DNA of 64,000 nt from Tetraselmis striata (lineage: Eukaryota > Chlorophyta > Chlorodendrophyceae > Chlorodendrales > Chlorodendraceae). The stretch is from NCBI GenBank assembly GCA_006384855.1, contig VCJN01001049.1:1-64000 (forward strand). The letters run 5' to 3'. Position numbers and translations under genes: made by a program. This document shows positions 1 to 64,000 of this stretch, piece by piece. How positions within the stretch are numbered: the first letter of the stretch is position 1; each line of letters begins with the position of its first letter. The notes beneath the pieces are model-generated. The model was given only the letters and a program-made list of their open reading frames with translations, searched no databases and was not told the DNA's origin.

Positions 1-194
1 ACAGCCCAAAGCATATGCAAGGTCAATCGCCATCGAAGCCGCCAAGTGTTTCCCGCATGATTGCGGTGGCGCCCTTCTGCCCACCGCAGATGCGCCGCCT
101 CGAGTCCTGGTGCGTCCACCGGCCAGGTCAGGTCCCCTATTCCATACTTCACTCGCCCATCTTAACTGGATCCTGCCTGCCGTTTGGCCTGCAG

Positions 195-3100
195 GACACT
201 GAAGGATTACGCGCTGGTGAAAGAGATTGGTGCCGGTGCCGCCTCTGTGGTCTATCATGCCTTCTGCCGCAAGTCCGCCATACCTGTTGCTCTGAAGATC
301 TACAAAAAGCGCAAGCTTGGCATATTGAACATGCGCCAGGTTGAGCGGGAGATCCAGATTCACATTCAAATTCAGCATGCCAATGTTGTCGACCTGGTAG
401 GTTGCCCTGGGCCGCCATGCCGTGAAACCTTATGGTGATTTGCTGGTTGTGTTCCACCAGAGTGCGCACGCAGTGTTGAAACCGTGAATGATGACGACTG
501 CTTCGGTGTGCAGTATGGCGCCTTTGAAGACGAGTCTCGCATATACTTGGTCATGCAATACGCGGCCGGCGGCGATCTCTTTGATGAGCTGCGTCGCCTC
601 GGGGGCCGTATGAGCGAGCAGGAGGACCGTGTGCACTGTGCTTGTACCCTTCCTGAGGGCCATGTCTCACCTGCATGAGCGGGTAGGCATGCCCTTTCAG
701 TATTCCCGTCTTCCCCTGCCATGATGAAAGCTGCTGTGTGGCCACAGCAAATGGGTTTCTCTATGTCTAAGGTCTGTTTCCGATCTGTGACAGGGAATCG
801 TGCATCGGGACATCAAGCCAGAGAACACTTTGTTTGATCAGAACCGGATCCTGAAGATTGCTGGTGGGTAACCTGAAATTTCTTGACGCGCTGATTGCCT
901 CTCAATCTCGTCCTCTCCAATTGCTGTGCTGTCGACCGGGGAAAGCCTGCCATGGTGCTGACAGCCGCCCTTGCTCCCTGCCGGTTTTAGACTTTGGGCT
1001 GTCAATAAACTCCATCGAGGAGCGCCCTGTCACACGTCTTGGGACGCTTGACTACATGGCCCCCGAGGTGCTCGTGTGCCCGGACAAGAAACACCCTGAC
1101 GAAAACAAGGGAAATGTGTCCCTGGCATACGGCGGTGAGGTGGATGCATGGGGCGTCGGTGTGCTCACATACGAGCTGCTCATTGGACGGCCTCCTTTCG
1201 CAATGGTGGGCAGCCCGGCATCTTCCAATGCCAGAGGGGGGAATGACAGGCTGTTGTGGGATATCTGTCGACATAGCGTGTTGTTTGACAAAGCTGTCTT
1301 AAATACTTCAGGCCGTACGCGACAGCACGATGGATGCGATCATGACCAAGGACCCGCGCTTTCCCAGCTGGATGTCCGAGGGCGCCAAAGACTTTGTGCG
1401 CCGAGCTTTGGAAAAGGTGCGTGCGCACAGCCTCACCAGACTGCCTATCTACCAGCCTACTTGGTCGCCGTCATCACACTCTTGCGCTTTGTCCTGTGAT
1501 CGCTCCCAGCGCTTCCCCTGACCGATCCCCTGGCTTCCTGTGACCGATCCTGCCCCCTTGGCTGCTGCATCTGCCGCACAGAACCCCGCGGTGCGGCCGA
1601 CGGTGCCGGGCATGCTGCGTCATCCCTGGATCCTGTCCCTTTGCGGACCGCCGCGGGCAGTGGTACAGGTCTGCTGGAATAACGGCGCCGAAGCACCCAA
1701 GGGTGAGCGGAGCACCGTGCGCCGACCTGCTGATGCCTGGAGGATTTCGTTGCTTGATAAAGTGACCCGCTGGCCTGCAGCCATTCTGTATGGCGCCCTG
1801 CTCACTCAGTTATTGAATCCAGCTGACGTGTCTCCCACAGGCATGATACCAGCCGCAGCAGGTGTCTGCTCAGCGCGTGGTGAACGCCGCCATGGCGCGC
1901 TCAAGCGCGCAGGAGATGGAGGACTCCCGGCGCACACGCGAAGGCAGCACCCCAAAGAAGGGCCAGTCGCCGCAACAGCAGTCCGTCGCTGTGCTGGTGG
2001 GGGATCAGCGGCCACCGCAATTCGGAGGCGGCCCCGCGCTGAAGCATGCCCACAGCATGGACACGCTGCACAGCAGCTTCGGCTCCTTGAGCATGGTGAG
2101 TGCGGAAATACAACCAAGCATCATCAACTTCCGATACACGTCGTCACGACTTTCGATTTCTCGACTTGCTGCGATATCGAGTATACATAGTGATATCGAC
2201 TATCGAGTCGCGCCGTGTCGAGTTTTTGAATGGTGATCGAAAGATATTGTTGTGGTCGAGTAGCCACGACGATTCGTCGTGTCGAAAATAGTTCACGGCG
2301 ATTCTTGATTCTTGCAAAACGGTGCAGAGATGTCGGCCGGGTTCATCAGGGTGCGCTCACGCGGTTGCGGAAACTGCCTCGTGCCAACGTTTCTGACCCG
2401 CCTTGCCTTGGCGTTGCCCCTCCAGTATCCACAGAACGACTCGCAGCCGGTCAGCAAAACTCCTTCCCGTCACGCCGCCAAGGTGCCCGAGGGTTGGAAG
2501 CCCTCCGCCGTGTCGGGCTCGCCTCAGGCCGCTAGCCAGCGCCACGTGGCCGGCGAAGCCGCGAGGGGACCCGCGCCTGGCGGGCAGAAGGACGAATCGC
2601 GGGGCGGCGCCTCGTTCGCCAAGACGATCAAGAAGCAGCTTCGAGGCAAGAACTTCCTCAGCAGCTTCCGCGACCTGAGCAAGAAAGGGCGCGGCGCCGC
2701 GTCCCCTCACACGCAGCAGCAGCATAAGAAGCCCCTGCTGGAGGAGCAGAGGGCAGACGCGGTCGGCCACACAGCCAGGAAGTCGCTCAAGGAGAAGGTG
2801 AGCCGCAGGGCTGGCAGCAGTCGTCCCACCTACGCGCCAGCCCTCGCTCATTATCCACATATTCGTCGGAGTCGTTGCAAATGCTCGGCCAATTTCGGCA
2901 TGATCTGCTTGCTGCCGAGAGTCGCTCGTCGGCACCCACCAAATTGAATACGTGACGGGACTGGGTACTGTTGCATCAATAACACCGATAGTCGCTATAG
3001 TTTGCTTGATTGATAATCGCTACTCGCCATAATATGACCTCGCCCGATACACTCGACACCCATACTTGACAGGATCTTGCCGACGATACATTCCGGTATC

Positions 3101-3203
3101 GAGGTGTTGAATAATAAAGAGTCGCGCTCGACAGCAGATCCTCTCGATACTCGCACATGGCTCTGAAGTTGCCATCACGCGAGCCCACTTGTCGCACTCA
3201 GTA

Positions 3204-3254
<51 letters not shown>

Positions 3255-3600
3255 CGCGACTATGTGTACACAGGACGCTGCGATGCGGGCCTCCCTGAAC
3301 CTGGCCAACCTTCAGCGCAAAGAGGCCGCTGCCATGGAATCGCAGCAGATTGAGGCCGCTACCGGGCGGCTGCTGGCGGGCCGCACCGATGCCGTGGTTC
3401 ACATCCGCAGCTCGGGGGACTGCCGGCCCAGCCAACTAAGCCATGCCCGCCTGCAGCAGCAGCCGCAGCAGCAGCCGCGCTCCCCTGGCGGGTGGCCCAC
3501 CATGGGGAGGGAGATGGGTGGCATCGCGGCGTACCATCCCTTGGCCAGGGCCGAGCGCGGCACCCTCCAGCTAAGGGAGGAGACTTCGTGGGGCGGCTAG
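195..3600 (+). CDS. Aurora-like serine/threonine protein kinase (5' incomplete, one frameshift)
   Basis: This is a spliced kinase gene whose first exon(s) lie upstream of the window. Exons I can support by phase: 195-396, 514-682, 794-863, 991-1205, 1312-1416, 1582 to about 1675, 1859-2095, 2426-2797 and 3274 onward. Kinase motifs appear in order: glycine loop (EIGAGAASVVY), VALKIYKK with the ATP lysine, HRDIKPEN catalytic loop, DFGL, a GTLDYMAPEVL activation segment, VDAWGVGVLTYELL, and NPAVRPTVPGMLRHPWI. The GTLDY loop and the HPWI end resemble Aurora kinases; a related AGC/CAMK kinase is possible. The role would be mitotic phosphorylation, by family. After the kinase domain comes a Ser/Gln/Lys-rich low-complexity tail, unlike compact animal Auroras. 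Reading frame is lost by one base near 622-626. The C-terminal end is uncertain: the frame from 3274 stops with TAG at 3598-3600, but a further exon at 3657-3779 ending in TAA is possible, and TGTAA occurs at 4309. Confidence 0.82.
3209..3252 (+). repeat. Poly(C) tract of 44 bp in a kinase intron
   Basis: This is an uninterrupted run of C ending 21 nt before the acceptor AG at 3272-3273. It therefore sits where a polypyrimidine tract would be. It is the longest of at least 17 C/G homopolymers in the window. Confidence 0.95.
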
Positions 3601-3656
3601 GGAAGCTGGCTGGAAGACGCCAGCGGAACCTTACGTTGCTGCTCCTCACACCGCAG

Positions 3657-3779
3657 GCTGCTCACTATGACGGCAGCGGCATGGGCGCAGGCAGCAACGT
3701 AGGGCCCGCCAGCACGGAGCCTCTCTCTGCCTCTGGGCGGAGGGGAGACCCCAGGCTAGGGAGATGTTGGGGGCAATAA
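3657..3779 (+). CDS. Possible alternative last exon of the kinase gene
   Basis: An acceptor (CACCGCAG) at 3656 is followed by an open frame beginning AAHYDGSGMGAGSNV and ending in TAA at 3777-3779. Composition (Gly/Ser/Arg) resembles the upstream tail exons. I could not find a donor in the preceding exon in the phase this frame needs, so it is only a candidate. TGTAA at 4309-4313 could be the poly(A) signal for either ending. Confidence 0.25.
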   Translation, partial: AAHYDGSGMGAGSNVGPASTEPLSASGRRGDPRLGRCWGQ

Positions 3780-5178
3780 TGATACGCCGAGCCGCGCAGG
3801 GATAGGCAGTGCTTAATAACACCGTGGGGCGGGGCGCATTTGAACCGCCATGGGCCCACGATGCCGGGCATCTGTAGCTCAAGCTAGCACTCTGTAATTG
3901 AGGCTCCACGGATGGCTTCATGCCCCGCTCCCTGCCACAGCGCACTGTACCGGAGATGGCGCACGATTGTTCAAAAGAATGAGCACCGGAGCAGTTCACC
4001 CAGAGGCAGGGCAACCCTCCGGCACACTATGAAGTATGCTCCCCGCGTGATGCTACCTGGGGGGTAAGGGTCCACGCTTCCGCATCGAACAACTCGCGTC
4101 AAAGATCAGATGTACCAGGTGGATCCGTTCAGGTTTCACTTGCTGATCTTTGGTGTTGCCGACTCATGGGATGCAGTGGTTCGTCGTCGGCCTGCTCAGG
4201 AAGCCCCAGGTGGCGGCGGCGCCACTGCTGCGCCGTCCCCCTGCACCAGCACCATCGCCGGCTCAGCCCCGTGGCCTTGCGCCATCACCTATGGCCTACA
4301 GCAGCCGGTGTAAACATGTTGAAACCCATACGGATATGGTCCCAAGCGTTCCCTGGGGCGTCACCCTGAAACGTCATTCGAGTTAGGGTTTTGAGGCTTG
4401 GTTTGAATCCAAGGGGATGAGGGGGCACATGGGATGTAATGCATACATATGTAGTAACATATGGTACATGTCATATTAAATTAGTGCATGGCATAACATA
4501 TACATTATACAGATACATCATATGGACATATATATATGTATCATATCATAACATATAGAAATGTATGTATATGTATGCATGTATGCATATATGTATGTAG
4601 GTGCATGTATGAATGTATTCATATATTACAACATATATGAATGTATGATATATACACATACGTATATATTGTATGTCATGTTATATAACATATACATTAA
4701 ATGCCATCACGGAGTCCACCCCTTCACACAGCACCATCCTATTGCCGTTTCTCGAGTAGCTGTTTGTGAACCATCTAATGGTTATCTTTGTGGGTGTGCA
4801 CGCTTGGTTCCCAGGCCGCCCATACATCACAATCAGCATCTAAGAAAGTGCTCCTCAGGCCCACGTACACCATCATGACGAGAAAAGTATTACATCCTCC
4901 GTTCACTCGTGGTATCTCCGCGTGGGCGCGTATGGGTGCCGAAACAGCTCTGATGAGAACACTTATCAACGACGGCGTAATGCCGCAGGTCACCGGGGAG
5001 GCCTCGCGCCCAGCCGCGGGAGAGACCGACGACGACGGCACTCTCAGCTCTCAAGCCCCCTCCGTACTATCTGACAGGGATGATGAAGACGAAGCGGGGG
5101 AGACGGGGGCCATAGGAGCGCTTGCCAGTGTGGCAGCCTCAGATTGGGCTTGCATGCAACCTATAAGAAAGTCCGCTA
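3780..5178. other. Intergenic: kinase and MED7 3' flanks with an AT-rich microsatellite
   Basis: No gene is recognised. About 4430-4705 is AT-rich and built of ATGTATG/TATATG-like units (microsatellite). The kinase-side TGTAA is at 4309-4313. For MED7, on the minus strand, TGTAA lies at 4890-4894, about 285 nt past its stop. A 133-codon frame on + at 4788-5189 overlaps the end of MED7 and has no recognisable features. Confidence 0.5.
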
Positions 5179-5493
5179 TCACGCTATAGGTGCCGGCACC
5201 CGTACGTGGGCGGGTGCGCAACCACGTACAGCCGCTGACCTCCGTGGCATTACTTTGCAAGGTACGAGCATGATAGCATGCACCATCTGAGCCACCCCGA
5301 GCTCATCCGGGGCGGCGCGCCCCACCTGCACCAGCGCCTCCGCCGCCTGGGACAGGAACTTGTCTATCTGCTCCGACTGTTGCCGCAGCGCCTGGATCGC
5401 CGCCCGCCGCTCCGCTATCTGCTCCTGCAGCTTAAACTCCAGCGCAGCACGAGCCTGCAAGGGGGCAGGGATTTGGACAAGGCGGGGCGGGGC

Positions 5494-5524
<31 letters not shown>

Positions 5525-6504
5525 TCAGCTGGCAGCGAGCTGGGGGGTGATAGCGCGGTCTGGCTGTGCCAAGCAGGTGTGTCGAGGCAGTGCCGTTGGA
5601 AACAACGGTCACCGGGGGCCCGAGAGGGGGGGAGGGGGGGGCACCTGGTGCGGTCGGAGTTGGTTTAGCAGATGCTGCATGTTCCAGAGCAGCAGGCCCA
5701 GGCTCATCATCTGCGTGTCGTACTGCATGCGGCTGGCGGCGCACAGCCCCGGCGACTCCGTCAGCGTGTGCAGAAGCTCCGTGAATGTGAACACCACCTC
5801 CTTGTTCAGCCGGAGCAGCTCCCCCCGCACGTCTGCCAGCCAAGGGAAGGGGCGGGGATTGGGAGGGGGGCGGACAGCACCGCGCGGAAACAGTCCAGTG
5901 CGCTCAGCTACAGGTTGTTTTATAGAGGGAGAGATGGTGCAAGTGGATGGCCAAGTCTATCTAGACATGTGCAAGGTCAGGGGGTTGCGTGTGAAGAGGC
6001 GCCGTGGGGGCAGGCTGGGGCCATTAGGCTGCCAGGGTAATGGGTGCGAGGAGCCGCTATGGGGGCAGGCTGGGCGCGGGAGGCTGCCATGATGTGCCTA
6101 AGCTACGACATGCGCTGGCGGAATCCATCGCACGGGGGTGCCGCCCACCAATGCCGCCCTCCGCGGCCTCGGTGTACAGCTTCTTGATGTGGGGCGGGAG
6201 GCCCGCCACGCCGTCCTCTGTCTGCGTCACCACAGGGCATCCACGTGCGCAGGAGGGAGGGGACGTCAGCCCGCGCTGGTAGCCACCACAAGGCAGCGGC
6301 AAGCGAAGGATGCGACGCGCAGCGGGCGGCCGGCCGCACCGTGTGCAGCTCCCCGTACTGTTCGTACTCGCCCTCCAGCGGCGGCGGCGGCGGCGGCGGC
6401 AGCAGCGTCTCGGGCCCGCCGCCCTCGCCATACAGCTTGTAGAACGCCGGCGGCGGCGGGAACTGCTCCACGTGCTCCGCCGCCTCCTCGCCAGCCGCGG
6501 CCAT
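5179..6504 (-). CDS. MED7: Mediator of RNA polymerase II transcription subunit 7
   Basis: MED7 is a subunit of the Mediator middle module, which bridges activators and RNA polymerase II in the nucleus. Four exons fit in phase: 6340-6504, 6149-6221, 5645-5832 and 5179-5454 (stop TGA), giving 233 residues, close to the usual family size. The N-terminus has FPPPPAFYKLY and a PPPPPPPLEGEYEQYG segment. Exon 2 has LPPHIKKLY. Exon 3 holds the hallmark ELLRLNKEVVFTFTELL and LLLWNMQHLLNQLRPHQ. Exon 4 is a coiled-coil (ALEFKLQEQIAERRAAI). The last 30 or so residues are not conserved-looking. The start is the first ATG in good context before the PPPP motif. Intron 3 starts GTGCCCCCC and holds a long C-tract on the coding strand. 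Confidence 0.93.
5494..5522 (+). repeat. Poly(G) tract in MED7 intron 3 (poly(C) on the coding strand)
   Basis: This is a run of 29 G on the + strand. Read on the MED7 strand it is a C-run about 40 nt upstream of the 3' splice site at 5455. Confidence 0.95.
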
Positions 6505-9500
6505 CTCTCTGCGTGCTGCAGTACCCCGGCACTCCTCACCCGGCGGGAGACAGCGCTCCCTTCCCGCTCCCCCACGCGCTCTCCGCCTTTGCTCGGGTGA
6601 AAGTCTGCAGGCAAGAGGTGAGGCACGGCGGGTTTCTGTCTGATTGGCCTGATGGTTGGACCTGGGACAGGCTGTGTGCTTTGACAGGCCGGTACTCTAG
6701 GACACGCCTGATAGCGGACGACGACGACGAACATGTATTCCACGATCAGGGGCAGAGCGCCAGAGCCCAGCGGAGGATGATGATTAGTCGCTGCCAGCAC
6801 CTGGCCTGTACCCTGTAGCGCTAGTCCCGCCGAGAGAGTCTGGGCTGTAAGGATTATAGGGTACCCGTACCAATATTTCAAATTTGTAAAATGAATTTCT
6901 CACTACACCTTTCCACATAAGTATAGGGTTTGCGAATTTGATCCACATGCCCATGCGCATGCCCATGCCCATGCGCGGCTACACAGACCGTGCGCGCGTG
7001 CATGCGTGTTACTCAGGATCATACGGCTGGGGGGGAATGCCGCGACAGCGCGATACAACCCGTATTGCCACGCGGTGGCCGTTGCCGTCAACGCTTTCAT
7101 TCAGGCAAAAGCAGGCAGGGCTTCCGGCGCTAGCGCTTCAAAACCACAAATTGCGCCACTCGTGTGCACAAATAGGCATGGGACACCACAGCCCCCGTAC
7201 TCATGCCACATCACCCTTGGTATGATTACTATCCACCATACACAAAGAGCACTGAAATTAGCTCATTCATGACCTGGACCAAGCCCTACGTGTCGATGAC
7301 GATGGTTTACGACAAAATCATGGACAAAATGCGGCTATGATCGTTCCACGCGCAGGCGAAAGAGGGGTTCTCGCGGCCTCCTTGCCGTAGGCCAACGCTT
7401 TTCTATAGCAGTGCATGGCCGCATGCTCATAGCGCGCCGTGCTGAGGCCAGTGGGGCGGCCGCAATGTCGTGCACCTTAATGCGTCAATGCTGGTGGAAA
7501 TATTGTTGTGAAAGGGGGGATCCGGAAAGGCGGCCGTGGGCATCGCTCAAGGGGGGTATGTGTCAAGTATGAGTAGTCCGTGCACAAGCACATAAAACAC
7601 ACTGTCCCGCCACCGTGTATCAGGTTTTGAGATCCCCTTGGCGTAAAGTTTCACGCCAACATGTTGACCACACGATTACACAGACGTCATAAAAATCAAA
7701 AAATGCCTAAATATGGCCTTGGACGACCGTGCTTCTCCTGTGGAATTTGTAGCCCTGCTCGCGTAGTTTTTAGTGGTATTTATAAGAAATTTTCTGACGT
7801 TTCCTCGCAACGCACTGAGCGATACCCCGAGTTTGAGAGCTGCAACACAAGGCGGCACTGCAGTGGCGATGGTATCACGCCACATCGTGCGCACGGGCGC
7901 ACGCCACTATGGCCCCAGCCCAAGGAAAAATAAAAAATCAGAATTGTCAGACTGGTTTCGGAGCTATTTGCATAATGACCCTAGTGCGCCGCCCCGCGGA
8001 GCGCCTAGAAGTTCTCATCATCCGGACGAGGCGCGGCATGTTGCAGCGTGTTTTGGCTCGTCCCACATATGCTACCCGATATGCGCCCCTCAGTGGCGCG
8101 CATTGGTACGACTCCGGTGTCACGCGGACTGTGCTACTTGGCCCTAGTCTCGTTGCTGATATGTTTCCTCGCCCACCCATGGCCATCCCAACATGCAATG
8201 GTCTATGCATGCGCGGCGGGACGCGCGGGGCACCAACCCCCGTTGTTCTTGTGGGGGTACTAGAAACGCTCAGTGTGGTGCAAGTGCCACTCGTGTACGG
8301 CACTTGTTAGGGCCAAGGGGATTGCTTACACCCTATGGTGGTAAAGGCTAATCATAAATGTGCAATATTCCAGGATTTCAGGTCATAAAGCCTATATTCA
8401 GCTGCCTTACTTTTCGTAAGCTCGGATTCGGTGAGAAAGGGGCCTGGGACTTCTGATGTGGAGGGGTGTACAACTTTGTTCCTCCGCTGACTGAGTCACT
8501 CTTTGATTTAAAAAAGGTCAGTTGTCTTACGGCCCGGCGGCGCGAACCCGCACACTGCCTATTATTTACAATGCGTTGCGTGCAACCCTCTGAAGGCCGA
8601 GCTAGCGGGCACATCCCGACCTGAGCTAGCGGGCACATCCCGTCTCCGTTGTACAGGTATTTCCCTTTTTACAATTTGGTTAACCCCGGCCAGTCCTATC
8701 CCTACCCTAACGGTCTAACCCTAGTCCACTCTGGTCGGGCATTCCTCGTGTTGCGAGAGCCACATACAAACCCAACATTAGCGCCAGTCTCCCTCCTCGC
8801 GATAGCTGACGCCCACTATCCCGGCGGGTGCTGCTAGGGCTCCCCCATGTTCGCCCTTCAACTTACTCCTTACCCACCAGTTGAGTGATCAGCTGAGCTG
8901 CAACTTACGCTACGGCTCAGGCAACCGAGGCGTCCCGCCGGCAGCGAGCGTTGCACATGTTGGGCTCGGGGGCGGGCGGGCTCAATGCGGTGCTAGGTTA
9001 TCTCAAGATGTTGTTGGCCTCCGCTGGGGACAAGCGGGGGGGATCTGGGTGGCGCGTCGTTTGGTCTCGATGCGCTTGTTGTCTGTGCGGCCGATGTTGC
9101 CGGCGGCTCTCCCTCGAAAATAGGCGGGCAGCTGTTGCACCGTAGTGCTGCTTGTCGCTCTGTCTGGCGGGGCGTACTGCTCCGGCAGCGCGCCGCTCTA
9201 CTCCAGGTGGAAGATCGGGACGATGATCTCGGCATTCTCGCCATATTGCCTTGATGGAGTCGTTGTACAACCCCGCGCGACTCGATGATGAGCGCCTCCC
9301 GTCGGAGGTGCTCAACCGACGACTGACGTTCGCGGCCGCATGGCGCTGCCATGCTCTCGGCTGCAGCCCTCCCGGCGAGTCCATGCTGCTGGCTGGGCGG
9401 CCACGCTGACCCGCCGGGTTGCGCGAGCGACTCCTTGGGGCAGCGGGCCGCCTAGGGCAAGGAGCGCTCGTCGCGCCGCCGTAAAGGGACCGGAAAATAG

Positions 9501-10675
9501 GCATGATCGGTCGGGACGGTATCGCGTCGTCACTCTCGTTGTGTCGGCCGGCGCCACCACAATGAGGGGAGTCGTTGGACGGTCATGTGCTGCGCCTGCC
9601 CCCATGAGGGCGGCAGCCATGAGCTCCTTGTCGAGACCTTTGGGGGGGGGGGGGGGGGGGGGGTCCTCGTCTATGTCCGTGCGTGGTCGAGTCGCCACCC
9701 GGAGTGATGCCGGCCCGTCGCGGGTGTTGTGCGTCGCGCGGGCTGCGACGCTCACGGTGACGCCCATCGCGATCGTGAGCCGGCGCAGCCAAGAGACCGT
9801 TCGGGACATGAGTTATGCGCGCGAGTCATTATAGGTAGCTTCAAGGTAGCCCTAGACAACCACTACCGTGGGCGTCCAATCGTGCACAATTACAAAATTG
9901 AACAAGACGCCGCGCTTCGCGCCGGAAGCCGGAAGCCGGAAGCAAGTATGGGCGTCGTTCACGAGAGTTCGCGCGCTCGGTGTTCGCCCTCATACGAGGG
10001 TTCGCCGTGTTGCGCGCGGCGCGATATCTCCCGGATCGATCGCCAGCGCGTTCCACACGAGGAGGCAGCCAGTCGAGGCGGTCCCGGTCTTGCTCCAAAT
10101 GGATCCGGATATATGTGGCGGGTTTTTGCACCGCTAGTTTAAATTTGGAATTTATTACCACTGAATCAAGCTTCTGTCTTGACAAACTGTCTTTACCTAG
10201 CATCAAGGAAGGGCCCGCCCTAACCAACCCGCATACGGTAGGCTATTTGAAATTTGAAATTTGTTACAAATAAATCAAGTTTTCGTCTTAAGTCATATTA
10301 AGTTCGTATGAAGTTTTCGTCTTATGTCTAAATTGACATTCGAGCTGTCTTTACATGGACTTGACTCCGCATCTGGGAAGGGCCCGCCCCTGATCATTCC
10401 GCATTGGGTCCGCTAATTAAAGCGCGTACGGGCGGGGCCATGCAGGCCACGTGGCTATGTCGCAGTACATGTACTAATCAGTGCATCAGTGGTGCATAAT
10501 GTGCATCATCAGTGGTGCAGTACACTACACTGTCTCGAGCCTTACGGGTTTGCGCCGGTCTGTACGCGGTAGCCCGGCAGCATGAACCCGTGATCACGTG
10601 ACCGCACCGTAAATGCTGATGTACCCGCCGTTTATTATCCCCCGGAAATCGCACCATGCTCCAGCGCTTCGCTCC

Positions 10676-10760
10676 ACCGGGCACGGCCAAGCGGGTAGCT
10701 CTGCCTGTTACGCTCGTGATTCCGCTCGGCGCTGGTTCGAATCCTGCCGGGCCCGTCGGT
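10676..10760 (+). other. tRNA-like sequence (degenerate tRNA or SINE head)
   Basis: The sequence has a good B-box (GGTTCGAATCC at about 10734) and an A-box-like GGCCAAGCGGG about 50 nt before it. The T-arm pairs in four of five positions, but I cannot close acceptor, D and anticodon stems together. It is not a credible functional tRNA. It is more likely a pseudogene or the head of a SINE. Confidence 0.3.
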
Positions 10761-11928
10761 GGAAATCTAGCAGATGGAGGTTGGGGTGGGGGGCCCCCAA
10801 TGCAAATATTTTTTGGTTCTACAAGCCCTAGTACGGTGGCTTACCGCGCGACCCGCATCTCGATAAAAGGGCGTTGTAGCGACTACACGCCCCGCGCGAG
10901 CGGATTATCCCCGCGTAGGGGCCCGCTGGGCGCAGCCCCAAAGCAGAACAAGGGACGAGCGTATCGATGGCCAGCCCTACCACATATCCTGGACGATGCC
11001 CTAGCAGGTAACCATATGGACCCCCCTGCTGACTCGGGGCTGCTCCCCTGGGCAGTACGGGCTGAAGCCCGGCTCTACCAAAGGCGCATTGAATGCGGGC
11101 AGCAGCTGTAGGTGGACTGGTTTTGGAGCAGGCCTTAGTTGCATTACTGGCCGTTTTGCGGGAAGTGCTCACTTGCTTGCATGCCGACGGTGGGGAGAGC
11201 GCGCCTTTGTGATTGTGTTCGACGATGGTAGAGCCGACTCTTGGCGTGCAGCCGTACACATAGAACGCATACACGTGCGATATGAAAATTCGTGCCCTCG
11301 TGACATTGTATTATCAAATTCATTACTAGCCCTGAACAATGACACGCACACGTATGGCTTTTACAGCAAGAGCACAACAAACGCTACTTTTTGTTTGGCT
11401 GCCCCCACGCATGATGTCATGTTCACGTATGGCAGATGGAAGGGCGCGGCCGGAAACGAAGGTGAGGGCTCACAATAATTGGCCAATTTACAATCGATGC
11501 TTGACAAGGGGGCAAGACTTTTGTGTGCAGGTGTAGTGCAAGTGATAGTAGCTCGCCTGTCCATAGTTATAAGGCATAAAGGCGCCGCGTTAAGCCAATA
11601 TGGGGCAGATTTGTAAATGTGAACTACTGTATGGGTGCTCGCTCACTGCCTAGTCCTTATCGCCAGGTAACTATACCCTACCCACCTGTAGACACTCACC
11701 TCTCCCCGTTTACTATGGCTCCGATTATGCCAGGTCCAAGGGCGCAGCCCCTCACTGCCACTTGACTGGGGACGCCACCCGCTGTTTTGCCTCTTGCTCG
11801 TGGACATAAGCCTTTCGTCGGCAGGATTGGGACGTCGTGCAGCCGCGGGGCCGTGTGTTTCAAGTGTGCGTGCAAGGGTGGTGACGTCGAGACCCGCCGG
11901 GTGTGTAGATCAAACACTCCGCTCGAGC

Positions 11929-12016
11929 CCACCCAACCCAACCCAACCCAACCCAACCCAACCCATGGTCAGCCCCCCCCCCCCCCCCCCGCCCCCCCCC
12001 CCCCCCCCCCCCCCCC
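11929..12016 (+). repeat. (CCCAA)n microsatellite followed by poly(C)
   Basis: About six CCCAA units (11929-11966) run into a C-tract at 11973-12016 broken by a single G at 11991. Confidence 0.9.
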
Positions 12017-12195
12017 GCCATTCCCCCCTGGACTAAGTGCACCCTTTGCCTACATGTAAGCCCGCTCTCTCCATCCCTCCCTCTTCCTCTTTCTCGGCTT
12101 ACCCAGCAAGTGAGCGGTGGATGGATGGATGTGGCGGCTCCCTGGCGGGTGGCCCTGCTCTGCTCACAAGCGGTGCGCCCTAGCCGGCGCACATC

Positions 12196-12200
12196 TTACA
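12196..12200 (-). terminator. Possible TGTAA poly(A) signal of RAD21
   Basis: TGTAA on the minus strand lies about 206 nt past the RAD21 stop, a plausible 3' UTR length for a chlorophyte. This is motif evidence only. Confidence 0.35.
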
Positions 12201-12375
12201 TATGTAAATCCGAAAAGGTGGCTGGGCCTTTCCGCTTCAACTCTGTCAACAAACAACTGCGCCCGCCAGGCTCCGTGGCCGGGCTCCCACTCGGCGGCCG
12301 CGGGTGTCAAGGCGGCCCTGCATTGATCGGGCTCGAGCCCTGAGGAATCGCGTGGACAACCTGGGGGGCGGGGGC

Positions 12376-12395
12376 GGGGGGGGGGGGGGGGGGGG
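12376..12395 (+). repeat. Poly(G) tract directly after the RAD21 stop codon
   Basis: Twenty or more G on + (C in the mRNA) begin about 10 nt past the TAG stop of RAD21, so the tract would be transcribed in its 3' UTR. Confidence 0.9.
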
Positions 12396-12405
12396 AGACC
12401 GGTAG

Positions 12406-15400
12406 CTAGATGGCCGCCATGAGCTTCGCGCCCGCCCTGATTTTGATGTCCCCGTAGGGCTCCTTCTGCTCGAGGTCCAGGTAGTCCTTGGACTTGAGCA
12501 CCAGCATCTCGAAGAACCAGCGCGAGGCATCGAGACGCTTCTTGCCCGCCACCAGCCGGCTGAAGCCCACGATGTCGGGCCTGGCCCGCTGCCCCGCCTC
12601 GGCGGCCTTCGCCTTGGCCCTCTCCGACAGCCCGCGCACGTGCTTGAGCACCGCGCGCGTGTTGGAGGTGAACGTGGTGGCCGCGGCGTCGGAGTTGGCG
12701 TTGGGCTGCTCCTGCTCCTGGTCGCCCGACTGCATCAGCTCCACAGCGGCGGGCAAGCCCTCCTCCTCCTCCTCCTCCTCTTCCTCCCCTTCCCCCCCCT
12801 CTTCCTCCTCCACCTCGATCTCCTGCGCCGTCCCACGCCACATTTTCTCAGGATACAGGTGTTCCTTCAGACTTCCTCCCGGAACACTGGTACGATGAGC
12901 GCTCGTCACGCTATCCCATCTTTAGGGTTTTAGGGTTTTAGGGCACCGTAAGTAACAAACTATTTCTACGTCAGTACACCAAATGAGTCCGGCACCCGGT
13001 ACGGTACGCAGTCTGTAGTGGCTACCTAAAGAGGCGATATGGCTGCAAAAAAATGTTTGTTTATTCATGATTATTTTTATGATTCCTTTGTATCTTTTTC
13101 CCGATGGCCATTTGCAGCTAGCCGAAGTAAATGTATTACATATACATATGTATCTACACACGTATATATATGTATACATCTGTCTTGATATATATGTATA
13201 CATATATACATATATGTATATATACATATGTATTTGCAACCCCCCTCCCCGTGAAGAGAGAGAAACTATATCTGAGACCCCACCGCGCGATTCCACCGAG
13301 TGATCCGACCAGATGGCAGGTTGGAAAGGCGGGGCGAAGGAGGCCCGGGTCCGGCCGCCGCACCTCGCGCGCCTCGCCCGGGCCCTCCTCCGGCTCCTCC
13401 ACCACCTGCACCTCGTTGTCGCCAAAGCCGTCGTCGTCCGGCACGTACTCCGCCTCGGACGCCACCTCCTCGATGCCGTCCACCAGGTCGATGTCCACCG
13501 CGGCGCCCTCCGCACCGCCATCCTCCTGGGGCGCGTCCTGCCGGGCGGCACAACCAGGTGCATCAGCGCCACTGCGTGCCCCGGAGAACACCACCGAACA
13601 GCACGTCCCCGCAACGGACGGTACGATTGATGCCTGCGCATGGCACACATACAGTGTAGGTGATGTGACGACGTCCGTGGGGATCTAGAGATGTATACCC
13701 ATGTAGATACTCATTACCACACAAACACAAACGTTCTGCGGATAAATCACCCCTTTCCCTTGGAGGAGGTCAGAAAGGAATTTCCTGTTCATTTTCTATT
13801 CTGTTTCTGATTGCCAAACTTTCATCCTAATAGACTGAGAACAGTCAAAATCCATCCATACGTGAGCAGGAGAACTGCGAAACTATCAGGGAGATGCACA
13901 GGGCTATCGGCGCCGCACAGCAGCCGATTTGTCTCGGAGCTGCAAAGGCGGTTCTGGCATGGGCGTTTGAAGTAACGAAAACGGTACGATCATCATCGGC
14001 GTCAATGTTGGCTATGACCCCAAGGCACGCTGGGGCAAGAGGGACCGCGAGGCCGCACTGCACCTCCTCCAGCTCAGCTTCGTGGGCCGTCTCCTCCGGC
14101 ACATCCGCCGCCGCCGCCTGCTTGGCCGCCCGCTTGCGCGCCGCCTTGGCCTCCTTGGCCGCCACCGCCTCCCGCCGGTCCGCCGCCACCGCCGCCACGC
14201 GCGCCGCCACGGCCAAGTCGTTGGCCCGCTCCCACAGCTCGGTGAGCGGGCCGCTGAGCGGGCCCGGCACGGCGGGCAGCTTCATGGTGTTCTGCGTGTG
14301 AATCTGCTTGCGTCTCTTGTCCACCTGCATGCATGTGCACCAGAAAGGGGGGTCAGCAGTGTAAACAAAGCTGGATGCGGGGCGATGCGCGGCTTCATCC
14401 GCCAAGAGGCATCCACAGGGAGGTACATGCCGCCGCCAGCACAGAGGTATGCATGTGGTGCGCATAACTTGTGACCGCGGAGCGGTGTGATTCTAGTCAG
14501 CGCCAAATAAGGGAACAAGTGCGTACTGACAACGCAAGCTTTGTCCAGTCCGGTTAATATCACGGGAACATCACTACGGGCGCCGACGCGGTAGCATGGA
14601 CACCGGCGAGCAAGGGCCTGCCCTGCCCGCCAGAGGTCGAATGCGGACGAATGAATAGCAGAGCTACAGTGGATGTTCTCACAGGTTGCATACAAGCCCG
14701 ACCTGAGGCTCAAAATAGGACGGGCGGTAGAGCACCCGCCGTTCCTGACAGGGCCCACTTCCACGTGCCGGCGCACCTTTAATAAGAACCATTATGGTAA
14801 GCCTCAAATCGAGCTTGCAAGCAGCCTAGCAGAATATTCGCTTGGGTTCCGGTATTCTTTCGTCTCCATTTGACCTCTGACAGACTCTTGCTCGCACGCG
14901 CTCCTACTGCCGTATCCGCACCCGCAGTACATACTTTGGATAGCAGATCCCGGCCCCGCTTGGTGAGGCCGAAGCCAAAAACGCAGTGGCCGGAGTACCG
15001 TTCTCATAGTGTCTCGTCAGTGAGGGAGGAGGGGCACGCTGCCGGTTTTACCTTGGCGCCGCCGGGCAGCTGGAAGGCCGCGCGGAAGCCGCGCTTGGCC
15101 AGCAGCGGCGCGCGGTTCGCGAGCAGCGCGCGGATGGCCGCCCCGGGCAGCTCCGTGGCGGGCCGCCCATGGGCGCCGTCGTCCACCTGCGCCTGGGGTC
15201 GCAGGCCCCACCGCGCCGCGTCAGCCAGTCAGCCATTCAGGCGGCGAATGCCGCTCGGGCATCGCCACCATCACCACCCCACCCTTGGCACAGAGCGGCA
15301 ACTCTCAGGGGCAATCCCGCACATCTGAAGATGGTTTAGGAGCAACACATGTCTGTATGACAGTGTCACATAGCGACAGTACAACATAGCGACAGACATG

Positions 15401-17544
15401 TCCGTATGACATAGTGTCACATAGCGAGTACCGAAAACAATACACGCTACATGTGTGTGTGCCTGTGACATGTAGTACTGCGTTATGTGTATCTACGCGG
15501 CAGATGAATGGATATTGTACACATTGTTCATCTTCACAAAACCGAACCTTAATCTTAAAAAAGCCCTAGAAACGCAGCGTATACACTCCTCCCATGCACT
15601 GTACAGTCTAAGCGCGGTGAATGTTTTGTGTGCTGGGATGCGTTGGTTTGTCGCAACCAGAGAAGTGTGGTTTCCATAGGGATTGCAATGCCCCCCCCCC
15701 CCCACCCCCCCCCTCGCCCCCTGGCTCCTCTCTGACCCGCTCGGAAGGGGGGCGAGCACCCCCGGGTGCCTCGCTTCCTACCTCTGTGGCCCTGGCTGAC
15801 CTCTGGCGCGCCGCGCCGGCATGCGCCTCCCCCTCGCCGCCCGCCCAGGGCGCCTCCTCCACCACCACCCCGCCCACGCCCAGCTCCGGCGCCGCCTCGG
15901 GGGTCGCCTCCGGCGAATCGTCCACCACGCCGAGTTCGATGCCGGGGGTGTCCGCGCCCGGCAGGCCCGGGGTGTCGCCCTGCCCCGGAGTGCCACCCGC
16001 CGCAGGCGCACCCGGCGTCGCCAGGCTCCCGAGGGCGGTGTCCTCCTCCACCACCTCCACCACCTCGTCGTCCTGGTAGTCGTCGTCACCCATGTCGTGA
16101 TCGCTGCCACCGCCCGCGGCCTGCAGGTCCGCCGACCCCAGCAGGTCCTGCCCGATGTCGAGCGCCGCACCCTCGCCTGCGCCATCGTCCGCCGACCTCA
16201 GCTGCTCCGGCTGGTCATCCTCCATGTCCGAGTGGGTCTCGATGTTCTGCGGAGCAGGGCAACGCCGTGCTCAGTTGACGAGCTCTCTCTTGCCTATCAC
16301 GGCCCCCGTGTCGGGAGGCAGCGATGTCAATGGAGGGGCCACGGGGAATGGGAGGGGGGAGAAGCTCACCTCCAGGTCCAGCTCCTGCCCGGCATCAAAA
16401 ACCTCATCTGCAGGTGATGAGGCGGCAGCGTCTCATCAGCGCCCCGAGATTGGATGGCGAGGGAAGGGCATCATGGCTGGGCGAGGGGGGGCGGGTGGCT
16501 TGTCCCGGCATGAAGTGAAGGCCAGAAAGGCAGGCGGGTGGGTAGGGAGTTGAGGCGGCAGGCGCGCACCGTGCGCGGGTGTTGCGTCAAAGGCGAGTGC
16601 GTTGAAGTCCGCATCCAGAGTGATGGACTCGTCCCTGACCGTGAAGGCCAGATCGTCGTACATCTCCTCGTGCTCGCCGTGCTCAAACCTGTCGATAGGG
16701 TGATGGGGGGGGGCGCATCAGCGCCAGGAACTGGGTTCCCTAGGCAGACGAAGGGGGCTGGGGGACTGGTCGCACGTGAGCGTAATGGAGCCGGTGGCCG
16801 CATCGGTGAAGACTTCCAGGTTGTCATAGTTCTCGGGCAGCGTGATGGCCGCCAGGTTGGCCGTCGCCTGGTCCTCCGGCAGGTCCACCAGCCCGGTCTG
16901 CGCAAATGCCTGAGGGCCAGACGAGCAGGCGGGGCGAGCTTGGGCGGGTGGACGTTCCACTGCTGAGGCATGGCATGAGTGATGGCATTGGCAGGCAGCG
17001 GCGGCGTTGTGGACGGCGAGGCACGGGCCAGCACGCACCGATTTGATCTTCAGCAGTGCATCGTTGCAGTCCTGGAACAGGTAGCCCACCTTGCGCGAGT
17101 AGATGCGGACCACGCCCAGCAGCAGCTGGCCCGAGAGGCGGAGCGCGAGCGGCGCCTCCGGGTTGATGATGGAGTCTATGGGCGGCGGTGGTGGCCAGAG
17201 CACAGCAGCCACCCAGCAATCGGAGGTCAGCTCCCTGCCCAGCGAACCCCACCTGCTCCGCCATTGGCATGCCCCATACGCTTCCAGCGAAGGCGGCGCG
17301 GTGTTTTACTGGGCTGTGGGTGGGCTGGGCTGGGCTAGGCTGGGTGGAGAGCTGGGCTAGGCTAGGCGTGGTGGGGCGTGCAGCCCAAGCGCGATGGGAG
17401 TTAAGGGGGTGGGGGCGCACCAACTGACAGCGTGATGCTAGTCTCGAACACCTGGTGGCGCTTCAGGCGGCGCTCTAGGTGGGCGGCGATCCATATGGTG
17501 CCGAGCGGGCCCTTTTTGGCCAGGATTTGCGTGGAGTAGAACAT
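12406..17544 (-). CDS. RAD21: Cohesin kleisin subunit RAD21/SCC1
   Basis: RAD21 closes the SMC1-SMC3 ring of cohesin in the nucleus and is cut by separase at anaphase. Ten exons join in phase: 17421-17544, 17039-17175, 16776-16909, 16570-16688, 16370-16407, 15782-16246, 15052-15186, 14064-14324, 13364-13537 and 12406-12822 (stop TAG), giving about 667 residues. The N-terminal domain starts MFYSTQILAKKGPLGTIWIA, followed by LALRLSGQLLLGVVRIYSRK and YLFQDCNDALLKIK, which are highly diagnostic. The middle is acidic and disordered. The C-terminal winged-helix domain has FFEMLVLKSKDYL and PYGDIKI, contacting the SMC1 head. A run of about nine Glu near residue 541 comes from a TCC microsatellite. 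No conserved separase site could be assigned with confidence. Both termini match the family, so the gene looks complete. A meiotic REC8 paralogue is the main alternative. Confidence 0.93.
12923..12943 (+). repeat. Interstitial telomere-like repeat (TTTTAGGG)
   Basis: About two and a half TTTTAGGG units lie in the last intron of RAD21. This unit is the known Chlamydomonas telomere repeat; the plant unit would be TTTAGGG. Confidence 0.75.
13139..13236 (+). repeat. TATATG/CATATA microsatellite in a RAD21 intron
   Basis: Alternating ATACATATGTATAT-type units occur in the last RAD21 intron, of the same kind as the array at 4430-4705. Confidence 0.8.
15691..15718 (+). repeat. Poly(C) tract in RAD21 intron 6 (poly(G) on the coding strand)
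   Basis: C13-A-C9 plus a short further run lies about 70 nt downstream of the intron 6 donor. On the RAD21 strand it is G-rich, so it is not a polypyrimidine tract. Confidence 0.85.
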
Positions 17545-20343
17545 GGTGGTGGCCGCACGGTTGGACCAGGTCGAGTCGCGTCTTGTTTGTCAGCGGCCGA
17601 GCCGGGCGCACGGGCGGCGTGGCAGCGCCGTCCAGCACAGCCCGGGCAGCGCCCACCCTGAGCGGAAACAGCGGAGGATGGGACGGGGCAGCGGAGGCTC
17701 CCGGTGTGTCGAGGTTGGTTGTGGCCCGGGGTCCTGCGCGCAGAGCTATATATGACAGGACACCGCCTGATGCGCGCGTGACGGCGCTTGACCGTTGCTC
17801 GAAATAACTACAATTCAAAAATGAACAATAACAAACGGATGAGTGTCCATGGATGTCGCTTTATTTTCAGCCAGCATCAGCGAGTCAGAGTGTACGCACG
17901 GTAAACCGCCAACTAGCGAAACCGCCCAGTCGGTATGCGGGCACCTCCGTGCCTCTTCCAAGCCGCCACCCTGGTGCGTTTGTAGAGGAGACGTCTGCTC
18001 GATGGGTATGGTTACACGCGTGGTCCGTGTGTAACCAATTGACGGGCTAGAGTCGGGCAAAGGCAAAGTACTACGATACGAGAGACGCTGCAAGGGTTTC
18101 GCTGGTGCCAGTCCTGTCCCGGGGGCGGGAAAAAAACCTACCTGTACGATACAGGCGGCAGGCACCGGGGAGGGGGGGGGGGGGGGGGTATCTGCCAGTA
18201 CCGTGGTACTTGCGCTCGCTGGACGCAGGACGCTCGCACGTACGAGTATATGTAGCCACAAGAGACTTCCTTGGGTCCTGAGCTTGGTGGCGGCTCGAGA
18301 GCGTGCTCGCTGCCTCATCAAACGGCGCAGATTCGTCCGCCACCCAGTTGCCGAAGCCGCACAACGCGTCCGTGGATCGCCCTACTCGCTCAACCGCCTC
18401 CCGTGCTCGCGTGGCCTGGACTCTCAACCGGGCGCGCGTCACTCATCCATCCCGCCTCGTGCTGAGGGCGGCCGCTTTTTACCGGCTTAAGTTTATCTTG
18501 TATTACCATAAGGAACTCTTGTTAGGCAGAAGTCATGATTGTCAATGAAAAGCATGCGCGGTATGCGCCCACGCACTGTAGGAACCGCAGCACCCGCCGA
18601 TACAGCCGGGCCTTTCTCCGACGGTCCAGCACCCACAGCTGGCCACAAGTTATGATTCGCAAATGAAACGAGCGCGCGGGACGCGCAATAATACGCCCTC
18701 GAACGCACAACATTCGTCCGCTGCGGCCTCCTCCTCCGGCCATGTATCGTCATAACCGTTCCCATCAGCTCGCGTTGGGAGACGCGCATGCCGGGTCTGG
18801 CAGCCTGAGCGCCGCGCAACCGCAGCAACTGCTTCTGCTTTGAGGGATGGCCGGCCCGCCGGCGGCTAAACCCGTAGCCCCACGGCCACCAAACCGCCAA
18901 GGTCGGCGGGCCGCAGCCGGGAGCCCCGTGCGCGTTGTCAGCCCCACTAGTCCAGTGGCCGTCCATGACCCAAACAAAGCCGCACGAGTCCATCCAAGCC
19001 CCCTCAGTGGCGAGGGTAGCCCGCAGGGCTGCAAGCGCGACGTGCCCAACCAGCCTTCGCACAGCCCAGCAAGAAGTCGCACATGCTCCGCTGGCATGCG
19101 GGGGGCCCATCCCGACGGCAAGGCCTCGCAGCCCGGCAACTCCGTGTAGGACGGGGCAACGGCGACGGCGAGGAGGACGACTCTGCAGCAGACATCGGCG
19201 AGCTTGAAGCCGCATGCGGTAGCAATAAGGGGGAAGTTCAACACGAGATCAGTTCGCCCGACAACTCGAGGGCAGCCGCGCCGCGTGTGTCTTCGCCAAG
19301 AGTACCGCCGGGTGCGTGCCACGGCCCACGCCCCTCAGGGTCCCCGGCAGCGACGCGCAGGAGATGTGAGCCGAGGAATCAAGCCGGGGGAGGGGCATGC
19401 TCGGGACGATCGTCCGCCATGGTGTCACATGGTGGCTCCTATTGGAGGAAATACGGTCCTACAATGGAAGGGGGATCTGGTCGGAGGAATGAGCTCCTAC
19501 AACGTTTCTCCGACCATTCATAGATAGGGGAAATGACCTCACCGATGGATGATAACTTCGGGCGCGCGTCGACCGTTTTCCTACACTCGGGTAATACGGA
19601 AGAATCCTAGCGATTTCTACATTGTAGGATTTTCATTAACGAATGATAACTTCTGCCTTAGCAGTCGCTACTGCCTTTAGCGGTAGATTTTTTTGCTGGC
19701 CTTTTTGGAAGGATTAATTCACACGATTCCGCCGACCTGGTGGTACACGTACCTGTACGGGGTACTCGGATGACTGCGAACGGGGACAATCAAAAGCTCA
19801 ATAATACAGGCGTCAAAAGTATTAATGAACGGGTGGGTCTTAATCCGTGCGCAGGCTGCACGCCACATGTCGCCAAACTGATTGCCGCCCTGTGGGCATA
19901 TAAGGATTATCCTTATTTTCCCTCGAGCTAGCCGCCCCTAGTAGTCGCACAATTAATGCGATGGCGCATCGTGGACACATACGCATTTACATCTAAGGAT
20001 TAGCAGTGGTGAAATGCTACATCGATCTTGCCGGATGCAAAGGTGGTACATCGCATGTATGCGGTGTACATCTTAGGTTATCTAGGGTATTTCTATGCCC
20101 TACTCTGAAAACATGCGGGGTCATGTTGCGGCTACTGGATGCGTCGCAGGCCCATGGCCGCGCTTGGCGAATGTGCTTCAAAATTCAGCGATACCCGCCC
20201 GCTACGCGTGCGCCCCGGAAAACCGGAAATTGCCGGTTAGCTAGAAAATGCGCAAAAATCGCAGTATACGCGCGCAGTACATATGGTCGTAGTGTGGCTG
20301 TAAACTATTGCGCGGTACTTATTCTCACGCGGGCATAGGGCAA

Positions 20344-20344
<1 letters not shown>

Positions 20345-20375
<31 letters not shown>
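20345..20375 (+). repeat. Poly(G) tract of 31 bp
   Basis: This is an uninterrupted G-run in intergenic DNA. Confidence 0.95.
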
Positions 20376-20447
20376 CTACTTGGCCGAGAAAGCTCCCCCG
20401 CGTCCCGAACGTCTTGGTTATGATAGCGCCCACGTGAAGCTCGGCAT

Positions 20448-20837
20448 TCATCTCTTGCGCTGCCGTGCTTGCCGCCATGCCACCATCAGATGACACCGAA
20501 CGCCCCACCCCGCCCCTGGGTAGTGCGGGGATCGCTGATTCGTTTCGGGGAGACGAGAGGGGCGGAGAGGGCGGCGGGGGCGATGGCGGCGGCGACGGTA
20601 TCGATGCATATCACCCGGCTCGTCCCGCGTTCCGGTCAGAGCAGAGGCGGACGGAGCAGAGGCGTGACGGCCGTACGGTGCAGCAGCTACCGCAAGGGCG
20701 CCATCACCACCGGCTGCGACACGCGCGGCGGTGTCCGGAGGCGACGTGGCGCACGCCTCCGTCCATTTGTGCGTGTCGTAGAACCGATTCTTCGTGAACG
20801 AGGCGCCACACGCGCAGCAACGCATTTTCTTGGTAAC
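20448..20837 (-). CDS. Unrecognised frame with an N-terminal zinc-finger-like motif
   Basis: A 125-residue frame begins with ATG in an A-rich context. It has CCACGASF followed by a His and a Cys at finger-like spacing (residues 3-25). The remainder is Ala/Arg-rich without structure. It may be a fragment of a mobile-element ORF. No splice partners are evident. Confidence 0.2.
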   Translation of the reverse strand, partial: VTKKMRCCACGASFTKNRFYDTHKWTEACATSPPDTAARVAAGGDGALAVAAAPYGRHASAPSASALTGTRDEPGDMHRYRRRRHRPRRPLRPSRLPETNQRSPHYPGAGWGVRCHLMVAWRQARQRKR

Positions 20838-22463
20838 CCCTTCCCAAGTCCCCTTAGCAGCGGTTTAGCCCTTTTTGCCCTCAGGAACACGCGCTAGGAG
20901 TTGCGACGCCCCATGGCACACCACAACTCAGCGCCGGCGGCTTGCAGCGGCGGGGGTTGGTATGGGTCAGTCACTGGCGCTCCGGCGGCTCCGGCGCATG
21001 GTGAAGTGTCCGCGCGACTGCAATTTAGCCGGCTTGAGACCTACGGTACCGTTGGGCGTTGCGTCGTCACGGAGCTGGTGAGGCGGTAAAGTACAGAGTG
21101 GCGAAAGTCCCAACGATTACGGATAGGCGCGCAAGGCGCGATGTGGGTCCAATGTGCTATGGGGATGGCACAACATGCTACTACTGGTACCATGTTACGG
21201 AACGCGGGCGAGCCGGGCACATCCTTGCGACTATTGAGCCTACCAGTAGCAGAAATGCTTTTTACATCAGTGCTTTAACATATGCGCACTACAAATAGAA
21301 CTAACAACAACTATGAAAGGTTGCCAGCAAAAGAGAGACATAAGCCTGAAACCAAGGTCGAGCAGGAGGCCAAGGAGCCAAGAACCAAGGAAGAGCCAAG
21401 GGAACCACGAAGTCGCCGAGCTGCAAGGAACCAAAGGGTCAAGGGAAGCACTGAAGCCAAGTAACGACAGAAAGACCGAAAGGGGAACATGAAACCGATG
21501 GGGGCCACCGCCCCAGGGTAGGCCATCAGCCGCGGCGAGTACGCTTGAAGCCAATGACCCGGATCATAGCAACACAGGCCGACGAGCGACGCGACGCATG
21601 CGCTAGAGCACCATCACGTGCCGCGCGCGCGGCCGCGACCCCGCCAAGAACGTTGTCTGCACGTGCCATGTTGATGAGCAAGGAGAAACGGCGGCGCCAC
21701 GCGTACAAGAGCTGGCCGAATTTTTGGCCAATGTGTGTGTGTGGCTAGCTTTCGAGAGCTCCACAAAGAAGGCCTCAGCGTGCGGGGCCAGCGAGCGGAT
21801 CTCGGAAACGGCGAAAGGAACAAAGCGAAGCATGCCGCCGGCGTTTCGGACACCCTCGTCATACTTTTGTAGCAGAAAATGTGCGATTATACGCTAAATA
21901 CGATGATTATACGCCCATTCCCTCGGAAAATCGCGATTACGTGCCATATTACGGTATAATTACGAGACAGTCCGGGAGGCTAGTGAATAGGCTGCTCCCG
22001 CCCGAGTTATACACACACCCCTCCCCACCCGTAGGCGGATCTCGGAAAGGCTAACGCAAGGCCGAGGTCGTTTATGAATTATTTTTCGCAGCCCCCGTAC
22101 ATGGCTACCTACTCCCCAGCGGCGCTAGCAAGCGCTATACCGGGACTACGAGTATTATTTGAAAAGCCTCCCGTAGGGCTCCCCGGCCGTCGCGAGATCC
22201 GAGGATTGTCATCGACAACCAGCCACCCCGCCGCTCAGCCCCCTACCGCACCGAGCCGAGCACGGGTCTCAGGGGTTACCAGCGCCCAACGCGTGAAGGT
22301 GGGCGGGGGTGGTGCCGCCATGCCTGCCGCACTCATGATCCTCCGCTTCTGGTGGGCCGCTGCCTTGTGGCGGGCGCCGGAATGCTCTAAGCATGTTTAT
22401 GTGATTACCCCCTAATGTTTACTGTCCTAGTGCAACTACCCGAACGGTATGATAGTGGTTTCA

Positions 22464-23910
22464 ACCAGGGTGGAGCTGCAGTCCACTTTCCTTTATTGCA
22501 TGCATGCTGCAGTCAACATGCTGCAATAATGCATGCTGCAGTGCAGCCTGCAATAGCACTGAAACTGCCGATTGTAGGGAAGGGCGGGACAGTCAGGGGC
22601 AAAGGGGCAGCCATGGCGGATGCAGAGGGACAGCAATCGTGGTGGAAGATGTAATATATACATCATTACTTTGTCAACATAGGGGAAAAGCCTATTGTGT
22701 GTGCATTTGTGTGTGTCCAACGATGATGTCCCAACGCATGCATAGTGAAATACGCGTAAAAAAGCATGAAACTTCCTCTAATCTCCCGCCTCTCGGCTCC
22801 ATGCTGCTACAGCATGGACTCCACCGCTTCCTATTGAATGCGGCTGGCCTCCCCCTCGCCCTCGCCCTCAAGGACTTGGCTGGCCAGCCAATCCTCTCCG
22901 CATGGCTTGAGTAGATCCGCCGCCACGGCGCTGAAAGCAGCCTCTCCGTAGTACGACGCCAGTAGCGCCTTGACCTTGGCATCCAGGTCCAGGTTCCTCT
23001 GAACGAAGACGCAGGCACCCATGTTCTCCGGGTTCATTCTATTTCTTAAGTGCATGGTGATAAGACCAGCGCGCTCGTACTCAATCTGTGAGCCCGGCAC
23101 ACATACAGCAATCCTAGGTAATTCAGGGATGAGGGGAAAAGAAGAAGGGCATACGCGGATGAACCTGGTTTTCACCGGGGTGGTGAACGTTAGCGCTGCC
23201 TTGCCAAAGCGGACACACACATCGTCGGCGTACAGTGTGTTTTTGACTTTGAATTTTCACACATCCTTGTGGTGATCTTTTTGACTTTGATGGTCTGCGG
23301 GTAGGGAGCAGGCGGCAGTCGGCAAACATCAGCCAGCAGTAAAAGGGGGGGTAAAGTCAACATGTGTGTTGTGTGTGTGTGTGTGTGGGGGGGGGGGGGG
23401 CACCACATATGTTTTGGCTTAGGCCAGGAGCACAGCTCCGCTGCAGTGCTGGCCGCGGCGGCGGCGATGCTGTCCTCCGCCATCGCCTCGTCCGCCATCG
23501 CCGCTGCGCCCTGCTTCGCGGCAGATTGGTCTCCCTTCATTTAATTGACGAAAAGTGACGAGAGGAGGATGACATGTAGTGGTGCCTGGGTGAGCGTGAA
23601 GTGAGGATAGGTTCGGCAGGTGTGTGTGGTCTGCTGGCCGATGCCCCGATGCGGCGACGTGTGATGGTACGGGCGAGTACGGTGCTATCCGCTGCGCTCC
23701 GACAGCCGAAACCGTCGCCATACATACAGCTTATTATCATTGGCGGGCGCCATATCCAAACGTTATCCAGTGAGATTTGGGGCACTTTGGGTAACTGCAC
23801 TGCAGCCCCTTTTCGGGAAGTACTGTAGGCTGCAGTGCAGGAGCTTAACTGCATGCTGCAGTTTCTGCAGCCTGCAGTTAGTGCTGTAGATACTGCAGCC
23901 CAACCCTGGT
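22464..23910. mobile_element. 1.45-kb DNA transposon with CTGCAG subterminal repeats
   Basis: The left end (22464-22482) starts ACCAGGGTGGAGCTGCAGT. The right end (23892-23910) is its inverted repeat with 17 of 19 matches. Both ends are flanked by TTCA (22460-22463 and 23911-23914), a candidate 4-bp target duplication. Both subterminal regions are crowded with CTGCAG/TGCATGCTGCAG motifs (22476-22560 and 23795-23900), as expected for transposase-binding arrays. No transposase is visible. It carries minus-strand exons of unknown origin, so it looks non-autonomous and possibly gene-carrying. Confidence 0.65.
22829..23540 (-). CDS. Unrecognised spliced gene or captured gene fragment inside the transposon
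   Basis: A first exon beginning at ATG 23540 reads an Ala-rich leader (MKGDQSAAKQGAAAMADEAM...) up to a donor near 23405 followed by a poly(C) tract. Later exons read NTLYADDVCVRFGKAALTF, and after an intron ending CACAG, IEYERAGLITMHLRNRM through a Glu/Gly tail ending at about 22831. The clean intron borders (FIR|GTATGC...CACAG|IEYE) suggest genuine exons. I do not recognise the family. Exon joining between the leader and the core is uncertain. Confidence 0.35.
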
Positions 23911-23919
23911 TTCAACCGG

Positions 23920-24110
23920 TGAATGAAGTTATAGGTACTAGCGGGTTTCCAAACATGTTGATGCCCCATCGCCCGTGAGCCATGCTTTCCCGGCCGGGGA
24001 GCTACTTAGGACAGCCACTGCCAGCTCGCATGCCATCTTCCACCTCGCTGCGGCCTTCCGCAACGCCCTCCCGTTTTCCGGTTCCGCCTTCATCCGGGTC
24101 CGCCTCCACA
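23920..24110 (-). repeat. Dispersed repeat family R2, copy 1 (partial)
   Basis: The reverse complement shares long blocks, including CTGTCCTAAGTAGCTCCCCG and CGGGCGATGGGGCA, with repeats at about 39893 and 42062. It lies immediately beside the 1.45-kb element. Confidence 0.65.
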
Positions 24111-24332
24111 TTTTTCCTCCTCTTTCGGTGTGCCTCCTTGGCCAGAGAATGCCGCTTCTTCATTGTAAAACAGCCTTCGCACCCTCTGGCAAAACCAGAC
24201 ACGATTTTATGTTTGAAATCCTTGCTTGTTAGTCGTCGCGACAGGTAAATCTGAAAAGGCGTGCGTGCGTAATCCGTGTATCACGTATAAATAACGAACA
24301 TGTATCAGATCCAATATTGTGTGTAGTGTGTA

Positions 24333-24368
<36 letters not shown>

Positions 24369-24437
24369 GCATATTTGTTAGTATGTACACACAGGTATAT
24401 ATACGTGTGTGTGTGTGTGTATATATATTAGGGAAAC

Positions 24438-24468
24438 GTTATTAGGTTCATGGTGAACCCGGTTCACC
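24438..24468 (+). repeat. Left terminal inverted repeat of the MULE
   Basis: It begins GTTATTAGGTTCATGGTGAA and is an inverted match of 27989-28019 with a single mismatch. TSD ATATATTA lies at 24423-24430. Confidence 0.85.
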
Positions 24469-24706
24469 ACAGTACATTATGTGTTATTCAAAAATCAGTA
24501 CTTTTGACTGATGTTCCCGGCGCACACGCCGCGCGTAGCTCGCGCGCGCTGCCGCCGCGCGACGGTCGGCTCGGTGGAGACGTTGCCATCATGCCGGTGT
24601 CCTGCTATTACCCTTTGACATAGACCACGATAGCGCATCCGTTGACCAGGACGACACTCTTGCCTACCCCCTACGCGCGTGCCCGCTGCGTGAGTGGGTT
24701 CCGATT

Positions 24707-26060
24707 GTGGCCTTCATCATGGCCCACGACTCGGATCGTCCCAGCGGGCAGTGTGCGTACCCGGCGTGCCGCCATCCCGAGCTACCGTCGTGCCGTTTGT
24801 GCGTGACTTGCCAGTTACCGGCGCACCATATATGCCAGATCGCTTTCGAGGCGGTACACAACTTCGAAAACACGTCCATACCTCTTTCCTGCACTCGCTA
24901 CTGTTTGGAGAAGAGCATACCGATGCCGGCAGGCGTTCCTGAGCAGGCTGACCTCTTTCAATTCCAAGGACATCAAGAACATCGGTGGCATGCCCAAGGG
25001 TGAGACACATGATTCGCACACTCTGCTATCCACCCTTCTAGCAAGTGACATGGCGACCAGTGGGTGGTGGTTTACATAGTGGACTGCAAGAACATGCTGA
25101 AACATCTATTATGGATGTCCCCAAAACAACGCAAGTGAGCCGCAGACATTCTTTCTTTGCTCATCCACGACAATACCTACCTGACCACCCAATTCGGGCC
25201 CTAGGCCTCGTCACGGCTCTGGACAAGTTCCTAGCATGCAATTGTGTGTTGCCACACCATTGTTTGTCTTTGTTGAAAAAAAGCTTATGCGGTAATGCAC
25301 ATGTGACTAACATACATCGTTTGCGTAGGAATGGACATACTGTCAGCCTCGTGCTACGTGAGGGGACTGTGGATTACGAGTGGCAGTAAACCTTTCTACG
25401 CGGCACTGATATCTGCCTTGGTGTTATCTTCATCGACGCTGACCCTGGAGCAACAGCTGCCGCTGAGCTGGTGTTCAGACATGCATCCATCCAGTGGCGC
25501 ATCTGGCACATTTACAATAACCTTTGCAAGAATCTCGCTGCTCGCCTTGGCCAGCGCAACAAGCAGCTCTCCAGGGACTTCGCCATCGCGCGTGCTCAGA
25601 TTTCTGAAGTGACATTCGAGGCGCTGTATCAGTCCCTACAGCAATGCTACCCCGAGTGCGCATTGTATCTAAACAAGGAGCTGACCGACAATGCAAAGTA
25701 CTGGGCCAACGTGTCTTCACTGCTGGATGCCGGTCCACGCAGCGCGGAAAAGCACCAAACTTTTTGATGAAGCGGCACCTTCGCAACCTTCGTAAGAACA
25801 CTCCCCTCCACAAGCTTCTTAGGGAGGTAATGCTGCTCAATGAGCAGTGGGAGGAAGCGAGAACCGCTCATGCCGATGCGCGCACCAGCATGAACCCCCA
25901 GCTGGCAACAAACTTTGCGAAGACGGTCATCCCCGCAGTGAACGACAAGTTGCGCTCCAACCTGACAAACTATGTTTTGAACGAGGCATTGAAGCAGGTG
26001 CAAGCATCTGCTATTTACGGCGTCGCCCTTTGCAGCATAAAACAAGACCGCCCATGCGTC
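24707..26060 (+). pseudogene. MULE/FAR1-type transposase, broken
   Basis: Pieces of one transposase lie in order. A Cys/His-rich segment (CAYPACRHPELPSCRLC...HHICQ, 24750-24840) is followed by LIHDNTYLTTQFGP (about 25160-25200), resembling the first catalytic Asp region of MULEs. Then comes IFIDADPGATAAAELVF (about 25425), with the second Asp, and WRIWHIYNNLCKNL, the C/HxxH-type motif with Arg where Cys is usual. After it, VFTAGCRSTQRGKAPNF and a Leu/Glu-rich helix resemble the FAR1/MULE C-terminal part (FxxGxxSTQRxES). Damage: an in-frame TAA at 25387-25389 after EWQ, a one-base frameshift near 25710, and frame changes further upstream. It would not make a functional protein. Confidence 0.75.
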
Positions 26061-26108
26061 CCATCAGGTAGTCCCCACCCCTTGCCTGCACGACGCCCAT
26101 CGCCACAT

Positions 26109-26915
26109 GCGTGATAATATATATCTGGCGCCCACCAGTCCGCGCCCCCGCGCACCGCTCCAAATACGTATACTGCGCGTCTGGCGCCCACCGGCTTTAT
26201 CAATTCACCACCAGCGTGGTTATATCTATCTGGCGCCCACCAGTCCGCGCCCCCGCGCACCGCCCCAAATACGTACACTGCGCATCTGGCGCCCACCGGC
26301 TTTATCAATTCACCACCAGCGTGGTAATATATATATCTGGCGTCCACCTGCCCGCACCCCCGCGCATCGCCCCAAATACGTATACTGCGCATCTGGCGCC
26401 CACCGGCTTTATCAATTCACCACCAGCGTGGTTATATCTATCTGGCGCCCACCAGTCCGCGCCCCCGCGCACCGCCCCAAATACGTACACTGCGCATCTG
26501 GCGCCCACCGGCTTTATCAATTCACCACCAGCGTGGTAATATATATATCTGGCGTCCACCTGCCCGCACCCCCGCGCATCGCCCCAAATACGTACACTGC
26601 GCCTCTGGCACACACTGGCTTTATCAATTCACCACCAGCGTGATAATATCTATCTGGCGCCCACCAGTCCGCGCCCCCGCGCACCGCCCCAAATACGTAT
26701 ACTGCGCCTCTGGCGCCCACCGGCTTTATCAATTCACCACCAGCGTGGTAATATATATATCTGGCGTCCACCTGCCCGCACCCCCGCGCATCGCCCCAAA
26801 TACGTACACTGCGCCTCTGGCACACACCGGCTTTATCAATTCACCACCAGCGTGATAATATCTATCTGGCGCCCACCAGTCCGCGCCCCCGCGCACCGCC
26901 CCAAATACGTATGTG
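26109..26915 (+). repeat. 106-bp minisatellite inside the MULE, about 8 units of two alternating types
   Basis: Units begin with TCTGGCGCCCACCAGTCCGC (type A) or TCTGGCGTCCACCTGCCCGC (type B), at about 26120, 26229, 26336, 26440, 26548, 26651, 26759 and 26867. The order is A A B A B A B A, so the younger unit of amplification is a dimer of about 212 bp. Open frames across it are a by-product of the repeat. Confidence 0.92.
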
Positions 26916-27988
26916 ACGTCCGCCCGCGCCCCCTCTGCCTTGGATATGTTGTATGGATTTTTTTAGTAATAGCATGGAAAGTGCAATAGCCCTGCATCGC
27001 CCATGTACTCAAGTATGTGGGTGCGATTTCTGGGAATGTATGAAGCATAATCATGCGCCCTAATGGTGCAGGTCACACCATCGAGCTGGAGAGGGGCGCA
27101 GACTTGGCCGGCCTTCCTCGCTTCAGCAGCATTACAGAGGCACTTGCGGGCCTACATTTGACATCCGCGGCCTCAGCAGCGCACGCGCTCTACGTCATCT
27201 ATACCAAGTGCACAATCAACAATGGGCGCAGCAACCCCCTTTTTGTCCTCCAAAAAGACAAAGTGCAGGACCAAGATTGCTTACCTCCCTGTGCCCAACC
27301 CCCCTCTTCTCCAGCACAAGGGCAGGCCTTAGGGAGCCCTCGGCGTCAAACGCCGTATGCAACTCTCGCGAGCTACGGCTCCACCTTATACTTCACGCGA
27401 TAGGGCAAGGCGACAGCTGGGAGCAGGCAGGCAATAACCGACCTGGGCAGCATACCGAGGCCTCGGCGGAGTCCAGCCTCCCGTCACATCAGCCAGAGGA
27501 GACCCGCCAAGCTCCGTCGCGGCAACCCTTGGCAGAGTTAGTGCAGCAACACGCTGCCGACCCCGTGTGCAGCCAGGCGGCCAGCAGCTACGGCGCAACG
27601 TCGCAGCCTCCGACAGGAGCTTCACGGAGGCCTCCGTTGGCTGGGCCGCCGACCAGCAAAAGGACGGCCGCATGTGATGCTTTGGGACATCGCGCCACCT
27701 ATGGGTTGTGCCCCGTGTATGGCACTCCGTGTGAGTGAGGCTCGCGAGTCCTTTGTCCCCAGCGACAGCAACTCAACCTGTCGTCTTGTGCGGACGTCTT
27801 GCGAGATTGCCGTCCTTATTTGCCCCCGGCATCCCTCGGGCAGACGGGCAGGCGCTGTTGCCCTCAGCATCGGCGCGCGGCGCGGCCGCCGGACCGCGCA
27901 GCATACTCGCGTCTCTACGATGACTGCGGCGCTTACAGTACTTAGCGATAGTTCTTGTAATTAGTACTTTTCCACTGTCCAACCTCCA

Positions 27989-28019
27989 GGTGAACCGGGT
28001 TCATCATGAACCTAATAAC
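27989..28019 (-). repeat. Right terminal inverted repeat of the MULE
   Basis: It is the inverted partner of 24438-24468. The TSD copy ATATATTA lies at 28027-28034. Confidence 0.85.
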
Positions 28020-28034
28020 CGCCGCGATATATTA

Positions 28035-28862
28035 TGTACATATACCCAGCCATAGTGGTATTGTCATATTGGTGTATATATTTCATTTTGATGTATGTAT
28101 ATTTTGCTTATACTGGTCTATATATTTACATAATTTAGTATACCAATATCCCAGTGTTGCGCCCAAATTGAAAGCGCTCTGCACGCCACGAACGCGCGAC
28201 GGGCTCCGCTACTGCAAGCGGCGCGACGGTCGGACGAAGTCGTGTGCTGTCGGCTGCCGCGCGCGGGATGCTGAAAGTAAATGCCGACGGATGAGCGCGC
28301 TGCTGACGTCTGCGCGGCCGAGCGTCCACGCGACTGTCTCAGGCCCCACCCACCCCGCGCCCAGAAGCACGTGGCGATACCAGCTGCACTCCTTCCAGTC
28401 AACGTGTAAGAGCGCACGTGTGTAGCGGAACGTCGACGCCGTGTCGTGCACAGGCAGCATATTATTGCGCGCTCCGATCGACGCCGACCAAGCACCGCGG
28501 TGAGGACCGGTACAGAAAGTACTCGCAAGAGCCAATGCGAGTAACTCGGCCCACCTCGCCCCTGACCGTGCAACCCGCTCGTGCCTAGCCCTGCTAGCTG
28601 CCGTCGGCTTGCGCTGTGACCATTATTCCATCCATCGGATTTTGCGGTTGGCCTCAGACATCCCGCACCTGATGGCGATTTCTGCGTTGCTGTGCGTGCC
28701 AGTTGCCAGTTGAGCGGAGAGCTTGTCTGCTTGGGAGGTAGGCGAGCCACCGAGGCAGGGGTTTCAGTGCCTTTCGAGGTAGTGCTGTGACGGCTGGTGC
28801 GGCTGCGTGAGCTGCGATTTCACTATCCAACTTCCCAGCTTGTGGGGGGAGGGGTGGGCAGC
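28035..28862. other. Intergenic / upstream region of the VOC-GST gene
   Basis: No gene is recognised. Frames on both strands are GC-driven. The left 100 bp are AT-rich (TATATTT-type). The promoter of the downstream gene should lie here, but no specific element could be identified. Confidence 0.4.
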
Positions 28863-31599
28863 ATGGAGGAGGCGACGGAGTATGGCAACATCGCCCTCCT
28901 GGAGCACATCAACATCAACACCGACCTGCCTCTGGAATGCCTCTCGTTCTTCTGCGACGCGCTGGGCTTTGTGCAGGACCCACGGCAGGGGGAGGTGATA
29001 GACGGCCGCGTGTACGTCAACACCCTGCTGTGGCTGAACGCCGCGACCTCGCAGCTGCACATCGCCGTCACCACCCGTGGCGCGTCGGGTGCACCCCAAA
29101 ACCGCCTGGATGGCGCCGTTGGGCTGGGCTTCGAGGATCTGGACGCGCTGGCCAGCCGGCTGGAGGCTGTCGCGCCTAGCCTGGCCCACACCGCCTTCAG
29201 CTGGTCCCGCACAGACGGAAAAACGTTGGAGGCGTGCGACCCGATGGGCAACCGATTTGTGTGCCAGACGGCTCCGCGCTCCTCCCGAGACACGCGCGGC
29301 TTCCACCCGGGGCCGGTCTCCACCTGCCTGGGCATCCTCTGGGTAGAGTTCAACGTGCCGCCGGAAGCCGCGCCCAGCATCGCGGAGTACTACCGCGCCT
29401 ACTTCCATGCGGCTGTGGCTGCACAGGAGCCGGGCCTTGCGCGAGTCCGTGCCGGGCCGCACCAGGAGCTGCGCTTCCGGGAGGCGCCCGGCAGGTGGGC
29501 CGGCGGATCAGTCCTCCGCTGCCACCGCCAGCCCCCTGAAAGCGCTCGCTTCGTCACCTATCCAATATGATCACACCATGCAGTGCATCGCTGTCACACA
29601 GCCCAGAATGTCTGAGGGTGCCTGTGCCAATGCCACTTCTGGGCCTGCATGGAATCATGACAGCACATCACTTAGGCAGCACCTCACGTGGCTGCCGGTA
29701 CGCACCTCGCTGGCAACAGGACGCCGCGCGGCAGCGAGCGGGACGAGGGCGAGGCGTACGAGAACTCGGCGCGCGGGCTGCACATCGCGCTGTACCTGCA
29801 CGATCACGCCACCCCAATGGCGCGCCTGGCGGCGGACGGCCTGCTGTGGGGAAACCCGCGCTACACCGACCTGGACACCTTCCTCAACCTGAAGCAGTTC
29901 CGCTGCAAGGACATCATGCGCTGCGGCCCGTCGGCGCGCAAGGCGGTGCTGCTGTTTGAGCTGGAGCACGAGTGCCGGCGCATGGACCACGACGCGACGC
30001 CGTTTGGCCATCGCCAGCCGTACGCGCTGCTGCGCCGGGAGCCGGTGCCCGCCTTGGTAAGCACTGTGACAGACGCTTACGAGCGCGACTTCCAGGTGAG
30101 CCGCATCTGCTGGCAGTCTGCTGAGACTCCTCGCCTCCCTCCTGCGCGCACACATATCCCTATCGCAAGTGCGGCGTGTGTACATAATGGGTATGTTCAT
30201 CGCCATGTGAAAATGCATTCTGACACGTCCGTACCATTTCAGCCCAAAAAGTGACTTTTTTTTTTGCAAAAGCTTGTTGCTGTCAAATCCGCATTCTCTT
30301 CATTGTGTGTTATAAGTTTTTGGGGCATTTTATTGCTTTTCATGTTGACAGTACATGACCCACAGTTTAGGGTGCTTCCTGAAAGTCATCTCTAGGAACG
30401 GCTGCCTTTCGTCCACCTAAATTCAAACAACCAGATGACAACCATGTCAGAAAACTAATAAAGTGCCGCCATGCACCCCAAAGCAGTGTCGTGTTACCAG
30501 TATTGATGAGCCCGGAACGATGAACCTGGACACGCGTTCGGATAGAGCATGCCTTCCCGCCATTGATCCAAGTTTAGACGAATACATCGCAGTCCCATAA
30601 CAAAAGTCGGCGCATTTGTCGCCGCGCGGAATACTGAGAGCACTGGCAATGTTGGTATTCGTATCGTCACGAATGCCAACGCGTCTGGTGTGGATTTGTT
30701 TTATTTCTCACTGCTTTTGGATGGCGCTTTGTGCAGGCGCTGCGGACTGCCAAGATGGCTGCCGCTCGGGAGGGCTTTGTGCCAAAGCCGCCGGGCGTGG
30801 CGTACAAGCCCCTAGCGGTGCACACTTGGGACACACCCAACGGGCGCAAAGTGGCGCTGGCGCTGGAGGAGCTGCGGCTGCCTTATGTTCTCCGGCCCGT
30901 CCGGCCGGGAGGCCCGGAGGCGTCCAGTGCTGCGTACCTCGCCATCGCGCCCAACGGGAAGGTGCCGGCCATTGAGGACCCCAACGTGCTGCAGCATGAT
31001 GGCACGCCGCTGTCAGTGTTTGAGTCGGGCGCTATCCTGCTGTACCTGGCGGAGCGCTATGGCCGCGGGGCGCTGCTGCCTGGCGATCCGGTCGGCCGCC
31101 AGAAGTGCCTTGAGTGGCTGTTCTTCCAGGTCCGTTCTCCCCCGTGACCATACCCCTCCAACCCGCCTACACCGCAGCCCAGGTTATTGAGTATCGGCGT
31201 TTGTGTGTTTCCCAGGTTGGCAGCTTCGGGCCTGCGGCTGGGCAGGCGCACCACTTCATGTCTGCAGAGGGGCGTGCTCCCGGCTTGGACGGCGAGGCTT
31301 CCCCCGCAGAGCCAGCGGGTGCCGCGTACGGACTGCAGCGTTTCTCACAGAAAGTGCAGGAGCTGTACACCCTGATGGACGCCTGGCTGGCGCAGCACGA
31401 GTATTTCGCTGGCACGGAGTACACCATCGCCGACATCTCCATTTTCTGCTGGGTCTTCCAGGCGTGGACGTATGATGTCGACCTGATTAAGTTTCCAAAC
31501 GTCAAGCGCTGGTACGACGCCATCTGTGTCCGTCCTGCAGTCGAGCGCGGGCTCATGGCCACCGAGGATATGGTGAAGGCGGTGTCTGCTCCTGCATAG
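28863..31599 (+). CDS. VOC (glyoxalase-fold) domain joined to a Ure2p-like glutathione S-transferase, candidate fusion
   Basis: Four exons join in phase: 28863-29494, 29720-30095, 30737-31129 and 31216-31599 (TAG), giving about 594 residues. Exons 1-2 (residues 1-336) form a VOC/glyoxalase-bleomycin-resistance fold with two betaalphabetabetabeta units: IALLEHININT, LHIAVTT, LGILWVEFNVP, GLHIALYLHDHATPM, and LFELEHECR near the end. Exons 3-4 are a thioredoxin-fold GST: VHTWDTPNGRKVALALEEL, NGKVPAIEDP (cis-Pro loop), ESGAILLYLAERYG (glutathione binding), then the all-helical domain with VGSFGPAAGQAHHF and YTIADISIF. This matches Ure2p/YfcG (Nu) class GSTs. No stop or TGTAA is seen between the parts, and exon 2 ends in phase 0 with a donor. 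The alternative is two genes, because ATG 30755 has an excellent start context (GCCAAGATGGC). Activity would be cytosolic glutathione-dependent detoxification, by family. Confidence 0.8.
30755..31599 (+). CDS. Alternative model: stand-alone Ure2p/YfcG-class glutathione S-transferase
   Basis: If the VOC and GST parts are separate, the GST starts MAAAREGFVPKPPG at 30755, is spliced 31129/31216, and has 252 residues, a normal length for this class. The 5' leader exon would then begin at the acceptor ending 30736. This overlaps the fusion model and is given so that the choice is explicit. Confidence 0.4.
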
Positions 31600-31672
31600 C
31601 CAGCGAGACTGCGGTATGATGAGGCCCATACGTCCTGTCAGCAATGCCTTCCACATCCAGATAGTATTTAGT

Positions 31673-31677
31673 TGTAA
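31673..31677 (+). terminator. TGTAA polyadenylation signal after the GST
   Basis: TGTAA lies 74 nt past the TAG stop. This is the typical chlorophyte poly(A) signal and a normal distance, supporting this as the gene's 3' end. Confidence 0.6.
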
Positions 31678-31679
31678 CA

Positions 31680-33083
31680 CAGGAACACTGACTTTCTACG
31701 ATCCACCGGGTGGGTGATAGCATTAGCTAGAGGGAGCGATCCACATCATGGCCAATATGTGGAACGCATGAACACTATCGAGCCATATGTATCGCATGTG
31801 AAACATATTCTCAACTTGTATGTCGTAGGCACTGCAGTTGTGATGGCACACCCCAACAATGGGTTAACCCCCGAGGCAATTATGTATTTACGTATGATAG
31901 GCTGTGAGAGTGTCATCGCATTTGAGAGGACAGCAGTTTGAGGTATAATCAGCGTATGTATGTATATGCTCCGACACCCATTGTTGCCAATGTACATGCG
32001 ACAGTCTGCGGTGTAGATATTACCATCGACGTAATTACTTGGCTGACGCCAGATAGGTAACCGCGTGATGTGACTCCGCTGGCAACACATAAAAACCCGT
32101 CACATCGTGTGCTATGACGACGCTGCCGCCGGCATCATCGGACATAACTTCTATCTACACCCGACAGTAATGAAAGCAGAAGCTGCGGCAGTAGCCAGCT
32201 CGAGATCAATCCCATCGTCAGCGGTCAGCATGCAATCGTCTGCTATTCCGCGGCGGCATTAGTCCTTCAAGGGCGACACTACGCTGCCTATATTTAACAC
32301 TCGATCGGCAAAAAAAAAACAGAGCAACGTTGAGCCGCCCCAGAGATGTATTCAATAGCTGCTGTAACATATGCACACCAGTCATTCGATACAACAACTA
32401 AGCAGCGGCACCGCCTAGCACCGCCGCCTTGCGAGAAGTTGCGCTTTTATTCCGTCGCATGTCGCGAGGCAATTGTGGATAGATAAACTAGTCGGAGTGC
32501 TGCACATTGCTTGCCGGGCAATTCTACAATTATACTGTTCCATGCCGTAGTCCCGATGCCACGCATCCGCTAACTACGAGTACCGTACCTATGAGTAAGG
32601 ATTACTGGTAGCACAGTTAACATCTAACACTCACATTGCTGGCTATAATCCTTGAAACGCGAGCATGATATGCGACAAATATCGCAATAAGGAAAGGCCA
32701 ACGTACGCCCACAGCAATGTGATATTCCGCGTCAGTAGGCTCAGGTCGGATGGTGACAACAGCAGTATATTAAAATAGTGTATCCAATGGCCTTGTTCGT
32801 TTTTTATTAATGTGGGCCACCATTGGCTCCAGGCGATGCTGTGTGATGATACACGACAGTAGCGACTACTCGACCTGGCGGCGGACTCAGCGATCCGCCA
32901 AGGAAGACGGGCATTGCTTTCATGCCGCGAGTCACGACCACTTAAATTAATAAACAGAAGTCTTATCGTCGGAGCAGCATATTCATCGCACGGCCTGCTT
33001 ATTGCTGAGGCCCCGACAGCTAATACGTACATCAGTATAGGTACCAACTATTTTACTAAGCCTCGCACTGCTGTGCTCGCACT
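31680..33083. other. Intergenic, moderately AT-rich
   Basis: No gene, tRNA or repeat is recognised. Short frames on both strands lack coding character. Confidence 0.45.
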
Positions 33084-33145
33084 GCGCGAGACTTCTTATA
33101 GGAGGCATGCCTGTAGGAGGCACATCCTATAGGAGGCACGACTCG
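33084..33145 (+). repeat. Triple short direct repeat upstream of the single-exon ORF
   Basis: TATAGGAGGCA-like units recur three times (near 33098, 33110 and 33128), ending about 25 nt before the ATG at 33162. They could be promoter elements or chance. Confidence 0.4.
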
Positions 33146-33161
33146 GCGGCCGGGTTATGAA

Positions 33162-34304
33162 ATGGGAGACATTGTCTTACTTGATGCTATCGAGGCGGAA
33201 GTGGCAACCCGCCGCGCGGCCTTGCAGTATTGCAGCAGCGCGTCGCCCTTCGTCGCCGGCGACGGCACGCTGGGTAATGACGACGCGGCGAAACAGCAGA
33301 CACGTGATGGCAGAAAGGGAAGCCACAGGCCGTCATTTTCCGTCTTGGGCCTGTTGGCGATAGGCGCTGCGCTTGCCAGCGCTTTCGCGCGCCGGCTGAT
33401 GGGCTTGTTTCACGCCCGAGAACCCGGACACGACAGTTCTTCGTCCAAGCCTGCCTCCACGGAAGGGAGAACCCACAGCCGTCTCGCCGCTGGAGATTCT
33501 GAAAACGCCGTACCAGCGGATGAGATTGATAAGGTCGGCGACGCAAAAAAAATGCCGTCCAATGATAGTCCCGATACCACAGCACAGACTTTCCCTCCCG
33601 TCTGCGGCGTGGGCGACACAGCCTCGACAATCAGAAACGTCGCGTGGCCCGGGACGCCAGGACAGAGCGAGCGGCCAGGCCATGACGAAGGCTGCTCTCA
33701 TGCTGCTCCGGAGACGTCGACTGCTATGGATCCCGTTTCTGAGACTGAGACCACGGAGGACACTAAGCGACATGTTATCGATGCTACTATCACGACACCG
33801 GACGTGGCGACGGGGGTACATGTGCAGGGTTCCGGACATGGAGATACGATCGGCGACGAGTCGCCGGGATGCGAAAGTATCGGCGCCCTGACGGTAACAC
33901 TTCCCCAAAAGGTCGAAGAGCCAGTTGCGGCGGAACCCGTTGAGGTTCACCGCATTTCACCCAGCGCCGTGGAAGCGGACGAGCCGTCCGCCGCGAAACC
34001 GACAAGCCACATCCACCTTGACACCGAAGATGTTACACGCGGAGAACCCTCGAGCCCTGCGGTTGAGCGGGCACATCAGCCGGCGGACGCAATGCCTGCA
34101 TCGTCGATATCATCGGAGGAGGCCGCCTCGCGTGGTCCTGAAGAAGCTGCCACAAGCAATATCGCGAGTGCAGAACCGCAGTATGTCGAGCCAAGAACAG
34201 ACTCTGCTGGACCCAGGAGCAAGCGACGGCTGGCCAAGTTTACCCGCTCTCTAGCTAAAAGCCTCAAAATAAGAGGAAAACTTGCCAGACGCAGCGTGCC
34301 GTGA
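33162..34304 (+). CDS. Unknown single-exon protein with one hydrophobic segment and a long disordered tail
   Basis: A 380-residue frame starts with ATG and is open to TGA with no internal stop, the longest uninterrupted frame on + apart from spliced exons. Residues 1-55 are Ala-rich. Residues 59-77 (FSVLGLLAIGAALASAF) form one membrane-length hydrophobic stretch followed by Arg. Residues 90-355 are rich in Ser, Thr, Pro, Glu and Asp, with no repeats. The last 25 or so residues are strongly basic (KRRLAKFTRSLAKSLKIRG). I recognise no domain. It could be a single-pass membrane protein with a basic cytosolic end. Lack of introns differs from its neighbours. Confidence 0.5.
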   Translation: MGDIVLLDAIEAEVATRRAALQYCSSASPFVAGDGTLGNDDAAKQQTRDGRKGSHRPSFSVLGLLAIGAALASAFARRLMGLFHAREPGHDSSSSKPASTEGRTHSRLAAGDSENAVPADEIDKVGDAKKMPSNDSPDTTAQTFPPVCGVGDTASTIRNVAWPGTPGQSERPGHDEGCSHAAPETSTAMDPVSETETTEDTKRHVIDATITTPDVATGVHVQGSGHGDTIGDESPGCESIGALTVTLPQKVEEPVAAEPVEVHRISPSAVEADEPSAAKPTSHIHLDTEDVTRGEPSSPAVERAHQPADAMPASSISSEEAASRGPEEAATSNIASAEPQYVEPRTDSAGPRSKRRLAKFTRSLAKSLKIRGKLARRSVP

Positions 34305-35360
34305 ATAGTACGACGGCTGATCCAACACGGTTGCCAATGCCAAATCTCGACTGGCGCAAATAGTGTCGACCGGCACACATGATGAAGTCGCGACGTTGGG
34401 CATGCACATTGGCATACGAACCCATCTTTCAGTAACCTAGGTGTGGGGCTAGTAGTGCTCGAAATTTCAGTTTGAGTCTGCCTGCGCCATCTCTCGCTCG
34501 ATTGGTCGGTAGTAGCAGCATGGATAGCAGTAGTGTGGTGGTAAAGCGAAACACCATTAGTGACGTCTCCCTCACATTTCCTTTCAAAAGTCCGAGTGGC
34601 CAGTTCACCGTAGACTGTAGTATAGCCCCCCCTGACGCAGCCAGTGTAACGCATCCCCTGGTAGATCCATTGGGACCATCACCACAAAATTGGTTAGAGT
34701 GCGTGGTCAATTCGCACAGTCCTGGGTGCCAAAATCAGGCTGATGCTGATGTATATTGCCAGGCACACAAGCCAGAGTGTACCCGCAACAAGATCTTTCC
34801 TGACCTATCTCTGCGACGCCTCAGGTGCCCAATCTTCCCTCGCACCAGGCTACACTTCCGAGCGTGCCCTTGAACATCGGATGGCGACTTCAATCACGGG
34901 CTTTCGATATTACACGGTGTTGACCACGCAATACATAGCCTCATGTGGCAGCTGTCCTGCCACTGAGAATGCATCACCAAATAGGAAGACCACTGGGATA
35001 TGTACTAGTGGCGTGAGCGTTAGCTAATGCCGTGCGCAGCGCATCAGAGGCACTCCCCCGGTAGATAATTGGAGTAGTGATGTCCAAGATGCCCGTGGCA
35101 TGCACGTGGTGCTGATTGCGCGGGGCCAGCGGCTTGCTCCGCCGGAGGGTGTGAGCGTTGAAAGGGTATTATGAGGTCTTGCGTACCTTGCGCGCGGTTC
35201 CTCAATTGGAAGTTATTGCTTCAAGGGGCTGATGAAATACGTATTCTGTGCCCGATTATTCTAGCGGCCCGCTCCTAAATTCAATCGATCCATTGTCTAT
35301 GGTCTTCACGCCTTAATAGAGATAAATGCTCTAAGAGTGCCGGGCTAAGCTCCCGGCCTG
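34305..35360. other. Intergenic between convergent genes
   Basis: Nothing is recognised beyond short frames (for example 34472-34873 +). No clear poly(A) signal is found for either flanking gene. Confidence 0.4.
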
Positions 35361-38300
35361 TCATCCCGTGTTCTGTTGCCAAAGAGTAATGAACGGCGTG
35401 CCGTCGTCGCCTGCTTGCGATGGCGAATAGTAATTGCCGTCCGCGAGCTTGCAGCGGCACACCCTGCTTGGGGCCAGCCAGTAGCACGAGTCGTTCGGCT
35501 CCTGCCGGGGGTCTGCACTGCCCTGCTCCCGCTGCACGGATGCATAGCGCCGGGGCGGGGCTGAAAATGGCACTTCGGCAGCCGCCGCGATGCAGCTGCT
35601 GCCGTAGCAATAGCACCGTCCCGGCGCGGCAGCGCGGCAGTCGCGGTGCCGAGTGCAACCAGCCTGGAACACAGCGCATCGGAAGCGCACGAGCGCATGG
35701 GCCCCGGCGCCGCCGTCACCCTCGACGGCCATCATCCCCTGGTAGGCCAGGCTATCGGATGTCTCCAGGCGGCGGCAGCGGCGCACCAGCAGCCCCTCGT
35801 AGGCCGCCTGCAGGTTCCCCAGCCGCTGCAATGCCGTGCAGGCTCGCATGGAGAAGTACTCTGCGCTCCCTGGATCGCACAGCTGGCGGTAGTAGGGAGC
35901 TAGCGCATCCCACACCGCCACAAACCGTCGCCGGACCGCGACACTCTGCCGAGCCGCAGAGGCCAGAAACGCCGCAAGCCCCGCCGGGGAGAGTCCGCCG
36001 GCGAGGCGGCCCTCGGTGCCCTGCGGCGCCATGCGGACGCTGAGCATCTCGACTGGATGCTGCGCGCCCTGCCGGCTGCCGCCTGTGGCCGCCCCAGAGC
36101 AGCCTCCGACTGCACTGCCGCCGGCCAGCCTCACCGCCTGGGCACAGGCGCGCAGCAGCATGCCGCGCGCGGGGGACTGCAGGGCGCTGTCCATGTAGGC
36201 CCACTCCTGGTAGCGCCCCCCCACGTCCATGCCCGCCAGCACCGCATGCCCATGTACTTGCAGGAAGTCGGCGTACGGCTGCAGAAACGCCTCCACTCCT
36301 GCGGCACAGCATGCCGCGTCGGAAACACAGCGCAGAGCATCCAGGGCGGCCAGCCCGGGGGATGCACGCGGACACCAGCATTGGTCCGTAGCTGTTGTCA
36401 GCACAGAGCGGATACTGGTCCTCACGGGGTTGGAGTTTACCCTGGTCGTTGGACAGCCGGCCTCGCAGCTCCTCTGCCAGCTGCCGGTACGTCGTGTTGC
36501 CGTCAGCCACGAGCTCTGTCGAACAACGCAGAAGGACAAAAGCCATCCGCACCTCAACCCAGAGGCTGCGTTCCGGACCAGGCAGGCAGCTCGGGACACA
36601 TCGGAACGCATCGGGTGCGCGCGAATGCGTCCCCAACTCCACCCGCGGCGCGGTCAAGCCCGCCGTTTGACACGGAGCATCCCTGTGTAAACCTCCGCTT
36701 CCGGCCCACCCGGCAACGCAAATGCTATGTGTGCATCTACTACTACCGCATCAAACAACGGCAACAACTCTCGACGTGTCGTGAAAACTGCATCAGTGGG
36801 CATCAAAACAGATCGCACATCGGCTGGCAGCGCACCGAGGGGGCTCACCTATTTCGCGGTCCATGTCAAATACGGGGTGCGCGCCCTCGCCGGGGTCCGC
36901 AGCGCTGCTGGGCGCCGTGAGCGGGAGCCCCTCAAAGGCAGCCAAAAAGTCGGCGTCCAGCTTGGCGGGCTCGAAGCAGCGGGTGCGGACCTCCAGGGAC
37001 CGTTGCACGCGCAGGATGTCCAGCCGGACGGCCTGCAGCGCAGCGGTGTCATTGTGCGCCCTCCCCACTGCCGCCTGGAGGGTTGCACCAAGGGCCGCCG
37101 CGTGGCCGTAGCTGCTGCCCCGCGGGGTGGCGCCACCCCCCAGCGCCTCCTGGGAAAGGTGCGCCACCAGCTCCCCCATGGAGCGCAGCTGCGAGACCGC
37201 CACTTGCAGCAGCTCCCCGGGCGCCGTGTTGCCGGTGTCAACGCAGCCCTCCGCGCCCGGCTCCCGCAGGATGGAGCGCCGGGCGGCACCTAGCGGTGGG
37301 CGGGGAGGCTCTGCGGTGAGGTCCTGCTCCGATAGCCGCAGGAGGGTCCCGAGATCGGCCTGCAGCTGCTGGAGCCGGGTCTGGGGCGGGGGCCGGGGGG
37401 CTGGGGAGTCGCTGCTGGTAGGTGCTGGGGCTGGCGGTGGGGGAGGCAGAGACGCTGGGCTGGGAGGCTGAGTGGGAGGCGGGTTGAGCACAGGGGATGA
37501 GGGGGGCAACGCGGGCGGAGGCACCGGGGAAGAGGGGCTTGGCGGCTGGGCGGGCGGCGTATATGGGGGCGGCGGCGGCGGAGGAAGAGGTGGAGGGATG
37601 GGAGGCGGCGGCGCTGTTTCCCCCTCGGGGAGCAGCCCGCTGCTGCCCCAGGAGGACGGCAGCCCCGGGATGTCGGGGCCGGTGCCGTAGCGGTGAGTGG
37701 ATATTGCGCCGCTGGCCATCAGCACGATGGCCGTCAGCATGAGGAGCAGCAGCATCACGCACACCAGCAGCCAGAACTGCCACCACCGATGTCGGCGGGA
37801 TGGACCAACCTCATCACACTGCTTCCCCTCCGGCAGTGGGTGGCCGCCGCCCGTGCCGCTCGTGCCGCCCGGCCCCAGCGCGACTATCCCCACGGCACTG
37901 CCGCTGCCGCTGCCGCTGCTCGCGAGGCTCTTCCTCGGCAAAGACACCCTGCCTGTTCCGCATGGTGCCTGGCGAGTGCCGCGCGCTTTCGCCCCCCCGC
38001 TGGCCGTTGCCTCTGCGGCATCGCCCTCCGCCGGCACATCTGCATGCTCCTGTCTGTCAGGCACGGCGGTGTGGGGGCCTGTTGGCAGGGCCTGGCGCCT
38101 ATCCTGCAGCGCCTCCATCTCTAGGTCGCTGCCTTGAGAGTCATACCGAAGGTCATGCTCGGCCCCCTTGCCCGTTTCTGGCGGAGCAGAGACCGGCACC
38201 ACTGCGCCTCCGCCGTCCCCGGAGCTTTCGTCATCAGAGTGTGATTCGCTGGAAGACGAGCTGGTGCATTTCACCTGTTATGATGCACAGCGCTGCTGAG

Positions 38301-38600
38301 AAGCAAGCCGGACAGCTTTAGTGGCCCGGCACAGCGCAGCCGCGCAAACGGCATGGAGGGCACTCTCTGGCATGTGTGGACGCAGGCGCAGAAGCATACC
38401 GTCCATGCCGATGTCGGCACGGCGGAAGGGCTCACCTCGACGTGCGACAACGTGAGCGGGTCCCCAGGCGAGTACCCCGCGGACGCCACGCCGCAGCGCG
38501 AGAGGGGAGGGCGCCATAGGGCGCTTGAAGGCCGGGCGCTGCTGATGGTCCCAGGCCGTCCCCCCCGCAAAGCGGCAACTGAAGCAGTGGAGTTGACCTG
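35361..38600 (-). CDS. Membrane protein with proline-rich stalk and Cys-containing ectodomain (5' end uncertain)
   Basis: Supported exons: 38437-38600 (candidate upstream exon ending SHVE), 36849-38274, 36441-36515 and 35361-36391 (TGA), in phase. The segment from 38274 follows an acceptor (AACAG|GTGAAATGC), so it is not the translation start. Counting from there: residues 1-160 are Ser/Gly/acidic; about 164-190 is a transmembrane helix (WLLVCVMLLLLMLTAIVLM); about 211-300 is a proline stalk (PPPPIPPPLPPPPPPP, then PPSPSSPVPPP); then a helical, Cys-bearing region to the end, with CRCKLADGNYY near the C-terminus. The stalk resembles hydroxyproline-rich pherophorin/extensin-type wall proteins, but no pherophorin domain is evident. 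Topology is probably type II with the stalk outside. Function unknown. The initiating Met lies at or above 38600 (ATG 38807 is one candidate). Confidence 0.72.
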
Positions 38601-38659
38601 CTGTAGTGACGGCGGCAAGAAGCGAGCCTGCCAGGGCAGCAAAGGGGCGGTGGGTTGGT

Positions 38660-38681
38660 GGGGGGGGGGGGGGGGGGGGGG
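38660..38681 (+). repeat. Poly(G) tract in the intron of the proline-stalk gene (poly(C) on the coding strand)
   Basis: This 22-bp run lies about 55-80 nt upstream of the acceptor at 38601-38605 on the gene's strand. Confidence 0.9.
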
Positions 38682-38689
38682 AGAGAATA

Positions 38690-39570
38690 ATGAAAGACTT
38701 GCTTGGGCTCCCGGGTGTGCGAGAAGGACATGCAGTCCGCAGAGGCAGCGCCGCAGAGGCGGTTGCCGCAGGCCTGATGGCGCACGCGCATCGAACCCTC
38801 CGAACATGTAGCCCCATCACTGCAATGCAAGGCGCGTGCGGGGCTTCAACTGGGACCCGAGCAGTGCAGGCACACAAAGGCAGCGCAGCACGCACATCCA
38901 CATGCGGCAGCTCGGCTGCGAGTCCGACTCTGCTGCCTCCGTTAACTGACGGCGGCGCGTAGCGTGCCTGTTTGGGATTGGGAGCAGAGCCGCACGGGCG
39001 GTGACAGCTGCGTCAGCCAGGCGCTGTCGCCTCCCCCTTGGAGAGGGAAGGCGGCATGTCTCAAGTACCAGGGGTTGACTTACATCAACCAGATATAGGC
39101 TCGCATCCTGAATGCGATTCGATGGGAGCAGTTCGTCTGGGATGCCAAAGCGGCTTGACGGGGTGTCAGGCGAGCCCTGCGAGCGGCACGGAGGGAGCTT
39201 GTTACTATTGCTGCTCTGCACCGGCAGCTCCGGCAGCGGCCCAAGCACCGCCCTGCCATTGTGCACCTGTCACGCCGACATACCTGGCTCGAGGTGGCGG
39301 GCGTCAACGGGAGCGAGCTCCTTCTGCCCACGCTGCTCTGCTCCATCCAAAGGACGGCTCCTATCAGGCAACGATGGCTCTGAGGGCTTGGTCGTATGGG
39401 GCACAATTTAAGCAGCGCAGCTGCTGCGCTGTCACTCAGGGCGCAGGAGTCACACTGTCCCATATCCCCATCTGAGGGATGGTCACATGCAGGCTTCGTC
39501 TCATTGACATACATTCCCGTGCCGCGAGCAGCGACGCGCGGCGCGCTACGTACCGTACCTTTGTTTTTTT
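38690..39570. other. Upstream region of the proline-stalk gene
   Basis: Frames on the minus strand (for example 39080-39514) could hold a further 5' exon, but none is convincing. Confidence 0.35.
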
Positions 39571-39740
39571 CGCCACCCCCCCGGACTGGCAGTGAAACCC
39601 CCTTGCAACGTCTCTACGACGGCGGTTTGGGCAGCAATCCAGTTACGGAAAGCCCTGGGTAGGCGACGCTCCGATATAGTCATCAAGCAAATTGCCGAAG
39701 CATTCTGCAAGACTAGCTAATTGAACGCCAGTGACAAAAT
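39560..39740 (-). mobile_element. LINE 3'-region fragment
   Basis: It shares the block CTACGACGGCGGTTTGGGCAGCAATCC...GCCCTGGGTAGGCGACGCTCC with 43250-43410, in the same (minus) orientation. It is diverged and 5'-truncated. Confidence 0.65.
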
Positions 39741-39892
39741 TTCCAACGTACCGTACCTGTAGTACAATTTCAATAGGCAATCGAGTCTGGTTTGGCCAAA
39801 AAGGTTGCGGAGGCCAATTTACATGGAAAAGAGCCATTGTATAGCTAGGGCTAAGGTTCAGCTATAGGGGAGGGAATGTCGGAGGAGGAGCC

Positions 39893-40175
39893 CACAGGGC
39901 GGAGGCGGAAAACGGAAGGGTGCTGCCGAAGGCAGCGAGCTGGAAGATGGCAGACGAGCTGCTGGTGGCTGTCCTAAGTAGCTCCCCGGCCAGGAGCACA
40001 GGGCCCGCGGGCGATGGGGCAGCCCGTACTATAACCCCGATGGTACCATATACCTAACCGGTTAAAACCACTAACAGACCGTACAGGTCGCACTAGGACT
40101 ACTAAATCCGTAACCCCCATCCTATAAGGATTACTAGGAAAAGGAAAGCCCATAAACACGTTCAGATCATTTCAA
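39893..40175 (+). repeat. Dispersed repeat family R2, copy 2
   Basis: It contains GGCAGCGAGCTGGAAGATGG, CTGTCCTAAGTAGCTCCCCG and AACCACTAACAGACCGTACA, all shared with copy 3 at 42062-42280. It has no clear ORF or inverted ends. Confidence 0.8.
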
Positions 40176-40179
40176 CATG

Positions 40180-42060
40180 CAATCGAGTCTGGTTTTGCCA
40201 GTTTACACGCGGTTCGTTTACGACTACGAGCGTGGGCGGTTTGCAGGCGTGCCGACCTAACGAAGGCGGAAGATGTCTTGAGTTGTAGAAGCCAGAGGTC
40301 TCGCGCCGAGAGGTTAGACCTCAACCGAGGCGCAGGCGCACAACAGACGCGGACGGGAGATGCTGACGCCGGCGCGACATCGGCCGGACTTGTCGCGGAA
40401 TTTAGTAGGCGTTGCCTCCCGACAACGCCCTACAGCATTTGCCGCGCGCCGTGCGTGGTGGCGTGCGGCACGAGCCGGAACTGCAGGCTAGTAGAAGCAG
40501 GGTAGAAGTGGCCAAGTTGGCGACGAGCGCCCAGCAAAGCAGCGGCACAGGCACCAGTAGGACGAGTACAGCCGCGCGCACGAGCGCGCGAGCGCGCCGC
40601 GTACAACCATTGAAGTACATGTATTGGTATGCTGTACGCGACGCGATGGTAACTCTGCACCTGTACTGGCGATGCACGTTACGAGGGGTGGACACGCAAC
40701 AACGCGCGATGACGCGATGTAAGGCCGCAGCCATCACCAGCATTGGTTGTTTCGCCCCCTCGCGCCAAGGGCGGCGGGTGAAACGCACGACGCTGGTGAG
40801 GAGCGCGGGAACGTGGGATCCTGTATGTGTGGTCGTGTCGTACCGGCTCTTAGGTGTGTCGGGGTCGGCTGTCGGCGACGTGGCAGAAGACCTTCCGACT
40901 CGATAAGCTGTCGCTCTTCGCGGAGAGCGGTGAGCATGCCGCCGCTGTTGCTCCAGATGACGCCACGAAATGCGCAAGTCGCGTTAGGTGGCGGAGCTGT
41001 CCCCCGGCGGGCAGCTCGTGATGTCACAGATAAGATTTCGTGACGTCGGAAGCGGGTTGGCCGGCGTAGAGGCCCTTGTAGCCTCTGTGCCGGCCCGTAA
41101 CGATGCCAATAATGTCCGGGCGAGGGTGACGACGAGGCATACCAGCGACGGGCGCCGAGGTTCCAAACCCATAGTCGGCCACGGGTAGTTACGTACACCA
41201 CGAGGCGTCGGGCACGCCAAGTGGTGGAGCTGCCCCCCGGCGGGCAACTGCAGGTTGTCGTGGTCCTTGTGACGGCGACGTTGCAGTTGGAGGCGTCGGA
41301 GACGCGTCGGGACGAGCCGCAGAAACGCCTCCCACTGCGACCACAACAAACGTCGCTGAAGCATGATTGGGGCGAGGGCGACGCGCCCTCTCAAAACCTC
41401 GGCCCATGAGCGACGCCGACCCCGTAACGGACCAATTACGCCAGTAGTTACGGAAACAATAGCGTGTAACGACCGTTGATGCCACGACGCCCTGCTGCGA
41501 GGACACGCGGACCGGGTTGCAGTGTCTTGCGGGACAGCAAATGGTTGCCCCGACGACACGGACGTCCTCCCAAATGGTTGCCCCGACGACACGGACGTCC
41601 TCCTCCGTCCGCGCCGATTTCTCGCGGTAGGCGTAGTTGTCGTCGTTGACAACCGTGACGAGGAGCGGCCATGGTGCCGAGCGCGTCCACCTGACCTAAT
41701 CTCACGATTACTGCGAGAGGGTGCTCCACTGCGGGAGCCCCGAATGCTTGTATTGCGACTCGTCGACTTCGGGTGTTGAGGTTGACCCCCCCCCCCCCCC
41801 CCCCAACGGGAACCCCCTAGCTCCAATTCCTTGCCGTGCGCATCGCTACCCGAAACGTCCCAGCTGCAAAGCCAAGGCAAAAACGGAAAACGACCTCGGG
41901 CGCACGAGTAGGGAAAACCACATTACCGAGGGGATGTCTGTCACTGCATGATGTTGTAACGCACGTGCGCGGCACGACGACTCGCTTCCGGGTGGATGAA
42001 CCTCGGCGCGGACTTGGCGCGCCTCAGTGACCCTCGCGCGCACAAGTGACCCTCGCGCGC
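40180..42060. other. GC-rich interval with local duplications, no gene recognised
   Basis: A degenerate direct duplication of about 232 bp (marked by GGCGGAGCTGTCCCCCGGCG at 40989 and its variant at 41222) and a 33-bp tandem pair (CAAATGGTTGCCCCGACGAC, 41539-41603) are present. A poly(C) tract lies at 41786-41804. Antisense frames up to 298 codons across the duplications look like GC artefacts. Confidence 0.45.
41539..41603 (+). repeat. 33-bp tandem duplication
   Basis: Two nearly perfect copies of a unit containing CAAATGGTTGCCCCGACGAC and GGACGTCCTCC. Confidence 0.85.
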
Positions 42061-42061
42061 A

Positions 42062-42280
42062 CCAAAGGCAGCGAGCTGGAAGATGGCAGACAAGCTGATG
42101 GTGGCTGTCCTAAGTAGTTCCCCGACGGGGAGCGCAAGGCTTGCAGGCAATGGGGCAGCACATACTAAAACCCGATGGTACCAGTTACCTTACCGGTTAA
42201 AACCACTAACAGACCGTACAGGTTGCACTAGGACAGTTTAGATCCGTTGGGAACCCCATAAACACGTTTAGATCATACCG
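42062..42280 (+). repeat. Dispersed repeat family R2, copy 3
   Basis: It is colinear with 39931-40175 over about 215 bp, with scattered substitutions. Confidence 0.8.
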
Positions 42281-42334
42281 CGCGTGATGTAGTCACCAAT
42301 CATGTGTACTCGTACCACAACATGTAGCAATCAT

Positions 42335-42405
42335 GTAGTTGGCGCACAAGGTCAAGTGTTGGGGCGGCTTCGGCCGATGTCCCGGGGCGAACTGTACTGT
42401 ACCTT
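42335..42405 (+). mobile_element. Isolated LINE/SINE 3' tail
   Basis: The block GTGTTGGGGCGGCTTCGGCC followed by GATGTCCCGGGGCGAACT matches the ends of the SINEs at 42.83 and 56.15 kb and of the LINE at 63.9 kb. Confidence 0.65.
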
Positions 42406-42825
42406 ACGTAGCAATCATGTATAAGGTACCGGTGGTGGTAGAAATATCGACGGTAGATGGTCATCATTATCATTATTGCAGCAATGATTACAGTATTATT
42501 GTGACACTACCTGTAAAATGAAAAGTCGGGGCCCCTCTCCCCTACTGCTCAGTATGGGGGTGGCTGGGTTCATTATCATGCAAGGAGGGACGCCGGGTTA
42601 GGATTACCGGTAGGCTGATATGAGAGGGGTTTGCTGGTTACACGATGAAGACTCGGGTGAAGGCAAAGTACTACGGGCGGTAAGAGGGGGCGCAGTACAA
42701 GGAAGCAGGCATCACTGAAGCGCTAAGTAACATGTCCGGCGGAGCGCGCATGGCGCCCGCACCGGCAGCCGATGAAGGATCGGCGACGGTGTTCTCTTGG
42801 GGGTACGCTGATGAAGTAAAGTAAA

Positions 42826-43080
42826 GTTCGCCCCGGGTCATCGGCCGAAGCCGCCCCAACACTTAACCTCATCGTGCGCCAATTGTTGTCACAGGTCTGG
42901 CATAGCCATTCGACCGTTGCCTCATTCGACCCAAGAAGTAAGGGTCAATGCATCAACCAGGTAAACCCGGGACACGGCCCTTGTCGTTGTTGCCCTGAAA
43001 TGACAGCCGGGAATCGATCCGGGGACCTCTTGAGAAGGAGACCACCGCTCTACCGAGCGAACATGACAAGACAAGGCATG
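42826..43080 (-). mobile_element. tRNA-headed SINE-like element, copy 1
   Basis: Read on the minus strand: a tRNA-like head with A-box GCTCGGTAGAGCGG and B-box GGATCGATTCCCGG, a central part (GGTTGATGCATTGACCC), and the 3' tail GTGTTGGGGCGGCTTCGGCC. The tail equals that of the LINE. It abuts LINE sequence at about 43.1-43.2 kb. Confidence 0.65.
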
Positions 43081-43183
43081 TACGCGGATATCAAGACGAG
43101 GGCTAAAACATGTAATTAGCCAAACTGAAGTACACGTTGAGCAATCAAAACCAATCGCGCGAGCAGCATATTCGAGGCGACGT

Positions 43184-44012
43184 TTTTTCTTCCCGCCCCC
43201 GGGAGGTGGGGTGTCACTACCTGTACATGTATTGGCAGCGCCGTAGTTTTTTCCGCCCCCGGGACTGGACTGGCAACAGTAAATCAAACCCTGCAGCGCT
43301 CTACGACGGCTGCTTTGGCAGCGATCCGGTTATTGAAAGCCTTGGGTAGGCCACGCTCCGTTGTAGTCCAAAAACAAATAGACGGCAAAGCATTCTCCGA
43401 GACTAATTAATGGAACTCCCAACATTGTTGATCACCGTCAAAAACACTGCCATGATGAAAATACCCGGCATTGACCAAGAAAGGTCTGCCCTACTCATTT
43501 GGGCATCGGGCCATTTGAGCAATGCGAATTGGGGCAAGCCCCCTCCCACGGAGCTTAGCGATTCGGGAGTGCGATACATGTGCAAGAAGAAAAGGCAATG
43601 TGAGGGAGGGGCCGACGCAACAATTATTGGAAAATCAAGGGCGCCGTGAAGGGAGGGAGGGACCCCGCCCAAAATACAGGCATCAGTTAAGTCATCGCCA
43701 GGTATTGACGCAACAACCTGACGGATGATAAAATATATCAACTCCGGAACTAACGACCCCAATAAGTAATGACGGTGATACCCCCACCGCGGGTATTCCA
43801 CTCACATATGTTCGATAGTCTTAGATTCACCTCGGTCACATGTAGGGCAGAGTTCAAGGAACCGCTCAGGCATGGCATGAATCCGGGGCAATCGGCGGGC
43901 AAGGGGAACTACTTGGGTGCGTAATTGTATCATAATGTGCAGCCCGGCCACAACCCCCGCGACAATTAATCATACCGTATTGTGGGAACGGGTTTGACGC
44001 CCAAGACGCCAA
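43184..44012 (-). mobile_element. LINE (non-LTR retrotransposon) 3' region, copy B
   Basis: On the minus strand it reads GGTTGTGGCCGGGCTGCACA, IHAMPERFLEL, then the degraded Cys/His C-terminal motif of LINE ORF2 and a long 3' UTR. It is colinear with 62956-63860 on +. It is internally deleted and carries stops. Confidence 0.75.
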
Positions 44013-44019
44013 GAGATAC

Positions 44020-44220
44020 CCCTTACCGGTATACCGATGTATAATTTCGGCAATAGCGTCCCGGCGTGTCCTGGGTTTCCCTGGTAGATGCATTAGCCCT
44101 TCGGGGTTCGAATGAGGCAATGGTCTACGGGCTATGCCAGACCTACGACTCCAGTTGGCGCAAGAGGTCGAGTGATGGGGCGGCTTCGGCCGATATCCCG
44201 GGGCGGACTTTTTCCCCTTA
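44020..44220 (+). mobile_element. SINE-like element, 5'-truncated copy 2
   Basis: It shares TTTCGGCAATAGCGTCCCGG, GATGCATTAGCCCTTCGGGG and the common tail GGGGCGGCTTCGGCCGATAT with the other copies. The tRNA-like head is missing or unrecognisable. It is inserted head-on beside LINE copy B. Confidence 0.6.
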
Positions 44221-44509
44221 CCTGTACACCTAATGTTGTAGCGCGCGGAAGCGCGGTAGCGCTGCAATGGCCGTAGCGCGATTTATTGCTACCAATTATC
44301 TGGACTGTGATATAGCGTTGGACTCCCACCCGCCCACCCACCGCCTGGGCGGGCCCGACGACCATCCTCGGCCCTCGGAATCGCGAGCCCTTCCTCCGCC
44401 TCCACCCCCGGCTGGGGATGGGGGCGGGGATCGTGCACGGGTGGCGCCTTGGTAGCCTTGGCCCCGCCCGTGCTGCCACTACCGCGGAGGAGCAATGTGT
44501 GCTGGACAC

Positions 44510-45110
44510 CGGCGTCTCACGTCGTTGCTGGTCCGGTCAAGTCCCCGTTCGCTGTTCTTTGACCACCCTCTCCCTTCCTGTCCTGTCGGCGCCTCCACAT
44601 CACATTCGGCCTAGTGCCGCTATTGGAGTGGCCCGGGATGTTGTGCTGGGAAGGGAGTTCTACGTTCGGCGGAAGGGGACGCGACCGAGCTGGCGGCGGA
44701 TCTGGCGCTGGGCGGAACAACGCGCGCTGGACACCGGCATCTTACGTCGTTGCTGGCCCGGTCGGCTCTCCATTCCCTACTCGTTGAGCACTTTCTCCCT
44801 TCCTGTCATGTTGGCGCCTCCATATCACATTCGGCTCAACGCCGCTATTGGAGTGGCCCGGGATGTTGTGCTTGGGAAGGCGTTCTACGTTTGGCAGAAA
44901 AGGACGCGACCGAGCTGGCGGCGGATTTGGCGTTGGGTGGCCTGCGTCTGTTGCACGCCCGTGGCGCCCCGTTCTGGGTTGGACCCCCCCCACTTTCCGC
45001 TCCTTGTTGCGAGACCTCTACTTCGAAGCTCTTTTCCTGTCGGCGCCTTCACATCACATTCGGCCTAGTGCCGCTATTGGAGTGGCCCGGGATTGTGTGT
45101 TGGGGAGAGC
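44510..45110 (+). repeat. Minisatellite of about 225-bp units, three copies
   Basis: The block CACATCACATTCGGCCTAGT...CCGCTATTGGAGTGGCCCGG recurs at about 44595, 44820 and 45048. The first period is 225 bp, a multiple of three, so a 216-codon frame stays open across it (44418-45068). Confidence 0.85.
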
Positions 45111-45259
45111 GTCCCTACTTCGTGGAGCGGCGGCTGGCTGGTGGCGGGGTCGGTGGCTGTCATGGCGGTTCCCGCCGCTGGTGGCCCGTAGCTGGATTTT
45201 CTTCTGGATTTCTGTATGGATTTGTTGAATTTTGCAGCTGGCTCATGTAATCAAACAGA

Positions 45260-45594
45260 TACAGCGTTGGAGTGCTGCTGTACATGTACAGTAGTATTTA
45301 CTTCTTTTGTATTGTGTAGCCTCGCGCGCGCGAGATGTTACCTGTACACTGCTGCGCTGATATTGTAGACACGGATAATAATCCTTAATATAGTATGCTC
45401 TTCGTGGCCGGCGGGGTAGTAGATATGGCACGAGTAGCAGTATCACAAAGTCATGGGTGGTTTCCTGATTGATCCTTATTACCTGGTGTGAAATCACGGC
45501 AGGAGTAACTACCGGTATCACGGGCGTTTTATACAGCAGTTTTAAAAGAATAATTTAAATTTAAATTTTGAAATGTGCAAGGCACGATGCGTAC
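45260..45594. other. AT-rich spacer before the tRNA gene
   Basis: No gene is seen. A TTAAATTTAAATTTAAATTT stretch lies just upstream of the tRNA. Confidence 0.5.
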
Positions 45595-45666
45595 GTTCTC
45601 CTGGTTTAATGGTTAGAACACCACGTTGTGGCCGTGGAGATCCGGGTTCGATTCCCGGGGAGGACA
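45595..45666 (+). tRNA. tRNA-His (GTG)
   Basis: This is a 72-nt cloverleaf that folds completely. The acceptor stem GTTCTCC/GGAGGAC has one G-T wobble. The D stem is GTTT/GAAC, the anticodon stem CCACG/CGTGG with loop TTGTGGC (anticodon GTG), and the T stem CCGGG/CCCGG with loop TTCGATT. The discriminator is A, as in eukaryotic tRNA-His, which receives its extra 5' G after transcription. There is no intron. A TTTT run about 38 nt downstream could end Pol III transcription. Confidence 0.96.
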
Positions 45667-45669
45667 TGT

Positions 45670-46540
45670 TGAATTTATGGGTACCTCATTCCACTTAAAG
45701 AGTATTTTCGCCCGGTAATGGAATAAATAGAGGAACCTCGAGAAAACCCGTCCTTTTCTCGCGGATTCTCGTAGGCGCCCGGTATTGATTACGCGACCAT
45801 TCCCCGTTATAGGGTAGCTACGGCCGAATTACGATTCTGTCCCGTGTGTGGGTAAAATGTGTCCTCATGTAAACGCTAAATGCGGGATGTATAAGGGAAA
45901 TTACGCGATTGCTACGCAGCAAGCCGGAGTGCGCTAACAGCGGAGCGCGATGAGAAGTCTAGACGCGGCGCCGGACTTATTTTTTTGAATGAAGCAGCAG
46001 CTACGCCCACCTAATGCACACACGCAACCGCTAGACATTATCTCCATGGGAGGGAGATTGGATACACTAGGTCCGCATCATGTGCCGAAGTCGAAGGCTT
46101 TGGCCAAAACCTGTCTAATCCGGCATGATAGGAAGCCCTGGGGTAGGGCTTCAAGGCACAACAACTCCGGTTGGATTCTGGCCACATCCGGGGCCGGGGT
46201 GATTGACCGCCCAGGTGGGGGTGGGTCAGGGCCGTGGAAAAAATATTATGGATACAGTTTCAACAAACGTGGCCCAGCACACGCGTCTGCCCACCATCGC
46301 GTGTGCCATCATATCCCCCCCCCCCCCCCCGCCCCCTTTCCACTGCCCAGCGCCTCAGCCACATAGATAAGGAACCATTCGTTACATACGTCTAGAGCAC
46401 AGGTGCTAAGCCTAGGGGTTTGATCCGCGTCGGGGTGTACTCGCGCTGCGCGAGCGGGAGCGATGGCGGCGTAAGTGCAGGTGGGCAGCCGTGAACACAT
46501 GTACTCTAGACACGGCACCACTCAGTACCCTAGTTCGGGT
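45670..46540. other. Intergenic after tRNA-His
   Basis: No gene is recognised. A poly(C) tract lies at 46315-46330. Short frames only. Confidence 0.45.
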
Positions 46541-46599
46541 CCATTAAAATTCGTCGGAGTCCCAAAAAGAGTCTTCTGTTTCAGCTGAGGGGTGCTGGG

Positions 46600-48750
46600 G
46601 GCTCGCCTCGTACGGGCTTGACCAGCCGGTTTGGTCCTCACTGCCGGTCCAGTACCGTTACAAGACGAGCTGACGGGCAGGCATCGGGGTTGCATCTTGC
46701 GATGGGGGTGTTTCTTCGTCGTCTCCCCAGCGCGCCCTGTCGCTGCCCTGATAATAGGACAAGGCACCTTCTTGCATCGGCGACGGGGAGTAGTAGGGGC
46801 ATGGTCTCGGTCCGAAGCTGTCGGGGCTGATTGCTGACGGGGAGGTAGGCGGGGTTTCCACCTGAACGAGCCACTTCGACGCCATGGCTGCTGCCTGCAG
46901 CTTTTGCAAGGCTTTCTTTGCAGTTGCAGTGTCTGCGCAGACCTGGCTTATTCGGTGTTATCTGGTATGCTCCAGTTCCACCTGGCAAAAATGAAAACCA
47001 TGTCATTTCTCACTACTACCATGTTATTCTCCATGTAGGCAACAACCCATATATAATTCCAAAAGCTTGAGGCTGTAGTATATAAGGCGCTCCTTACCTC
47101 GGTGGTGTTCTGGGTATGCTCAATCGCCAGCGCCATGGATGCTTGAAGTCCATCGAGGACTTCTTGCTGCTCGGTGATTGCATCAGTTGCGCGCGCCTCC
47201 TTCTGCGCGGCCTGGCGGAGATTCTCATCCTCCTTCTCCAACAAAGCCTTGTCCTTTGAAGCAGCCTTGGCAGCAACTGCAACGCGCCTGGCGGCTGCCT
47301 CTGCACGCTTATTCCTCTCAGCTTGGCGTGCAGCCTTGTCAACTTTTGCAGCAGCTGCCGCCTGTCGCTTCTCCATCTCAGCGCGTGCCTTCTCCTGCGC
47401 ACGAGTGGCGGCCTTCTGAGCCATGCGCATGTGGTGGTGCTCCTTGTCTCGTGCCCGCTCTTACGCCAACTTGTGACGCGCCGTCTCCTTGGCCATGGCC
47501 CTCCACCTCCTCAAGGCAAGTCCAATAGTCCTCTTTCGCCATTCGTGTACAAAGCGCGCATGGCTCTTTCGCGGCAAAGCATGATGCGACGGCGCCAAGG
47601 CGTCTTGTAACGCTTGGAACACTTGTCCTTGTCTGGCGTAAGCGCCAGCACCTCACAGATGGGCGGGTGCTCAGGTAAGCTCTGCACGATCAGCTCATGG
47701 CGAAGGCGCTCGGTCTCGCGTTGGTGGTGCATGATATGTTGATATAGGTGCACTTCACTGCAGCACTCTTCACATATGGCAGCGCGCTGACACACACAAT
47801 CAACATGCGCTAGGAGCTAAAGAGGATCGCTGGGCATACCAATGACGTTGTCCATAATCGATTCAGTTGCAGTCTCCCGCTCGGCGGCGCCCTCGGGTTG
47901 CGCGATGGTGTTGACTGTTGTAATGGCGCCGCCCTCTTTCTGCTCTTTGATTGTCTGGCACACCTTGTTGCGTACGGCCTCAGGATTGTCGTCCCACTGG
48001 CGCGTGTCTCCGTTAGGGTAGCCGGCCCTCTCGAAACTGCGGCGTTTGCGCTCTTTGGCGGGCACTGCCTTCTCCCAGGGCGAGCATGCGGGGATGACGA
48101 GCTTGTTGCCGTAAGAATTTGTTACAATATGTCGGAGCAACGGACTGAGAGTTCGTCCCTGTGTCGATTTAAGAATGCTCGAAACCAATCCTTGCCAGCA
48201 TTATTGCCACGGCGGATGCAGCCTTAGATGATCTTCTGTTGTCGGTGGGTCTTCATGGCGAGCGACCAATATTTTACGACCTCCAGCACCTTGCGTCGCA
48301 GGGCATTATCAATCCACGGCAACGCTGCCTTCCCACGACGAATGATAGCAGCAACCATATGCACCTCCTTTTCTTCGGTGAAGATAACAAGGTTAGAAAA
48401 CGAGGTCATCGAACGAGCCTTCCTACCGGCTGCGACGTTGCGCTAGAGGATGGTCTTCGGTACGTGGAAGCACTGCACGGCAGCGCGGAACGAGTGCGTT
48501 CCGTTCACAACAACGCTCACTGCTTGCACCATGTCGTCGCTCGTGTACTTCTTGTACTCCCCACGTCCGCCCTCATCCGTTGCCATGCTCTTTTGCTTGA
48601 CCTTGCCGGGCTTTGGGGGTCGCATAGTCGCGTGAGGCTGGGTTCGGTGGAGGTGGTGCGCGCTGGGGGACCTGTCGCTCCGGCTATCGTCGCGACGGAT
48701 TTCAAAAATCGGGTCAACCCACCCGGCTTGGACAACCCACTGCGACCACA
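46600..48750 (-). pseudogene. DNA-transposase remnant with psq-type helix-turn-helix, endonuclease domain apparently lost
   Basis: On the minus strand, one frame from about 48594 reads MATDEGGRGEYKKYTSDDM, then a psq-like HTH (AVSVVVNGTHSFRAAVQCFHVPKTIL), EEKEVHMVAAIIRRG, and GKDWFRAFLNRHRDELSVR. This order (HTH, then GKDWFxxFLxRH) is seen in pogo/psq-type transposases. The frame carries TAG right after TIL (48443-48445, where Gln is usual), TAA after KII, and TAA after SDIL. The catalytic DDE region expected next is absent. Downstream frames give a Lys/Arg-rich linker, a Cys pair (CEECC) and a long Ala/Glu/Lys coiled coil (47430-47100). No inverted ends were found. Confidence 0.6.
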
Positions 48751-49082
48751 AAGCAGCCCGTAGAATATGAGTGCATATGCTTGCCTGAAAGCCCTACTGA
48801 AATGCCTCAAGATGAGCCGACAACCTCCATAATTGGGTCAGAATGCACCAAGTTATGGGTGAAAAACTGCCCAAGTGTATCCAAAAAATGGCGTATCCAA
48901 ATCTCCCTCCCATGGAGATACCGTATCTGCTCATCCCCCAGCACGCACCCTCCATCATGACCACCCACGCCAAGCTAATTCCATGCACCCCCTACGGCAA
49001 AGCTGCGAGGCCTGAGGGCATGACCAGACCACTCGGTGCTCTGTGCAGCACGGGCCGCATCGTTGAGGACGTGCGATAGGCA

Positions 49083-49313
49083 TTGTTCCGCGGCCATGCG
49101 ACCAAAAGCCACATCCGCGTCCGCCCAGAGCAACCCAAGGGCGAGGACGCGTTCGGCTATGCTTTCGCGGACATACTGAGCAACTGCGCTGAGACAAAGC
49201 AGTATGACGCAGCCGGCAAGAAGCACCTGCTTGAGGCAGGTTTTCAAGTGTCCGATTCGCGTGTCGTCACGCTGTATTTTACCTCGTGCGTACCCGACGC
49301 GACGCGTGCCTAG
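49083..49313 (+). CDS. Unrecognised short frame, possibly an exon
   Basis: A 76-codon frame (RPEQPKGEDAFGYAFADIL, ending SCVPDATRA-TAG) has protein-like composition but no known motif. It may belong with the spliced gene downstream or with a decayed transposon. It is followed by a poly(C) tract at 49341-49367. Confidence 0.25.
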   Translation: MFRGHATKSHIRVRPEQPKGEDAFGYAFADILSNCAETKQYDAAGKKHLLEAGFQVSDSRVVTLYFTSCVPDATRA

Positions 49314-49335
49314 ATCTTGAACCCTACACCCAAGG

Positions 49336-49367
<32 letters not shown>

Positions 49368-49859
49368 GCGCGCAAGATCCAACATGGGCACTGGCGTTAA
49401 AAATGCCTCCGTCGACGTTCCATCCCATAGTGTCACCACGAGCCAGGGGCGGGAGACCCCCATGAAAGGTACACTGAGTCGACGGGTGGCTGACATGACT
49501 GCGAGGAGGATTTGATTTTCACAGGCGTTGACCGCCCCGTGCCGCGTTTTTGTTGTTGGTCCTGCAGCCAAGAACAAGGCGGTGCTGTCGGATGTCTTTG
49601 ACGAATGCTGGCCGCGCGAAACTCAGACGGGGATCCCTTACCCTCTGGAGAAGACGCCGAGGTTTCCCATCGCCGCGCCCCGTACATCGAGCGGATATGC
49701 TACGCTACCTTCAACACCGTGCTCGCTACACAGCCGAAAATCACATCTACACCAAGGAGACAGTCTTGACCGCGTTCCGAGAGTACACCCCCTCCCCTTC
49801 CTCCCAACCCCACTGCGACCATCCTTGTGGGTTGTGCTGGTGGTGCACCTCGTGATGTA

Positions 49860-50616
49860 CATGAAGCATGGGAACGTGAAGAACTACCTCGCTCGGCACT
49901 ACTTCCTGGATGAGGGCAAGGACGGCCAAGGAGGTAGGAAGAAGGGACCATTGCCGAACGCGGACCGACTCGCGAAGGCCCTCGATCGACCTTGGAGAGG
50001 CATGGCATCAGAGCGAGCTCGGGAGGTACAACCAAGCTGGCAAGTGCCCCCCTCGTGACGTGATGTTCAAGGGCGAGGAGGAGGTCTCCGAGGTGACGCC
50101 GCACTGGGAAGCCGCAGGTGAGTCGCGTTTGTTTTCGCACTTGTTCGATTACACAGCCACCGCCGCCGCGACAAGCAATCAACACGCAAGCTGACTTTCG
50201 CAGTTGTTGTGTCAGACGCCCGCTCATTCCCTGCGTTCGGCGGTAAGCCGATCATATCGACCGTTCGGCGCAACAAGGTCGTGTCGCTGCCGTTGGCGGG
50301 CACCGCTGCGTCGCCAAAGCTCCACGGCTTGGTGGGCGTGCTGGCGCAGCAGCAGAAGAGGGCGGGCGGCATCATCAAGCACAACACCAACGCGGTCAAG
50401 AACCTGGCCGCCACGCAAGCCGTCCCCGGCGACAACGTCGACGAGGGCAATAGCCCGGAGCCCCCGGCCAAGAAGGACAAGCAGCCCGCCAAGCCGGCGG
50501 CTGGAGGGCCGGCCCGGGGCCGGGGTGGTGCCGGGGCCAGGGCGGGCGGTGGGGCGTTCGGGTCGCGGGTTAGCCGCCGGGCCGCCGTAGCCGCTGCCTC
50601 CACCCGCGAGAGGTAG
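49860..50616 (+). CDS. Unrecognised spliced gene, basic C-terminus (5' end uncertain)
   Basis: A clear intron is present: the frame ...RYNQAGKCPPRDVMFKGEEE...HWEAA ends at a donor (GCAG|GTGAGT, 50117). The acceptor at 50203 (TTTCGCAG) restores phase into VVVSDARSFPAFGGKPI and continues to TAG at 50614-50616. The C-terminal 40 residues are Gly/Arg/Ala-rich (GGPARGRGGAGARAGG). A middle segment, LHGLVGVLAQQQKRAGG, looks helical. Upstream, MKHGNVKNYLARHYFLDEGK (49860-49920) may be an earlier exon. I do not recognise the family. The setting among transposon debris suggests an accessory transposon gene. Confidence 0.4.
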
Positions 50617-50699
50617 GACGGCCGCCGAGGCGGTCCCGGCCAAAACCGGATGTAAATATTTATTCCGCCCGCCCACTGCCGCGCGCCTCGCCGCCCACT

Positions 50700-51000
50700 G
50701 CCGCGCGCCCGCTCACTGGCTGTGCCGCGCGCGCGCTATCGCGGATTATGCCAGAGCGCATCAACGAGATTGTCGGGCTTCTAGAGGCCGATGCAAAAAT
50801 AGTCCACCACGGATATATCGTCGTGACGATGAGTGATATGCGCCTGATGCAATTTATTACGAGTATGTCACGGAATGACTAAAGACGAGTGTCATACCAG
50901 TGGTAGATTACATGATAAATACATGGTATTAGAGTACAATTACGAAGTCGCGCGGGAGCCTAGCTGGCTGCGATATAATGGTATCTTGGGCTTTTATATG
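50700..51000. other. AT-richer spacer
   Basis: Nothing is recognised. It starts with a short CCCACTGCCGCGCGCC duplication (about 50680-50715). Confidence 0.4.
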
Positions 51001-51990
51001 TTTACGACACGCTGATTATGTCGCCATAGCACGTTCGACCCACAACCCCCGACTGCAAAAACTGGCAAGAGCGTCGCCACCTGCTTTGCAACCCCCCCCC
51101 CCCCCCCCCCACACTTCCCACTGCAGCCGATGAGTCGCAGCCTGCCTCGACAGAGGCGCCGCCAGTCGCCTTGGGTGGTCTTGCTGCGATATAATAATGT
51201 AGCTGTGCAGTGTTGTACTTTTCGGCTTGGTAATCAGGTCGCCATCGCACGTTCGACCCACAACCCCCGCCTGCAAAAGCTGGTACGAGCGACGCAACTC
51301 CGGCCCTGATGCTGCCGAGTGGCAGCCGGCCTCAAAAGAGGCGACGCCAGTCGCCGAGGTGGGCGGCCTTGCTGCGATGTAAGGCAATGCTGGGCGTTTT
51401 TGTTATTTTCGGCTTGCTGATAACGTCGCCATAGCACGTTCGACCCACGGCCCCCGACTGCAGAAGCTTGCACGAGCGACGCACCTCTGCTCCCGCTGCC
51501 GACGAGTCGTAGCCAGCCTCAAACGAGGCGACGCTGGTCGCCAAGATGGGCGGCCTTGCTGCGATGTAATGCTCGCGTGCGCCTTTGCATGTTTACGGCT
51601 TGCTTATGTTGCCATTGCACGTTCCACACACAGCCCCGACGGCAAAGCTGGCACGAGCGACGCACCCCTTCGCCCCGCTGCCGAGGAGTTGCAACTGGTC
51701 TCGAAAGAGGCGCCGCCAATCGCCAAGGCGGGCAGCCTTGCTGCGACAGAATGTTGTTATGCACCTTCTAGAAATTGGCTTGCTTATGTCGCCATCGCAC
51801 GCTCCACCCACAACCCCCGCCTGCAAAATCTGGCACGAGCAACCCGCCCCCTCGTCTTCCTGCCGACGAGTCGCACCCGGCCTCGAAATAGGGACGCTAT
51901 TCGCCAAGGTGGGTGACCTTACTGCGATATCATGTTTTTGGTCGCCTTTGTATTTATATGGCTTGCTAATCTTGTCGCCGTGTGGCACAT
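51000..51990 (+). repeat. Degenerate tandem array of about 180-220-bp units, five to six copies
   Basis: The marker GTCGCCATAGCACGTTCGAC plus CCACAACCCCCGACTGCAAA recurs at about 51019, 51239, 51426, 51607 and 51789, with a decayed sixth near 51975. Between markers, units share CTTGCTGCGATATAATG. A poly(C) tract (51092-51110) occurs in only one unit. Frames across it are repeat artefacts. Confidence 0.85.
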
Positions 51991-51999
51991 GAGCCACTA

Positions 52000-53782
52000 C
52001 CCTGAAGGCAGATACTACTACGGCTCCTCCGACGCGGCGCCAGCAAAGCAAGGCTGCAGAATTGCTCTCAAAAAACCAAGGAGAAGGGGCGTTTCTGCTA
52101 CATGTCGCGTCTTGTGTTATAATATTAAAATTTTAAGGAGTTGCTGAAATATGGGCGCTTTGCTGGGGCAATACGGGTGGCGGCATGCTGCCGTTCAAGC
52201 ATAACCCGGAATTCGTGCGTGCTCGGAAACAACATCGTCTGACGACTGAAGCCGAGGCCGAGGCCAAGGCCAACTTTCAGCGCCTCGGCCGAAGCGTAAT
52301 AAGGCGTGTCAAGCCAGCGAGGAGCCGCTAGCGTGGAGCCTTTGTGCGCTATTGTTCAGCATGGCGGATGAAAGGCAAGCCTCGGCGGCGCCGACTTCTG
52401 TGCCTCTCACTCGGAAAAGGCCACTGCCCAAAAACTTCCGTGCCCAAAAACTTCGGTGTGGCCGTCTTCCGCAAGAAGGTACTGCCCGATCTCATGTGGT
52501 TCTGGCTGCGCCTTACGCGGGGTGATCCACGGGCCCCATCCCCGTAACGACTGGCTTGTGTCCGACTAGTTGTTTCGAGCCCGCTGATTGCAAAGCGGGA
52601 AGGCTACAATGTGTAGGAAGGCGGGCGGGCGGGCGCTGTGCACCTTAGTATCCCCTGAGGTATGCAGGTACCGCCATTTAGCCCTTAGGCCAGGTATTGC
52701 GGCCTTGACAGCTTCGTAGTCGGCATATATATTCGGTGTGACCGTCTTCGGCATGAGGCCAGTGCCCGATAGCAAGTGCGCCTTGTAAGCATGTTCGACG
52801 GCCCCCATCCCCTCTAACGACTCGCTGGTCCAGTTGCACGCTTCCTTGCCGACCGTGGCTCATTTTCCGCCCGAACATTATCAAGAAGGCCATTTCGTAC
52901 ATCACGGACCTAACGGTCAAGTGGTATTTATCCCCAGTCGAGCGCGAGAGCTAGAAGAACCTGCTCGGCGACTTGGATGAGATGCATATTATTGCTCCTT
53001 CGGCAGCTTTCTCCGGGTTCTCGCCGCAGATGACAGAGGAAGTTGACGACTTCTTGCGCGAGTACGGGCAGACCGCGCCCGCTGAGGCACGTCACACGAT
53101 GGCTACCAACGCCGACCTCAACAATACCGAAGCCGCTCGCGTTGAAGCCGAGGTTCGAGCTCAAGTGCTTCAAGAAGACAGCGCCTTCCAAGGAGTTCAC
53201 GCCGACGCCAAGGAGAGGGTTCAGAACAACACAAAATACATGGCCTAGCGATGCGAAGGGCACGAACCTCGTTGTTATCAAAGTCTCGGAGGAAAGTCCC
53301 ATTGGTTGTCATTTTTGTCCTTTACGGGACAAAACAATTTGGTGCATCTACCTTGCTTGTCATTTTGTACCCGCTGGGACAAAAATGGTATGTGGCGTCT
53401 CGGTGATTGGTTGTCCAGATTCGTCATCGGGCTTGTGAAGTCGCGCGAGACTACCGAAGACACGTTGACTGTGGCCGTATACGAGCATTTGCATGCCGAT
53501 GCAAAGGGCAAACCTCTCATGCCCCAATGGTTGTACGCGCGGACAAAAGGAGGGAAGAAGCCGGTTGAGACAAGATGGAGGCAGTGCCTGACGCTTTCTT
53601 GGAAGCTTGTTGAACCCGTCCCTTTATCGTACGCGAAGGCCATCCACGACGCGTCGGGAAGTCGTGAGGTGCTCAACGCGGACGGCACCCTGGTCAGAAA
53701 GAAGTGGTACGGTAATGGTATGGTAATGGTACGGAAAGAAGTCGTGAAGACATTCGCGCAAACTGGGTGGCAAATCAGCTAG
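52000..53782 (+). pseudogene. Decayed coding region of unknown (probably transposon) origin
   Basis: Several frames look protein-like but are short and shifted: a Glu/Ala stretch (about 52230-52330), a local duplication of about 280 bp (CGGTGTGGCCGTCTTCCGCA at 52454 and its variant at 52735), MDEMHIIAPSAAFSGFSPQM (52973-53248), and ETRWRQCLTLSWKLVEPVPL (53306-53782). No domain is recognised. Two similar blocks (GTCATTTTTGTCC...GGGACAAAA) repeat near 53310 and 53360. Confidence 0.3.
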
Positions 53783-54300
53783 CCACGAAACACGTCGTCA
53801 TATGTCATGTCAACCCCTCGCGCAACGCTAACCCGGCGTCGTCGTTAAGCTTAACGCCGCCACGAAGAGGGACTTGCTTGAGTTGGGGTTGCTCAACGTA
53901 ATCTAGCAATACAATGTCGCATGCTACATTGCGTTGTGGCCATTATCAACATCTTTCATAATATTCATAAATGATTGGTGAAAATAACATTATTGGGATT
54001 ATAATACCTGCGCGGCCGCCGTTCCTCTAGTGCCTCGTCCGGATATGTTGTATGGTATATAAACAACACGAGTATACAACACGGGCCGCGTCAGCATCAT
54101 TGCTGTATTTGGATTACATGCTACTAATACTACTCGCGCCTCACTCATGCGAAGAGTCGCGTCGCCCTCTGAGATGATGTACCTCCCTGAACCAGCATCA
54201 CACCACCGGTTCCGGCTAAAACACTGAGGAGGAGCAACCAATCAACAGCCGGCAGCCGACCGGGGAAGGAAAGTATTGTACTGGCGGGTTTGGTAACGGG
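53783..54300. other. Intergenic, no gene recognised
   Basis: AT-rich around 53920-54130. Short frames only. Confidence 0.4.
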
Positions 54301-54309
54301 GAGAGTTGA

Positions 54310-54490
54310 CCGGCTGCGGCCTAGTCCGTGCGGCGATGGACCCCGTACGCTGCTAGCTCCTGGGCGATCATCCGGCGGTGGCGGCTCCAGCACGCGACGA
54401 CCTTGCGTCTCTTGCTCGGGATGCACAGAGGCACGTCACACTCGGGGCACATGTACGAGGTCCAGCCCACCTTGTCGTCGTCAACACTTC
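54310..54490 (-). pseudogene. piggyBac-like C-terminal cysteine-rich domain remnant
   Basis: On the minus strand the frame reads VGWTSYMCPECDVPLCIPSK...VVACWSRHRRM, ending TAG. The spacing CxxCxxxLC...C...H, with the TSYMCxxCxVPLC core, resembles the zinc-binding tail of piggyBac transposases (DDE_Tnp_1_7 family). A preceding HYVKC in the adjacent frame may be the first zinc ligand before a frameshift. The catalytic domain is not recognisable upstream. Confidence 0.4.
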
Positions 54491-54674
54491 ACATAGTGCA
54501 TCAGCGGGTGGACTTGGTGGCGTTGTCGTTGCCCGGGCGTTTGCCGAGGTGCAGGATGTGTGGCATTACCTACCTGGATATATTGGATATACTGGATATA
54601 ATGCAATTGTGACCAGCGGCGCCGGAGGTCACGCCGAGCGGAGCGAGGCCCTCCTGAAGAGCCCCCTCCCCCCG

Positions 54675-54709
<35 letters not shown>
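54675..54709 (+). repeat. Poly(C) tract of 35 bp
   Basis: A C-run followed by a T-run (54711-54717). Confidence 0.95.
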
Positions 54710-54779
54710 ATTTTTTTGGGAAAATACCACCATAAAATGTGTTTTTTTCTTATGAGGATGTGCTTTTCTGAGGATTTTT

Positions 54780-55450
54780 CTACAAGTAGTGATGCAAGAT
54801 ACGAGTGACTTCGTCTGCAGTGAGGGCAAACACTCTTGGTCGCTTTATCAGTGGATCAATGGCATGTATGAAGAAATTGACTCGTTTCATCATCACATAA
54901 TACGTAGCTTCCACAATATTAGGCATGAAATTCCTGCTATGATTCATCCGACCAACCCTACCGCCACACATGTGAAAGCCCACCACTTCGCGCTCAAACA
55001 CCGAGTAGCTACCAGCCTCTCGTATGGTTTTCATGCGCATGCGCACACGGTTTTCACCTACCCGCGCTGTCCGCCCTCACTCATCATCTCGCCAAGATGG
55101 ACGCTTCTGCCCTTTTGAACGCATGGGGTCGACAAAGTTTTGCTTATTCAACCTACTAAGCTCACCACTAAGCTTTAAGGCTTAGCCTTTCCATTGAAAC
55201 TGGTGCACGTTGTACACAAGGCTTTCACCTCCCCACCCTCGGCGTTTTGATATTCTTCGAAGCCGCAAGCCTCCACCAACTCCTGCAAAGTCTCACACTT
55301 TGTGCCGGACACCTTGTTCAATGTTTTGGCGCCCTCGTCGTCCGAGGATGGCAACAATCCCTTTTGCAGTAGGCCCAACACCTCCTTCACCTCACGCACG
55401 TCGTTGCCCGTCGCCTGCGAAAGCTAGGCCACACGCATGTCAAGTCCCCT
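54780..55450 (-). other. Unrecognised minus-strand frames
   Basis: Two frames (54780-55046, and 55175-55399 with LLPSSDDEGAKTLNKV...CTTCTSFNG) could be exons of the same decayed element as the cysteine-rich remnant downstream. Neither has a recognisable domain. Confidence 0.25.
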
Positions 55451-56150
55451 AGCAAGGAAATGACATCCCCGCTTGCGTGCCCGTGTGTGCGTCAGCTCCG
55501 GCCGAGGTAGCTCGTTGGAGCACAAGCACTTCGGTTACATGGGGGTCCTGAGACACTAGGCTTCGCAAGCAGCCCCCCCCCCCCCCTTGAGACTGCACCC
55601 TCACGGGCGCGAGTAATCGTTGAAGCAGGTTCGGGAGGGGGCTAGAATCACGAATTGGGGTAAGATGCGCCCAGTCTCGAGCACGGCCTTGCAAGCGCAA
55701 GCAGCGGGTAAGTCCTTTTTCGAGCACGTCAACGTGCATATTCCTTTAGTGCTTCTTCAAGATGTCGCATCTCACAGCCACCGTGCAGCCGGGAAAAGGG
55801 CACGCGACTTTCCGACGCTTCCTCGTCGACATCGCGCAGTGGGTGTAGGGGGGCGCCTAGCAACTGGCTGTGGGAATGTTTTGTGTGCAGTTGTGGGTTG
55901 TGTAAGACCGTGTGGGCAGTGAACTAACGGTAATGCTCGCGTTGTATAAGTTACAAGTGACTCCTTTGTCGGCACATCGCGCGATGGCGACACTCGCAGC
56001 GCCCGCGCGGCGCGCGTCACGCCGACGACCGGAGGCCATGACGCCACTCGCGCGGGTCATCAAGTGCGGGTGATTTGCTTGTACTAAGCAGCGTCGAAAC
56101 TACCCGGGGGAGGCAAGGAGGGCTGGCCTCGGGCCTCCGCCGCTCGAGTC
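55450..56150. other. Intergenic with a short poly(C) tract
   Basis: Poly(C) at 55573-55586. No gene is recognised. Confidence 0.4.
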
Positions 56151-56392
56151 GGAAAAGTTCGCCCCGGGACATTGGCCGAATCCGCCCCAACACTTGATCT
56201 CTTGCGCCAACTGCAGTCGTAGGTCTTGCATAGCCAGTATACCACTGCCTCATTCGAACCCCGAAGGGCTAATGCATTAACCGGGTGAACCAAGGACACG
56301 CCGGGACGATATTGCCGAAAATGCATCGGCATGGAATCGATACCGGGACCTCTCACGTACGAGACGACCGTTTAACCGATCGGTCTATCTCT
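56150..56392 (-). mobile_element. tRNA-headed SINE-like element, copy 3
   Basis: Minus strand: head with GAGAGGTCCCGGTATCGATT (B-box region), middle GGTTAATGCATTAGCCCTTC and GGGTTCGAATGAGGCAGTGG, then tail GTTGGCGCAAGAGATCAAGT and GTGTTGGGGCGGATTCGGCC. It is colinear with 42826-43080. Confidence 0.7.
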
Positions 56393-58482
56393 CACAGCGA
56401 CTATTATTCTCGTACATGGTCTTAATTAAACGAGCATCACACAATCCTTATCTCAGGCGGTAGAATAGATAGTTGCTACTAAGAATTGTGCTATTAAAAT
56501 TAGTCGGCTATACCGTGTGTTATTGAATTAAAATTACAATAGTAATCGCTACTCGAACGAGTACATCAATCTATTATACAATAATTGCTTCTGGAGAGAT
56601 TATGTAATATGAACCGTAGTATTAGGCAATCCTTAAAGAAGCTGTATGAGTATCATTATGATGTACCGTAGTGCTGCTGCGAGTAACAGTAGTCACCCAA
56701 ATTCGGCACATGCATGACCGATTTTGCTGCTCCATATATATCGCAATCATATCCTATGAGGTCAGAAGCTCCCCTCACCTTTGCCTCGCCCACTCTGCCC
56801 TCCCACCCTCTAGGCCTTTTGTGCCCTTGTGGACTAGCCAACTTTGTGGGCATGTGGCCTCCCCATGCCCTCTTGGTGCCACAGAGGGGATTGTGGCCTC
56901 CGGCATATTCCACTTGACACATGCATAATTTCCAGGTAGGTGTGGCAACAAGGACAGCTCGGTGAATGCCATCGTCGCCCCAACGGATGCGGAATGTGTT
57001 ATTTGCGAGTTGCGACAGCCTCCGTGACTTCACCAAACTGCATTGCCCGTTGTTGGCGTGATCTTCCGGGGCAGGGGCTTGATACGGCCCACGATAATTG
57101 GGCGGCCACACGGCGGCTCTTAAGCTGGATAGGTTATGGTCTCATGGTGATGAATCGGCGGGTTGGGAATGTTGGCCGCATTGCACCGACCCATCTGACG
57201 ACCCGACCGGTCATCCCGGCGGACCAACTTAGTTATCCTATTTGGGCCCCTCTGGACCTACCCTGACGCTTGGGAGTCATCATGCCATTTCTGCCTGTAG
57301 TATTGGGCCCCACCCATACATACTAACAACATTTGTTGTTTAATATATACAACACTTGGACGAGGCACTAGGTAAATGTGCGGCTGCTTGTATGCAACAT
57401 ATCAATAGACGAAAAATAGACCGCATTTAGTCGACTGTGACGATGTCATTACAGGAACAGCAACACTCCTCGTCGTGGTGCTTATGCACGCGCGGCTGAG
57501 GTTGTTTCTCCACTGCAATTTCGCAGTAGTATGTGCAAGTACTAAAATTGTTCAAAACCAAATTTAAAAGTATCTAGAATTTTCCCTTCAGGCAGTTTAA
57601 TTTGTTTTCGGGGAGGAGAAGCCCCTTATATACAGGCCTCGCCACTTCATGGGGCATGCTGGGGCAGGCGGCTGCGATGCTTATCGGGCGGCTGTGATAG
57701 TCGCTATGTGATGGTAGACAGCAAACTGCTATGTCTGGTAATATACTATTCGAGTATCAGCGCGCAGCATATCGCTGCTGTTATACGAGCAGTACGATAA
57801 CCTGCGCTAACGGTGACCAGTAGTTTAGTACAGCCCCCAGCCGGATCGCGTCGCCCCGTGATGTAAAAATACCGTGTAATTTACATCCTGCGCGCGAAGC
57901 AGCGCCAGGCCGGTGTAGACTACCCGTACCGCCCGCAGTGTTATCCTTCTACCTGTACATGTATATTCATATTGCGCTGCATATTTATTTAAACAGCACA
58001 TACACAAATGCCACTTTCGATGCATATATGCATATACATACAGGTACATACATACATGTGACATCTTTGTATGTGGTCGCCATTTATTAAATAAAAAAAA
58101 TATTATTCACATTTATATAATCTGTTAAACTAAACGCGAGCTGGTAATGTACTGCTATAACGACCCCGCGCGGGCAAGTAACACCAGATCGTAATAAGTT
58201 ACATGGTCGTTAGAGTTATGGTACGTTAGGACGTACGTATGGCATCACGGCGGCCTTGCGTCAGCGGATCGGTGTCGCTTTCTCGGCACTTCAAGCCAGC
58301 AACGAAACATAAGAAAAGCTCGTCGAGTTGTGCCAACGTAGCCATTCGAGAGTCGCTGCTTTCTAAGTGAGAAGCAGAGCGAGCGTCGAGTGGAGACAGC
58401 AGCACAGGTTCGGCATCAAGCGAGAAGTCCAGACAATAAGTCCCGTTGTATTTACGACTCGAACCAACGCCGCCGATCCGCC
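56393..58482. other. Gene-poor, partly AT-rich interval upstream of the propeller gene
   Basis: No gene is recognised. 56400-56680 and 57960-58140 are AT-rich. Frames at 56656-57266 on both strands lack known motifs. Short TACATG/CATACA microsatellite units lie near 58022-58060. The promoter of the downstream gene should lie near 58200-58480. Confidence 0.4.
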
Positions 58483-61238
58483 ATGCGGCCGCCTGCCGCT
58501 GGCCGCCCACAGAGGCCACCTTACCTAGGTCCAAAAGCACTCTTCGCCCCGATTTTGATGGTATTTCTCCATTTTTACAGTGTCTCTTCAGAGCCATGGA
58601 ACCTCAAATCTTACGAGCTGTGCCGGCACGTCCGTCTTCGCGGCGTCCCCGCCGAGGCATCCGGCATCACGTACAGCCCCGTAACCAACAGCCTGTACGT
58701 AATCACGCGCAACCCGCGTGCCGTGGTGGAGTACAATCTGGAGGGCAGACGGCTGCGCTCGATTCCGTATGACAATCTGAGCGACCCCGAGGGTACGCCC
58801 GAGACATCCCTGCCAAGATACCGTGGCCGTGCAGACCCGACTCGCGCCGTGTCAGTCTCTGCTGCGGTCCCTCGCGCGTAAGGAAGTGGGCACGATAATG
58901 AGCCGCCACTCGACGTATGTGTAACGCCGCTTGGTGCCCCCCCTTATGGCCCTGTCCCGATATCGCAGGTATCACGTGGATGTACGACTATACTTTCGCC
59001 GTTGCGCAGGAGGGCCGTGCGACGGCGGCTATCACTGTGATGGACCTTGTTCCTTGGCGCGAGTCCGCGGTTATCCGTCGCCGGCTCGTCTTGAACGGCG
59101 TCCAGTGCGAGACCAACTTCTGCTTTGAAGGCGTTACCTACGACCGCAAGCGCAATGTGTTCTACGCGCTGCAGGAGATGAAGACGATGACGGTGTGGCG
59201 GGTGTCTCCCGGTTCTGGTACCGCCGTCGCTGTGATGGACGGAGCGCTCGGCCGCTGGCCTGGACTCCGAGACCTCGCAGGCGCATACTTCCGCGCAAAC
59301 AGCACATCTGGACTCTACCTGCTGAGCCAGGCCACGCAGAACGTAGCACGAGTTGAGTTCAACAGCAGCCTGGTCGACATCGTGCATGTGAGGGACAACA
59401 TGGTGGAGGGGCTTACTTTCACACCGGACGGCCACCTGATGATCACCGTTGGAGAGCCCAATGACTTGTGGGTGTACACAAGCACGGACGAGTGCGAGTG
59501 GAAACCGAATGGCAGCTACCGCGTCCCGCGCCCACCGACCCAGGTGCAGCAGGAGCGTATGGCCAACATCCGCGCGCCTATAGACGTCGATCCCGATGGC
59601 GGGTATTGCAACTGGAACGGCTGCGATGGCACGGTGCAGGGCAACCAGTGGTGCAACAGCGATGTGGACAGTTGTGTAGGCGACTGCGGAGGCACCTGGT
59701 GCTGGTGGGACGGTATTGGGCAGGCAATTACCCCAGATACCTACAAGCCGCCCCCTGAGCTGACGCCGGAGCCTACAGAGCCTGCAAGAACTGGCTTCTG
59801 CAGCTATGGCACCAGCTGCTCCGATGGTCGAAGTGGTCCTGAGCTGTGTCATGGCACTCCCAACATATGTGTACTGAGCTCCGGCTGTGGAGGCAGCCTG
59901 TGGTGCTGGGATGATGAAATGAGTGATCCGCTGACTAGGAGTGACTTTCCTGAGAACGCCACCGCGTTTGCTACCCCAGCACCCACCCTGAACCCCGATA
60001 GTCTGCCTGACAATGTCGAGGCCGTGCTTGTGGAAGATGCAGCCTTGATAAAGATGGGCTATGAGGCCAAGGTAACACTGGTGCTGGAGAACATCACGGC
60101 TACTCAGTTCACACCGCTGCAACAGTTGTACTTCAGACAGGTACTTACCACGATGACCCTAACCGCCTGCCTACAATCCCCATGTTTCCAGAATGGATAA
60201 TAACCAATGAGATAACGGTCAATACCTGCAGATGAGTTTCCGAATCATAAAGTGAAGGGCTGTGTTGATACTCCCTGCAGGCAGTTGCACACGTGGCGTA
60301 TGGAACACCTAATGGCTTCCTACAAGTGGTGTTCAACACAACCACCAGGGAGGCCATGCGCGAGTGGGCTCTCTTTAAAGATACCCTGATGCCTTCAACT
60401 CTCGAGCGCCTTGCAGCCACGGCGAGCCAGGGCCTGGTACGACAAGCTCCTTGCGGTGGTCATGTGATCTTGTTGCATTGAGGAATTCGTTTGATCAACG
60501 CCGTTCGTTTGACGTTGCTGACATATCCACGCACAACTGCAACTGATGTTTCCAGGAGGATGACATCCTTGTTATTAATGTCTTCTTACTGGGGGAGACC
60601 CGGGCGCATGCGCAGTTCCTTGGCAGCCGTGTTGCCAACGGTGTGGAGTCTGGCCGCTTCAAGCAAAGCCTGGACCTGCTCCACTTCAAGGCGGACATCA
60701 ACACGTCTGTGTCAAGGGCAGCAGTAACTGTCGCCGATGTGTCTCCACAGTACTTTCCCAGTGCCCTCATTGATGTGATACACCATGACAGCTACGAGCT
60801 TGTGGATGTCACCATCAACGCCACCCTACCTGAGCGCACTCCAAGCGTGTCTCCAAACCCCTCTCGTGCACAAGAGGATGTGAACAGTGGGCCGAATGAA
60901 GGCCTTGTGATTGGAGTGGCTGTTGCTGCAGCCGCGGTGGCTGCGGTGATTCTAGCTGTTGTCATCATTGTGTTCAAGCGCTACCGCGCTGCATACGGTA
61001 TGTGCCACACATGTGCTTGTCCATTGTGAAACTATGCACCTTCGCTTGCCGCTCCCATTTATAAATCGCATGCCATGACGACACGCAACCTGTCATCGAT
61101 GGTTCCCCCAATGCCCAAACAATCTTCTAATGCGACCAATCACTGACAGCGGATTGCAACTACTCGCTGACAGGTGACATGAGCGCTGATGTTGCACATG
61201 AGTCTCAGCCCGCCAAGGGCGAGCCAACATCAGTGTAG
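58483..61238 (+). CDS. Type I membrane protein with SdiA-regulated-like beta-propeller and two Cys/Trp-rich repeats
   Basis: Five exons join in phase: 58483-58792, 58969-60140, 60281-60436, 60556-60997 and 61174-61238 (TAG), giving 714 residues. An N-terminal hydrophobic signal (ALFAPILMVFLHFYSVSS) is followed by a propeller-like region (about 45-300). That region has EASGITYSPVTNSLYVITRN, LSDPEGITWMYDYTFAVAQE and EGLTFTPDGHLMI, the signature repeats of SdiA-regulated/YjiK proteins. Two matching Cys/Trp repeats follow (about 313-350 and 377-415): GYCNWNGCDG...WCN...CGGTWCW and GFCSYGTSC...CGGSLWCW. After an uncharacterised domain comes one transmembrane helix (about 661-685, GLVIGVAVAAAAVAAVILAV) and a short cytosolic tail. 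It probably acts at the cell surface, and the Cys/Trp repeats may bind carbohydrate (inference). The start ATG precedes the signal peptide directly. Confidence 0.85.
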
Positions 61239-61683
61239 TCCAACACAGGAGACGATATATTTCACGCATGTTCAACTGGAGTCATCTCGTTTTCGAGGTC
61301 ACTCCTGTTGCTAGAATGTTATTATATGCTTAGCCTAATACACAGTAGTCTTTGCAGTTGAAAGTGATTTTCCGATTTTGACTAGCAAAATAAGGCACAG
61401 GGTCAATGTTTCCATAGTGATGGTAGGAATGTCATGGTGAAAAATGCCTTTATGTCATGGCGTGCTGGTTGTTCCTGCAATTTCGGCCGCCTTTTAGCCT
61501 CATTGGTTTGTCAGGGGAGTTAGATTGGGCAAAATTAACACCCAGCAGGGGTGGTGGCTCGCCTCACCCATCGCAGATCGCAAGCATCAACATTACATCA
61601 CGCTGTTTTACTCTGCCAAGGATACTGCCTCAGTGCTTCCCACAACACTCTGGCAAGATAAGTGCGAATTGAAAGGGAGAGGG

Positions 61684-61730
<47 letters not shown>

Positions 61731-62235
61731 TCAACCTTACATGGAGCTGTAGGTGGTTGTCGAGCATCACCGCATCCCAGTTGGGTGAACACCTTGCCCT
61801 TCTATGTCGGCGCGTTAGGCCATCACAAGTCCGCTAGGTGGGCCCAGGGTCTCATGGCAGTTATGAGAACCGGCGGCTAGCATAGTGATTGAAAGGGGAA
61901 TGTGTGCGGAAGTAGTAGGCTGGCGGGCAACAGGAGGAAGTGTGGGCTTTGCATCACAGTAAGCATAAATGCTAAGTGTCAGTGTTAGATCCTCATCGCG
62001 CACCTTCTCCGTAACCGCAACCGAGAGCACTTCCTATTCGTTACGTTTCTGCATTTCTCCAATTATTGAACTCCCTCCCACGGTCATCGCGCCATTCCCG
62101 CCTCTGCTTTTTTTGTCGAGAAACAAACGGCCCCGTCGTTGTACCCTGGAGTTGCTGCGCATCGCTGGTCGCACTTAATAGGACACGACCGCAGTAAGCG
62201 TCCTACATGCAGGATACCGAAGCCAGGGTATTCCC
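61239..62235. other. Intergenic after the propeller gene
   Basis: No gene is recognised. It contains the GATA/GA microsatellite at 61689-61730. No TGTAA was found in the first 100 nt after the stop. Confidence 0.45.
61689..61730 (+). repeat. (GATA)n-(GA)n microsatellite
   Basis: About seven GATA units pass directly into a GA run. Confidence 0.95.
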
Positions 62236-63966
62236 ATTTGTACTCCAAAATATCGAGTTCCAGTATCGCACAGACCTGATGAGCCACGCAGATACTCATG
62301 CCGCAATACTCGCTAAAAAGTACGAGCCTCTTGTCGACGCTGCCTCGGCATGAGGCGGGTATCTGGCAAGGTAAAGCGTCATGACGCTATATGAGGGGCT
62401 CGATTCGGTATTAGTCGGTGGACGGGACATAATTCCTACTTATGTGCGTGTATCTGTCTAAAACATATATTGTCGCTACCACCGGTTCTAACCTACGGGT
62501 GCGAAGTATGGGGTATGGATAGAACTAGCGGCGCAAACAAATAACAAACCGTACTCAATCAGTGCTTGCGGTGTCATATTGGGGTGGGTATATAAAACTC
62601 CCTCGGGGTGGCCACTGCACCGATGATGCGGGAATTGGATATTGCACCCATGGTGGCTACGCCCGCTGAGGCACGGGCTCGGCCTTTCCTTAAAGCATCC
62701 GACGTATTGAAAACATTTATAACTCATTCGATAGATCAGCCAAGTCGGGCGCTCCCTAACAGGTGGATGTCGGGGACTGTGCGGTAATTAGATAGGGACT
62801 AGCTAGCTAGGGCGAACGTAGAGCTAGCTGAGAGGGCGCCTCTTCCACTTGAGTGGAGGTCACATGCCGCCGCTAAACCAGTAAAGGCGTCGGTGGGCGC
62901 GATGCGAATCTTCGGCAGCGTTAGCACGCACGAAAACCTGGGGTGTATATGTCAAGGCGTCTTATGCGTCAAACCCGTTGCCACAGTACGGTGAGCTGCG
63001 TCGGTTCCTGCTATCATCTGCCTGCTTTGCCATCCCAGCTGACACAGCTGCTGCCGCACAGTATCCGCGATCGCGACACGTGCTGCTATCCAAAAAAATT
63101 ACCTACGCCTGCCCGGCATGGGCAAAAACCCGCGGGGGTTGTGGCCGGGCTGCACATTATGATACAGTTACGGGTACGCACCCGAGTGTTTCCCACTGCC
63201 CGCCGATTGGCCCGGATTCATGCCATGCCTGAGCGGTTCCTTGAACACAGCCCTGAATGTGGCGGAGATGAATATGAGACTATGGAACATATGTTGGTGG
63301 AGTGCCCGCGGTTGAGGTATCACCGTCATAATTTAGTTCCGGAGCTTATGGATTTTAAGGATTATTAGTAGTCAGGTTTTTCCGTCAACACCTGAGTCTA
63401 TATTTTGGCCCTCCCCCCCCCCCCCCCTTCATGTCGCTCTGGATTTTACTGGGATAAATTGGGAAATTTTCCAGCTATGGCGTCGGGCCCTCCCTCACAT
63501 TGCCTTCTTTGTTGCACATGTATCGCACTCCCGAAATGCTTTGCTCCGCGGGATGGGGCTTGCCCCAACTCGCATATTACTCGAATGGGCCGACGCCCAA
63601 AGGGGTAAGGATCCTTATACTGGTAAGGAATCCTTACTGGTTGGGCGGACCTTTCGTGGCCAGTGCCGGGTGTTTTGATGGCAGTGTTTTAGACGACGGT
63701 GATCCGACAGTGTTGGAAATTCTATCACTGGCCTTCAATTAGTTTTGCAGAGTGCTTCGGCTATTTGCTTGTTGACGGAGCGTCGGCTACCCCGGGCTTT
63801 CCCGACCTGCCTGGTACCCGTACGGTGCCGTCTACGTAGGCAGCCAGCTGCAAGGGTTTCACTGGAGCCTTTCCTGTCCTGGGAGCGGGAAAAAGGCGCT
63901 ACGGCAGATCTACGACTGCAGTTGGCGCAGGAGGTCAAGTGCTGGGGCAGCTTCGGCCGACGTTCC
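62236..63966 (+). mobile_element. LINE (non-LTR retrotransposon) 3' part, copy A
   Basis: Decayed ORF2 C-terminal sequence runs from FQYRTDLMSHADTHAAILAK (about 62260) and ILAKKYEPLVDAASA, through a TYGCEVWGMDRTS-like stretch (about 62490) and MMRELDIAPMVATPAEARAR (about 62625), to IHAMPERFLEHSPECGGDEY and ETMEHMLVECPRLRYHR (63210-63330). This is the zinc-knuckle-like end typical of LINE ORF2. A long 3' UTR follows, ending in the tail shared with the SINEs (GCTGGGGCAGCTTCGGCCGA, about 63943). The 5' part, including most of the reverse transcriptase, is missing or unrecognisable, and stops and frameshifts are frequent. Confidence 0.75.
63413..63427 (+). repeat. Poly(C) tract inside LINE copy A
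   Basis: Fifteen C stand where LINE copy B has an interrupted sequence (TCCCTCCCTCCC on its strand). Confidence 0.85.
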
Positions 63967-64000
63967 GGGGATAACTTAACCTAGCGACCATATATTTTTA

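Follow-up and report, generated by a model that had tools for sequence, protein, structure and literature searches.

Results

Four exons join in frame at the locus

The window, by which we mean the whole 64,000-nucleotide stretch analyzed here, is part of contig C835 and carries four exons on the forward strand that join in frame, as mapped in the initial annotation. The spliced frame runs for 1785 nt without an internal stop, again as had been claimed, and encodes 594 amino acids plus the stop codon: a VOC (glyoxalase-type) half of 336 residues followed by a Nu/Ure2p-like glutathione transferase (GST). Exon 1 (28863-29494) opens with ATG 28863, which has no other ATG within 190 nt upstream, and would encode the first VOC module pair and the start of the second; it aligns to eight bacterial relatives. 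Exon 2 (29720-30095) supplies the remainder of the second pair and ends in ...YERDFQ at a CAG/GTGAGC donor. Exon 3 (30737-31129) encodes an ALRTAK stretch and then the thioredoxin-fold domain of the GST with its TPN motif, and exon 4 (31216-31599) the helical domain and the stop. All three introns are gt-ag. Intron 1 (29495-29719, 225 nt) is the least certain, the 29494/29720 junction having been picked on frame and gt-ag only, and intron 3 (31130-31215) spans 86 nt. Intron 2 (30096-30736, 641 nt) is in dispute, as either an intron of one fused gene or the space between two. The likely polyadenylation signal of the gene is a TGTAA at 31673-31677, 74 nt beyond the final base of the GST stop codon; passages of PMC3439250 give TGTAA as the main signal in Chlamydomonas.

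The second haplotype is contig C1944 (L017, L020-L023), which is syntenic with window positions 28145-46691 (95.7%) and 47557-64000 (97.8%). It retains all four exons, the splice-junction words and the frame, although as a single closely related copy it tests frame and splice sites with low power. The exons differ from the haplotig at 12/632, 4/376, 3/393, and 4/384 sites, respectively, with no indels. Intron 1 differs at 5/225 sites (2.2%), intron 3 at 2/86 (2.3%), and intron 2 at 40/637 (6.3%) with six indels in addition. The 5' flank differs at 21/657 sites (3.2%) and the 3' flank at 59/677 (8.7%), one 100-base block accounting for 32 of the 59; the next ~700 bases differ at 26/691 (3.8%). 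Only four of the 23 exonic substitutions are nonsynonymous (13 synonymous and 3 nonsynonymous in the VOC half, 6 and 1 in the GST half), giving pN/pS values between the two haplotypes of 0.08 and 0.06. Both halves are under purifying selection.

The C-terminal half is a Nu-class-like glutathione transferase

The GST half matches the Pfam GST N and C domains, both over their full length. Its top NCBIfam models are PRK13972 (E 3e-40) and PRK11752 (E 1e-36), which we take to be the YfcG and YghU models; both scores lie far under the curated cut-offs (138 versus 332 bits and 126.6 versus 325, respectively). The best PDB matches are 4l8e (1.7e-39), 4eci (3.7e-38), and E. coli YfcG (1.2e-37). The TPNG, VPAI-like, and FESGA stretches align with 4l8e and 4eci, and the Thr-Pro-Asn motif is present as WDTPNGRK, aligned to the TPNG of both structures. 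According to passages of PMC5892560, Thr-Pro-Asn is a highly conserved Nu-class motif that activates glutathione, and several members of the class show glutathione lyase activity. The same passages count the fungal Ure2p protein PcUre2pB1 within the Nu class, so the Ure2p and Nu labels overlap. The Ure2p-class assignment made in the initial annotation is thus acceptable but loose: PDB chains named Ure2p match at 3e-19 (Ure2p5) and weaker, with yeast Ure2 at 1e-15, and the algal domain is nearer to YfcG. In the parts of PMC9937507 that bear on classification, the conserved-domain test applied is cd03048, and three Chlamydomonas GSTs are placed in 'Alc', the sister class of Ure2p. The algal domain is like the Nu-class GSTs (E. 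coli YfcG and YghU, Novosphingobium NaGSTNu, cytGST subgroup Main.2) in its best NCBIfam match and among its best PDB matches, in its motifs, and in its full N and C domains. By contrast, the aligned solved chains are stand-alone, whereas the algal GST is probably joined to an N-terminal VOC half. Other marks of the class are the binding of two glutathione molecules and disulfide reductase or glutathione lyase activity.

Within the assembly, the GST half has its two haplotig copies and four weaker matches at E<=1, on C935, C5, C1131, and, as a fragment, C1254. The match on C5 (L019, 2926-3705) is an intronless, stand-alone, Nu-like GST of 259 amino acids, and the VOC half is absent from the 7 kb examined around it. 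C5 looks eukaryotic rather than bacterial: it carries an AKAP7-type domain and has a low density of long frames, as in the alga. It may therefore hold a second algal Nu-like GST that lacks a VOC half.

The N-terminal half is related to bacterial VOC-type proteins

The algal VOC half itself matches no Pfam or NCBIfam family at E<=1. We sought relatives at E<=0.001 in a sample of 398 genomes from the phylum to which Thalassobacter (L032) belongs; nine of the genomes gave a match. Eight of these are full-length stand-alone proteins (L033-L040) of 291-314 amino acids, with start codons chosen by hand; the ninth (L041), a weak partial match with stops, was kept out of the alignment. The eight are 28-31% identical to the VOC half by tblastn; measured in the multiple alignment, identity is 32-35%. 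The alignment of algal and bacterial rows has 60 invariant columns, including E14, H15, H66, E123, E207, H232, E293, and E295, eight of the nine rows being closely related bacterial sequences. Three of the relatives were scanned against the glyoxalase cut-offs: the L033 protein passes both PF18029 and PF00903, the L039 protein falls just under the PF00903 cut-off (20.3 versus 20.6 bits), and the L034 protein has no glyoxalase match and only Ble-like_N at 0.23. The bacterial relatives supply the link to glyoxalase models on which the VOC label rests, and the initial call, made by eye, was probably right. Judged by its sequence, the half probably comprises two VOC module pairs. We take E207, H232, and either E293 or E295 to be possible metal ligands of the second pair; in the first pair, the Glu that the canonical positions of the VOC fold would place after the DPxGN turn is missing. 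The uncharacterized proteins L033-L040 share these invariant residues with the algal half, but the latter has insertions and, in the favored model, continues into the GST.

The VOC half has only its two haplotig copies in the assembly, besides three weak partial matches (E 0.09-0.54). The genomes of L031 and L032 had no relative of it (0/2), a plasmid collection gave no match, and a pattern search confirmed no relative among genome contigs or viral contigs, the latter also searched by profile. PHROGs returned a single weak match of unknown function (E 0.0055). Among solved structures nothing fell below E 0.2 for the VOC half; AlphaFold2 on exon 1 alone gave a mean pLDDT of 41.1. For the L033-L040 family, matches to Pfam glyoxalase models are weak or lacking, and a profile search returned no related solved structure. 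In these searches, in which one bacterial phylum was sampled, the VOC family is otherwise found only in bacteria; the sample being one such phylum and no eukaryotic collection, we claim neither horizontal transfer nor a direction. None of the eight bacterial neighborhoods (19.5 kb each, ~9 kb either side) holds a relative of the GST half by tblastn at E<=0.1, so this sample gives no sign of a bacterial gene cluster that brings VOC and GST together. The immediate neighbors, one per side, of five of the eight VOC genes have no common theme (two of the ten scanned frames are inexact).

The stretch between the two halves is probably an intron

Both splice sites exist as initially described: a donor, GACTTCCAG/gtgagc, lies in frame at 30095, and an acceptor, ctttgtgcag/GCGCTG, lies at 30736 and leads straight into the GST. 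They join phase 0 to phase 0. Counted over the two strands of the window (128 kb) with the sites of this gene among them, the strict patterns CAG/GTGAG[CT] and [CT]TTGTGCAG/G are rare, at two occurrences each, counts that are post hoc since the patterns were designed around these very sites; the looser acceptor TGCAG/G occurs 66 times. Coding signal ends at the donor and restarts at 30737. GC3 is 0.92 in exon 2 and 0.50 in the 52 codons read beyond the donor, and five of the six codons between the acceptor and ATG 30755 end in G or C. A codon score, trained, unlike GC3, on these same exons, drops from 0.35 to -0.20 beyond the donor and is back to 0.33 at 30737. We rejected unspliced read-through beyond 30095, as the sequence there has the composition of noncoding DNA and the haplotig does not preserve the frame. 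Among 13 YAG acceptors paired with the 30095 donor, 30737 alone gives a long tail that is identical in both haplotypes and contains a known domain. The VOC frame reaches the donor without a stop, and exon 2 extends 25 residues beyond the conserved R-x-P that lies near the end of the bacterial relatives, within the 18-44 by which these extend beyond it. The length of the stretch is not unusual: nine neighboring match pairs in the assembly, picked by eye with gaps under 60 excluded, lie 109-698 bases apart. It is single copy in the assembly apart from the haplotig.

The in-frame consensus splice pair with matching phases, the fall and return of coding signal at the splice sites, the low pN/pS, and the exons conserved in the haplotig argue for a single gene. 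On these grounds, we regard a fused VOC-GST transcript, spliced from 30095 to 30737, as the best-supported gene model and a probable one; the fusion proposed in the initial annotation stands to that extent.

Other observations point to two neighboring genes on the same strand, in which the 30095 donor of the VOC gene would join a brief last exon within 30096-30736 and the GST would start at ATG 30755-30757 under its own promoter. The GC content of the gap is 0.48, close to the 0.49 of the 3' flank, compared with ~0.60 for introns 1 and 3, and its divergence lies above that of those introns and within the range of the flanks. All eight full-length bacterial VOC relatives are stand-alone, as is the GST on C5, although the latter has no bearing on the splice and leaves the odds of fusion unchanged. 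Short alternative endings for the VOC half are also at hand: at six of the 12 other acceptors, the VOC tail has the same length in the two haplotypes, with values from 6 to 37 amino acids (30396, 20; 30435, 7; 30487, 37; 30546, 6; 30578, 19; 30593, 14). The residues are identical in both haplotypes for 30435, which gives MTTMSEN-stop and is followed by an AATAAA at 30457, and for 30546, which gives SMPSRH-stop. However, the 30435 tract is weaker, with 11/21 pyrimidines including four T. Acceptor 30243, with 14/21 pyrimidines, is as good as 30736, with 13/21, but its tail, PKK-stop in the window, is not the same in the two haplotypes (3 versus 24 amino acids). The GST from ATG 30755 would be complete and of normal length (252 amino acids), and the ATG has the strong initiation context noted for it at the outset, with A at -3 and G at +4. 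Yet out-of-frame ATGs lie at -34, -82, and -106 in both haplotypes, in frames that overlap the GST start, which argues against a stand-alone GST whose unspliced leader exceeds 34 nt. Two genes would, moreover, require an unrelated strong acceptor, in phase, 18 nt before the GST ATG. We therefore consider two genes unlikely.

The polyadenylation signals bear on a further arrangement. The initial annotation had reported no TGTAA between the two halves; this holds for the window, where the next one is that at 31673, but the haplotig carries a TGTAA inside the gap. According to the passages of PMC3439250 on this signal, polyadenylation in Chlamydomonas does not strictly depend on TGTAA, which is found at 12 of 26 recorded polyadenylation sites, and a copy inside a coding region does not work as one. 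Its absence from the gap in the window is thus weak evidence, and its presence in the haplotig counts on the side of two genes. A fused and a shorter transcript might both be made, by way of a second polyadenylation site or a promoter inside the gene and perhaps depending on haplotype, only one having the TGTAA; the splice-junction words are identical in both. Given these properties of the signal, we think this very improbable.

A possible bifunctional enzyme

We favor the fused gene, from which one spliced mRNA would yield one protein of 594 residues, with the VOC half first, then a linker of about 40-50 residues, and last a Nu-class GST in its entirety. In such a protein, the VOC half might take as substrate a carbonyl or an aromatic compound, either free or as the glutathione adduct, and the GST, with glutathione held at Thr-Pro-Asn, might reduce a disulfide or remove glutathione from the product. 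Two steps of a single detoxification route would thereby stay linked. We put forward tentatively, and with less confidence than the splice itself, that the enzyme may be truly bifunctional: a VOC family would have been joined to a Nu-class GST in an algal lineage, and one polypeptide would carry out both a VOC reaction and a glutathione lyase or reductase step on one substrate. The bifunctional role in detoxification suggested in the initial annotation is tentative to the same degree.

Passages of PMC3995644 describe cytGSTs with extra domains (double GST, EF1B) as known but uncommon and VOC-fold enzymes as a separate kind of glutathione transferase. Like those fusions, the algal protein would combine a cytGST with an extra domain, but a VOC-cytGST fusion is not mentioned in those passages. 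Glyoxalase and GST genes are given separately in the corresponding part of PMC8448359. No VOC/glyoxalase-GST fusion was found in the titles or abstract openings of open-licence literature, among the part of the matches listed. Two glutathione-linked detoxification domains that are usually separate proteins seemingly lie in one spliced gene, which, if real, would be a new domain architecture of known families. By a 'Rosetta stone' argument, the fusion would also tie an uncharacterized VOC family to glutathione chemistry and offer a testable function for a protein family whose profile search returned no related solved structure.

Assembly context and nearby features

The assembly comprises 224 Mb in 2903 contigs, and its 63 matches to the chlorophyll a/b-binding family fit a photosynthetic eukaryote, most naturally read as a green alga. 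Frames of at least 150 codons cover 0.99 and 0.95 of the stretches examined on C935 and C1131, respectively, versus 0.53 of the window. Because of these dense long frames and of an autoinducer-binding domain on C935 (L018) and an AzlC domain on C1131 (L015), both contigs look bacterial; they probably derive from co-cultured bacteria in a culture that was not axenic.

Upstream of window position 28145, C1944 instead matches scattered pieces of window 19726-24387, so the haplotypes differ in structure ~720 bp before the VOC start. Window positions 46692-47556 (865 bases) are missing from C1944. At 50964-51974, several overlapping interhaplotype matches of ~0.4-0.8 kb lie at shifted positions, which suggests a local tandem repeat. 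Finally, window 58902-60197 holds an open frame of 432 amino acids with an SdiA-regulated domain (PF06977, E 8.7e-10).
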